Origin: Glandiceps talaboti
Taxonomy: Eukaryota > Hemichordata > Enteropneusta > Spengelidae
NCBI RefSeq assembly: GCF_964340395.1
Contig: NC_135570.1
Coordinates: forward strand, 18,334,821-18,398,820
Length of the DNA stretch: 64,000 bases
Direction: 5' to 3'
In this document: positions 1 through 64,000 of the stretch, piece by piece
Layout: every line of letters begins with the position of its first letter
How positions within the stretch are numbered: the first letter of the stretch is position 1
Made by a program: the position numbers and the translations under genes
The notes under the pieces: generated by a model
What the model was told of the DNA's origin: nothing
The model's input: only the letters and a program-made list of their open reading frames with translations
The model's database searches: none

Positions 1-106
1 AAAATTCATTGAAAAACGGGAAATACTCGCTTGTACTAAGTTGTAGTGCAGCGGGGTCACGCTCTATTGTTCTCGGGGTCAAACCATATCACGTGGTAGG
101 TATCGT

Positions 107-118
107 CCCCCCCCCCCC
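107..118. repeat. Poly-C run
   Basis: Pure C tract. Similar C or G runs of 10-25 bases recur throughout the window, both inside TIR elements and alone (for example 9233-9255, 22266-22287, 24358-24368, 30101-30118 and 30581-30595). The rest of 1-338 shows nothing recognisable. Confidence 0.9.
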
Positions 119-338
119 GGACTTCTATACGATGCCGTCACACTTACCGACAACATGCGACCTCATCCAATGCATATCAAAATGAAAAGTAGGATACTTG
201 ACTATTTGTATCTATTAAAATTGTGTATACTACTGGGTAAATGAATCCCATTGCAAATATTCAATTCTCACAGAACGGTCAACTTCTGAATCGCTTGTTT
301 ACAAAAAAATATATATTAAAGTATATTTTAAATTACGG

Positions 339-1095
339 AGTGTCTGGTGACAAGCGCTTGTCAGCAGCATATTGTTCTCGTGACAAGCGCCGAGCGTACA
401 TGTGTACTACAGCCTGGTCGACGTCAACATGTGCGCTAGTACTGACCCGTACCTTTGACACAATTAAGGCCCGGAATGGAGTTATACCGTCACCGTGTCG
501 TTTTCCTGTAGTAGTTTCAAGTTTCCCACCCCAGCTTTAATAGTACTTGAGATTTAATGTTTATTTCACGATTCGGCGTTTAACTTGCGCGGCCGGTGAG
601 CTGTCGTCAGCTGTATGTCATTACTTTGAGGCCATCACTGCACATGGGATAAAACAAGTAAAAAAGACCACGCAACACCACAAAAACTATACGCATTTTA
701 CCTGTCCTTCACAATAATGAATGTTATTGATGCAACAAACTTTAGTTGTTTTAGATTAATTACCTTTACTGTTTACACGTTGCACGTAGTACTACATCAC
801 ATACGCGGCCATGGCCATGGAGCATATAGGCGGTGAAGTGTACATGTAATGTGTGTACGCGGCGGACTTCGCGGTTGTTGGAAAAAACAGGAGCTATCAC
901 ACGTAAATTAACAGTTTTAAGAACTGATGGTGTTTGATAAAGTGATAAAGTGCAATCAATTTCAAGGGTAATAAGAACGTTTTACACTTGACGCCAAAAC
1001 ACATCATAATGGGTGTCAAAGGTCACGCTTGTCAGCAGCATATTGTTCTAGTGACAAGCGCTTGTCAGCAGACTCGGCCTTTAAATTAAATAAGG
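339..1095 (+). repeat. Dispersed repeat D, copy 1
   Basis: Shares an ordered set of blocks with copies near 40.84-41.60 kb and 56.95-58.63 kb: a GTCGACGTCAACATGTGCG block (about 418), a CACAATAATGA block followed by AACAAACTTTAG (about 710-745), and GAGCTATCACACGTAAATTA (about 891). It begins with a 16-bp palindrome, TGACAAGCGCTTGTCA, and a related copy of that palindrome recurs near 1052. No protein is recognisable in it. The ends are approximate and the class (MITE or other) is unknown. Confidence 0.6.
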
Positions 1096-2749
1096 CTAGG
1101 ACCTCTAACATGAACGAGGTAAAACAACAGACAAAATAAGATTATTATTGCTACCAATACTTTTAATTAACAACATTTTGGTAATTGTATTTATCGTGGA
1201 CATTTGTATCACTGGTACTGTTTACAATAATTGTGCCAAGCTAAGTTAACTACATTCCATATTTATCGTTGAAAATATTTGTGTAATAAGGTTGTGAATT
1301 TTTGACAAGATTTGATGGAATACATCATTGACAATACAGTTTGTGGATACTAAATTTGATCTCGTCAACACTACATCTGTCTATTCGTATGAAGTGTGGG
1401 TCAGGGGTCAAGGGTCGGCAAACTATGGCAGAGGGTTTCAAATATGGTTTTAACTATATGGTAGAGGAAGTGAAGTAACGGCTCCAACTGATGATACCAA
1501 CTACCGGATACTGCTGAAGTGTTTGAGACAGGAAAAACTGAAAAGTTATCAAACGTTAAAAAAGTGATAAACGGTAGCAACGCTTTTACTCGTACGTACG
1601 GGACTCCGAGGGGTATTGCGACTTCATGTGAAATGATAATATACTTTATTTGAAAGTTGTTGGGCAAACTGCATTCTTCACATTGCAGTGATATATACGG
1701 AATGCGCAACGCCACGGTTCATGAAAACTTGACACCAATACGTCTGGAACTATAAGTATATACTTAATTATAGTGATTTCCATAACGTAATGGTCGACAT
1801 ATGATTACTTGTTTTCTCTAGGTCTAATTCACCATTCTCTATACAGGATTAAGTTGCAACATAACATGATAATTCTCAGGTCAACAACAATTTGCAATTG
1901 TGTACACTTTTACAACTTTTGTCGGGTGAAAAGTTTAATTATAACCGTGGTCATGGTAGTATGTTATTCGATCAACGCACATCGATGTCTACACAAATTA
2001 AAGACTCCCCTCTGATGCAAGCTGTGATATGCAGTTGATGTGACTGGTGATTCCACGACCTTTAAACCAGTGTCACTTTCTTTCAACTGTCTTATAATCC
2101 CTAAAATTAAAGGCAAATAATTGTCAAATCAACGCTTAAAACCAGTGAAATGACAACAACTAGCACAGCATAACTTTTTGTTACTTTAAATCTCATTGTA
2201 CTTTTTAACTTATCGATTCGATATGAGAGATAGTCGTAGAGTAGGCAAAGTTAAAAATAGCCATATACTAATAGTATGTATGGACGCAATGTCTGAGTTA
2301 AACTGAGAGGCACATGATTACGCTAATGTCTGGAGTGTCGAGTCTATACAACAAAGTGTAAGAGATGACAAAACCTACCACGTTTTCGACCTCCGCAACA
2401 TTTAGATTGAGCCTTCCCCATCGTGCGTCTCTCTAACGACAACACTTCACACTTGGATCGCTGTGACTTGATCGGAAACCTGGCTGTAAATCGGTTTAAA
2501 CCGTAGAGATGAGATTGTTGGTGAAAGGGAGATGATGGTGATGGGCGCAGCTGGATGGGCGGGGTCGAGGACCAGGGACGGACACGTAATACGTCTTACA
2601 GTCTAGCCACTCCTATCCAAATGGCATGCCTTTGTCATGTGTAGAGTGGGGTCGACGATAAATGATCCGAAAGATGAGAACATGGCCAGCATTATTCATT
2701 TATTAGTTTCGCAATGGCAACCTCCTTGAAATACGCATTGACATTTATA
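1096..2749. other. Unassigned non-coding stretch
   Basis: No repeat family, RNA gene or convincing exon seen. Open frames here are short, with no supporting splice sites or recognisable motifs. Confidence 0.5.
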
Positions 2750-2792
2750 CACACATTATTCACACATTATTCACACATTTATACACACATAT
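2750..2792. repeat. Short ACACATTATTC minisatellite
   Basis: Imperfect tandem copies of TATACACACATTATTCAC abut the left edge of the large satellite. Confidence 0.7.
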
Positions 2793-5700
2793 ATGACAGC
2801 ATTTCTAGTAGGTAAACAGTGGAATGACACCCTTTTCTACATTCAGTTAGTTGAATGACACCCTCTGCACTGTAAAACCAGTGGAATGACAGCCACCACT
2901 CTATAAAATAAGTGGAATGACAGCATTTTCAATGCTTTGGAACTGGAATGACAGCATTTCTAGTAGGTAAACAGTGGAATGACACCCTTTTCTACATTCA
3001 GTTAGTTGAATGACACCCTCTGCACTGTAAAACCAGTGGAATGACAGCCACCACTCTATAAAATAAGTGGAATGACAGCATTTTCAATGCTTTGGAACTG
3101 GAATGACAGCATTTCTAGTAGGTAAACAGTGGAATGACACCCTTTTCTACATTCAGTTAGTTGAATGACACCCTTTGCACTTTAAAACCAGTAGAATGAC
3201 AGCCACCACTCTATAAAATGAGTGAAATGACAGCATTTTCAATGCTTTGGAACTGTAATGACAGATTTTACAGTGGGTAAATAGTGGAATGACAACCTTT
3301 TCTGCATTTAGTTAGTTGAATGACACCCTCTGCACTGTAAAACCAGTAGAATGACAGCCGCCACTCTATAAAATGAGTGAAATGACAGCATTTTCAATGC
3401 TCTGGAACTGGAATGACAGATTTTACAGTGGGTAAATAATGGAATGACACCCTTTTCTGCATTCAGTTAGTTGAATGACACCCTATGCACTGTAAAACCA
3501 GTAGAATGACAGCCGCCACTCTATAAGATAAGTGGAATGACAGCATCTTCAATGCTTTGGAACTGGAATGACAGCATTTCCAGCATGTAAACAATGGAAT
3601 AACATCCCTTTCTACATTCAGTTAGTTGAATGACACCCTATGCACTGTAAAACCAGTGGAATGACAGCCACCACTCTATAAAATAAGTGGAATGACAGCA
3701 TTTTCAATGCTTTGGAACTGGAATGACAGCATTTCTAGTAGGTAAACAGTGGAATGACACCCTTTTCTACATTCAGTTAGTTGAATGACACCCTCTGCAC
3801 TGTAAAACCAGTGGAATGACAGCTGCCACTCTATAAAATAAGTGGAATGACGGCATTTCCAATGCTTTGGAACTGGAATGACAGCATTTCTAGTAGGTAA
3901 ACAGTGGAATGACACCCTTTTCTACATTCAGTTAGTTGAATGACACCCTCTGCACTGTAAAACCAGTGGAATGACAGCCGCCACTCTATAAAATAAGTGG
4001 AATGACAGCATTTTCAATGCTTTGGAACTGGAATGACAGATTTTACAGTGGGTAAATAGTAGAATGACACCCTTTTCTACATTCAGTTAGTTGAATGACA
4101 CCCTCTGCACTGTAAAACCAGTGGAATGACAGCCGCCACTCTATAAAATAAGTGGAATGACAGCATTTTCAATGCTTTGGAACTGGAATGACAGATTTTA
4201 CAGTGGGTAAATAGTAGAATGACACCCTTTTCTACATTCACTTAGTTGACTGACACCCTCTGCACTGTAAAACCAGTAGAATGACAGCCACCACTCTATA
4301 AAATGAGTGAAATGACAGCATTTTCAATGCTTTGGAACTGGAATGACAGATTTTACAGTGGGTAAATAGTAGAATGACACCCTTTTCTACATTCAGTTAG
4401 TTGAATGACACCCCTGCACTGTAAAACCAGTAGAATGACAGCCGCCACTCTATAAGATAAGTGGAATGACAGCATCTTCAATGCTTTAGAACTGAAATGA
4501 CAGCATTTCCAGTATGTAAACAGTGGAATAACACCCCTTTCTACATTCAGTTAGTTGACTGACACCCTCTGCACTGTAAAACCAGTGGAATGACAGCTGC
4601 CACTCTATAAAATAAGTGGAATGACAGCATTTTCAATGCTTTGGAACTGGAATGACAGCATTTCTAGTAGGTAAACAGTGGAATGACACCCTTTTCTACA
4701 TTCAGTTAGTTGAATGACACCCTCTGCACTGTAAAACCAATAGAATGACAGCCACCACTCTATAAAATGAGTGAAATGACAGCATTTTCAATGCTTTGGA
4801 ACTGGAATGACAGATTTTACAGTGGGTAAATAGTGGAATGACACCCTTTTCTGCATTTAGTTAGTTGAATGACACCCTCTGCACTGTAAAACCAGTAGAA
4901 TGACAGCCGCCACTCTATAAAATGAGTGAAATGACAGCATTTTCAATGCTTTGGAACTGGAATGACAGATTTTACAGTGGGTAAATAGTGGAATGACACC
5001 CTTTTCTGCATTCAGTTAGTTGAATGACACCCTCTGCACTGTAAAACCAGTAGAATGACAGCCGCCACTCTATAAGATAAGTGGAGTGACAGCATCTTCA
5101 ATGCTTTGGAACTGGAATGACAGCATTTCCAGTATGTAAACAATGGAATAACACCCCTTTCTACATTCAGTTAGTTGAATGACACCCTATGTACCGTAAA
5201 ACCAGTGGAATGACAGCCACCACTCTATAAAATAAGTGGAATGACAGCATTTTCAATGCTTTGGAACTGGAATGACAGCATTTCTAGTAGGTAAACAGTG
5301 GAATGACACCCTTTTCTACATTCAGTTAGTTGAATGACACCCTCTGCACTGTAAAACCAGTGGAATGACAGCTGCCACTCTATAAAATAAGTGGAATGAC
5401 AGCATTTCGAATGCTTTGGAACTGGAATGACAGCATTTCTAGTAGGTAAACAGTGGAATGACACCCTTTTCTACATTCAGTTAGTTGAATGACACCCTAT
5501 GCACTGTAAAACCAGTGGAATGACAGCCACCACTCTATAAAATAAGTGGAATGACAGCATTTTCAATGCTTTGGAACTGGAATGACAGATTTTACAGTGG
5601 GTAAATAGTAGAACGACACCCTTTTCTACATTCAGTTAGTTGAATGACACCCTCTGCACTGTAAAACCAGTAGAATGACAGCCACCACTCTATAAAATGA

Positions 5701-7943
5701 GTGAAATGACAGCATTTTCAATGCTTTGGAAATGGAATGACAGATTTTACAGTGGGTAAATAGTGGAATGACACCCTTTTCTGCATTCAGTTAGTTGAAT
5801 GACACCCTCTGCACTGTAAAACCAGTAGAATGACAGCCGCCACTTTATAAGATAAGTGGAATGACAGCATCTTCAATGCTTTGGAACTGGAATGACAGCA
5901 TTTCCAGTATGTAAACAGTGGAATAACACCCCTTTCTACATTCAGTTATTTGAATGACACCCTCTGCACTGTAAAACCAGTGGAATGACAGCCACCACTC
6001 TATAAGATAAGTGGAATGACAGCATCTTCAATGCTTTAGAACTGAAATGACAGCATTTCCAGTATGTAAACAGTGGAATAACACCCCTTTCTACATTCAG
6101 TTAGTTGACTGACACCCTCTGCACTGTAAAACCAGTGGAATGACAGCTGCCACTCTATAAAATAAGTGGAATGACAGCATTTTCAATGCTTTGGAACTGG
6201 AATGACAGCATTTCTAGTAGGTAAACAGTGGAATGACACCCTTTTCTACATTCAGTTAGTTGAATGACACCCTCTGCACTGTAAAACCAATAGAATGACA
6301 GCCACCACTCTATAAAATGAGTGAAATGACAGCATTTTCAATGCTTTGGAACTGGAATGACAGATTTTACAGTGGGTAAATAGTGGAATGACACCCTTTT
6401 CTGCATTTAGTTAGTTGAATGACACCCTCTGCACTGTAAAACCAGTAGAATGACAGCCGCCACTCTATAAAATGAGTGAAATGACAGCATTTTCAATGCT
6501 TTGGAACTGGAATGACAGATTTTACAGTGGGTAAATAGTGGAATGACACCCTTTTCTGCATTCAGTTAGTTGAATGACACCCTCTGCACTGTAAAACCAG
6601 TAGAATGACAGCCGCCACTCTATAAGATAAGTGGAGTGACAGCATCTTCAATGCTTTGGAACTGGAATGACAGCATTTCCAGTATGTAAACAATGGAATA
6701 ACACCCCTTTCTACATTCAGTTAGTTGAATGACACCCTATGTACCGTAAAACCAGTGGAATGACAGCCACCACTCTATAAAATAAGTGGAAAGACAGCAT
6801 TTTCAATGCTTTGGAACTGGAATGACAGCATTTCTAGTAGGTAAACAGTGGAATGACACCCTTTTCTACATTCAGTTAGTTGAATGACACCCTCTGCACT
6901 GTAAAACCAGTGGAATGACAGCTGCCACTCTATAAAATAAGTGGAATGACAGCATTTCGAATGCTTTGGAACTGGAATGACAGCATTTCTAGTAGGTAAA
7001 CAGTGGAATGACACCCTTTTCTACATTCAGTTAGTTGAATGACACCCTATGCACTGTAAAACCAGTGGAATGACAGCCACCACTCTATAAAATAAGTGGA
7101 ATGACAGCATTTTCAATGCTTTGGAACTGGAATGACAGATTTTACAGTGGGTAAATAGTAGAACGACACCCTTTTCTACATTCAGTTAGTTGAATGACAC
7201 CCTCTGCACTGTAAAACCAGTAGAATGACAGCCACCACTCTATAAAATGAGTGAAATGACAGCATTTTCAATGCTTTGGAAATGGAATGACAGATTTTAC
7301 AGTGGGTAAATAGTGGAATGACACCCTTTTCTGCATTCAGTTAGTTGAATGACACCCTCTGCACTGTAAAACCAGTAGAATGACAGCCGCCACTTTATAA
7401 GATAAGTGGAATGACAGCATCTTCAATGCTTTGGAACTGGAATGACAGCATTTCCAGTATGTAAACAGTGGAATAACACCCCTAAATTTCTACATTCAGT
7501 TATTTGAATGACACCCTCTGCACTGTAAAACCAGTGGAATGACAGCCACCACTCTATAAAATAAGTGGAATGACAGCATTTCCAATGCTTTGGAACTGGA
7601 ATGACAGCATTTCTAGTAGGTGAACAGTGGAATGACACCCTTTTCTGCATTCAGTTAGTCGAATGACACCCTCTGCACTGTAAAACCAGTGGAATGACAG
7701 CCACCACTCTATAAAATGAGTGGAATGACAGCATTTCCAATGCTTTGGAACTGGAATGACAGCATTTCTAGTAGGTAACTGAGTGGAATGACACCCTTTT
7801 CTACATTCAGTTAGTTGAATGACACACTCAGCACTGTAAAACCAGTGGAACGACAGCCGCCACTCTATAAAATAAGTGGAATGACAGCATTTCCAATGCT
7901 TTGGAACTGGAATGACAGCATTTCCAATATCTAAACAGTAGAA
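2793..7943. repeat. 155-bp satellite with 31-bp subunits
   Basis: About 33 monomers. In the monomers at 2912-3067 the starts of the GGAATGAC-type subunits fall at 2912, 2943, 2974, 3005, 3036 and 3067, exactly 31 bp apart. Five diverged subunits therefore make a 155-bp monomer. Each subunit begins with a variant of GTGGAATGACA followed by a subunit-specific tail. The minus-strand open frames inside it (such as 3676-3915, 5225-5464 and 6775-7014) are repeat artefacts: their spacing is simply the higher-order period. Confidence 0.95.
4447..7486. repeat. 1550-bp higher-order duplication in satellite
   Basis: The segment 4447-5936 recurs at 5997-7486 with a 1550-bp offset, which is ten 155-bp monomers. 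In the portions I compared the two are almost identical; one visible difference is a T-to-A change at 6792. The match stops near 7486, where the right copy has an AAAT insertion. A more diverged related block lies further left, near 3676. Confidence 0.85.
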
Positions 7944-8020
7944 CGAACAAACGAATGAATGAACAAATGAATGAACGAATGAATGAATGAATGAATGAAT
8001 TAATTAATTAATTAATTTAC
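7941..8020. repeat. GAAT/GAAC microsatellite then ATTA run
   Basis: Tetranucleotide tract of GAAC and GAAT units running into an ATTAATTA tract, directly against the right edge of the 155-bp satellite. Confidence 0.85.
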
Positions 8021-8915
8021 CCATTATTTATCTAGAATTCTAAATGGGAGCTTTGTCCGAGGATAGTTACCAATTCGACAGAATGTATTAGAAAATATTG
8101 GCATTGTGTTTGTGTAACAGTTTTACATGAATTTGTCAGATTCGTCGCCACTGATATGAATCGATTTGACTTATAATCGAGTATATAATCGAGTTATGGT
8201 TTATGCCATGTTTAAAACCTATAATAGGCAAATGAACAAATTTAGGTCAAACCAATGTTAATGGTCCAAGCAACAGATGGGAAAGTGATCCTTCCAAATT
8301 GTGACCCTTCCTCCTTGAATAACTTCTCCCCGGCTCCTGTCCCTTTCTCACAAATATTTAATCTTATTGTCATATCAATTAAATCAGTATTTATATTTTT
8401 CTAATATTGAATTTCTGGAATATTTCATTATAGCACAGTCCAATGTTGTTTGGTCACTAGATATAAAGTTACAAAATTTCTTGTATATTTACAGACTTAA
8501 AGACAATTAACAGCACACTTGTAATAAAATTTTGTAATAAAATTGCCGACATTTGTAATAAACGGCCGACATTTGTACATTTGTAGTAACATTGCCGACA
8601 TCTTAAAGCTGATTTTTGAAATTTTAAAGAACAGTATTTGCATATAAATTGTCGATATTAAAGTATGATCGTAATCCTGCATGCCAGGAAGTTTTGCACC
8701 GATATTTGGCACCAAAAAGGACACACGGCGATATCTTTATGTATCTACTTCTGTGATTCAAATCCAACATTCTTTCTTTAACTATCAGAGTTTATCATTG
8801 GTTGGCCTATCATAGGCTTGACAACGGTGGTAATTTGTCCCCTAATGCATGGCAGTTAACCTATTAGTTGCAAAATCGCTGTTTATGTTTTCTAGAGAAA
8901 TTGGATTACTTGATG
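8021..8915. other. Unassigned stretch
   Basis: AT-rich, with short local repeats of TTTGTAATAAA near 8520-8560. No gene or mobile element recognised. Confidence 0.5.
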
Positions 8916-9229
8916 GTCAAAATAATTTATTATTTATGGGGGGGGGGGGTCGGAGGAATTGGTTAATAAGAAGTGGAAATTCAACTGCCCCCCCCCCCCC
9001 CCCATCCTGCAGGGAAAAAATCAATGACCCCCCACCTGACTTTAGAAATTGGGATGACCCCCCCCTCCCCGTTTCCATTATATACATGGAGTGGTGGGTA
9101 TTAAAGAGAGGAAATTATATTATTTATATTGCTACAATTGTATTATTAATGATTACTGGGGTACTTACAAAACAACTTCATTTCAGTAAGAATACTTGTT
9201 AAGAGCATTCCGCCATGAGCTAGCTCTTC

Positions 9230-9565
9230 TACCCCCCCCCCCCCCCCCCCCCCCCTTGTCACAACAATTGATTCAGTCTGACTGACACAGTCACTTTCCT
9301 CACTCTCACTGTCAAGGTCTCTCATTACAACATCATCTTCATCACTGTCTGGCCCATTTTCAACACAATATTTTGTTTTTGAAAGGTTTGCATTGTCAAC
9401 GACTGACTTTCGAAGTCAGTCAGCCATAATGGCTTTCATTTTATCGTGTTTTTTCCCTTTCTTTGATAAGTTATGTCTTTCAAGGTATTTGTCCAATTCT
9501 TTAACTTTGAGTTTTGAAAGTGTTCCACTGAGAGTTTTTGACAACCAACCAATCATACATTTCTT
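9230..9565 (-). pseudogene. Decayed SAP-like, acidic coding fragment
   Basis: On the minus strand an open frame starting at about 9565 has an in-frame ATG at 9556. It reads GWLSKTLSGTLSKLKVKELD and continues with YLERHNLSKKGKKHDKMKAI, which has the length and the Leu/Lys/Gly pattern of a SAP motif (a putative DNA-binding helix-turn-helix). A TGA follows MAD, but the same frame then continues with an acidic stretch containing SDEDDVVMRDLDSESEESDC before reaching a C-run. I read this as one coding region with a premature stop, probably from a transposon or retrogene. An upstream block on the same strand (about 9670-9790, FGNLAYFNITHYCDGYPYSH) may be another exon of it. No family can be named. 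Confidence 0.45.
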
Positions 9566-10172
9566 ATGTCAAAGCATCTTCCTCTTCCCTCTTCCTAAAT
9601 CTGATAAGACAGATAAGCAACAACAAATCCAGTTACAACCCTTGTCTCACTTCTTTGTAATTTAAATAATTTAGACTCACCAGAAACAAGGCAAGTCTTG
9701 TGAGAGTAAGGGTAACCATCACAATAATGTGTGATATTAAAGTAAGCCAAATTCCCAAAGTTTGTTGGAATGGTCATCTGTCTGCTCACAGGTATTGCAT
9801 CACTGCATAGTTTTGCTTTTAGTAGTCAATTATCCAAAGAGTGAAATAATCAGGTGAAATTTACAAGACTGTAAGACAGATTTTTTGCAATGTGTTTTAC
9901 TAGTCGAGACTAAATTTCCATTGATATATTTGCAATCAGAATTTTTACCTTATTTAATACAAAGCAGGGACACTTCTAAGCTGAATTCGAAACAAACTAG
10001 TGATGGCAAGCTAGTGTTACAGTGACACCTGTCAAATTATAATGACTTCAGTACATATTTACAAACTGGGTGACAACCTGACAACTACTTGATTCAAAGT
10101 TTGCTTTCAGAGTTTATACTAGTAGTTATATATTACTCACATATTTATTTTAAGATGTTGTTATATAATTTA

Positions 10173-12230
10173 GGGGCCGGTCAGTTTCTTTGGCCTGGGG
10201 GGTGGGGGGGTGGGGGTGGGCGGTGGATTGGTAGGGGGGGTCACCCTGTTTTTGAAATTGGCAGTAGGGGGGGGGGTCATGCTGTTTTGAAAATTGTGGA
10301 TAGGGGGGATCATTGTGTTTTAGATTGTGATGGAAGAAAAAAATCCTTTCTACAATGGCATATATAGCCTTGTCTGAAATGTGGTACATGTCAATAATTG
10401 TTCTTGTCCCTGTTTCTTACATGAATTCTTTAACATTACTTATTAGTTCAAACCTAACTATACATATTCATATACATGTACCGGTATTACCTACCTACCA
10501 CACTAGTTACAGAACATGTCATGTAAATGCTTGGCTGTTTCACAATCAATGCATCGCTTATATTGCAGTTTGGGGCAAAAGTGAACTTGAAGGTTTCGTA
10601 ATGGTAATTTTCATAGATAGTTTATAAATGAAGTTAATCTAAATTGTTCTACTCGTCATGCTATTGACACTACAAATCACCATATCTCATCAGATTCCAG
10701 TTACTATTATACACTAGGGGTATGACCACCTAAAGTTCTCTAACATACCGGTGACTTTATTATACATGCAATATTAATGCCCCTAACTAATGTTACGTGT
10801 CCATTTTATGTGATATGAGAAACTCATTTAAAAACGTTTTACGTTAGCTTTTCGAAGCTTGGAAATATTACCTCAAAGGTTATGAATAACCTAAACATTC
10901 AATGCCTTAGTATCTCAAGCAAAAAACTCCAGATCTGCCAGGAGGAAAACCCCAAGGACTCCCTCACCCCCAGAGGTCACTCATACATTCAACCAACAAT
11001 CAGATGCACCAACAACCTTTTTACTGTCATAATGGTATTAAACTTTTCTTAAATATTTTCTCCCTATTCTAATTTGATATGATATTGTCTTTTCAAGATC
11101 TGAAACGTTTGCCAAGATAGTCTAAAATTGCCTTAAACTCCAAATCTCCCCTACCAATGATACTACCATTATAGATGTGCTGACCTTTACTACATGTATA
11201 TAATGATCCCATTTAAACTTTTTAAGAACATATTTCAACCCTTAGTGTAAGTTATAAAGAATAGTTTCTGATACTTGCTGTCTTGTAAAGCATGGATTAA
11301 GTTATTGCTTGAAAGGGTCTGAATAGCCTAAATATTGGCTTTAAGAGTAAAAATCCTCCAGGGTTTCTAGAGGGAGACCCCTCAGAACCCCCACATGAGG
11401 TGGACATATCCCAGTCTCAAGCTCTTCCCCTCTTACTGTCAAGATGCTATCAAAGTATATTTCAAAAGTATTTCAACCCTATAGTTGCTTTTAACATGTT
11501 GGTGTTGTCTTGTAAGGCTTGGAAATTATTGTCTGAAAGGGTCTGAATAGTCTCAAAATTGACTTTTCAGAGTTAAAAACCTCCAGGGCTTCTAGGGGGA
11601 GACCCCCTCAGACCCCCCACATGAGGTGTACACATCCTAGTCTCAAGATCTTCCCCCTACCTCTTACTGTCAAGATCCTATCAAACTATATTTCAAAAAT
11701 ATTTCAACCTTATGTAGTTGCATTTTACATGTTGGTGCTGTCTTGTAAAGCTTGGAAATGATTTTCTGAAAATGTCTGAATAGTCTCAAAATTGACTTTT
11801 CAGGGTTAAAAACCTCCTGGGCTTCTAGGGGGAGACCCCCTAGGACCCCCATAAGAGATGTACATATTCCCTTCTCAAGCTTTCCTACCTTTCACTGCCA
11901 AGATGCTATTAAACTCCTTTTCGAATATATTTACCCTGTGTAGTCAATAATTATAAATATGATAGTGCTAACCCGGGATCTTATAAAGTAGATGCAAGAC
12001 AGTCAAGCAGTCCACACTGAGTCACGATAAAAAAATACCTGTCATGCGAATATTATATATGGGGGGGGGGGGGGGGGGGGTCATTATGTTTTAGAATTAA
12101 GTGATAGGGGGGGGGGGGGGGTCAGCCTGTTTTTGGTTTTACAGATAGGGGGGGTCAGTGACTTTTTGTCGGCCCGATTTAAGAATCCACCGCCCCCCCC
12201 CCCCCCAGGCTGGAGAAACTGACCGGTCCC
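10173..12230. mobile_element. TIR element, family A, copy 1 (nested)
   Basis: Ends are inverted repeats: GGGGCCGGTCAGTTTC on the left and GAAACTGACCGGTCCC on the right. They are flanked by the same trinucleotide, TTA (10170-10172 and 12231-12233). A TTA target duplication is the hallmark of PIF/Harbinger-type insertion, but no transposase is present, so this is a non-autonomous element. Both ends run into long G (left) or C (right) tracts. It sits inside family B copy 1. Confidence 0.75.
10850..11930. repeat. Tandem units of about 230 bp inside element A
   Basis: Repeated blocks with GTCTTGTAAAGCTTGGAAAT, then CTGAATAGTCTCAAAATTGA, then TTCTAGGGGGAGACCCCC, then CTTACTGTCAAGATCCTATC. The anchors at 11281, 11508 and 11741 give a spacing of about 227-233 bp, with older diverged units to the left. 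No coding potential. Confidence 0.8.
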
Positions 12231-12632
12231 TTAGTTTCTACTTTGCACACAACTCCACATTGTTTATGTAGTACATAAACAAATATTTAGGAAAACCAAA
12301 AGCTTTAATGTTTTGAAAATATTTTCTATTACTTTTGAAATGTTAATAAAGTTACATTTTATGTAACAGGTTAAATAATCCTGATACTGTGTACACAAGT
12401 TTTTCGAAACAGATTTTTCTGTAGCACCCCCCCCCCCCTACCTTTCCCTCATTTTTCGGTAGCCCCCCCCCCCCTCCCCCAACCAACTCAAATTTTCAAG
12501 TGACCGTCCAAATTCCTCTGACCCCCCAGCTGTAAATAATGATGGCTCCCTTAGCTAAGATCTCTAATGTGGATTAGATTATTTCGTTATTTGCTTGCTA
12601 ACTAATCGGCTGAATCACTCGCTCACTCCATT

Positions 12633-12858
12633 GGAAATGCTTTCATTCCACTTAATTTATAGAGTGGCGGCTGTCATTCCACTGGATTTACAGTGCAGAG
12701 GGTGTCCTTCAACTAACTGAATGTAGAAAAGGGTGTTATTCTACTGTTTACATACAGGAAATGCTGTCATTCCAGTTCCAAAGCATTGAAGATGCTGTCA
12801 TTCCACTTATCTTATAGAGTGGCGGCTGTCATTCTACTGGTTTTACAGTGCATAGGCC
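12633..12858 (-). repeat. Inverted fragment of the 155-bp satellite
   Basis: About one and a half monomers in reverse orientation (GCTGTCATTCCACTT and similar). It ends at CCCCCCTTACC (12856-12866) and is followed to about 13130 by a stretch rich in CAGCTGTC and TGACAGCTGTC. The ORF at 12786-13094 is an artefact of this repeat. Confidence 0.85.
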
Positions 12859-12866
12859 CCCCTTAC

Positions 12867-13130
12867 CAAACTGAAAGCTCAGTACCAAGCTGTCAAAGAG
12901 CTTTTTCAGGGCTTTCAGCTCTGTGGCACACTACCAACAGTTCTATTGCAGACATTCAAAAATGTGTTGAGCTGCTGAATGTCTGCAACAGACTTCTAGG
13001 GTTTATGTCTGTTAGGAAAAAAATTCTTAAGCTTACTGACAGCTGTCTGCATCTCACTGACAGCTGTCTTCAGCTCACCAACAGCTACTTGTAGTTTACT
13101 GGCAGCTGTCTTCAGCCACAGGAGTTAATT
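12867..13130. repeat. CAGCTGTC-rich flank of satellite fragment
   Basis: Irregular repetition of ACTGACAGCTGTCT-like words. A similar stretch lies at about 26440-26745, on the opposite side of the other satellite fragment, and the two look like inverted flanks of one element family. Confidence 0.55.
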
Positions 13131-13957
13131 TCTAAATAATGTCTGTCAGGAGTGTTTACACTTTGCTCTGTCATGGGCAAAACGACTAGCAGCAGACTTT
13201 TAGCAGCTCTTGTTGTAGTTTCCAGAATATTTTAAAGTTACCTGGACAGTGGCAATGTGGAAGGACATACCAATCCAAGGGTTTTCTGTTAATATGCTTC
13301 TGTGTCATAATAAATATTGCTTGGAATTATACTTGCCTAAATACTTATTCACTAAAACATACATCAAATGTATGCAGGTGAATGTAGGTAATATTTATAA
13401 GAATGCCTGCAACACCATCAATATCCAATAACTACAGTACATTTACATGTTAAAATATATTTATTAAGTTTCATTGTTAAGTATAAACACTGGAATCTGT
13501 TGTTGTTAAAATGTAAACCAGCTGCATGAACAACAAAATCAATCCTTACAGAATACCTCTAATATAAAATGTACATGTATTGTTGTATACATTTATTATT
13601 TGCATCGTTCACACTCACAACTTACCGAGATTTAATGTAACTGTTTTCTCAAATTATTTGTAATATGTCACCTACATAACAAACATCCATTTTAAAATCA
13701 TTTGCCAGATTTAGTATTCTGGGTTTGTGATAGCCATGCACGTATATTAGTGTGAAATTTGTTTACTATACTTCAACTTGGGACTAGCAATTAGTGGTTA
13801 CATATGCAGAAACACGGCCCATTTTCAAGGCTACTACAGGAAATGTCCCCTGCATTTCGTGACTTGGGCCGGTCGTGTAGCGTATAGGCATTGAAAAGAG
13901 TGGTTCATTTTGGGCCGCATATGATCGGCCTCGCCAATATCTGAGTTTTCATTTTCA
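13131..13957. other. Unassigned stretch
   Basis: AT-rich, without a recognised gene or repeat. Confidence 0.5.
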
Positions 13958-14134
13958 CTATAGTCGGTCATATTCAGGGTTGTCATACCCATCATCAACG
14001 CCGTCTGATAAATCTCGACATTCGGATGTCAACAAGGGATTTTGATTCCCCTCTTCATTGTCAAATAACTCACAGTTGTCTTCATTTTCCTCCGTTATGT
14101 TATAACATGAATAAATAAATATGACGCTCGCCAT
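13958..14134 (-). CDS. Possible small acidic ORF or first exon
   Basis: Minus-strand frame. The best start is the ATG at 14134 (GGAGATGGCGAGC, a good initiation context), giving about 58 residues; an upstream in-frame ATG at 14152 is also possible. The product is acidic and ends with DDGYDNPEYDRL before TAG. A GTATGA after GATGATGG could be a splice donor, so this may be only the first exon of a longer gene running to lower coordinates. No domain is recognised. It lies just outside the left end of the P-like transposon. Coding status is uncertain; the support is start context and biased composition. Confidence 0.3.
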   Translation of the reverse strand: MASVIFIYSCYNITEENEDNCELFDNEEGNQNPLLTSECRDLSDGVDDGYDNPEYDRL

Positions 14135-14445
14135 CTCCTTCCTGTCGATCATCTCATTAGTCTACCAAACTCGCTTGAAACGGTATCGGTATTGTCTGTG
14201 TACGTGTTCGTGTGTTGTTGATGTCGAGGGACATCACCCGGAAGTGATGGGAGTTCATCGTGTGTAGGCCAATGATCGCAAAGTTGTCCTCAGAACTGGA
14301 ATGGCCACTTTTCGCTTCCATCTCTCATAGATTGCCATTTTGCTTCAACTTTTGGAGATTACAAGTATACTGCTCTGTTTTGAGTCGATACGTAACGTGA
14401 ACGTACGGTGTAAACAAACCCCTAGCCCTGAGATCGCTGGCTTTA

Positions 14446-14454
14446 GGTTACATC
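14446..14454 (+). repeat. Left target-site duplication of P-like transposon
   Basis: GGTTACATC, identical to 23632-23640 immediately outside the right TIR. Confidence 0.85.
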
Positions 14455-14490
14455 ATAGACCCTACACCAACAGGATACGCAACTGCGGCA
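14455..14490 (+). repeat. Left terminal inverted repeat (36 bp)
   Basis: Begins ATAGACCCTACACCAACAGG and ends GCAACTGCGGCA. It is the exact reverse complement of 23596-23631. Confidence 0.93.
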
Positions 14491-14680
14491 TTTCCTTAGT
14501 ACCGAACTCTGTTGGAATAAATTAATTTTGATTAATCCGCTTATTATAGCGGTAATGGACACTTCCTGTCAACGGGGTAAAAAACTGGCGACGCCAGCGA
14601 AATCGCACGTACAATCTCGCAAAAGGCGAGAAGAGATTATGCGCGGTTATGCTAATTTATGTTAATGATCACAACAAATC

Positions 14681-16881
14681 ATGGCGTCTTCCAGTGAAGA
14701 ACATGACTTTTCTGGTGTCTTCGACGACAATTTTGATTTTAGTGAGTTAGATTTGTCAGATGACGATGACTGGGGTTCTGTAGACGTTGCAGAAAAAGAC
14801 GACGAAGAAAAGGTCCCGAAAAGAACCAAACGACGCGATCTTTCGTACCTCGAACAACACATGACAACAAATGAAAGTAATGATGCTGTGATTGTGAAGA
14901 CTTTCACTTGCGACGTGTGTAGTAAGGTTTTCAAAACCAAACCAAGTTGTAAGAACCATCTGCTAAAGGGACACGAACTTGAAGGTAGGAATACGTTGCC
15001 ATTTACGATGTGAGTGTTATCTTGAATGAGTCGTACTTGAAATGTTGTATGTTATTTGCAACTGTTGCTTGCCTGAAATCGCCTCGAGACATGTTTTGTC
15101 ATTACCGGTAGTAGAAATACGTCTTGCCACTCCGTAAATCAGAGGCAAACCAAAAACAATGCCATTCCAATGTGACGCATGTTTTCACCTGGCTTATCCA
15201 GTCGTCGTACGTTTTCAGATTGAATTCACACATGAATCTTATTTAATGTTCATAAACGTTGAGTATAAATTGCTCTAAATATTGACGTTCCTAGTCAATG
15301 GTAACCTGTGTGAAATGTCTAACTTTCATTGCCATAAAAACAAGTATAGCTCCTCATAATATGACACTAATGTTTGATAATGTACGGTGTCTTTAATTAT
15401 TCACTAATTTATGACTTGTATTTTTATACATACAGATCCAAAGTCAGAGAGATGTTCAAGTCCCCAGCATACTGGCAATAATAAATCCAAGAAAAGAACT
15501 GGTGAGTTTGTTCTCTACAATTAACAATTTAATAACAGGAACAATGTACATGGTTTATAAATTATGGCAATCAAGCCCCTTTTATACATATATATAAAAT
15601 GTGTCTGTGTATACCTGGAAATATATATAAATTCAGTAATTTCATGTCTATACTGGAATAAAAAGTACTCAATACACATGTATGTAGCTGAATATAAATA
15701 ATACAGTAAGATACACCTGTAATAGCGTGAAAACACTGTGTGTAACAGCTCTTGGGTATCTTACTTGATATTGTATTTATATTTATTCATATATATACTA
15801 GTAACTAAACAGTAACCAGTATACTAATTTCAAATATTAATATTCAGTTTTTTATTATTTTTTTTCAGTCAAAGTGCGACCTACATTTAACTATTCAAAG
15901 CAAGATGCTCTTGAAGACAGCGTATTTTTGTTAAAGAAAGCATTGACGAATGTGATGAACAAGCCAATCATTAAGACTGGAAGAAACATCCTCGGTGTAC
16001 CATCTGTGATTCAGATGGTTTCCAAGCTCCAGGATATGACTCTGAGTTCCCCAGACAAAGCGAACCTGTGTATGCAACACATCATTGATATCTTGTGGCC
16101 TGCCATTACTGCAGGGGACAAGGGATTCCTGGGCTGTGCACATCGGGAGACTATTTACAAGTCATACCATGAAATTCGTACATCAGGGAAACTTCATCAG
16201 GCAATGAGGTCCATGTGTGCTGAAGCAGAAGTAAAGTCCAGTACTATGAATCGAGACTGTAGTGTTGTGTCCAATGTAATTTTTGAAACACTCCTACTAC
16301 GTAGAGAGGAATGTGATACACCACATGAAGAAGAAAACAGTGCGGTAGTGATGGACAAGGTGGAGGAGAACGTTTTAAGATATGCTTGTGGATACATACC
16401 AATGGCACTGACGAAACAACTGAGAAAACGTGGGCCATCAGTCTCCCCCCTAATTGATTGTTTGTCAGGCATGAGGTGTACCACAGAACTGTCAGATTCA
16501 TTTCTTTCTTATACAACTGAGTGGGTTGATAAAGAAAATAGAGGGGGTCTTCATGTTGTGAACGACAAGTCCTATATATTCTTCAGGACAGTAGAGAGTA
16601 TTTTTCGCAAGAAATTTAGAGTAGATATTGCAAATATTCGTGACAGTGTTATCGATGATGTATTAGCTGATAGACTTGCCTTATCACGTTGGGCTGTCCT
16701 AGCATCTTGCCTAAATGAAAACCAGTCCATTGCACTATTATCAATGTGTGTGAAGTTATGGGTGAACATACGCTGTCATTCTATGGCCAAACGAATTATT
16801 CAGCAACATAAAGTGAAAACAGGGATTTCCCAGTGTGGGAATAAAGGGTTGAGGAAAGGGTTGAAAGAAATCAGCGGATAA
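14681..16881 (+). CDS. C2H2 zinc-finger partner gene of P-like transposon
   Basis: Three coding exons, 14681-14984, 15436-15501 and 15869-16881, join in frame to give 460 aa and a TAA-type end at 16881. Borders are GAAG|GTAGGA, TACAG|AT, ACTG|GTGAGT and TTTTCAG|TC. Residues 1-50 are very acidic and then basic (KVPKRTKRR). A single C2H2 finger occupies about 75-98 (C77, C80, H93, H98; spacing C-x2-C-x12-H-x4-H). Residues 125-460 form an alpha-rich region with no domain I can name; landmarks are LRYACGYIPMALTKQ and a C-terminal lysine-rich tail. Similar uncharacterised proteins with a RYxxGYxP block exist in invertebrates, but I recall no assigned function. AATAAA signals lie at 17070 and 17187. 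Its position between the TIRs, tail to tail with the transposase, suggests a transposition accessory or end-binding protein (inference). Confidence 0.85.
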
Positions 16882-17069
16882 GTGAAATTATTTTCCAATA
16901 TGAAATACCAGTAAAACAATTTCAACTTGTGGTTATATTTTTACAATATTTTTTTTCAATGAAACACCAGTGAACCATACTCTGTTGTAATGTAAATTTT
17001 ATTGCAATTTTATTTTAATGTAAATTTTATTTCAACCTCTGGTATTATTTTTATAATGTGTGTTTTTCA

Positions 17070-17192
17070 AATAAAACTGTGAACCATACCCTGTCATAAT
17101 ACATCAGTTGGCTGTTCCTTTGTATGATTTTCCCCTACACACTTTAATTAATGATAATAATTTGTAATACATTTTGTTAACTAAAGAATAAA
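17070..17192 (+). terminator. Polyadenylation signals for the C2H2 gene
   Basis: AATAAA at 17070-17075 and 17187-17192, 190-310 bp after the stop codon. Confidence 0.6.
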
Positions 17193-17260
17193 ATTGTGAT
17201 TTTATCATGAAATGAGTGTTTTTTGTGTCCTCACAAATGACTGAAAGACAACAACACAAT

Positions 17261-17490
17261 AATTCACTATTTACAATTGAAAAAATTGGTTGAAAATATA
17301 AAGTTCCCTGGTCTCAGTCAATTCTATTTGTGAACAAAATTTATTGCACGCCTGTATATACAAACTCATTCCTATAATTCACTATTTACAAATGAAAAAA
17401 TTGGTTGAAAATATAAAGTTCCCTGGTTTCAGTCAATTCTATTTGTGAACAAAATTTATTGCACGCCTGTATATACAAACTCATTCCTAG
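17261..17490. repeat. 115-bp tandem duplication between the two genes
   Basis: 17261-17375 is repeated at 17376-17490 with very few differences (ACAATTG against ACAAATG, GGTCTC against GGTTTC). Each copy carries, on the minus strand, an AATAAA signal (17340-17345 and 17455-17460) downstream of the transposase stop, so the transposase 3' end signal is doubled. Confidence 0.9.
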
Positions 17491-17645
17491 TCCAGATGCC
17501 AACATGGCCAGTAACTAAAGCACATCTAGTCAAAGTCCCCCAATCAACAAAATATGTTGTTCATCCAATCAGTAAACCACAAGTGCTATGGCGACATAAC
17601 AAGTAGCATTAAATGATTTAATAACTGTCCCAATATTGTCCGTTT

Positions 17646-20600
17646 CTAACGTCTCCTGGGTAATGGTGTGTCATCGATACATCTCTCTGCTATTGTCTGT
17701 ACATTAGCTCCTTTGATCCTCAGTAGAGATGAGCTTTTCATACGGAGAGAGTTTGAGTTTTGGTTGAATTGTTGTACTGTCGGGGCTTCGTTTCCCCCTT
17801 TCATCTGTCGATGATTTCCAAAGTAAGATTCCAGGGGATCTTGATTAAATTTTTCCGAGAGGACAGATGTAATACCTGGTACTCCAAGCAGATATGACGT
17901 GACTTCCACAAATGACTTAACTGTATTTAAAAAAAAACATACACACACTTTAGCAACAACAGTCTGGTGGAGCAATTGTAGTGGGAAAACATATTTAGAG
18001 GTAATTACAAATGCAGATCTACAGTAGACATTTTTCACCTCACCCACTGTAATATGACAACTTAAAAGTCTTAGGCGGGCTGAAAGACTGTAAGACTGTG
18101 CGTATCATGTACATTTACCTTAAGATTTTTAAGTTGTAACTCCTTGGCAAAGATTCAGCCTTGGGGCCAATTTTATCAACTTGATGTTTTGTATAATATT
18201 ACTCATGACTATTATTATATATATTTATTTACAGAACATTACAATTAAATGTTACCGCTGGGTATTTATTTGATATACAATTGAACTTAATAAAACAAAA
18301 TATAAATAATTACTTCATGTATCTGTTCATAATTTTGTTACACATCTTTGTACTACTGATTCCACTGACTCATAATCATTTTGAAAAATGAGAGTAGACT
18401 ATTGTACTTACCAGTCATAGTGAGTCCCACCACAGTTTGATGACTGAGCTTCATTTTCTGTTTCTCGCTTTTTGATAAGTTGGGACGAGCATCCACTCGG
18501 GCACTCCACTGTGTTAGGTAACCCAGGAAATCATCTGTCAGCCACTGTAATGATAAACGTAATTCCAAAACATCAGTTTCTAATCCAAATATTCCATAAA
18601 TTATATATGCATTGAAAGTGATGGCATGTCCACACAAAAATAACATAAAATATTCACATCTACAATGACAGTAGTTTCTATTGACACTTTATGCATGAAA
18701 TGTTACTCAAACTAAATATAATATAGTGACATATTGGTGATGTGTAGATATGACATAACACTGACCTGCAGTCTTGGATCGTCCACAGATTCATACGCCA
18801 TCAGGTTTGGCTTTCTCTTTCTATGACCCTCACGAAAACTTCTGACATTTAGACAATCAAAAAATTTGTCAAACATCCTGACAAATTCTACTGTTGGTGC
18901 CAGTTGCTCTCTATTACCATTACGCCCATACAGTTCAATTGCATTTGCAACTGTTGTACTCAAAACCTACAACGGAATGATGGGAAAGTACATTTTAGAT
19001 TAATGCTATGTGTCAAAGATACCATATGTAATTACAGTATGTTTATTTGATTATTGTATTTGTTTCCAAAGGTAATTCATAGATACTTATATATAATCTC
19101 AACACATACATGTATAAATGGTCACTATTGTCAATTAAATATTTGTTTAATTATCATAAATTACCTGTGTTGCATACTTCACTTTCATTCGGGCAAATGA
19201 TGTCAGGTAAATGTGCTCATATTTTAACTTGTGGCACAGGAACAGGCCTCCTCTTTCAAGATCAGCTTTGTATAATTCTTCCACTGTCTTCCACACAATG
19301 TGCTCTCCATTCTAGTAAAATCCAATTGTCAAAATGACATTAGCATCAATGAGAAGTACAATCATTTTCCATGATGCAATACCAAAAAAATATGATTTTC
19401 CTTCAACTTCTTTACCTCAGTGACATATCTAATTTAAGAAAGACTTTTGCATTATTGTAGTGTCCAAAATACTCACAATTACAGATTTTAACCCCTGAAC
19501 CTGACATGTGACAAACTTTGCATGTACACTACAGTACAAAAATGTACATGTACCTGGTAGCTAGTAAATAACAGAATAGTACAACTCACCCATAGCAGTC
19601 TCTTCTTACTGTGTGACCCAGAATTCGCCCAACAGTTCCTCGTTGTTTTTATCAAATGAGGGACATCAGAGAAGAAATAAATGTCTCTACCATCTTCAGC
19701 AAAGATATTCATGGTTTTGTACGTCACATCATTGTTCACATTTCCATGGAGTGCATAAAATCTCCGATTTGGTGAAGCTCCATCCGATGTCGAGGCAAGT
19801 ACTTTAAAACCAGCTAGTTCTAACACTTCAACAGCCTCCCATACCAGTTTAAACAGGAAATCAGAATTTATGGAATTGGTTGGGAAATGAGCAAGGGGGT
19901 AACTTAAGCGGATTGTAATACCCCTTACCATGAAGACAAGCATATACTTTGCAATCTGTGGCTCAATTCCCTCTCCTTTCATTTGTCTTTCAAAGTCAGA
20001 CAAGTGGTGGTTAAATTTGCCAATGTTTATGAACCCTACCAGTTCTCCTGAACTTTTATCGTACACTAAGTCAGCCTTTATCTTTACTTCATCGTGAAGT
20101 AAAACAACATATTTCTGATGCTCTTCAAGGTCATAGTAATTTACCTCCCTGTACAGCTGTTCAATTACATCACCACTAAAACCTGCTCCAGTTTTTGTCC
20201 AGTGAGTATAGTCTAACAGTGTCCGTTCATTTGGCAGTTGTACTACACCGGAATCTTTCATTGCCCGATATGCTGCAGATGACCGTAGCTTAATGTTCAA
20301 ACACCACTTGATGAACATTGGGTGCCATCTCATCCCACGTTTGTCAGAACAGTTGATGGCTTTCATTTGTTGTTGCCAAAATAATCTTTGGAAACTCCCT
20401 TTTTCACATTCTGTCATCACAGTGCCCTCACACTCTGCTGCTAGACTCTTCAAACTGCATGCACTTTCATCATCCAGCATAACACCATCCTCTTTAATAC
20501 TATTTACTAGTTTCTGACAAAGTCTTGATTTACTAATATCAATTCTGCGTTTCGCTTTGATAATGTTTTGTGTGCGCTGATACAATTCTTGATTTGTTAG

Positions 20601-21653
20601 GTAACACAAGGGTGCTCTGCTGCTGTGTTCTGTTTTTTCTATGTTCTCTGGAACAGCTTTTCTCTTTGAATCACGACTTAGTAGACTGAACAAAGAGTTC
20701 CGGAACACCCAGCACGCATTGCATCTTTCTTTGTCTCCATCAAGTATAAATAGGCACTGCTTTGATCTCAATGTTGACTGGAAATGTTCATTTCTTCTGT
20801 TCACTAAATCAACATCATGCCGGTAACCAATGACATCACCCATTCTGCCTATACTCAAAAAGACACCATTTCTGATATTTGCGACTTCATCGAATTTTTC
20901 TTCAGGATTTCCAATACAAAGTGTGCAGTGGTGAACAGTGTCAATGAGTTTAAGTACTATAGACACACCTGTGATTATTGATGGAAAGTCAGCCAGTGCC
21001 TTGCTGTTACTACAGTCATTACCATATATGTTGACATTCCATTGCAAAGATGACGAAATTACTACTTGTTTTGCAACTATAGTGCTACATTTGGAATCTG
21101 TGACTGTGTATAATATCTTAGTGCAGACGTCATCTGATTGTATAACCCAACCTGGAGGAAAGATACATCTCCTTACACCATCCCTGATGACTTGGTATGG
21201 TAGTTGGTAGGGAATATTTGTTCCTGGATTGGGATAGGGGTGCAGCAGTGGTGGTTGGGGTAATACACCCACAGGGTTATGTATTAATGCAGTGTTTTTT
21301 TCTACTGATTGTGTGGTGTGTTGTGGTAGGTTTGGAGCTGTATTTGTATCTGGAAGTGGAGGTTGGTTGCAGATTGCATGTATACTTGGTTGAGGAAAGG
21401 GCAACACAGAAGGTACAACATGTTCTGTGGTCACTTGATAAGATGATGGTTCACTGACTAGGGCTGGACTTGATGGATTCTGTTCTTCAACATAGATGTC
21501 AAATTGTCCCTCTTTAGTGCTGGTCTTGTTCTGTGATGGAGGAGACTTAGAATGGCATACTTGCTGTTTTGATTCCCCTTGCTGTTTAGCTGCAGCTGCT
21601 TTTTTTCTCACTACATTTTTTCTACGATATCCCATACCAAGTTTGTAAGGCAT
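17646..21653 (-). CDS. P-element-like (THAP9-type) transposase, 939 aa
   Basis: Five coding exons on the minus strand, 21653-19590, 19311-19165, 18966-18766, 18544-18412 and 17920-17646, give 2820 nt in one frame. All introns are GT/AG. A probable non-coding first exon ends at 23390 (TTTTAG|GTAAGTGC) and joins at 21664 (TTTGTAG). The protein should cut and rejoin the element's ends in the nucleus. Residues 1-155 are Lys/Gln/Pro-rich and look disordered. About 160-350 is a cysteine-containing region (C300, C311, C314). The RNase H-like catalytic core follows, with D521 (LLHDEVKIK), D624 (TSDGASPNR) and E879 (QDPLESYFG) as the likely D-D-E set, by analogy with Drosophila P transposase. DVPHLIKTTRNCW lies at 663-675. 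I see no THAP zinc finger (C2CH) at the N terminus, unlike Drosophila P and THAP9. No stops or frameshifts are seen. Confidence 0.9.
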
Positions 21654-22265
21654 TGTGGATGTCTACAAAGAGTGGAATCTGCATACAAAATTAAGAATAT
21701 AGAATTTATCATTATAGCTCAGAATAAATGTATTCAATAAATCACAACTGTCTACTGATATTAAATTGTGGAAAGATCACCCAGTACTCATATGGTAAAA
21801 ACCAACTACAGTGATATGACAAAAAGTATACACAGGAGGTATTGATAGCTGAACAAAGTTATTTCAATAACAGTATTTAATATAAACTTGAAACAATAAG
21901 AATTGTACCATGAATTGCTAAGCATTTTTTTTAAGTCATGGATGGATACATACAAGTATTATTAAAAAAAAAACTTTAAATAAGTTTAAATAATGGGGTT
22001 ACAGAGCCAAAAGAAATGTTCATACAGAAAAGAGAAAAGAACAAAAACAAACGACAACATTGAATATAAAGAATAATGTCATTAATGAACTTATACTAAT
22101 ATCATGCATCAGGTTGTCAATGAACTGGCTTATACATAACTTTTGCTCAACAACATCTACAATATAATCATTGCTGTCTTTGAAATTTAAATGTTATTAA
22201 ACGCTTTCAATTTTTGAAATAATATTTCATTACAAGGATGAAGAAACCTCCATAGTTGAACAGGA

Positions 22266-22287
22266 TGGGGGGGGGGGGGGGGGGGGG
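22266..22287. repeat. Poly-G run in transposase 5' intron
   Basis: A pure G tract inside the inferred first intron (23389-21664). Apart from this run the intron holds nothing recognisable; open frames at 22800-23148 have no support. Confidence 0.85.
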
Positions 22288-23389
22288 TATCGACCTTCCC
22301 AGTGAGTGGACTGACTGCATTCACAATGTCATACGCCATATTGAAACGAAACACCAAATACGCGTACCTTCCTTCCCACTATACCGTTTCAATGCCAAAT
22401 ATTGTATCGTTCGGTCGTAGATGCGCTATATCATGAAGCCATACAAAATATTGTAAATGTTACCATGCAATTATGGTGAAAAATGTGTAATTTTCAGATC
22501 CAGACAAGCAGACAGATAGTGGCCGACTACATGCGACAATCGCGATAAAGACCGGAAGTTTGGTACCAAACTACAAAATCAGCTGTTTATCGCGCGACTG
22601 TTGAATGAGACATTTTTATATCACTGGTCTCTTGAATTTACAGATTCAAGTACAATTTTTGTGAAGCACTTAGTGAATCAAAATTATATGTCTATGAATT
22701 TCGTACACTACTAAAATGCGGTGTATTTTTAGGCAATTCTAATAGCCCTACGCACCACATCAGCAGACGTACTACGCCCAAGAACACAAAATAGACGTAT
22801 TGCTCAACTCAAAGAAGAGAAAATGGGTTACAAATAAACTAAAAGAGCACAGTCAGAAAAGGAAATATGGGCATTACAATCTCTCGAGTCAAATTTGGAG
22901 TATTTCTCATTTTCTCCGTTTGTTCGGTCATGGTTCAACTGAGAACGGTGTAAAGTTTCAATTCCACACAGACAATCGACTAGCAACCACACATTTGAAG
23001 TGTAGTACTCAGCAAATCGTTTTGAAGACTTTTTTTTGACGAATACATCGTTTTCTGTGAATATACCAACAGCGACAATAGAGGAAAATGGCGACCCACG
23101 CATATGATGTTTACGTTTATTTTCGACGTAGTTACGAAAGCATGCCACATGCTAATCATTGAAAAACAGCCTAGATCACTAAAACGTGATACAAAGCATC
23201 AATAAATACACTCAAAATTTCAGGAATCATTTTTGACTGAGAGAAATCGGGTAACAATCATGACGAATAAAAACCCTACGTAAAGCGTACGGCAACGATA
23301 GCAAACAATAGTCAGCTGACGCAATCAATTCTTCTTTTCATGTCATAGAACAACAAAATATACACGACAAAGACGATGTATGCACTTAC

Positions 23390-23480
23390 CTAAAATACTA
23401 TATATCTTGTTGGGGTCTTCAACCAGTTGAAAACTTCGAAATGGTCGGAACATTTAGTGAAAACGACGCAAATAGCGAGC
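23390..23480 (-). promoter_or_regulatory. Inferred non-coding first exon and promoter region of transposase
   Basis: A strong minus-strand donor, TTTTAG|GTAAGT, sits at 23390/23389, 115-240 bp inside the right TIR. It fits an acceptor TTTGTAG ending at 21664, just before the start codon, where an in-frame TAG blocks any further upstream coding. The transcription start itself is not identifiable. Confidence 0.45.
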
Positions 23481-23595
23481 AACAGTCAGTGAGTCACAGT
23501 GAGTGTAAACAACAGTGATAGCGGACAGATGTTAGTTTATCTTAATTTATGCAAACACACATCGTACTATAAACATTCAAACATCCTTTGATGTT

Positions 23596-23631
23596 TGCCG
23601 CAGTTGCGTATCCTGTTGGTGTAGGGTCTAT
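23596..23631 (-). repeat. Right terminal inverted repeat (36 bp)
   Basis: Exact reverse complement of 14455-14490. Just inside it is a short hairpin, AAACATC-CTTT-GATGTTT (23578-23595 area). Confidence 0.93.
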
Positions 23632-23640
23632 GGTTACATC
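23632..23640 (+). repeat. Right target-site duplication of P-like transposon
   Basis: GGTTACATC, identical to 14446-14454. Confidence 0.85.
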
Positions 23641-23923
23641 CACAATATAGCGTCACAGGCTCTTTCAAAGCTTGTGGAAAAACTGCGAGGAACAAACATT
23701 TTGTTTATGGCTAATAACAGCGCAAACATGGATAATATGAAAGAAACAAAATAATAAACAAAAATATATATTTTCAAAATTGAATCAACGACTGTTGTAA
23801 AGTTTACAACGCATTGCAGTTTTGAAATTATTGTGAACGAGGCTATGACGTATCAGCCAATCAAATCAACGGGCGCAATCTCACCAGCACTTCAAATCAG
23901 AAAATGTTGGAATGAAACGGAAG

Positions 23924-25588
23924 ATGGCGGCCGTGATTCACAAAGGCAAAGAAAATCGTCTTCGACAACTGATCATGAGAAGAGGTATACATCAAGACCT
24001 ACTCATTTTGGTGATGAAGGTATGTTAATTTAACTGACGCTTTCATAGCATATTATAGGCTCTGGTGTTTTTGTAAACGATAGAATCCTGGTCGTCTATG
24101 TGTAGACGTTATATCTTATTTACTTAGTAATAGTATAGTACTCGTGGCCGTACGATCGGAGGCTTTTCAGACATAGACCTAGACCTCGGTTGCATACATA
24201 GACTTCTACAACTGTTTGAAACTTCCGAAAGTTGTTTTTAAAGTACATCTGATATACATGTAATATTCAAGTTGGAGTGTCCACTTTGTCGATTGAAAGT
24301 AGGGAAGAATGAACTGCTTGCCTGGTGCCGTGTGTAAATTGGAATCAGATTACAATCCCCCCCCCCCCTTAGTTTCTCGTCGAAAGAGTCTTGTTAGAAA
24401 AAGTGACAAATTAATTTATTCAATTAAGATATGGAATGGAACAATGTTGGAGTGTTTTGTAGAAACCAGTGTGTCACAAATCATTTAGTAGTAGTACTAG
24501 TACACCCCATGATCACAGCCACATTTACACAGTGCTCTGTCATGTACATGCAGAACACTTTTCACCAACTTGATGTATGTCATTGAGGTCTGTCCGTATG
24601 TGTGTGTGTGTGTGTATACATACGTATGTATTTATTTAATAAGGGTATGAACTTTCATTTTAATCAAAGGTTGTCATGTTTAAAATGCTTCATATTGATG
24701 TATTTGTGTATTCATTACGTTATAGTGCAAATTATAGAACACAACACATATTTAGTTGTAAGGAGAGAGTAAGAATATGGAACTCTTGTTGAGGCATTGT
24801 GGCCATCAGACAAGCAATATTAATTATCCTTGTCTTATTCTAAGTAGAAATGTTAAGTGTGACAATGTGGGAAGACTGCGAGTTCATTATTTTTGTATAA
24901 AGTTTTTATAAAAATGTTGTTCCTTAATTATGGCTGCTCTGATGTACTTTTGGGAAGTCTGATAAAATGTATTACCTAGGGTGTACCACTGTTAACACAC
25001 TACAAGAATATACATTTTGTAGATTCTATTTACCAGTTGATTATTTTTGTTTTGCCAAAATTAGTGTTACTTACATGCATGTTTTTATTTGTTGCATCTT
25101 AGAGTAGAAACTCAAGATGACTTTAGAAAAAGCAGTGTCAACATAAAAGTACAAAAAACAGAAAGTGGACAAAGAAAGCAAACTCCAGCAGGACAAAAAA
25201 TGGAACACATGCAGCACAGCAAAGCAATAAAGCAAAGACTGACAAAAATAGAGAAATTGCTGAAGAGAAGCAAGCCAAACGCCTAGCAAAGTTGTATGGC
25301 AACTTTAAAAAGGATGAAGGAACAGGCCTACTTTCAAAGGTACTAGTAACTTTTTTAATCTGTTAGTGTAAAAAAACAAAACAGAGCAATATAATTCCCC
25401 GAGAGGAGCAAATAGTAAAAAGACACAGGACAGTTGGCATTTCTATAGATTCTTTGTTTGTAGCATGTAACTGTTTATTAGAAACAAAAGATAAAATGAA
25501 CTGTGTACCTCTCCCTTCACATTCATAACAAATATTTCTTTTGTTAATTGATTGGTCTTGTTTCTTTCTTTGCAGTGACTTTCAGGAA
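23924..25588 (+). CDS. Candidate small lysine-rich gene, two to three exons
   Basis: ATG at 23924 (AAGATGGCGGCC, strong context). A first exon to 24019 (32 codons, GATGAAG|GTATGT) would join in frame to 25127-25339 (71 codons after TTTAG, ending TCAAAG|GTACTAG), giving a basic protein with REIAEEKQAKRLAKLYGNF. The third exon would open with TGA after TTTGCAG at about 25575, so the product would be about 103 aa. An alternative uses the overlapping frame from 23845 and the acceptor CTTAGAG at about 25103, ending at 25286. The region 25590-25790 shows acidic repeated words (SDDVNC-like) broken by stops, as in a decaying exon. No family is recognised. A-rich sequence makes open frames cheap, so this is tentative. 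Confidence 0.3.
24594..24616. repeat. TG microsatellite
   Basis: Run of TG dinucleotides (GTATGTGTGTGTGTGTGTATA). Confidence 0.85.
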
Positions 25589-25619
25589 CCAATGGATATT
25601 GATTGATCTGATTCTGATC

Positions 25620-25730
25620 CAGATCCTGATTCTGCCAAACTGATGATGTAAACTACCGAAGTGATGATGTAAACTGCCAATGTGATGATGTAAACTGCCG
25701 AAGTGATGATGCCAATGATGAACACAATGG
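25620..25730. repeat. 22-bp minisatellite GTGATGATGTAAACTGCC
   Basis: Three to four tandem copies of about 22 bp. It may be a decayed acidic coding repeat. Confidence 0.7.
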
Positions 25731-26439
25731 CTTTAGCTTATATAATGACTGAAAGTGAAATAATGTCAGACTCTGAAACTCCAGCAACTGTTGAAAGCCA
25801 AACTCAAATTGCCAGAGCTCTTTCACATGTATGATGTAGGTAATTCTTTAGATTTGATTTGAAGAACCCCATCATTAAGGGACATTTATTTTTTGTCTTC
25901 TAATCACGGGATGAATACAGGTACTATTGTTAAACTCAGGTATGTTGGTACTGTCATTTCACTACAGACATGTCTCAAGCCTTTTAGTTATTTTGGAAAA
26001 AAGCAATAAAGTTGCTTCTTGTTTTCATTTAATTCTTCTTCTGCATGATTTACTGGTTGCAAAAGTATGTGCCTGTGTGTGTAGTATGTACATACATACA
26101 TATATGTGTATCCCATAAAACATGTAAGTGAACAAACTTTGTGAGTTTGTGAAACTGACATTTTTGAAATATGTTTCAGTGGGAACAAGCATTCAAATCA
26201 AATATGGTCAGTCCTGATATACATTTGTATATCAAATATATTTCCCCAACGTGTATAAGCATGTTTTAAGTGTCAAAATTAATATGGTTTAAAACATGTT
26301 TAAAAGTAGTTTCAAATGAGTTGACTAAGGACTTCTGACATGTTTAAAACACGAATGAAACACTCAAAACTGATCAGACTTGTTTTGAACTAGTATAGAA
26401 CACTTTTTAAACTAGTGGATTTTTGGTAAGGAATTCCCC

Positions 26440-26745
26440 TTTTGCAGTGTGCCAATGACACCTGTCAGAAGTCTGCTTATAGTCTTTCAGCAGTCTGTCA
26501 CAATGCTGTCAGAAGGCTGTTGTTAGTCTGTCAGGTCTGTTAGTGGTCTTTCAGATGTCTGAGGATAGTCTTACATAAGTCTGTTATAAAGCAGTTGAAT
26601 GTCTGTCAGGTATTTACCTGAGCTGTTGAGAGTTGTTCTCTGCAGCTCAAATCTAATTAAGTATGCACAAAAATCAGCCTTCCGGCAGCTAACTGTCAGA
26701 AGTCTTTTTGAGAGCTGCTGCAGCTCAAAAACAGCTGTCTCATTT
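26440..26745. repeat. CTGTCAG-rich flank of satellite fragment
   Basis: Irregular repetition of AGTCTGTCAG and GCAGCTCAAA words, ending at GGTAAGGGGGG (26746-26756), where the satellite fragment begins. Compare 12856-13130. Confidence 0.55.
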
Positions 26746-26756
26746 CGGTAAGGGGG

Positions 26757-26985
26757 GTGTCATTCATCTAACTGAATGTAGAAAGGGGTGTTATTCCACT
26801 GTTTACATACTGGAAATGCTGTCATTCCAGTTCCAAAGCATTGAAGATGCTGTCATTCCACTTATCTTATAGAGTGGCGGCTGTCATTCCACTCGTTTTA
26901 CAGTGCAGAGCGTGTCCTTCAACTAACTGAATGTAGAAAAGGGTGTCATTCCACTGTTTACATACTGGAAATGCTATCATTCGTT
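26757..26985 (-). repeat. Second inverted fragment of the 155-bp satellite
   Basis: Reverse-orientation monomer copies (GTGTCATTCATCTAACTGAA and so on). It is followed by ATTCGTTTT copies and a (CTCA)n tract at 27027-27056. Confidence 0.85.
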
Positions 26986-27026
26986 TTCCGTCATTCGGGT
27001 TGTCATTCGTTTTAGGGTCACCCCCA

Positions 27027-27056
27027 CTCACTCACTCACTCACTCACCCACTTGTG
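27027..27056. repeat. CTCA tetranucleotide tract
   Basis: CACTCACTCACTCACTCACC-type run next to the satellite fragment. Confidence 0.85.
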
Positions 27057-27620
27057 CACTCACTGATAATTAATTAATAAAGCCAGCCAGCCAGCTGAAA
27101 GTTAGTTGTCAAAAATGTTATTCAAATGCCCGCCTCCTATTCTCAGCACAGGAAGGCTTGCCATCCTCGACTTCAATCGGCTTTCGCGTTCGTGATCCCC
27201 TACATATATGAGATATGTACACCCATTTCCACAGCAAATAATAAACGAACTTCAAACCTACACAACATTGCTATAATTACGCATGAGAAAGTTTACATAC
27301 TTCATAGTAAGCATCGTAACAGTTTAACAATTTTAATACAGTGAAGTCATATGGTATTATTGCCGTACTTCGTCACTGGATAAAGTGTATACATTCCTAT
27401 TTAGACCGACAGATGTACCATCTGCTCCAAATCCTGTAAGTTTCTAATTCTGCTTCCAATTTCATCATCTTTGTCACATATAGTATTTGTCGCACTATAC
27501 TAACACAACCATCGACATGTGCATGTTGAACTTCCTTCTGTCCCACCACGAGTTTACAGGATATTCTTTTAATCACTACGGGAAAATTGTCAAGATTTTG
27601 TTGGCCATAAATGAACCTAT
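27057..27620. other. Unassigned stretch
   Basis: No gene or known repeat recognised. Confidence 0.5.
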
Positions 27621-27780
27621 TAGCTAGCCAAAACCAACCCAAAATTAGCCAAAACTAGCCAAAAACAACCCAAAATTAGCTAAAACAAGCCAAAAACAAC
27701 CCAAAAAGTTAGCAAAAGCTAACCCAAAATTAGCCAAAACAAGCCAAAACCAACCAAAAATTAGCAAAAACAAGCCAGGA
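27621..27780. repeat. AGCCAAAAC minisatellite
   Basis: Imperfect tandem copies of TAGCCAAAAC and AACCCAAAAT words. Confidence 0.8.
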
Positions 27781-28667
27781 ATTAACTCAAATGTCTTCGG
27801 CAGGTGCATTCACACTCAGCATACAGACACCAGTGCACTGTTAAAAGCTAACGGTTGTTGTATTGTGTAATTGAATGAATGTATTGTGGGGAAAGTGTAT
27901 CTCTTGAAAGAAAACGAGCAAAACTGTGATGTATGATTGTGTCTCACTGTTTGATGTAGAGGAACACATGGAGAAAATCAAAAGATACAACACAGGGAAT
28001 GTCACCTACTATGCAATTCATAATGTCATGCACAAAATTTAGAAAATTAATCATTATTTTAAATGCCTGGTGCTAAAAAGACCATTTTCAGAAGTAATAA
28101 TGTTATCCAACCATTAACCCTACCATCACCCATACCTGGGCAGCATTATAAATAAATAGGTAAATACAGGAAAGAGTATGTTATCAGTGCCTGTATTTGA
28201 CTATAATTCTGAAAAATACAGGCAAAGTATTTACCAGTACAAAACTAGTGTTTATTCATGTTGTATAGCCTATATTTACCATATATTCATGGTAAATCAT
28301 GCTTCCTGTATAAAGCATAGTCTCACCTGTATTCATGGTGAATACAGGCAATTGTCCAGACAAATGCAGAGTGGATTAACAGCTTTTCACGCAGTCATAA
28401 CTGTACAGGAAATGGATTAAGTTTTTAAAAAATCATAATAAAATGTTTTTTACTGTGTGAATTATTTGTTATAATTACTGAAAACAGTGAAAATTTAGTT
28501 TCTTCAGTTCAGATTACGTCTGTTGTAGAGGCAAAGAATAATTAGGGATTTCTCAAACCCAATGTTTGTAACAATTGGTTCTTTATCGTCACTGATAATA
28601 GTACTTCTGTTTTTTTTTTTTTATAAAGCCTAGATGTACCGCGTGTGTCAGCCATTCTAAACGAACG
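27781..28667. other. Unassigned stretch with one perfect hairpin
   Basis: Includes a 10-bp perfect inverted repeat with a 3-nt loop, CCTGTATTCA-TGG-TGAATACAGG (28326-28348), within a stretch where GTAAATACAGG-like words recur on both strands (28160-28350). No gene seen. Confidence 0.5.
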
Positions 28668-28680
28668 TAGTGCTAGTGCT

Positions 28681-28721
28681 ACCTACTACTACTACTACTA
28701 GTAGTAGTACTAGTAGTAGTT

Positions 28722-28766
<45 letters not shown>
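28681..28766. repeat. CTA then AGT trinucleotide tract
   Basis: A (CTA)n block followed by its complement (GTA/TAG)n, able to fold on itself. It marks the 3' edge of the Penelope-like fragment. The serine-rich ORF at 28670 is an artefact of this tract. Confidence 0.9.
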
Positions 28767-28767
28767 A

Positions 28768-30043
28768 ATTTTATTTAAGAACAGGGGGTAGCCAGGAAAC
28801 AAGAGAAGCTGATTTCCACCTGGGCCCTGTTACCACACACCAAAAACACATTACATACCACACAAAAGAGATTACAAACAGTGCGGAAGAAACAAAGATG
28901 AAAAAACAACAATATCAAAAGATAAATTGAGTAACCAATAAGATTGCGCGTGAAAGTGGATTTGGAGAGAGGTGATGGACGTAGTTCTATGATATGACGC
29001 ATTGATCACGGTGCCCTCTGGAGAGGCAACCCATCAACGGTTGAATACGCGCAAAAAGATCTAAAAGTCACACGCACCGAAAAGAACCTTATAGAACACA
29101 CCTGAAAGTTAGAATAAACTGAGTTAGATATTAGGGAAGGGTGTAAATAATCTATTAATTCCATGGGGTTCCAGCATTCTGACACGGAAAATGATTTCCT
29201 CCTCCTTCAACCTCAACCGATCCTCATCACCAGAAACCTTACAAATTCCTGAAATAGACATATCTGATGCAATATGATCGTTAGTAATAAAATGTATATA
29301 GATACTGGATAGTTATGATTCTTTTGTCTGGTCAGATGGAGATGTTCCACGAAACAATCACCAAGAAAACGTACAGTCGAACCAATATACAAAAAAAAAA
29401 CATTTCTGGCATGTAATGCAATACACTACGTTAGTACTAATACAAACAAATCTACTCATAACAGCCACATCTGTTCTTATGGCCAAAAACATGATAAGTA
29501 TTAATAATGAAACAACATGTACCACACCGAGTACGATCGCATGGAAATGAATCAGCATGAACTTCCAATCCATGCTTTTTTCTGTATGGACCACCATATT
29601 AGATTGGTATCACGACGCCAGTTAAGCTGTTGAAGGTACTTCAGGAAATAATTATTAGAACGTAAGATATTAAAATGCTTGTGTATTATGTTCTTAACTC
29701 TGGTTGAAAAGGGATGGTATGTTAGAGCCAATATGGGACGATCGTTATTACTCTGATCATGTGATTTGATACAAGCTTCCCTAGACAAAGATGACACCTT
29801 CTGTAAAGCCGCATTGGTAACTGACACTGAATAACGACGTTGGTGGAAATACGTACAAAATTCAGCAGACCTTTCCCTGAAATCCAAACCACTACTACAG
29901 ATACGACGTAAACGAAGTAATTGTGAATAGGGAATGGAATCTTTACACTTATTATTAGGATGTGATGAACCATACTGCAAATATGAATGTGAGTCAGTAG
30001 GTTTAGTATAAATAGATGTAGCTATATCATCACCATCAATCTA
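28768..30043 (-). mobile_element. 5'-truncated Penelope-like retroelement
   Basis: On the minus strand, from about 30043 downward, conceptual translation gives the end of a Penelope-type reverse transcriptase: TKPTDSHSYL, SIPYSQLLRLRRIC, then ILALTYHPF. It is followed by a GIY-YIG endonuclease region (VVYCITCQKC, then YIGSTVRFLGDCFVEH). The frame is broken, notably at a run of ten T/A bases at about 29391-29400 between CQKC and LYIG, and by several stops. The reverse transcriptase core is missing, so this is a 5'-truncated, inactive copy. Open frames at 29552-29980 and 29358-29597 are its two largest pieces. Penelope-like elements combine exactly these two activities, which makes the assignment fairly secure. 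Confidence 0.8.
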
Positions 30044-31130
30044 AGGGAGATGTCATGGAAATTGATATAGTCCATGGGCCAGAGGGGTTACCGTGCACCC
30101 CCCCCCCCCCCCCCCCCCTCCACAAACCTCCAACATAAGTATTTTTGTTCATTGGAGTCTACTGAATGAGAAACAAAATATTAACAGTTAAAAATTTGGG
30201 ATGCACTACCTGTTTGGCCTCGATTTCAAATTATATGCCCATCACAGAATGGCGTTGAAAGGTTGAGGGTAGAGGTAACACATTGTCTTCCATACGATAC
30301 ATGCAAGCAAGCATTATATATTTGGAAAGCTTAGGAAATTTGAATTCCTTTCTAATGATGTAACGTTTGCAATACATATGCCAAGAAATACAATTTTTGG
30401 AGATTTTAAATCACCAATTTTTGAAAAATCTCCAATTTTCCCGCAAAATAACATATCAACTTTTCATTTTTTTTAATAACATGATCTGATACACACGAGG
30501 GGTGTTTTTTAATTAGTTGAATGAGTTGAACAAGAAAAGGTAGGTTAACATTTAATATTTTGAGGGTTATTATTGATTTCCCCCCCCCCCCCCCCTTAAA
30601 ACCAATATAAGCTATTATTTCGAAATACCGACAGTAGGGGGCAGGAGTAAAGTATCTTCTTCTGTGCTTTTTATTCAGCATCTTAGGAGCATACTAATGT
30701 ATTATTCTGATTACTAGAACATATATCTTTACAGGAAATATACTCTATTTTAATAAAGTATATAATAATAAATAGCTTGTAATGTTAATATAGTATTGGA
30801 ATGGTTAAAATCATTAGGATGTAAAGCAGCAGCAGTTTTAGCTGCTATAATAGGATTCGTTGTAGCATTTATTCTGACTACAGCTGGAAGTGTAGTTGGA
30901 TATGTAGCCGAAAAATTGGATTGCTTTGGTTGGTAATTGGCAATGTACGTGTTTGAGTATTTGAGTGGAAATAAAATGTAATTATAATACATATAAATTC
31001 CATATTCAAAGAAGTTAGAACCAAGTTATAAGAATAAAACAGCTTGCATTGCCCCTGTAAGTACTGAAGGTTCCCTGATATACAAGGTTGCATTGAATAG
31101 CTTCGCGGTTTTTATGTGGCGAGTTTGACA
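30044..31130. other. Unassigned stretch with two poly-C runs
   Basis: C runs at about 30101-30118 and 30581-30595. Nothing else recognised. Confidence 0.5.
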
Positions 31131-31143
31131 CACATGCACACAT

Positions 31144-31190
<47 letters not shown>
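31131..31190. repeat. CA microsatellite
   Basis: A long (CA)n tract ending in ATGCATGCATACATACAT. Confidence 0.95.
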
Positions 31191-31694
31191 CATGCATACA
31201 TACATAAAGTAAATCTCAAAAATCAAAAGAAAGTGTGATATTTACAATAATTGACATGTAAACAAATTGTAAATTATTATGATGCTAAGGGGTAGACATT
31301 TGATATCCTGGGGGGAGGGGACTTGGAAAATTGGTGGTGAGTCATTATCTTTTTTCCCACCTGCTTGCCTGTGATTTATTTTTTTTCTCCTTCGCCTATG
31401 ATGGCAACTTTTTTTTTCTTTCCTTCTTTAAGTATTCAGATTTTTTTTACGTCAATGTTGATAACCTACTTTTGTTGCCACAATTTTCTGTTTGGTTTTC
31501 GCACAGGATAATACAGAGTAAAAAGATGTTGTTCTCTCACGCACAGATTGTATTTAGAAAACTACATATTTCAATACATGTTTGACTTTCAATTAAATAA
31601 ACATCATTGACAGTTTTTATGCCAGGTATGATGACACACTGTGACACACTGAAAATGCAAATCGGAAACTTGATTGGTGAGCTCAAACATTCAA

Positions 31695-32784
31695 ACAGAC
31701 CGGTCAGTTTCTCCAGCCGGGGGGGGGGGGGGGGGGGGGGGGGGGATAGGGGTGGTCAGTGTTTTTTTTTCCATTGGACTGACAAAAAGTCACTGACCCC
31801 CGTAAATAAAGTTTCACAGCATCTTGACAGTAAGCTGTAGGGGAGGAGCTTTGAGACTGGGATATGTCCACCTCTTGTGTGAGTGTGTGTGCATGGGGGG
31901 GGGGGGTTCCTAGGGGTTCAGGCTATTTACAGATACTTTCAGTTTTCAAGCTTTACAAGTCAGTTCTAACATGTAAAAAAGCAACTACATATGGTCGAAA
32001 CATTTTTGAAATAAAGTTTCATAGCATCTTGACAGTAAGAGGTGAAGGAAAGAACTTTGATTTGAGACTGGGACATGGCTACCAGGCTCTTATGAGGGTC
32101 ATAGGGGGTCTCCCCCTAGAACTTGTGAATCTTATTGTTGGTTTAACGAATGAGTAGCCTCTGGGGTTAGGAAGGTTCCCCTCCCCCGGCAGATCTGGAG
32201 GTTTTTGTTTCTATTTCGGCAATTTTTAGGTTATTCATAGTCTCTGAGGTAATATTGCCAAGCTTCGAAAAGCTAAAGTAAATAGAACTTTTTTGATATG
32301 TTTTCCATGTTATAAAAGTGGGCCTGTAACAGTGGTATAGGGGCATTGATATTGCATGTATAGTAAAGTCACTGGTATGTTAGAGCACTTTAGGAGGTCA
32401 TACCTAGTGTACAATAGAAACTTGAATTTGATTTGTAGTGTCGATACTTGTAGTGTCCGCAATAGGAAGTATTCATTCCTTCTGACATACTGGAGATACT
32501 AAAATAATTTGAAGATTAGTATGAAGATTACCATTACAAAACTCCAAGTGCACTTTTGCCCCAAAGTGCAAGATAAGTGAAGCACTGATTGTGAAACAGC
32601 CAAACGTTTACACGGCATTTTCTGTAACTAGTGTGGTAGCTAGGTAATACATGTATGTGTGTAATTTTATGTATAGTTATGTTTGAACCCTTACACGACG
32701 TAACATTTAAAAAAATTATGGAAGAAACAGAGACAAGAATAAATATATATATGTACCACAGGCCAACGAAACTGACTGGTCACT
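31695..32784. mobile_element. TIR element, family A, copy 2 (inverted, shorter)
   Basis: Ends GACCGGTCAGTTTCTCCAGCC and AACGAAACTGACTGGTCACT are diverged versions of the copy 1 ends. The interior matches copy 1 in reverse orientation: the CTTGGCTGTTTCACAATCA and TTTTGCCCC region at 10530-10580 corresponds to 32550-32610, and TTTTCGAAGCTTGGAAATAT at 10850 to about 32260. At 1.09 kb it is a deletion derivative. No clear target duplication. Confidence 0.7.
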
Positions 32785-33030
32785 GACATGTGTTTGAAAA
32801 TGTTTGTCATGATTTGACAATTAGTGTCCTGCAGCTGGTTGGAGAGGTACTAGCAGGTTGACACAGTACACTTGAACTTGTGCATCATTTCCCTGCCAAG
32901 ATATTTTTTCTAGCAGCAGTGGTCCATCTTTTTTTTCCATCACCCACTCATAGCCGGATTTTTTTTTCAAGCAACTCCATTTGGCATCTCCCCCCCCCCC
33001 CCAATCTTCCAAGCCCTCCCCAGGATATAA

Positions 33031-34501
33031 GGGAGCCGTCATTATTTATGGCCTGGGGGGGAGTCGGAGGAATTGTTCTGTAAAATATGGAAATTCGAGT
33101 GCCCCCCCCCCCAATCTTCCTCAAAAAAATCAATGACCCCCCTCCCTGACATCAGAAATTTGGATGAACCCCCCCCCCATGTCCCCATATCATTTACACA
33201 TGAAGTAAGTCTTGTATATCATTGCATACCATTACCAGAAAATGTGAATTTATCAAAGGTTCTAAATTTTAGTGATCTGAACTGATGAACTGATAAAAAA
33301 TAAAAAAGAGAGATCAAGGTCAAGATTCATACATATGTTAAAAGTAAGTCAAATTCAAATGACACTAAATCACCCCATGAAGGTAATCATATTGTATACA
33401 TGTGTGGTATATGAACTACAGGCATTCATCACTTGTACTATACATGTGGTGATAACAAGATATTGAGGAGATGTGCACTTGGTTAGTTACTGCAAAATAT
33501 GTATTGAGATACTGAGCTACTTACAAAATGGTGACATGGTGGCCATTAATTTTAAAGTGTCATGTGTACTTATTGAAAGCATTCAAAGCAAACAAAGTTG
33601 TCTTAGACTATCACTTGGTACTTAATTTAATCTGTCGGCTATTAACCCTTTCAGTACTAAAAACTCTCCCGCCATTTTTTAAAGGCAAAATTTCTTGTTA
33701 GTCTGCAAGTTTTTTTCCATATATCAACTTGATTTTAGATTGAGAAATATTACTTTCTGATGATGTAGTATTACTACATTTACAAATCGATTATCCGTAT
33801 TGTTTCATATTCTTCTCCAGTACAGAAAGGGAATCCGCAATAACAGTGTTTTCTCATTTCTGTGAGATCTTATGCCAGTACATGTACTGCAACAATTCTA
33901 TCAGGCCAGATGACATCCTACAAAACTGTGATTCAGGGATTGCATTTTCTATATATTTAGACAATAAATGCACACCCTGCCAGCCGATACTGGGCAAAAG
34001 CAACCTTTGCATGACATAATTGTGCGAGGCGACAGCCAAGTACATTATGGAGTGCAAAGTTTGCTTGAGTTTGCAGGGCGTGCATTATTGTTATTATTTT
34101 ACAGTTTTGCCAATACCAGTGAATTTGCAGATGGTGAAAAGTAAAATTGAATTAAATTTACACAGGGTTTTGGTGCCGATGTATGTCATCTGCAATAATA
34201 GTGTACATTATCAGAAATAATGTTGAGGGATGACGTCACAAAATTCACTGGAATATAATTTTCAATAATCAGAAATTTTGACAATTTGTGTATTTTCTAT
34301 ACCATATTTTTCATTTATCAGAAATTTTGACAATAAAATTGTATTTGGTGTTACAGTTTACTCACCATTTTCGAGTACAGAAGTTTTGTGAACAAATTTT
34401 TGAGTAGCCCCCCCTACCTTGGCCATCTCCAATTTTTAAGTGACCCCCCTAAATTCCTCCGACCCCCCCCCCCCCCCAGGCCATAAATAATGACGGCTCC
34501 C
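33031..34501. mobile_element. TIR element, family B, copy 2
   Basis: Terminal inverted repeats: GGGAGCCGTCATTATTTATG on the left, followed by GCCTGGGGGGG and TCGGAGGAATT; the reverse complement on the right ends GACGGCTCCC. TAA lies outside both ends (33028-33030 and 34502-34504), consistent with a TWA target duplication of PIF/Harbinger type. It is 1471 bp with no transposase. The interior is AT-rich and shows no gene. A partial extra copy of the C-run motif lies just left, at 32985-33025. Confidence 0.8.
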
Positions 34502-34935
34502 TAAAATGGTCCACCCTAATTAGATAAATGTACGTACATAGCCGCAACATCAGATTGTCATCTTCTAAAAGTAATGTATTGATATACTTCTCAATTTGAA
34601 CTATCATATGTTTTTTTTAAAAATATTTTTATTCTTATATTTATTTAACGATTATGTAACAGTGGGATCCGAGACTGGCTAAAAACAAAAGTTTGCCAAA
34701 TTCTATCGATGGTGGCGATCTATCATTTGGGGAATCATTATCTACAGAATATTGAAAATCAAGGCTGTTTACTTTACGAAATAGTTTCACATTGGTTTGA
34801 GTCCGTTCCTTTAAATTGCGATATTTGTAAAACTCACCTATTCTGAACTCCAGTGACCCGGCCGTACAGCCACTCTCTTGGACATAACAAGCAAACAAAC
34901 AAACAAACAAATAAATAAATGAACAAGCGGCCAAA

Positions 34936-35107
34936 ATGGCGTCCGACAATGATAACATTGTGCTGGAATCGAAGGGCGAACAGAAATCGGAAGAAAAGTT
35001 GCCAGCAGCAGACGTAGTAAGTGTACAAACTGGAAAAATACAAGCAAAGGACGAATGGCCAGCTCCGATCGTCATCACAAAGGACACAAAACCGAAAAAG
35101 CGAAGAG
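34936..35107 (+). CDS. Probable first coding exon of a host gene
   Basis: ATG at 34936 in a good context (GCCAAAATGGCGTCC). It encodes 57 residues plus one base up to a consensus donor, CGAAGAG|GTACATG. The product starts MASDNDNIVLESKGEQ, is rich in Lys/Glu, has a WPAPIVITKD patch and ends in KPKKRR, a possible nuclear-localisation cluster. No downstream exon could be joined with confidence, and I do not recognise the family. The larger antisense open frame over the same bases (34641-35246) has no start context or domain and is treated as a shadow. Confidence 0.5.
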
Positions 35108-35463
35108 GTACATGATTTGTCAGTTGTATATTGTTGTGTGTAAATACTAAATGTACGTGTTTATAGGAGGCGTATCCATTCATTTTTAGAACTCGATGAT
35201 GTGTTATTGATATTTTTCCGTCGTACTTTTTATAAATTATACCCAATTCTATGTGTAGAACTTACTGACAGACTCACACTATGCGTGGTTTATCTTGAAA
35301 TACAGCAAGAAGACTACATGATGCCATAATATTGCACATGATGTCTATTGTTTGCCACAGATTATATTTATATCAACTGATAGCGTATCCGTCATGTGAA
35401 GACAACAACAGTGTCACTTTTAAAACGTAATTTCGATTTAGGACTATTTCCTTCTCATTTTTA

Positions 35464-35487
35464 CCTCCCGTAAGGGTACGGGAGGTA
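35464..35487. repeat. Perfect hairpin ACCTCCCGTA/TACGGGAGGT
   Basis: Ten-base arms around AGGG. It heads the repeat element that follows. Confidence 0.9.
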
Positions 35488-35502
35488 TTAAAAGGGGAAT
35501 GT

Positions 35503-35503
35503 G

Positions 35504-35534
<31 letters not shown>

Positions 35535-35562
35535 GTGTGTCTGTCTGTGTGTGCGTGTGTGT

Positions 35563-35607
<45 letters not shown>

Positions 35608-35615
35608 TGTCTGTG
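35503..35615. repeat. GTCT and TG microsatellite
   Basis: (GTCT)n followed by (TG)n. Confidence 0.95.
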
Positions 35616-36640
35616 TCATCATTTTCTAAAAATCGGCCGGCTCAATTGTAATGAAATTTGGGATATATAATCTTTAGGGTAATAGCTAGACCTGATTAGG
35701 TTTTGAGCCAGATCTGTTGATGTTTAATTAGAGAAATTTGCATATTAATGAAATCAACTAATTACGCAATATCTTAAGACTGTATACTTCAATTTCAATA
35801 TAATTTAGTATATTCGTTAAACATAATAACATACATTTGTCCTATAAAATTCGTTACAGCGTTAATGAATAATTTGCATAATTATTTATTTTTGGTAATT
35901 AGGCTATATCTTAAGAATACATACTTCAAATTCAACATAATTTAGTACATACGTTAACCATAAGAAAACACATATGTGCTATCAAGTTTGTTGATGCACC
36001 ATACAGTGTTAATGAATAATTTGCATAATTAATGATTTTCGGTAATTAGGCTATATCTTAAGAATACATACTTCAATTCCAATATAATTCAGTACACACG
36101 TTAACCATAACAATCACATATGTCCTGTAAAGCTTGTTGGTGTACCTCTCAGTGTTAATGAATAATTTGCATAATTAATGATTCTTGGTAATTAGGCTAT
36201 ATCTTACAACTGCATACTTCAATTTCAATACAATTCAGTACATACATTAACCATAACAAATTGTGTATGTCCTATAAAGTTAGTTGATGTACCTTACAGT
36301 GTTAATGAATAATTTGCATAATTAATGATTTTCGGTAATTAGGCTATATCTTAAGACTGCATACTTCAATTTCAATACATTTTAGTACATATGTACATAC
36401 AAGCGGATATGTCCTATAAAATCTTTTATATAGCTTAATTTTAATGAAAAATTTGCATAATTAATGATTTTAGGTAACTACATGTAGGTTGTATCTTAAA
36501 AATGCAAGCTTCAAATTTCGTATAATATGATACATACATCAACCATAATAATACGTACCTGTCCTATGAAGTTTGTTGCTACAACTTTTTCCTTTAATGA
36601 GTATTTTGAATAATGAACGATATTCAGTAATTAAGCAGTA
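35616..36640. repeat. Tandem array of about 147-bp units
   Basis: Anchor GGTAATTAGG at 35893, 36041, 36187, 36334 and a diverged 36473 (spacing 148, 146, 147 and 139). Each unit contains GTTAATGAATAATTTGCATA. It follows the hairpin and microsatellite above as one composite element. Confidence 0.85.
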
Positions 36641-36717
36641 CATGTATCATACACTCTTACATACATTAACCTAAGAAAGCATGCTTGTCCAAAAAACAAA
36701 GCCTGTTACCATAGTTT

Positions 36718-37140
36718 TTTAGCTCCGCTGTCAGCGAAAGCTGAAAGCGTAGCTTTAGGTATAGGCGGGTATTGAGGTATAGAGAGTAGAGTGAATCATA
36801 GGTGTCCGTCAAACTTTTATATTTTCACTATCTACTCCGAAAGTGACAGTCGGAATTCTTCGATATTTGGTGTGCATGTTCCCTGGGGGGAGGCTATTCA
36901 GATTTGTTCATGCCAAGTTGATCTGTGCCATTTTCAATTTTTTATGATTTTTTTTCCAAAAATGACATTTTCATCAACTCCTCATAAACTTCAAGTCAGA
37001 TTGCTTTGATATCTGGTGTGTTGATGCACAGGGGGTAGCTTACTTAGATTTGTTAATTTCTTCTCTTCTATTTTTTATGATTTTTTTTTTGAAATTTGAA
37101 AAAAAAATGAATATGTTAATGAGCATTATGACCTACGCAA
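36718..37140. repeat. Second hairpin-headed element with 146-bp units
   Basis: Starts with TTAGCTCCGCTGTCAGCGAA, containing the stem CGCT-GTC-AGCG and an AGCT...AGCT frame. Two tandem units follow (GATATTTGGTGTG at 36862 and GATATCTGGTGTG at 37008, 146 bp apart). Confidence 0.75.
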
Positions 37141-40100
37141 TATTGGAAATCAGTCCGCGAGACTTTAGGTAAAGTGCAACTTTTCAAAAGACACTATTGA
37201 CGTCAAACAAGCAATGTAATATGTGCTATAGTCTTAATTCTACGCATTGTGCGCCCAAATGACAAATATTTGTTCGAAAAAGGGTTGTAAACTTCAAATC
37301 CAATCTCCACCCCTCCTACAGAATGGTTCATTCCAGTATATGCACCTCATTATCATTGTGAGAAGTCTTCCATGCCTAGCACCTGAACTGAAGTGTATCG
37401 AACGATTTTTGACAGAGTCAGTCGTCAATAAAAATGATAATACTCTTTCTAAAATTACCACATTTTGAAAGGGAAAGTACTTTGTGGTTCATTTATGGAG
37501 TTTTGTTTTTGTACGATCAATATTGGTGGCAAAATTACAGCATCAAAATTGCCGATGTGGTAATGCACGACAATCCCAAGTACCCGGATGCACGTGGGAC
37601 TAACCCAGAAGCAAGTCGTTGTCAGCCATACGTTACAGTGCAGTGGTAACATCGTCCGAGAAATCGCTGCGTTCAGTGTCATTATTCACAGAATTGTTGT
37701 TTTCGAGTGAAAACCCGTCTTGAATTGTATAACTCTAACATGTCAAGTTATATTTTGAAAGTTGTATCGCTAGTTTGAGACGATTTTCTCACGTACTATC
37801 TTGGACTTGGACCTTACTCCAGTTCATCGGGAAGTTTAGCCAGCCCGATAATTCTTTCTGGTTTAGTTTACAACACTTTTGATCGCGCAGATTTTGTTGT
37901 TGTGATGAAAAGAAATTTAAAAAAAAGATCACTTCAACCATTTCGTTGTGTTTTCTTTATGAAAGGTAATCGAACATGAACGAGTGTTACCACTGTAACC
38001 AGGAGGGTCTATGCTGTAACGTATGGCAAGGGTTCGACATACACGCTGGTCCACTATCCCACGAGTCTAGTAACTTTCTGTAACTTGTAAGGACCAGTAA
38101 AGGTTTCTAAAATGCCCATTGCAGGTAGTCCGACGGGATAGTGACTTTTAGATAGGTATATTAGGGAGCTCAGAATTCAAACCACCGGCTATATGATGAA
38201 TTCACAGTCATAGTAAAATTCATTTGATTTTTAATTTGCTATTTTGACCAACTCCGGTTGTCTATTCGCGATAAAATTACGATTAGTTCGGAAACGGGGT
38301 AGATTTTCTCTGATTCCGTGTCATAAAAGCATGTGTTGTGTAGTTTTCGAAAAGCACACCCGGTGGGAAAGTCGCCCAACAGGTGATCTCACGCCATTGC
38401 TGTACTACGTGGCACTTTATTCTGGCGGGGTGTCTCTTGAAAACGGGAATAGCGAAGGATGAGCCAATCAAGTGAGACCTTTCAAATGTAGGTAATATTA
38501 TAGCCAATAAAATTAGTTGTACGATGATATGTGTATAATAAGGGTAAGGCTGGCCTAGCGCCTCTACACTGTAACAAGTAAATAGTAAAGTTGAAATCTT
38601 TGTCGCATGAATTCGTATTTATGTACGGATGCGTAGTCTTTCTGAACAGTAATTTTTAGATCAGTTAGTATTTAAACTACGTTTCTGAGTTAATTATTCG
38701 GTAGGTTATTGACGAGCTCCCTTTGTAAAAACGCTGTACAAATTGGATGTCAGCATTCGCCCGGCCACGTTCAACGGAACTAAGTGAAGCTCAATCATAA
38801 CAATGGTGGCTGTCAAAATCGAAGACGCAATTTGACCGTGTTGTTATTTCAGTGAGTTTATTCAGCAAGAAAACAACGTGTTCTATGTTTTTGTACTTCC
38901 TACATGATGTGATGATCGTTTTTTTTACCGGTATAACTTACAGCCTACAATGAAACTGCTAACTTAGTAACACTGACACGATTCCGTGTTCCGTGTTCCG
39001 TGTTCATGTTTTGGGGCACATTTCTAAATACGCGAAACCAGTTATTGAATGTGTAGTGGATATTGATATTCAGTTTGAAAAATTAAAATCCTGAACTTTA
39101 TTTTGCGAACGGTTTTGTCATTTCTTAGTAATTATAGGGCCGACTGTATCATGTTTAACGTTTATGCAACCTGGAAGTACATAGACACGAAAATAGACGA
39201 AGTGACTTGTACATGTAATTAGTAACAAAATTTTGCTGTAACTGCTGGTAACCTTCAAATTTATTTATTTTTATGTTGTAAATACATTCTAATATGCACT
39301 AAGGACAACACTATAAAGACTTGCTCCATGGGAAGGTAATTTTTTGTCTTTTAAGAATGCAATAGTTAGATCAATGTGTACAAGAAATGTTATGTAGTAT
39401 TTAAGCTAGAAATAAGACCACATAACATCTTATACTCCCCCCCCCCCAATTAAGACAAACTACTCACAGAAAGCAACAAAAAAAGAGAAGCAGCTCCAAA
39501 ACATAAAAAAGAGAATAAAATTACAGTAATGAGTTGATGATGCACAAACAACTACAAAGAAATAGACAGTTCAATTACAACACACGGTTTGAAATAAATA
39601 TGGGGTTTGGAAAAGTGAATTAGAAGTAGAGCAAAAACTAAGAGAGATGAAGAGCCTAAGTGAACAAGCGAAAGCACTTAAAGATAGGACCACCAAATAT
39701 CTGGTCAATAAGGACTTTATCCACGTTGGATAATAATTTACAGTACAGTATCGAATACAGAAAACACGACACACGTAACGTATGACAGAAAACAGAAACA
39801 AACTATCAAGTAAATCTAGTAATAGGGCCAACACACTGAAGACTGTCACAACCACTGCTTCGTTTGAATAGCTAAGGTGCTGGTTAGCTTGTAGATCCCA
39901 CCGTTGCCACCATGGAATATTGTTGAGGAGTAGGTAGTTGTCGTTCTATTCCGGATCTGAACTATCAAACGTTACCAAACAGTCATTACACAGGGAAGGA
40001 CGACAAATCTCACAGCATACAGCACAACAGCTTTTCACTTGAAGGAGACTTGATTTATTATTCCATGTGAACTCTAAATCCAAATCTAACATAAAAACAC

Positions 40101-40839
40101 AAGTATTTAAAACTAGTAAAAATCTATAACACCTCCCTAAAGAATTGGCATGCTACTCATTGGATAGTTGTCATCACATGATTACTCTAAGTATTACAAT
40201 TGGATCTGCATATTAGATTATGTAAATCTGTCCTAGTGTTAATATCTAATATCACTTTCATTTGGGATTTTTTGTCAAGACATCCCCATGGTTCATTCAC
40301 TAGTTAAGTACACTTCCTATGTACCAAGGGATAATAACTACTTAACTCTATAAACAGAAATTAACTTATAATATTTTGTAACAACTTTTAAATACTTTGT
40401 GATATGCGTTTCAAATTCCTCTGTAACTAAGGCTACTTCATCACAATTACATCTAGTCAATAGTGTTACTCTCACACAGAATTCTGTGCTTCCCCTACAG
40501 CGTTCCTATCAACTTTATGATGTTGTTGCATCCCCACATGATTTTAGTTTCAGCAGACTGGAGGTGGAGTTTGGTTTTTACGTTTTTAATGGTTCACAGT
40601 AAACTGTATCGTACTATCACTATCAGTGCAGGGCATGTATTTTGAGGCAAGCGATTGTTCCTCTCGCTAACCGCTCACGCAAATTAAAATCCACGAGAGC
40701 GATTTTCCATTCACATGGACCCCACCCAACCTAGCTGTACAACAGCCTGATGTTATTTTAGATCATTTTTCAGTATGAGGTTACCATAAAAATCAACGTT
40801 TGTTCGGTAAAATTACATGGTGAGAGCGTGGCACACTTC
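37141..40839. other. Unassigned stretch
   Basis: No convincing gene. A 14-bp inverted repeat GCCATACGTTACAG (37625-37638 and its complement at 38014-38027) may mark a small element. An open frame ending in NPEASRCQPYVTVQW (37434-37649) has no other support. A short C-run lies at 39440. Confidence 0.45.
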
Positions 40840-41600
40840 CGTAGGCGATAAACATATTTGACCTAAAACCTGTTGTTCTGTATCACTTTGTAACGATGTC
40901 GTTATTGTTGTAAAGATTCAGTTTGCTTCATCATAAATTGCAGTATAGCATGACAAGTTGAGAACTACACTTCTGTGTACCTGTAATACAGGTCGACGTC
41001 AACATGTGCGTTAGTACACAGACTGTGGTTAGTACTGTACCTTGACTGTGTTTCCTACCCGTACCCCAAACCGAATTAGCACTTACGATTTTGTATGGAT
41101 TTCACCTGTTCAACTGTGCTCAATGAACAAAAATACACAACACCCTAAACTATATGCACTCTACTTGGCCATCACAATAATGACTTTTACTGATCAACAA
41201 ACTTTAGATTTTAGATTAACCCATTGCACATGAATTGTGTCCTTCGTGGTAAAATGTACATGCGGCCACCTCCCTATTACTAGGTAATAGATACATCCAT
41301 GCGATGTACATATGTACCAGACACAAGTTGCTGTTGTTGAGGAAAAAATGAGCTATCACATGTAAATTACATGTTATGGTGTTGAGGAGTGAATATGTTT
41401 AGTTAATCGATGTCAAGGATAGTAAGAACGTGTATTTGACCACTGAAACACATAATTGACTCCATGTTCAAGTAAAGGCTGTGGCGCCTGTCAGCAGACT
41501 TGACCTTTTTAAAGGCCAGTAAGCATGTAAATGTTACAGGTTTCCCTTATCAATTTACTGGAGTTCCGCCAGGTGTGGCCCATGTCCAAGGCTCCCTTTA
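40840..41600 (+). repeat. Dispersed repeat D, copy 2
   Basis: Shares GACCTAAAACCTGTTGTTCT, GTCGACGTCAACATGTGCG (40992), CACAATAATGA, GAGCTATCACATGTAAATTA and AAAGGCCAGTAAGCAT with copies 1 and 3. Confidence 0.7.
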
Positions 41601-42549
41601 CAAAACAATAGCAAAGCATTTTGTATCTCTGAAAAAAACAACTGAGCCTCCATTACAGAAGGATTAATATAGTGCCCTCTATGGTCATATAGGCTACAAT
41701 GACATACAAGTGGAAACAATGCAAAATACAAAATGTAGTTGAGCTTCAGTGTGCTATACGCATGGTGAAATGTATGTTACTGTGTACAATGTATGTGTGT
41801 ATTGATGCATGTGTTTATGTGTAAAATCTGTGACTGATCCCTACCAAATGCGAGTAGTATATTATTTTCAGGTCGTGAAATTATGGCCAATTTGACTTAT
41901 GATCAATAAATATCCGTCTTTCTAGAACAAACATGCTTAGAAGTCACATATTTGCCGTGTGCACTTGACGTCATAGTCAACAGGAAGGCAGCAATTCTGA
42001 AGATTTCTAAGCCTTTACCATCTTGCATTGAAAAATCTTGTTAGATGTTCATTACTCTCGGGCACAAATGATGGTTTACATTCCAAAGATGAAAACTGGG
42101 AAGAGTAGCCAAGTGATAAAGGTTCCTCAAATGTGTGCAAATATGCCTAGCAACAAGACCACGCCCATAACAACAGCCAAATACAGTTGTACTACATGTT
42201 TTTGCCCATTGGCGCTATTTATTATTTTAATGTAATACTCAGTGCACTGTCTGAAACTTAGATTAAAAAATTAAAATATGTAATCATAAAAATATTATTG
42301 TATGGAGTAATTGCATTTTCTACAAGATACATTTGTACATTTACATGTACAACCAAGGGTGGAAATTCTGTGAATTACATGCGTTTGTAAGCTTTGAAAT
42401 TCTAAGATATAAACAAGGGTGGAAATGTGTGAATACTTGCGTTTGTAAGCTTTGACATTCTAGATGTAACCAAGGATTGAAATTCTGTGGATATTTGCAT
42501 TTATTTATTTATTTATTAATCTTTCATATACAGACACCATTTCAGTGCA
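41601..42549. other. Unassigned stretch
   Basis: Contains one copy of the CCTAGCAACAAGACCACGCC motif near 42148 (see 60560-61350) and three copies of an AACCAAGGGTGGAAATTCTG word near 42350-42480, which returns at 44730-44800. Confidence 0.5.
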
Positions 42550-42552
42550 TTA

Positions 42553-44140
42553 GGCCAAACAAAAAAAATTGTGTGGTTCCGGTTACCCGACCGACCCTAA
42601 TTTTTAACCCCCGACTGCCGACTTTTTATTCGAGGTTTCTGAAAAATACCGAAAACCCGACAGAAAATCGAAAATTTACAAATCTCGCAAAGCGCGAGAG
42701 TTCGGGCGAGAGTTACGACGTCCATGCTTTGAAAACAAAAATGGCCTCTCGCCTGTTCGAACACGGCGTGTTTTCAATTGAATTCGCAGGAATAGGATCT
42801 AGGATGCGACCACATTCAGCAAAAATCTGTACTGACTACTGGTAACTCAGACAGGACATTCGAGCAATTGTTAGAAGACCACCATCCAGGTTATTCGGAA
42901 TGCAAATATTACCAGAGTCGTATTGAATGTTCGAGTTCAATGAATGGCCCGTGGATGGAAGTTACTCAAAGCAATATTCAACTCGGCACCGTCAGTCAGA
43001 ACTTTAGTATTAAATACGTACGAGTTCAATGTCAACGAGACCCTATTTCTCGTGAAATGGAGGATATTGTTGAGGAAACCACAACGAAAGCCGTGAATGC
43101 ATTCGAAATACTAATAGCAGGTGGACGGGAATTTGTTCGGAAGAAACCCTCGTCAAGGTTTGTTTTTATTTTTACTCCGTTGTTGTTGTTTTTTTTACTT
43201 CGTTGTTTCGAAGCATTTTTTGTGCCATTCTTTTGGAAAAATAAGACATTGTAAGGGAAGAGACGAAACGTAAGATGAATTTGTTGTGGGTAAACGTGAC
43301 GTGATTTTTTGAATGTTTTGTTTGCGTTTTTTTATTCTATAACGCCACTATTTTCATACGTCGTTACAGGCTAGGCGCAATAGTCAGACTTTTTGCGCAC
43401 AAATTTTTAATTAAGGCATGCGAGGTTGAATATTCAATTTTACTTAAAAAATAACTCCAGCTTTAACTCTATGAGTGTATATATGTTCGTAATACTTTGA
43501 GGTGGGTGAGTGAAAAGTATTTTTAATAAATGTCCATTTAATTTCTCTTGTCTGTAGTGGCGTTTCACTGACCAAAAAACAAGAATTATATAACTCATTG
43601 GTAGATCTATTTGAGAAGAGAGGACTGGATTGATATTGGTAGAAAAGATGTATGTTGCCACTGTGGTGATGTTGGAGCTGAAGTTGATGCTGAACTGAAG
43701 AAGCGCTACAAAACAGTCTTACCTATTTGTACTACATGTAAAGACAATGGGAACCATTCAGTTGTTCAACGCCCATTTGGAAAGAAACGTTGAAGTGAAT
43801 AATATAATGTATAAATGTACATGAAATGTAACCTGAAAAAATAACATTCAGAGTTGGATGTTGATTTTGTTATTTTGCAGGCCAGTAAAACCAACTGGTC
43901 AGTGTTATTGTGAAGGAATCTGTATTACTGAATTATCATATGAAAAGAAATAAAAAATAATTTGATTTGTGAATTTAAGTCTGCTCTGTACATATATTTG
44001 AGTTGCTAGTTGTATTTTCAACCCCGTCCATACCTGCAAAATAGAAATTAAAAAAAAAAAAAATAAAAAAAAATCCCTACCTACCTACCCTTATTTTCAA
44101 GACCATGTAATAGGAACCACACATTTTTTTTTGTTTGGCC
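42553..44140. mobile_element. TIR element with GGCCAAAC ends and TTA duplication
   Basis: 28-bp terminal inverted repeats (42553-42580 and 44113-44140) beginning GGCCAAACAAAAAAAA and ending GTGTGGTTCC, one mismatch. Both ends are flanked by TTA (42550-42552 and 44141-44143). The 3-bp TTA duplication points to PIF/Harbinger-type insertion. The interior carries a damaged coding region, described separately; no transposase core is recognised. Confidence 0.85.
42741..43793 (+). pseudogene. Damaged ORF with C-terminal zinc-binding motif
   Basis: Three pieces read in order. ATG at 42741 gives MASRLFEHGVFSIEF and stops after about 34 residues. A frame from about 42862 runs through ECKYYQSRIEC and EIEDIV-like acidic sequence to KKPSSR near 43158. 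After a likely acceptor (CTTGTCTGTAG at about 43557) GVSLTKKQELYNSLVDLFEKR continues, but a frameshift near 43617 is needed to reach DWIDIGRKDVCCHCGD and then LPICTTCKDNG, ending at 43793. The two CxxC pairs (CCHC-type and CTTC) form a zinc-ribbon-like end. It lies wholly inside the GGCCAAAC element, so it is probably the element's own gene in a decayed state. Function not known. Confidence 0.55.
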
Positions 44141-44289
44141 TTAGCACTGATCTCCTAATAGAACCTCTTGCAAGATTACATACACAAAAAACAAACAAAC
44201 AAAGGGACAAATTAGGACAGAAAGTTGCAGATGCAAAGTGTACTTTAAAAGATATCCAAATTGTATTACCAGACTACATTCTGAAGATC

Positions 44290-44600
44290 TCTTTTAAATA
44301 TTGACAAGTTCAGTGCTGATCTTATGGATATGGGTAGATTGTTCCATAGAACAACACCACTATAGTAAAATGCCCATTTCCCATATTCAGTTTAACTGTA
44401 GGGTTGTATGTGTTACCTTTACTGGCCTGTCTTGTGTTATGAAGATGAATTTGGTTGGAAAGATTGAACATTTCAGTGAGGTAACTACATGTAGGTGCAT
44501 TACCTGTTACGGATTTGTAGACGAGTGTTGCCAGCTGGCACTTCCATTTACAAAATGAGGGCTGACCCAACCCAAATTTTCATGAATCCAACCTGTACTA
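44290..44600 (-). pseudogene. LINE reverse transcriptase C-terminal fragment
   Basis: Minus-strand frame with LVYKSVTGNAPTCSYLTEMF and then HLHNTRQASKGNTYNP. This YK-x-NG-APxYL...HxxNTRQA pattern is typical of the C-terminal end of LINE (CR1/L2/RTE-like) polymerases. Only about 80 codons remain. Confidence 0.6.
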
Positions 44601-44871
44601 GTATCACAGGGAACTTTGAGGACCAGCTCGTTTATGGAGGAGTTCAAGTATCTTCAAATACTTTTGATTCATATTACACCATACATTCAAAGCATAATCA
44701 AATAGGGGTTTGTTTCTATTAAAGCTATAACCAAGGGTGGAAATTCTGAGAATACTTGCGTTTGTAAGCTCTGAAATCTAAGCTACATAACAAGGGTGGA
44801 AATGTGTGAATACAAATATACTTGATTTTGCATGTTATTTAATTCTGCATGTGATACTTGTCATCTCACTT

Positions 44872-45259
44872 GTAAAGATATGGACCCTTGTCAGCTACAT
44901 TTGTACTATCACAACCCATAAAATGATATGGACCCTTGCAGCTACATTTGTACTATCACAACCCATAAAATGATATGGATCCTTGGCAGCTACATTTGTA
45001 CTATCACAACCCATAAAATGATATGGACCCTTGCAGCTACATTTGTACTATCACAACCCATAAAATGATATGGACCCTTGGCAGCTACATTTGTACTATC
45101 ACAACCCATAAAATGATATGGACCCTTGGCAGCTACATTTGTACTATCACAACCCATAAAATGATATGGACCCTTGGCAGCTACATTTGTACTATCACAA
45201 CCCATAAAATGATATGGACCCTTGGCAGCTACATTTGTACTATCATAACCCATAAAATG
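44872..45259. repeat. 47/48-bp satellite, first block
   Basis: Eight units of GATATGGACCCTTGGCAGCT, ACATTTGTACTATCACAACC, CATAAAAT. The units are 47 or 48 bp, depending on TTGCAG or TTGGCAG. ORFs at 44990 and 45023 are repeat artefacts. Confidence 0.95.
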
Positions 45260-45265
45260 GGTAAC

Positions 45266-46514
45266 AGGACAACTGCCCCCCGGACAACTGCCCCCCGGAC
45301 AATTGCCCCCGAAGGACAATTGCCCCCCGGACAACTGCCCCCGAAGGACAACTGCCCCCGAAGGACAACTGCCCCCCGGACTACTGCCCCCGAACGAAAA
45401 AAAAACCTAGTTTGTCATTCATTAAAAAGTCACCGTCGGCATAGGCCATAAGTCAGAAATAGACTGGCGATGACGAATCTGGGCAAACATGATGTAACCG
45501 AAATTCACATGATTGGTTAGAGAAAAGTATATAATAACTTTTATGATGGCGTGATCTTATGGTGTGATTTTCTATATTTAGTTGTTTTGTAAATTCCATT
45601 GTATTGGAAGTATTCTTAAAGTGAGAATTAAACATCCAGAAGCACACGAGCACTCGGGTAGGTGAATCTGGCAAGCCGAAATCTCTTCTCAGTCGTGACT
45701 AATTCCTGACTTGGACCTGAACGATCCCGTACGAGAGTATGATAGTGTGAGTGCTAGAGTGCAACGTTAGAACTATCCATACTTATTATACCGTATATAA
45801 CTCTACGACTCACAATACCTGTATATGATATTGATTGTTGTTCAACTGATGTCTTCACTGGCGGAATACATAAATTGCCCTGAGCCTTCTGTCATGTATT
45901 GTATTCATAATTAAACAGCGTGCAATAATCGGTTATAGAGTGTGGTAAATTATTGTGTATTAAGTCGTAAACAAAAACACCTACTAAATACTTGTGTAAC
46001 TTAAACACGTCGAGAATTGTTAACTGGTTGAAAAGAGGAGAAGAATGTTCCAGAAAATTATGTGAATTACAGCGATAAGTTAAATCATCATGCCGACATT
46101 TATGAATGACGCAACAATTATCACAGATAACAACAGAGTAAAACATGTAAATGTAGTGAGTATAATGTATGCAAATTACGGCGGTAAGTTAAATCATCAT
46201 GCCGACATTTATGAATGACGTAACAATTATCACAGATAACAATAGAGTAAAACATGTGAATTGCGGCGGTAAGTTGCCGACGGTGACTTTTTAATTAATG
46301 ACCAACCCGTACATCTGTAATACTAGTTTTTTTTTCGTTCGGGGGCAGTAGTCCGGGGGGCAGTTGTCCTTCGGGGGCAGTTGTCCGGGGGGCAATTGTC
46401 CGGGGGGCAGTTGTCCTTCGGGGGCAATTGTCCGGGGGGGCAGTTGTCCTTCGGGGGCAATTGTCCTTCGGGGGCAATTGTCCGGGGGGCAGTTGTCCGG
46501 GGGGCAGTTGTCCT
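45266..46514. mobile_element. 1.25-kb element with minisatellite-like TIRs
   Basis: The left end is an array of AGGACAACTGCCCCCCGG and GACAATTGCCCCCGAAG units, then AACGAAAAAAAAACCTAG, then AAAAAGTCACCGTCGGC (to 45441). The right end (46264-46514) is the same series in reverse complement. It lies exactly within the 47/48-bp satellite, which resumes at 46520. The arms are thus about 175-250 bp and built from 15-17-bp repeats. No target duplication found. The interior contains a LINE fragment and a 110-bp tandem duplication (46069-46146 and 46179-46256). Confidence 0.8.
45892..46110 (-). pseudogene. LINE reverse transcriptase C-terminal fragment
   Basis: Minus-strand frame with HSSPLFNQLTILDVFKLHKY and then VYDLIHNNLPHSITDYCTLF, followed by EYNT. 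This is the L-x-IL-x-I...HNNLLP block common in LINE polymerase C termini. It lies inside the minisatellite-TIR element. Confidence 0.55.
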
Positions 46515-46519
46515 AGAAT

Positions 46520-48757
46520 CATAAAATGATATGGACCCTTGCAGCTACATTTGTACTATCATAACCCATAAAATGATATGGACCCTTGTCAGCTACATTT
46601 GTACTATCATAACCCATAAAATGATATGGACCCTTGGCAGCTACATTTGTACTATCATAACCCATAAAATGATATGGACCCTTGGCAGCTACATTTGTAC
46701 TATCCCATAAAATGATATGGACCCTTGCAGCTACATTTGTACTATCATAACCCATAAAATGATATGGACCCTTGCAGCTACATTTGTACTATCATAACCC
46801 ATAAAATGATATGGACCCTTGCAGCTACATTTGTACTATCATAACCCATAAAATGATATGGACCCTTGGCAGCTACATTTGTACTATCACAACCCATAAA
46901 ATGATATGGACCCTTGGCAGCTACATTTGTACTATCACATAAAATGATATGGACCCTTGCAGCTACATTTGTACTATCACAACCCATAAAATGATATGGA
47001 CCCTTGGCAGCTACATTTGTACTATCACAACCCATAAAATGATATGGACGCAGCTACATTTGTACTATCATAACCCATAAAATGATATGGACCCTTGGCA
47101 GCTACATTTGTACTATCACAACCCATAAAATGATATGGACCCTTGGCAGCTACATTTGTACTATCATAACCCAGTGTTTTTGCTAAGGTTTGGGAACCCC
47201 GGTAACAGAAAGGGGGAAAGAGGTAAAACTGGTAGTGCTTCTAATGCAATGTATCATAATTTTGGTGGGGAACCCCAGTAAAATGATGTGGGAACCCCGG
47301 TAGATTTTACCTACTTACCGCCCTTAAATAAAACACTGATAACCCATAAAATGATATGGACCCTTGGCAGCTACATTTGTACTATCACAACCCATAAAAT
47401 GATATGGACCCTTGCAGCTACATTTGTACTATCACAACCCATAAAATGATATGGACCCTTGCAGCTACATTTGTACTATCACAACCCATAAAATGATATG
47501 GATCCTTGGCAGCTACATTTGTACTATCACATAAAATGATATGGACCCTTGCAGCTACATTTGTACTATCACAACCCATAAAATGATATGGACCCTTGCA
47601 GCTACATTTGTACTATCATAACCCATAAAATGATATGGATCCTTGGCAGCTACATTTGTACTATCACATAAAATGATATGGACCCTTGCAGCTACATTTG
47701 TACTATCACAACCCATAAAATGATATGGATCCTTGGCAGCTACATTTGTACTATCACAACCCATAAAATGATATGGACCCTTGCAGCTACATTTGTACTA
47801 TCACAACCCATAAAATGATATGGACCCTTGCAGCTACATTTGTACTATCATAACCCATAAAATGATATGGACCCTTGGCAGCTACATTTGTACTATCATA
47901 ACCCATAAAATGATATGGACCCTTGGCAGCTACATTTGTACTATCATAACCCATAAAATGATATGGACCCTTGGCAGCTACATTTGTACTATCATAACCC
48001 ATAAAATGATATGGACCCTTTTGGCAGCTACATTTGTACTATCACATAAAATGATATGGACCCTTGCAGCTACATTTGTACTATCACAACCCATAAAATG
48101 ATATGGACCCTTGCAGCTACATTTGTACTATCATAACCCATAATTTGATATGGACCCTTGGCAGCTACATTTGTACTATCACAACCCATAAAATGATATG
48201 GACCCTTGGCAGCTACATTTGTACTATCACAACCCATAAAATGATATGGACCCTTGCAGCTACATTTGTACTATCATAACCCATAAAATGATATGGACCC
48301 TTGCAGCTACATTTGTACTATCACAACCCATAAAATGATATGGACGCAGCTACATTTGTACTATCATAACCCATAAAATGATATGGACCCTTGGCAGCTA
48401 CATTTGTACTATCACAACCCATAAAATGATATGGACCCTTGGCAGCTACATTTGTACTATCACAACCCATAAAATGATATGGACGCAGCTACATTTGTAC
48501 TATCATAACCCATAAAATGATATGGACCCTTGGCAGCTACATTTGTACTATCACAACCCATAAAATGATATGGACGCAGCTACATTTGTACTATCATAAC
48601 CCATAAAATGACATGGACCCTTGGCAGCTACATTTGTACTATCATAACCCATAAAATGACATGGACCCTTGGCAGCTACATTTGTACTATCACAACCCAT
48701 AAAATGACATGGACCCTTGCAGCTACATTTGTACTATCATAACCCATAAAATGATAC
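46520..48757. repeat. 47/48-bp satellite, main block
   Basis: About 45 units, with shortened units (GGACGCAGCTAC) recurring at 47048, 48344, 48482 and 48573. This indicates amplification of multi-unit blocks. Interrupted by a MITE at 47172-47338. Confidence 0.95.
47172..47338. mobile_element. 167-bp MITE inside the satellite
   Basis: Ends CAGTGTTTT and AAAACACTG, flanked by ATAACC (47166-47171 and 47339-47344). The interior has repeated GGGAACCCCGGTA words on both strands. Confidence 0.8.
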
Positions 48758-49060
48758 ATTCCTATACCATGGCAACAATAGAGGCAAAGTCATCCCTGAA
48801 ATAGAATGGTATATTCTTTTACCATGACTGGTAGAGGTGAAATTGTCGCAGAAAGAGAATGTATTATTCCTTTGCTATGGCAACAATAAGGAATACTCCT
48901 CCTAGAAATGGTATATTCCTTTCCTATGGCAACATTAATGAATAGCCCATCCCTGAAATAGAAAGGTGTATTTCTTTATTATGGTAACATTTTGAAATAT
49001 TTCCCATCCCTAGGATAAGATAGTATATTCCATTATCATGGCAACATTAGAGAATACGTA
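48758..49060. repeat. Diverged 70-bp-scale tandem repeat
   Basis: Four to five imperfect units around TATTCCTTTCCTATGGCAAC and CATCCCTGAAATAGAA. Confidence 0.7.
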
Positions 49061-49939
49061 ATTTCCTGTCAAACAGGGTGTAATTTATTTATTTAAATTT
49101 AGAATTAAAATGAGATTTTATAGCCTCTAACCAGCTGTGTTTATCACTGATTGGTCCATTCCTAACTGTTCTCATGGTACATGTATATGTATATGTATAT
49201 GTGTTATTTTGTATGCCTCAAAACCCCTGACTGACAAAAAAATAAAAAGGCATGTGACTTTGATGAATTTTAGTGCATTATGGATGAAGTGATGAATTAT
49301 GTATCAAGCTTACAGAGGTATAAACATATAATTGTCATGCTAATGTGAAGTATTTATCTTCAGACGTAAGAGGCCATAAAAAGGTGATTTCACAGAAATA
49401 ACTGTCATCTTGATCATTAAGTATGGAAGTCATGTCAATTTATGCTGCAAGATCAGGTGATCATTGTTATTAGCATATTCCTGAATATATTATAGTTTTT
49501 CCATCAAGGAGATGGTGATTGTTACATGGCTTGCAATCCAATCATATGTAAATGCAGACACATGTTTTCATGAATTAGAATACAGCAAATTAGAATCGGT
49601 GATGCAAATTTATGTCTAGGCTGTAAATGCAGTTAGATGTAGAAGAGGCCTGATCTTGAGTTGTGTCTCATCTACAATTTATGCCAAGTTGCTTATTGTA
49701 ATATGTGAATGTCAGATATACCTGGCTAATGCAGGGTATCTGTTTAATTCTAGTCTTGGTATTTTTCACGTTTCTTGCTTTGGGAGCCATCAATTTTGCT
49801 TCTAAATTGCTACATCTCAGATTAAGCTTCTGGGAATACACGGGTAGAGAAATTTCCGGTGATTTTGTAAGTGAGGCAGAGCTAGGAAATCTTTGGCAAG
49901 GCCAGCAAAGAACATATCTCGACCCCACCTTCAGACAAC
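49061..49939. other. Unassigned stretch
   Basis: A short (TATATG)n is present at about 49183. Nothing else is recognised. An open frame with a hydrophobic start (49705-49968) overlaps the candidate exon below in another frame and is not supported. Confidence 0.45.
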
Positions 49940-51809
49940 ATGGCCGAAGAAACCATATACCTGTGTAACTTTCGTGTCTCAGTGGATGGAGAATGGTTAT
50001 GCCTACGTGAACTCAACGATGTGTCCATGACGCCTAAATTGCAGTCCCCTGAGGAAGAGGGTATTTTATCCAAATTTTATCGTATCTGAATTTTTGGATT
50101 TTCTAAGAAAAAAAAGTAGTCCAAGCTAATAATGAGCTTGTAATTTGCATAAGTTCCCCATACAGCACTAGCAGACAGCCATTGAATTGTTAATATTGGA
50201 AAAAGGGATCATTTTTTATTGGTGTGAAAAAAATCTAAAGCTTCCTTGTTAAAATGCTGTTTGTATTGTAATCAGTAGTCATTGTAGACATGTATATGTT
50301 GTAATTATTTCAAGATAAATAGTCAAATGATTGGAAAATTAGATTTTTTAAATTATGTTACATTTCCTGACGTAATATAGAATCTATGTTATTAAATAAT
50401 TAAATGGTAATTGGTGTTAGTAATGAAATCTTGATTTTTAGAAAGCGTATTATCATGATTAGAGATTGTAAGAGATACATTATCTCACTATAGCATTTAA
50501 TGATTCTTATGGCAAAATGATTCTGTGTCAAATTTGATAAATTGTCTACATGTACAGCGTAGCCAATACATGTGCATGATGAATTGTAAACTGTACTTGT
50601 GTGACCCATGTGTCTGTCACTGTCCATGTTATGCTAATTAATTCAGATGTTCACCTCTTCAGCTCTCAGTATTTTATTGGGCTCACACATTCATGTACAT
50701 GTAGGTTATGTATGGTATATAGAGTAGCACTTGTTCTTATTGCATGGCACAGTTTTAAGAGATGTAACCCATAAACTAATCAATGCATTTTATATGTATG
50801 TTCTTCAAAACAGCCCAATATGAGTGTTTTAGGTTTTAGTCCTTATATAAAATTAGTTCAATCATTGTAACCTCCAAAATATGATACAATGTAATTATAT
50901 ATATTTACCATGATAAATACACCTTGGGTGTTAAACCATAATACAAATGTAACTAACACCTGTTATATCGATTTTATATAGAAAAAGTTAATTTATGAAA
51001 TAATTTATGACTGAAGAAAATATCATTCACACATGCTATTGTCATCATGTCCCAGCATGCTAGTCATCATGTCCCAGCATGCTAGTCATCATGTCCCAGC
51101 ATGCTATGTCATCATGTCCCAGCATGCTAGTCATCATGTCCCAGCATGCTATTGTCATCATGTCCCAGCATGCTATTGCCATCATGTCCCAGCATGCTAG
51201 TCATCATGTCCCAGCATGCTATTGTCATCATGTCCCAGCATGCTATTGTCATCATGTCCCAGCATGCTAGTCATCATGTCCCAGCATGCTATAGTCATCA
51301 TGTCCCAGCATGCTATTGTCATCATGTCCCAGCATGCTAGTCATCATGTCCCAGCACGCTATTGTCATCATCATCATATCAACATACACGTTTTGAAAAA
51401 AATCCAGTTATTTCCTGATTGAAATTATTAATGTGATAGTCTATATGTCATCCTAGTAAGAAACTCATTTTACAACATGGTTTGATATAATGCACTGATA
51501 GCATGCAGAATGATCGACATGACTAAGGTTAGATATTGGTATATTGATATTGGTATTGATATACAATTTATAATATTCACTGATTACTTCATATTTCAAA
51601 CCAACAACTGTTGTAAAGTTTCTTTCACATGTACAATTGTATATCAAGAATTCTACTTCTCTTCAGTGACTTTGAAGAGCGCTGATGAATCATCTAGATT
51701 TGCATCTTCTGATCACATGAGGGCAGGCTTCAATATACACTTTCTTCCCACATATGGTGTGGTGGCATGGACTATATATACTAAATACATTGACAAGTCA
51801 AGATGCTAG
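49940..51809 (+). CDS. Candidate two-exon host gene, 87 aa
   Basis: Exon 1 starts at ATG 49940 (CAACATGGCCGAA, good context) and encodes MAEETIYLCNFRVSVDGEWL, then CLRELNDVSMTPKLQSPEEE, up to GAAGAGG|GTATTT at 50060 (phase 1). A second exon after CTTCTCTTCAG at 51667 continues in matching phase with VTLKSADESSRFASSDHMRA and GFNIHFLPTYGVVAWTIYTK, ending at TAG 51809. ATTAAA follows near 51882. Exon 1 reads like a conserved N terminus, but I cannot name the family. The GTATTT donor is weak, and the join rests mainly on phase and splice consensus; exon 1 could belong to a longer gene with other exons outside what I can see. Confidence 0.4.
50061..51041. other. Unassigned stretch (possible intron)
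   Basis: AT-rich, no repeats or exons recognised. Confidence 0.5.
51042..51372. repeat. 21-24-bp minisatellite with GCATGC palindrome
   Basis: About 15 copies of GTCATCATGTCCCAGCATGC followed by TAG, TATT or TATA. Length variation comes from the TA/TATT spacer. Three overlapping ORFs here (MSQHA repeats) are artefacts. Confidence 0.95.
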
Positions 51810-51984
51810 ACTTGTACTTTTATATGATTTATATTTTTGTCACTGATTTTCATTCCAATGTCGTACAAAAATTGATAAAATTAAAGCTCAAACAGAATTC
51901 CAGTATGCAAACTCATATTTTACATGTACAATATAAGTCTTCTATTTTATGAAATCCTGGACTATGTATATTGTCAATGTCAGT

Positions 51985-53152
51985 GATAATTAACTGTATA
52001 GCACAATTATTAACATACTAATAACCTGTTCAAACTGATAACTACATTGTAACTGTATAGCACAATTATTAACATACTAATAACCTGTACAAATTGATAA
52101 TTAACTGTATAGAACAATTATTACATACTAACAACCTGTACAAACTGATAATTAACTGTACATAATTATTACATACTAATAACCTGTACAAATTGATAAT
52201 TAACTACATAATTATTACATACTAATAACCTGTACAAATTGATAATTAACTGTACATAATTATTACATACTAATAACCTGTACAAACTGATAATTAACTG
52301 TACATAATTATTACATACTAATAACCTGTACAAACTGATAATTAACTGTACATAATTATTACATACTAATAACCTGTACAAATTGATAATTAACTGTACA
52401 TAATTATTACATACTAATAACCTGTACAAATTGATAATTAACTGTACATAATTATTACATACTAATAACCTGTACAAATTGATAATTAACTGTACATAAT
52501 TATTACATACTAATAACCTGTACAAACTGATAATTAACTGTACATAATTATTACATACTAATAACCTGTACAAACTGATAATTAACTGTACATAATTATT
52601 ACATACTAATAACCTGTACAAATTGATAATTAACTGTACATAATTATTACATACTAATAACCTGTACAAACTGATAATTAACTGTACATAATTATTACAT
52701 ACTAATAACCTGTACAAATTGATAATTAACTGTACATAATTATTACATACTAATAACCTGTACAAATTGATAATTAACTGTATAGAACAATTATTAACAT
52801 ACTAATAACCTGTACAAACTGATAATTAACTGACTGTACATAATTATTACATACTAATAAAATGTACAAATTGATAATTAACTGTATAGAACAATTATTA
52901 CATACTAATAACCTGTACAAATTGATAATTAACTGTATAGAACAATTATTACATACTAATAACCTGTACAAATTGATAACTACATTGTAACTGTATAGAA
53001 CAATTATTAATATACTAATAACCTGTACAAATTGATAATTAACTGTATAGAACAATTATTAACATACTAATAACCTGTACAAATTGATAACTACATTGTA
53101 ACTGTATAGAACAATTATTAATATACTAATAACCTGTACAAATTGATAATTG
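51985..53152. repeat. Second 48-bp satellite (AT-rich)
   Basis: Units of ATACTAATAACCTGTACAAA, TTGATAATTAACTGTACATA, ATTATTAC; spacing is exactly 48 bp in the core (TTACATAC at 52263 and 52311). Because 48 is divisible by 3 it creates a 198-codon minus-strand open frame (52169-52765), which is not a gene. The edge units are longer and carry an extra TATAGAAC or ACTACATTGTA. Confidence 0.95.
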
Positions 53153-53987
53153 TAATGTTATAAAATCGACTAGAGATTGTAGCTGTTTAAACATTCAATT
53201 TTTAACTGACAGTTGTTTTGTAAAATAAAATCAACTTGGAGTAAGATTTTTGGTGTTAAAACATTCATTTACCAATTGTCTGTATTGAATTAATAGTTAC
53301 TAACAGTTTATGAAGTTGAAATATAAAAGATGTTAGATTTGATGTCAGTGAGTACAACAAGGATGATGATGATGATGATGTGAAAACATGTTTCAGACAT
53401 GTGATGTAGAGGCCCATAACAGGTGGAACACTGCTTTCATAATTCATCATACATCATGGCAGACAGTCAGTTCTTTGATATTCAACTGAAATCTGAAATA
53501 TGATGACATCAAATCTTTGGAGATACTGTGTAGATTACTATACCAGCTGTATAGTGTTGCCTATGAAAAAATATGGCACATTTTGTAGATTTGACAATTA
53601 GCAATGAATTGATACAGGCGTTGATGTTTGCTCTTGAAATCAGCAATAAAATGAACTAACTTTGTCATTTATGCTGATAAAACTAGCAACAGAATTGTAT
53701 ATACTGTACATGTAATAGTGTCGTAGTAGCATTGGTTGCAAAATGCATGTTACATGTAATAGTATGTACATAATGACTAATGTACATGAACCCACCATAC
53801 ACTGCCTGCATCATTGCTATTAAAAATAAAAGCACCAAAGGCATTGTAGCACAACTGTTGAGGGTAAACTTTAATTTTCTGCTATGATTATGTGGCCTTG
53901 TTGTACCTGCATACATTTTGTGAAGATTTGTTTCCATTCCTACCCATCCATAGCGTTATATCTCCTATATACACCATCGTGTAATTG
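53153..53987. other. Unassigned stretch
   Basis: A (GAT)n tract lies at about 53362-53380. No gene seen. Confidence 0.5.
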
Positions 53988-53993
53988 TTGTTA

Positions 53994-54387
53994 CAGTGTT
54001 GCAGCCAGAGGGGGTTTTGGGTCATTTGACACACATTATTTGGACCTGACCCACAATTTTGGAAGTGATGGGTCATAGATGACCCACACTAAAACTGTAT
54101 GCAAATATGTTTACCAACATGACCACGCCAATAGCAACAGCCAAATGATCGTGTATATTGCATAGATAACAACAGGGTTGGATAATAGGCAACTGCATAT
54201 TAATCATTCAGCAAATATCTAGCATGGGTCAGCATGTGGGTAAATATTTTGAAAAACTGTACAGTTGTGCTACAACGCTATTGACACTTTTTTTTGTAAT
54301 GTCCCCCAAAAATTGTATGATGACCCAGAAAAATGAAAGTTTCGGGACACTATGTCCCACTCATTGAAAAGGCTGGCTGCAACACTG
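53994..54387. mobile_element. 394-bp MITE with CAGTGTTGCAGCCAG ends
   Basis: Ends CAGTGTTGCAGCCAG and CTGGCTGCAACACTG, perfect over 15 bp, flanked by TTGTTA (53988-53993 and 54388-54393). The interior includes a copy of the TATG...CCAACATGACCACGCC repeat. Confidence 0.85.
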
Positions 54388-54393
54388 TTGTTA

Positions 54394-55619
54394 TGGGTGT
54401 GGTCTTGTTGCTAAGGACATTTATATATTTGAAAAATGTGTATCCATCCATGTTGTTGTACCGTATTGACACAGGTTAGCACCCTTACATGTACATGGGC
54501 AAGCACCCAGTGCTTTGGATGTCTATTTTTAGAATAGTTGCGGTAAACTGCCCACCCCCACCCTCCCTCCTGACCATGTATTTGTTCATTAGGGAAAACT
54601 TGTAAGCCCACAATAACGGATAAATTGTTCACAGTAACAATCATGGGTACTTGAATGTGTTTTGGTACACAATGTACCTTATCCATTACCATAAATAAAA
54701 GTCAATCAGATCAGTAGTAAAGGTATAGATGTCAATTTTGGGCACAGATAATGGATATAAACTAAAATTTTAGTCTTTGAAATTTTGTGTCATTTCGAGC
54801 TATATGAACCCACTTTTGCCAGCCATGGCAATTCAACACAGATACATATTCAGACCCTCAATCATTAACTTGAGAACTTGCAAGGTCAAATTGAAATATG
54901 TACAAAGTATAAGTATTTGGCACAGATTATGAATATACATGTTAACTAAATAATTTGTGTTGTTTCAAGCATCGAAACCCACTCTGCTGGCCATACAAAG
55001 TTTGACACAGACACAACATAGCCATATTCATTAGCATAGATCATTCCTAAATGCCCAAGTTGAATAGAGAAATCGTGTGATGTCTACGTCTTCACACATC
55101 ATACACATGGCTGGCCATGTGCACTTCTCTTTACAGTTGGATCATAAGTAATGAACGTATTCAGTAATTCATAACCCATAACATAAATGACGTTTTTCTT
55201 TCACATTTTTACTACAAATTTCGTTTTAAATAACTTAAAAATAAATTAGATCAAATAGTATAACTAACCTCAGAGGTTAAATTTAGATTAATTTGTTTCA
55301 CACTCAATATGCTTAAATTCAGATGACGAATCCACCGCTCAAATTGTATGACCGGTGATTTTATAGCTAGCTACAAATGATCCATCCTGTGGACACTGGA
55401 ATGGTTCTGTGTCATGTCTCTTTGTCAAACAGAGATGCTGTCGTGCACACCAATGTCAATTTGGTCTTCTTGTTATTTTTTGAAGCAATTATGCTATTGT
55501 AAATATTAAGGATTTCACAATTTGGAGAAGCAAAAAATTTAGTATGATGAACCATAACACACTAATTAAATAATTAAATAATAAATATTATATAGTCATA
55601 ATAATTTTGATAATAATCA
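54394..55619. other. Unassigned stretch
   Basis: Weak internal similarity: AATGGATATAAACTAAA near 54749 against AATATACATGTTAACTAAA near 54930, with a shared GAACCCACT or AACCCACTC word. It suggests an old duplication of about 180 bp. Confidence 0.4.
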
Positions 55620-55636
55620 TGTTTATTTTGAAAATT

Positions 55637-56190
55637 AACCACCCTACCTGGGGTAGTTTGTTATGCTGAGTTAAAAAAGGGGGTCATTTTATGAACATCT
55701 GTTGCCATGGTAACCCAAATCACCATAATATGTTAATCACTTTTTCTAAAATTTGACAAAACATTGAAAAAAAATCAAATTTAGTGAAAAAGTTTCCTTC
55801 TTTTTGGCATGTATGAGTTAGTGCTACCTGATGTAACATAAATAGTATAAAATTTGATAGCTGTTTCCATGGAAACGTATGGTAGACTTGAAAATTATGT
55901 TTTCGTCATATACACATACATCTCACAAATAACATTATAAATCTGATAAATATCTTTTTATTTGCACATTGACCCCACTACCAAGGGTAGTTTTGTCATG
56001 CTGAGTTCAAAAAAAAGTAGTCATTTAATGAACATCGGTTGCCATGGTAACCAAAATAACCATATTATGTGAATTTTTGAAAAATTAGACATAAAACACT
56101 TTTAGAAATTCAAATTTAGGAAAAACATCATTTCTGTTGGCATGTACGGGTTGGTGATATCTATTGTAACAAGGTTTCATGATTTTCGAA
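55637..56190. repeat. Diverged tandem pair, about 345 bp apart
   Basis: GGGTAGTTTGTTATGCTGAG at about 55652 and GGGTAGTTTTGTCATGCTGAG at about 55986, each followed by GAACATC...GGTTGCCATGGTAACC-like sequence and TTGGCATGTA. Confidence 0.75.
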
Positions 56191-56945
56191 ATTATCTGAA
56201 TCAAACTTATACAATTCTAAAACTCTAAAATCACCAGAATAAATTGTAAATACCTAAAATACCTGCAGTCCTTTAGAATTCAATCTACACAATCATCACA
56301 TAATCTCCAAATGTGTACACATACATTTGAGTACAAGTTGATGTAGGTGACTCGATACTGTATATCGTTTGTACATGGATAGAAATTTAAATCCGACAAA
56401 GTTTTGAAGATCGTCTGCTGCTCTCCAACTGACATTGTAGTATTGTGACAACTCCATGTGCATACATGAATATGTACGTATTTCCGGGTCCAAATTCAGA
56501 TGATAATAGACTATGGTTTCGTTGGGGATATTTGGCAGTCAAGGTATCATCAATTGTTACAGGAATATTGATAAATTATCCAGAAATTCTCAATCATGAG
56601 GTTTGCAAGACGTCATGTCCAGTGCAAGAAATATGGCAACTGTTACACTGTGTGCGCGCAAGACGAATGACATCACTAGAATGTAATACAGTGTAGCTTT
56701 TCCATGAATTGTGCATGTGCGTTGCATTTATGTATGTGTGCATGCGATACACAGATCACATGCAAGTGAGATAGACAATAATAGAAACCAACTCACCAGC
56801 TTATTGTTTACATAATTTTCCTGACCACGAGGAATAATCATCATTAATTTACACAAAGTTGCTAAAATCACCGATGACTTAAAAACAGCAAGGGGCATTG
56901 CAAATATTTTTTTCCAACATTTCATAAATGAATGTTATGCAGTGT
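56191..56945. other. Unassigned stretch
   Basis: No gene or repeat recognised. Confidence 0.45.
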
Positions 56946-58630
56946 TTTTTTGGAGTGTCTGGCAATCAGCGTCTGTTACCAGCACGTTGTGCTGGTGACA
57001 GGCCTGAGATTTTTATGATATCAATTCGAAGAGTACATGTACTTTCATGAAAAATAAGCACTGGTTATATACCTTTGACAAATGGTTGCCTAAGTACATC
57101 GAATCCACAGAACTTTAAAGATGCCTAAATCGTGACCAAGCGTAAAACTAAGATGATGTGGAGAACTGTTATTTACATCTACGGTCTACTTTCTAGGGAA
57201 TTACATAACATATCCATGGCTGATACACGTATTTGACCTAAAACCTGTTGTTCTGTATCTCTTTGTAACATCGTTATTTTTGTTGTTGTAAAGATTCAGT
57301 TAGCTTCATCGTACAGTACAATAGCATGACAAGTTAAGAACTACACTTCTTTCTACGTGTAAACAGGTTGACGTCAACATGTGCGTTAGTAGGAGTGAGT
57401 TAGACTGTGGTTAGTACCGTGCCTTGACCACGTTTCCTACCCCAACCTGAATTAGCGCTTACGATTTTATGTACATTTTACCTGTTTCTATTCCAATTGT
57501 GCACAAATGAACAAAAAAAAAAAAAAACACCCTAAAAATATACACACCAGGGGTCGAAATAATGGCCTTTTACTTGCCCCGGGCAAGTGATTTGAAGGCT
57601 TGGGCAAGTTGTTTTGAAAAGTACTTGCCCCAAGGGTCAAGGAGAATTTCTTATGATTATTGATCAGGGATGTGTTTTTGCCTGTGTTCATGCTGTACTT
57701 ATCAGACACTACACATGTCTGATAGGACTTTGGATACATTGTATAACCAAGGTGCCAACAAGTCTGGAAAATTATAACATTGTAGCAATATTGAGAAGAC
57801 ATCTTTCTCGACAGACCACTTTTCAAAACAATCTGCACCAGCAGTCCTTGAAATACTTTGTTTACACTATCAAGAAAACATACCTGGAATGACCAGTGAC
57901 TCATTGAATATTGTTCATCAATAGTAAATTACAGCATGATTTTTCAGGTTTTGGGTGTTTGAATCAACTGCAAATTTTACAAGTCATTTTATTTGAAAAT
58001 ACTACTAGGAAAATATAAACAAATCATACTGGGAGAAAAATAGTTGGTGTGGATGAGGATGGAAAGAAAATATATTGACATGGTGGAAAAGGAAATACTT
58101 AGAAAGATTTTACATCAGTGTTGAAATAAATGTTAATTTTTATATTGATAGCTTATGAAAGTGCTGAAAAAATTATTTTAACAACTACTTTTTACAAGTG
58201 AACAAAAAATTGTATGCTATGCTATAGTATGAATATTAATTAGGCCATGAAAATTGATATTATTTAGGACACCTGTTTATTGTGGGGAGAACTTTTCAGT
58301 ACCCACAGAAACTTTCCAAGTGACATTTTTTTATAATAAACAAAAGAAAGCCCAATCAATCACAACAGTGCATTTGTAAGCCACACAAAAATACCCCACT
58401 ATTTGGAATGGGCAAGCACTTTTTGATTTGGGCAAGTACTTTTTGTTTTCTACTTGCCCAGTGGACAAGCGAAATTATTTCATTATTTCGACCCCTGCAC
58501 TATACTTTGCCATCACAATGTTTACTGACAGTGCAACAAACTTTTTGAAGGCCAGTAAGCATATAAATATACATTTTGTAACTGGTTTCCCTGACCAATT
58601 TAATAATTCCCCCGGGTGTGGCACATGATC
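56946..58630 (+). repeat. Dispersed repeat D, copy 3 (interrupted)
   Basis: Matches copy 2 from GACCTAAAACCTGTTGTTCT (57234) through TACACAC (57547), then from CACTATACTTTGCCATCACA (58498) to CCGGGTGTGGCACATG (58628). The gap is filled by a TIR element. The start near 56950 (GGAGTGTCTGG) matches copy 1. Confidence 0.7.
57548..58497. mobile_element. 950-bp TIR element inserted in repeat D
   Basis: 17-bp inverted ends CAGGGGTCGAAATAATG, with subterminal CTTGCCC/GGGCAAG words on both sides, including the palindrome CTTGCCCCGGGCAAG near 57573. Insertion is shown by the broken repeat D. The ends resemble hAT-type termini, but the flanks share only CAC, so the superfamily is open. No transposase. 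Confidence 0.8.
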
Positions 58631-60559
58631 AAAGTGAAATAAAAAATTGTGTTTGAACTGATATAAAGAAAGCAAGTCAGCTTCATGATAATAATTTTTT
58701 GATTTTTTTTGAACAATAATGCATAGTCCGATTGTTTGTCTTGCTTTCAAGTATTAAGCAGACTACCGAGAGTTGATTGCTTTTATTTTGATACATAACA
58801 TGTGCCATTGTCAAAATCAACCTAAAAAGATGCAACAGTGATGTTGCAATTCAGTGTTGCCATTGTTGTGTCTACCTGGAAAATTACTGCATCCTAGCAA
58901 ACACATGTTCATATAGACACAACACAGTACAGTCGATATGTCAAAACAAAAAATAAATAAATAAAACAAAAATAAGACATGCCTAGCCACAGTTCTCCAG
59001 CATGTTCAAATTTTATTTTACAAGACAAAAATAGTCATAGACGATACACCATGCCACGTGTACAGTAAGTCTTCAGTACGCGCAAGGGACGGGTACTTTC
59101 TTGAAAGACAATGAAACTGCTTCGTGTCACTGTGTGGATGGTAATGAACCCAATCAAGAGAAAGTGAAATAAAGTGAGTACATAGTATTCAAGATGGCTG
59201 GTTATCAGACAAAACTAAAATGCCCAAAGTGTAAAATAAGAAATTAATTCATAATTATCTAGAAAATATTTGACGATTATGCGGCAATACAAGACTGGCA
59301 ATGTTATCACTAGCGAAAGTGTTCTAGATGAATTTAACCCTTGACCTAGTTTCCAACAGACATCGAAGGAAACAAAGTCAGTGTGACATCTCAAGCATGA
59401 TCAACAATGTTTACATGAGAGTACAACTAAATATTGTCTAAACTTCAGTGGAAGAAAAATTCTGTTGATCAGACACAGACTATTTTCAAATTTTTAAAAC
59501 ATCTTGAAGATAAGAAGCAAAATGTGACACTGACAAGACAGGCTAGTCCGTACCATACAGGAGGCACAAACACACCACCATGTGCATCTGGTTGACTGGG
59601 ATTGATTGTGATCACATAATATTTAGTGCTAACTGTATGCTGTTGCTTCCAAATATTATTGAACTGCAGTCTTTCTAAACAAGTCATGGAAATTGCCAGA
59701 AACCTGATGATTTTATGACCGAATATGTTACGATCAAAAATTCCCTTACTTTCAGTTAAATTTTCTGATGGGATGCAACACATTTTAGTGTGACATCTGA
59801 TAAGTGACATTGATGATGGGTACAGTGACGTAATTCGTAAACAAATCTAACGTTGGTAACTATAATTTCTGTAAATGATCCTTAAAATATCAAGTACACC
59901 TGTCTTCATAGCAAACAGAAATCTGAGGCCAAGTTTTGCCACGAACGGATGCACCATTTGACTCCACCACAATGGCACGCAAAGATATCCTGAACAGTAA
60001 GTACCAATAGCTCAAAAACCTGGCTCAAATTTTATAACACTCGCACAGCTCAGAGCGCCCAGGGGGTCAGAAAAAAATCGATAATCTTTTCAGTAAACTT
60101 TGCAACACTGTATAATCAAAATAATTGTACCTGTCAATGTACTGCTGCATAGTACAAGTACTACTACTAAACACTTCGTGGAATGATACATTTTTTTTTT
60201 GATACACAGTGTATTACATTATATTACATGAATTTGCTGAAGTCGGCGAGGGATATTTGTTACAGTATGTTGTGAAAGACTACGATGATTTGAAAACAGC
60301 AGCGATTTCGGAATAATATTACAAATATAGTAAGGTACATTGCAAATATTGTTTTCAGGGAATGTCATCGACAACTTTATAAATCATTACAGAACAATGT
60401 ATTTGGCCTGTTAAGCTTGCTTGGTCGTGATGCAAGTTGTTCTGACAAATTTTGGTCAAAAATTTCTCAAAAAATACTGGGTCAGTGAGACTGAAACTTG
60501 GTGAGATGTTTCAAGGAGTGTTATTCTGCAGATTTTCTTCAAAATATTTTGACACAATT
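58631..60559. other. Unassigned stretch with one possible tiny first exon
   Basis: ATGGCACGCAAAGATATCCT at 59972 followed by a perfect donor GTAAGT at 59997 could be a first exon of 8 codons (MARKDILN), but no partner exon was found. Nothing else is recognised. Confidence 0.35.
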
Positions 60560-61350
60560 GGCCATAGCAACCATGAACACGCCCATAGCAACAGTAATAC
60601 GGTGGTGTATTTCACAAACATAACCACAAGGATTAAAAGACAATTGAATAAACATTCCAAAAAATGTATGTAGATTTGCCTAGCAACAAGCCCACGCACA
60701 TAGCAACAGCCAGTCGGTGGTGTATTTCTCAAAGATAACCATGGGGATTAATAGACAATTGAATAAATATTCGAAAAATGTATGTAAATTGCCTAGCAAC
60801 AAGACTATGCCCATAGCAACAGCCAAATAATCATGTACATGTATATTGCAATGATAACAGTAATTGACAGATAAATGAATAAACTTTCAAAAAATTTGCA
60901 AATATGCCTAGCAATACGACCATGCCCATAGCAACAGCCAAGTGATCACATATATTGCAAAGATGACAACATGGATTTATAGACAAATGAATAAACATTC
61001 AAAAAATGTATGCAAATGTGCCTAGCAACAAAACCTTGACCATACATGTAGCAACAGTCAAATAATCACGTATATTGCAAAGATAACAATAGGGATTCAT
61101 AGACAGGTGAATGAACATTGAAAAAATGTACGCAAATATGTCTAGCAACATGACCACGCCCATACCAACAGACAAGTGATCATATATATTACAAGGATAA
61201 CAGCAGGGTTGCTAAAGCAACTGGATATTCATTCAGAAAATGACCACCTATACCTAGCATGGCTGACCATGTTGATAAAGTTTTAAAACTGTACAGTATA
61301 GTTGTGCTACAATGCTATTGGTGCTATTTTTTAACGATGTCATGAGATTA
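60560..61350. repeat. Tandem array of about 117-bp units
   Basis: The anchor GCCTAGCAACAAG and variants at about 60678, 60792, 60906, 61020 and 61140 are spaced 114-120 bp apart. Each unit also has CACGCCCATAGCAACAGCC and GATAACAA...GACAAATGAATAAACATTC. Solo copies sit at 42140 and inside the 53994 MITE. Confidence 0.85.
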
Positions 61351-61497
61351 ATAAAACAACATTTCTGTACAACACTATCTAGCTAAATACTCATGAGAGA
61401 AATCTGACAAAAGACAACATGTCTTTAGCCCTAATGTGCATATCACTCACAGGATCATCATGTGATTAATATCCCTTGATCTGGTCATGAATTTATT

Positions 61498-62470
61498 AGT
61501 CCCCGCCGGATGAAGTCCGGGACGGGGACTTATGGAATGGGTTCCGTGCGTCCGTGTGTCCGTGTGTGCGTGCGTGCGTCCGTCCGCAGCCGCTTCTTGG
61601 AGATGCCTGGACTGATTTTTTTCAAACTTGGTACAGGGGCAACATACAATGGCATACATATGCACGTCAATTTGTTTCATGATACCATCCAATATGGCTA
61701 GCAGCCATTTTGTTTGTGAATTTTCCCTGACCAAAGACATAAATCAGACATGCGAGAACAAATCTCATTCAAAGTTGCTATTAGGACAGTGTTCTATGGC
61801 ATATATGTGCATATTCATTGTTGTCATGATACGATCCAATATGGCTGCCTGGCAGCCATTTTGTTTGCAAATTTTCCATGTCCAAAGCCATAACTCAGAC
61901 ATGCTTGAACAGATCTCATTCAAAGTTGGTATTAGGACAGTGTTCTATGACATACATGTCCATATTCATTTTCATCATGATACCATCCAATATGGCTGCC
62001 TGGCAGCCATTTTGTTTGTGAATTTTCTATGTCCAAAGCCATAACTCAGACATGCTTGAACAGATCTCATTCAAAGTTTGTATTAGGACAGTGTTCTATG
62101 ACATACATGTGCATATCCATTTTCGTCGTGATACGATCCAATATGGCTGCCTGGCAGCCATTTTGTTTGTGAATTTTCCATATCCAAAGCCATAACTCAG
62201 ACATGCTTGAACAGATCTCATTCAAAGTTGGTATTAGGACAATGTTCTATGACATACATGTGCATATCCATTTTTGTCGTGATACGATCCCCCATACCCG
62301 ACCAATCCTTTATTGTTGTAGGCATGTTCCATGTCCAACAAGCAGACACAACATATATCTAAGTCTGTTTGATTTAGGTCACAAGTGTTGTTGCGTGATC
62401 AGAGTAGTGATAATTCCTTAAAATCCAATCATAGCGGGGACTATGTCATTCTCAATGACTTGTTTACCAT
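61498..62470. repeat. Third hairpin-headed element with about 150-bp units
   Basis: Starts with AGTCCCCGCC-GGATGAAGTCC-GGGACGGGGACT, an inverted repeat. A CGTCCGTGTGTCCGTGTGTG-like tract follows, then tandem units anchored on CAATATGGCTGCCTGGCAGCC (61694, 61841, 61992, 62143; spacing 147-151). The ORFs at 61628-62044 and 62203 are artefacts of these units. Confidence 0.85.
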
Positions 62471-63908
62471 TAGAATATAGACTTAGCTACTAATTAAGGG
62501 TAGCATTTATTTACCATTAGAATATAGACGTAGCTAATAATTAAGGGTAGCATTTATTTACCATTAGAATATAGACGTAGCTACTAATTAAGGGTAGCAT
62601 TTATTTACCATTAGAATATAGATTTAGCTACTAATTAAGGGTAGCATTTATTTACCATTAGAATATAGACGTAGCTACTAATTAAGGGTAGCATTTATTT
62701 ACCATTAGAATATAGATTTAGCTACTAATTAAGGGTAGCATTTATTTACCATTAGAAAATAGACTTAGCTACTAATTAAGGGTAGCATGTATTTACCATT
62801 AGAATATAGACTTAGCTACTAATAAAGGGTAGCATTTATTTACCATTAGAATATAGACTTAGCTACTAATTAAGGGTAGCATTTATTTACCATTAGAAAA
62901 TAGACTTAGCTACATTGTACTAATTAAGGGTAGCATTTATTTACCATTAGAATATAGACTTAGCTACTAATTAAGGGTAGCATTTATTTACCATTAGAAT
63001 ATAGATTTAGCTACTAATTAAGGGTAGCATTTATTTACCATTAGAATATAGATTTAGCTACTAATTAAGGGTAGCATGTATTTACCATTAGAATATAGAC
63101 TTAGCTACTAATTAAGGGTAGCATTTATTTACCATTAGAATATAGACTTAGCTACTAATTAAGGGTAGCATGTATTTACCATTAGAATATAGACTTAGCT
63201 ACTAATTAAGGGTAGCATTTATTTACCATTAGAATATAGACTTAGCTACATTGTACTAATTAAGGGTAGCATTTATTTACCATTAGAATATAGACTTAGC
63301 TACTAATTAAGGGTAGCATTTATTTACCATTAGAATATAGATTTAGCTACTAATTAAGGGTAGCATTTATTTACCATTAGAATATAGACTTAGCTACTAA
63401 TTAAGGGTAGCATTTATTTACCATTAGAATATAGACTTAGCTACTAATTAAGGGTAGCATGTATTTACCATTAGAATATAGATTTAGCTACTAATTAAGG
63501 GTAGCATGTATTTACCATTAGAATATAGACTTAGCTACTAATTAAGGGTAGCATTTATTTACCATTAGAATATAGATTTAGCTACATTGTAATAATTAAG
63601 GGTAGCATGTATTTACCATTAGAATATAGACTTAGCTACTAATTAAGGGTAGCATGTATTTACCATTAGAATATAGATTTAGCTACTAATTAAGGGTAGC
63701 ATTTATTTACCATTAGAATATAGATTTAGCTACTAATTAAGGGTAGCATTTATTTACCATTAGAATATAGATTTAGCTACTAATTAAGGGTAGCATTTAT
63801 TTACCATTAGAATATAGATTTAGCTACTAATTAAGGGTAGCATTTATTTACCATTAGAATATAGATTTAGCTACTAATTAAGGGTAGCATTTATTTACCA
63901 TTAGAATA
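62463..63908. repeat. 47-bp satellite (third of its size class)
   Basis: About 30 units of TACCATTAGAATATAGACTT, AGCTACTAATTAAGGGTAGC, ATTTATT. The spacing is 47 bp (ACCAT at 62466, 62513 and 62560). Occasional units carry an ATTGTA insertion after GCTAC (62912, 63249, 63585), recurring about every 337 bp, i.e. every seven units. Confidence 0.95.
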
Positions 63909-64000
63909 TATTAGATATATAGTACTGTTCTCCCAGTGTACCCTAGAACAAACCAACATACATTGGACAAAAAAACTACAGCATATATTGCACATGTGTA

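Follow-up and report, generated by a model that had tools for sequence, protein, structure and literature searches.

The question raised by this locus of Glandiceps talaboti is whether the P-element-like transposon reported there in a preliminary description is intact and mobile, and what part its second gene plays. The analysed window is the whole stretch of 64,000 nucleotides of contig NC_135570.1, and all coordinates below are positions within it. Very probably, it is an autonomous P-superfamily DNA transposon of the cut-and-paste type, apparently intact and with two genes in convergent orientation. The sequences would be best read as belonging to a P-superfamily lineage that is mobile and works with two proteins, in which the role of the second protein is the part that we infer.

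Borders of the element and target site

The borders of the element, its terminal inverted repeats (TIRs) and its target site duplications (TSDs) are as follows:

14454..23632, unstranded: whole element, 9179 bp (TIRs and borders seen in other copies)
14447..14453, unstranded: left target duplication GTTACAT, 7 bp (window sequence and empty-site read)
23633..23639, unstranded: right target duplication GTTACAT, 7 bp (window sequence and empty-site read)
14454..14490, + strand: left TIR, 37 bp (end-to-end comparison)
23596..23632, - strand: right TIR, 37 bp (end-to-end comparison)

The TIRs are perfect over 37 bp and begin with CATAGACCC, while a chance control with 200 shuffles of the two 300-base end regions gave no repeat longer than 12 nt. 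The preliminary description had rightly reported a perfect inverted repeat at both ends, but gave its length as 36 bp. Its target repeat of 9 bp has to be shortened to 7 bp (GTTACAT), because the terminal C and G of the element had been taken into the repeat. Both lengths are compatible with the window and with the empty site described below; they are told apart by other copies: 28 of 40 left-end matches in the genome begin exactly at the terminal C of the element, and the repeat extends to 9 bp in none of the nine other copies with an exact 7-bp TSD. As the repeats of the other copies stop at 7 bp, the 9-bp TSD was rejected.

The genome search for other copies that the preliminary description had proposed found both ends in 13 copies or relatives; 10 of them had an exact 7-bp TSD, two had one mismatch and one had none. 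The 37-bp TIR together with a 7-bp TSD exact in 10 of these 13 agrees with the pattern of the P superfamily, i.e., TIRs with a TSD of 7 or 8 bp. As regards subterminal motifs, the two ends of the window element have one 11-mer in common, where 0.3 would be expected, and no 12-mer; there is likewise no 12-mer in common between these ends and those of copy A of the sibling family described below.

The flanks of the element are a dispersed repeat. In a genome search with the joined flanks, 34 of the 37 matches run uninterrupted across the joint, and one empty site read base by base carries a single GTTACAT. The empty copies directly demonstrate the insertion of the element into the host repeat.

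Transposase gene

The two genes had been predicted with eight coding exons in all, and these (three and five, respectively) do join in frame at GT/AG sites. The transposase of 939 aa is encoded on the - strand by five coding exons:

19590..21653, - strand: coding exon 1 (PF21787 RNase H, D521, D624; splice model and Pfam)
19165..19311, - strand: coding exon 2 (GTP-binding insertion domain; splice model and Pfam)
18766..18966, - strand: coding exon 3 (GTP-binding insertion domain; splice model and Pfam)
18412..18544, - strand: coding exon 4 (splice model)
17646..17920, - strand: coding exon 5, including stop (PF21789, E879; splice model and Pfam)

The alignment to the P family suggested in the preliminary description revealed three P-transposase Pfam domains, all above cut-off (PF21787 at 3.4e-25, PF21788 at 4.3e-22 and PF21789 at 6e-7), and a PDB match to 6p5a at 7e-17. 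Both point to an RNase H-like transposase with an inserted GTP-binding domain, the arrangement of the P superfamily. The positions of the candidate D-D-E residues named earlier were likewise confirmed: D521, D624 and E879 align in 6p5a with the fly catalytic residues D230, D303 and E531 (PMC7776569), the alignment stretches at D521 and E879 being weak on their own and both residues being covered by the Pfam domains. Moreover, all eight residues corresponding to the GTP contacts listed for the fly enzyme (PMC7776569) are identical to it (K716, K731, V732, S740, F773, D774, N777 and D876).

A profile search, which a THAP divided among short exons could escape, detected no THAP domain (PF05485) in the two proteins or among six ORFs upstream (three on each strand). 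The absence of a detectable THAP domain had not been recognised in the preliminary description. The C-terminal stretch beyond E879 comprises only 60 residues. With no THAP detected and so short a C-terminus, the transposase would lack the DNA-contact functions of its fly counterpart. Judged by the sequence of its catalytic core, the element is placed in the P superfamily, and not in its THAP-bearing branch.

Second gene

The second gene, convergent with the transposase gene, encodes 460 aa in three coding exons on the + strand:

14681..14984, + strand: coding exon 1 (acidic N-terminus, C2H2 motif C77-C80-H93-H98; splice model)
15436..15501, + strand: coding exon 2 (splice model)
15869..16881, + strand: coding exon 3, including stop (conserved domain, no Pfam or PDB match; splice model and conservation)

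The Cys and His positions of the C2H2 motif are invariant in sibling A, and the Pfam C2H2 matches lie below the curated cut-offs. The main domain, encoded by exon 3, has no match in Pfam or PDB, and the searches of the protein against PDB and NCBIfam returned weak zinc-finger or chance matches only. In viral contigs no confirmed relative of either protein was found, and the tRNA and Rfam scans of the window found nothing.

Silent changes were seen in 97 of the 163 codons for identical residues, and the protein has been kept. Exon 3 has five genomic matches, each of them placed tail-to-tail with a P transposase or with what remains of one, and a free-standing host copy is not among them. At a further locus, L036, a weak match was rejected because stops interrupt the reading frame, which leaves no credible related second gene there; none was found in 5 kb of sequence at each of the distant P-like transposases L037 and L038. 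The preliminary description had not recognised the second gene as a conserved component of the transposon. Given this conservation, the transposition of such elements may require two proteins.

Other copies and mobility

The family of the window element yielded a single open copy of transposase exon 1, and present activity was therefore inferred from deletion derivatives. Two of these, L003 and L004, are 99.81% identical and have different TSDs; on this evidence both moved recently. Older, diverged relatives are also present in the genome.

A recently mobile sibling family, whose transposases are 54% identical to that of the window element over aligned residues, consists of two copies, A and B, with different TSDs and 14 mismatches in 9430 bases. 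Both genes are present and open in A and B, with exon phases identical to those of the window element. The differences between them (coding 3/4206, noncoding 11/5224) are not significantly unevenly distributed (p 0.11). The TIRs, the TSD, the empty sites, the sibling family and the deletion derivatives all support the apparently intact P-element-like transposon initially proposed. Its recent insertion finds support in the empty host-repeat copies, but the transposase search revealed no near-identical full-length partner.

Comparison with known systems

The element shares with the fly P element (6p5a/6pe2) the RNase H transposase with GTP-binding insertion domain, the D-D-E residues, the eight GTP-contact residues and TIRs of about 30 bp or more. 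The use of GTP as a cofactor is described as unique to P transposase among transposases and integrases (PMC7776569). Unlike the fly element, with one transposase gene, a THAP domain, a C-terminal domain, a 31-bp TIR and an 8-bp TSD (PMC7776569), the present one has its two genes in a convergent pair, a transposase with no detected THAP and 60 residues beyond E879, a 37-bp TIR and a 7-bp TSD. Most copies of Galileo, a P-superfamily element of Drosophila, also have 7-bp TSDs, but Galileo possesses a THAP domain and long TIRs, and a second gene is unmentioned in the available part of its description (PMC4168063). Zebrafish Pdre2/THAP9 belongs to the P superfamily as well, and the TIR of Pdre2 likewise opens with CATA (CATACCTGTCAAC), whereas its 13-bp TIR, 8-bp TSD and single THAP9-type transposase differ (PMC10983969).

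A second protein gene beside the transposase is found in RAG-like transposons, where RAG1L and RAG2L are convergent (PMC7204232), and two ORFs occur in PIF/Pong (PMC5543537). Both have transposases of other families; the likeness considered here is one of layout only. No two-gene element of the P superfamily was listed in the searches, which covered published papers.

Proposed mechanism and alternative explanations

By analogy with the fly enzyme, the transposase would use GTP, would pair and cut the CATAG...CTATG ends through its D-D-E RNase H site and would then insert them at cuts staggered by 7 bp in the target DNA. The second protein would act as its partner, binding the DNA of the transposon or of the target and taking on tasks that in the fly fall to the THAP and C-terminal domains of one and the same protein; we consider the case for such a partner evenly balanced. 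The full model, a lineage with its machine split over two genes, in which a GTP-dependent transposase that has neither a THAP nor the C-terminal domain of the fly enzyme acts with a C2H2 partner supplying the DNA contacts, as the P-superfamily counterpart of RAG1L/RAG2L, is put forward tentatively, at slightly under an even chance.

The acidic N-terminus and C2H2 motif would also suit a transcription regulator, and L037 and L038 have no related second gene within the 5 kb seen at each. A credible, if somewhat doubtful, alternative is therefore that the second gene has a regulatory function (as repressor, silencing antagonist or timing factor) and encodes no subunit of the complex, the transposase alone being sufficient. 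Against this stand the constant company of a P transposase at all five second-gene matches and the state of the transposase itself, with no detected THAP, its short C-terminus and the DNA-contact functions that it would thus lack in comparison with the fly enzyme.

The main domain of the second protein, matching no known family, would fit a captured host gene or passenger with no role for the element, but we regard this as improbable: the gene is kept, its exon phases unchanged, in two families with transposases 54% identical over aligned residues, the protein is preserved despite changed silent sites, and none of its five matches is a free-standing host copy. An old, immobile or domesticated copy retained for a host function is very improbable; the single open transposase exon 1 in the window family speaks for it, whereas the perfect TIRs, the TSD, the empty copies of the host repeat, the deletion derivatives with different TSDs and the two near-identical open copies of the sibling family speak against it.

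Significance

To our knowledge, structural information on P transposase comes from one enzyme, the single-protein form of the fly. An apparently intact two-gene relative, together with deletion derivatives and a recently mobile sibling, would allow testing which functions can pass to a partner protein. The two-protein system proposed here would be a second case, beside the RAG-like transposons, in which a partner gene converges with that of the transposase.

Structure of the element and its target site

The P-superfamily transposon and its two convergent predicted genes are arranged in the window as follows.

14454-23632: whole element, 9179 bp
14454-14490 and 23596-23632: perfect 37-bp terminal inverted repeats (TIRs)
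14681-14984, 15436-15501, 15869-16881, plus strand: coding exons 1-3 of the predicted second gene, 460 aa
21653-19590, 19311-19165, 18966-18766, 18544-18412, 17920-17646, minus strand: coding exons 1-5 of the predicted transposase gene, 939 aa
17259-17489: tandem duplication, 115 bp (98%), in the interval that separates the 3' ends of the two genes

When the two 300-base end regions were shuffled 200 times, no inverted repeat longer than 12 arose. The preliminary description had reported perfect inverted ends of 36 bp and a 9-bp target repeat; the ends are indeed perfect, but they measure 37 bp and the duplication 7 bp, because the terminal C and G of the element had been taken as flank. None of the nine other exact cases extends to 9 bp. 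A search of the genome (590 Mb, 47 contigs) with the left end listed 40 matches, right-end TIRs included, which is a lower bound on copy number; in 28, the match begins precisely with the terminal C. Among the 13 cases for which both ends were located by script (single-end loci were left out), the flanking seven bases were identical in 10, differed by one base in two (L002 and the element nested in L025) and had no match in one (L027).

Target site duplications (TSDs) with exact copies at both ends; L-numbers are fetched loci of the same genome
Window element: GTTACAT
L003: GGCACAC
L004: CTTGAAG
L005: GTTGAAC
L006: GGCCAAC
Sibling A: GTATAAT
Sibling B: GAGTAAC
L016: GAGATAT
L019: AACAAAC
L028: ATCACTT

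Transposase

The eight coding exons noted earlier were recovered in the predicted models, every join being GT/AG and in frame. The 939-aa protein contains three TNP-like Pfam domains, all above cut-off, and its only PDB match at E <= 0.01 was the Drosophila melanogaster P transposase (6p5a; 7e-17). The D-D-E residues proposed previously, D521, D624 and E879, align with fly D230, D303 and E531, while K716, K731, V732, S740, F773, D774, N777 and D876 align with K385, K400, V401, S409, F443, D444, N447 and D528; the catalytic and eight GTP-contact residues of the fly enzyme are those given in PMC7776569. The PDB alignment stretches holding D521 and D876/E879 are weak alone (scores -0.8 and 5.5), and the Pfam domains span them. 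Both proteins and six ORFs upstream (three on each strand) were searched for a THAP domain, and none turned up. The chain runs just 60 residues past E879, with no apparent room in this protein for the C-terminal domain of the fly enzyme.

Second gene and the sibling family

The second protein (460 aa) is acidic at its N-terminus and has a single C2H2 motif (C77, C80, H93, H98), invariant in sibling A; its Pfam zinc-finger matches score below their cut-offs. A further domain had no credible match in Pfam, NCBIfam or PDB. Exon 3 has five matches in the genome: the window, siblings A and B, C17 (with one stop) and C2 (31%). Each of them has a P transposase, or what is left of one, as its tail-to-tail neighbour. 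The adjoining transposase exon 5 on C2 (L039) was detected at about 1e-18; the remnant on C17 (L040) comprises the last 23 residues only (E 8e-4 when queried with the exon, 0.03-0.05 with the full-length protein). What survives of another decayed copy on C2 (L035), the exon with the zinc finger and some of the transposase, is arranged as in the window element; no credible second gene was found on C15 (L036). The shared layout marks the second gene as a component of the transposon.

Siblings A (C14, 9454 bp) and B (C19, 9667 bp), two copies of a related family with different TSDs, have 36-bp TIRs starting CATAGAC and differ at 14 of 9430 aligned bases plus four indels. Both convergent genes are present and open in each, with the exon phases of the window element. 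The window and sibling transposases have 488 of 902 aligned residues in common, and the second protein has 39% in common with that of sibling A. Where the window and sibling A encode the same residue, the codons differ silently in 283 of 465 cases for the transposase and in 97 of 163 for the second gene, so selection has kept both proteins since the families split. Two related palindromic MITE-like repeats of ~350 bp were also observed in L029, at 1230-1586 and at 8074-8417, the latter within intron 4 of the sibling transposase gene.

A two-gene P element was not found described in titles and abstract beginnings searched with narrow sets of terms; a Repbase entry is possible.

Insertion site and other copies of the family

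The flanks joined through a single GTTACAT gave 37 matches among the best candidates, the only ones scored, and 34 cross the joint: 33 are nearly full length (94-100% identity) and one covers 142-400 only (93%). The others are the window's own two flanks and one match stopping short of the joint. The best places are identical but for a single missing base. The joint on C16, the sole one of the 34 read base by base, is ...GGCTTAGGTTACATCCACAATATAGCG..., with a single target copy and, around it, one T fewer than in the window; such an empty site alone does not discriminate between duplications of 7 and 9 bp. The matches indicate that the transposon entered a dispersed repeat, the nearest copies of which are nearly identical, and the insertion is therefore likely to be recent, as the preliminary description had it, provided that conversion has not homogenised the repeat copies.

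Transposase exon 1 listed 32 matches, and only the window, C14 and C19 copies are open across all 687 residues. The copy closest to that in the window, on C5 (L025), has a stop in both matched pieces and differs at 47 of 1885 bases of exon 1 (dN/dS 0.33, two stops scored as replacements); within its 10 kb of fetched sequence, the match is confined to element positions 5314-9179. In five derivatives of ~1.6 kb (L002-L006), all that remains is roughly 386 bases from the left end and 1213 from the right. Identity between L003 and L004 is 99.81% over 1587 aligned bases and their TSDs differ, so the window family has moved recently. Older relatives, with ends roughly 73-84% identical, are also present. 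On C22, L024 9795-9875 is identical to the right end over 81 bp, with no other element match in the 10 kb fetched.

Other repeats in the window

A satellite array (155-bp unit, about 33 copies, 93% matches) lies at 2793-7943, and two short-unit arrays (48 and 47 bp) at 52064-53151 and 62463-63910. Within 44877-48756, a segment is flanked by two stretches of one 48-bp tandem array and ends in short arrays in inverted orientation, GGACAACTGCCCCC at 45267-45391 and GGGGGCAGTTGTCC at 46341-46514; it resembles an insertion, into the satellite, of an element bounded by repeat arrays.

Proposed mechanism

The anatomy of the element, the target duplication, the empty sites, the conserved residues and the co-conservation are read directly from the DNA. 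By analogy with the fly enzyme, the transposase would cut and join DNA in a GTP-dependent way. The second protein would bind DNA as a partner needed for transposition, a role for which we consider the chances roughly even; the main alternative is that it is a regulator. In keeping with a regulator, two distant P-like transposases of the same genome (L037 and L038, about 25% identity) showed no related second gene within the 5 kb retrieved per locus. Their long ORFs likewise yielded no THAP domain. At L037, a 145-aa ORF (3603-4040, minus) with no credible Pfam match is convergent with the transposase (874-3258, plus) and may represent a second gene of a different type in a separate P-like lineage.
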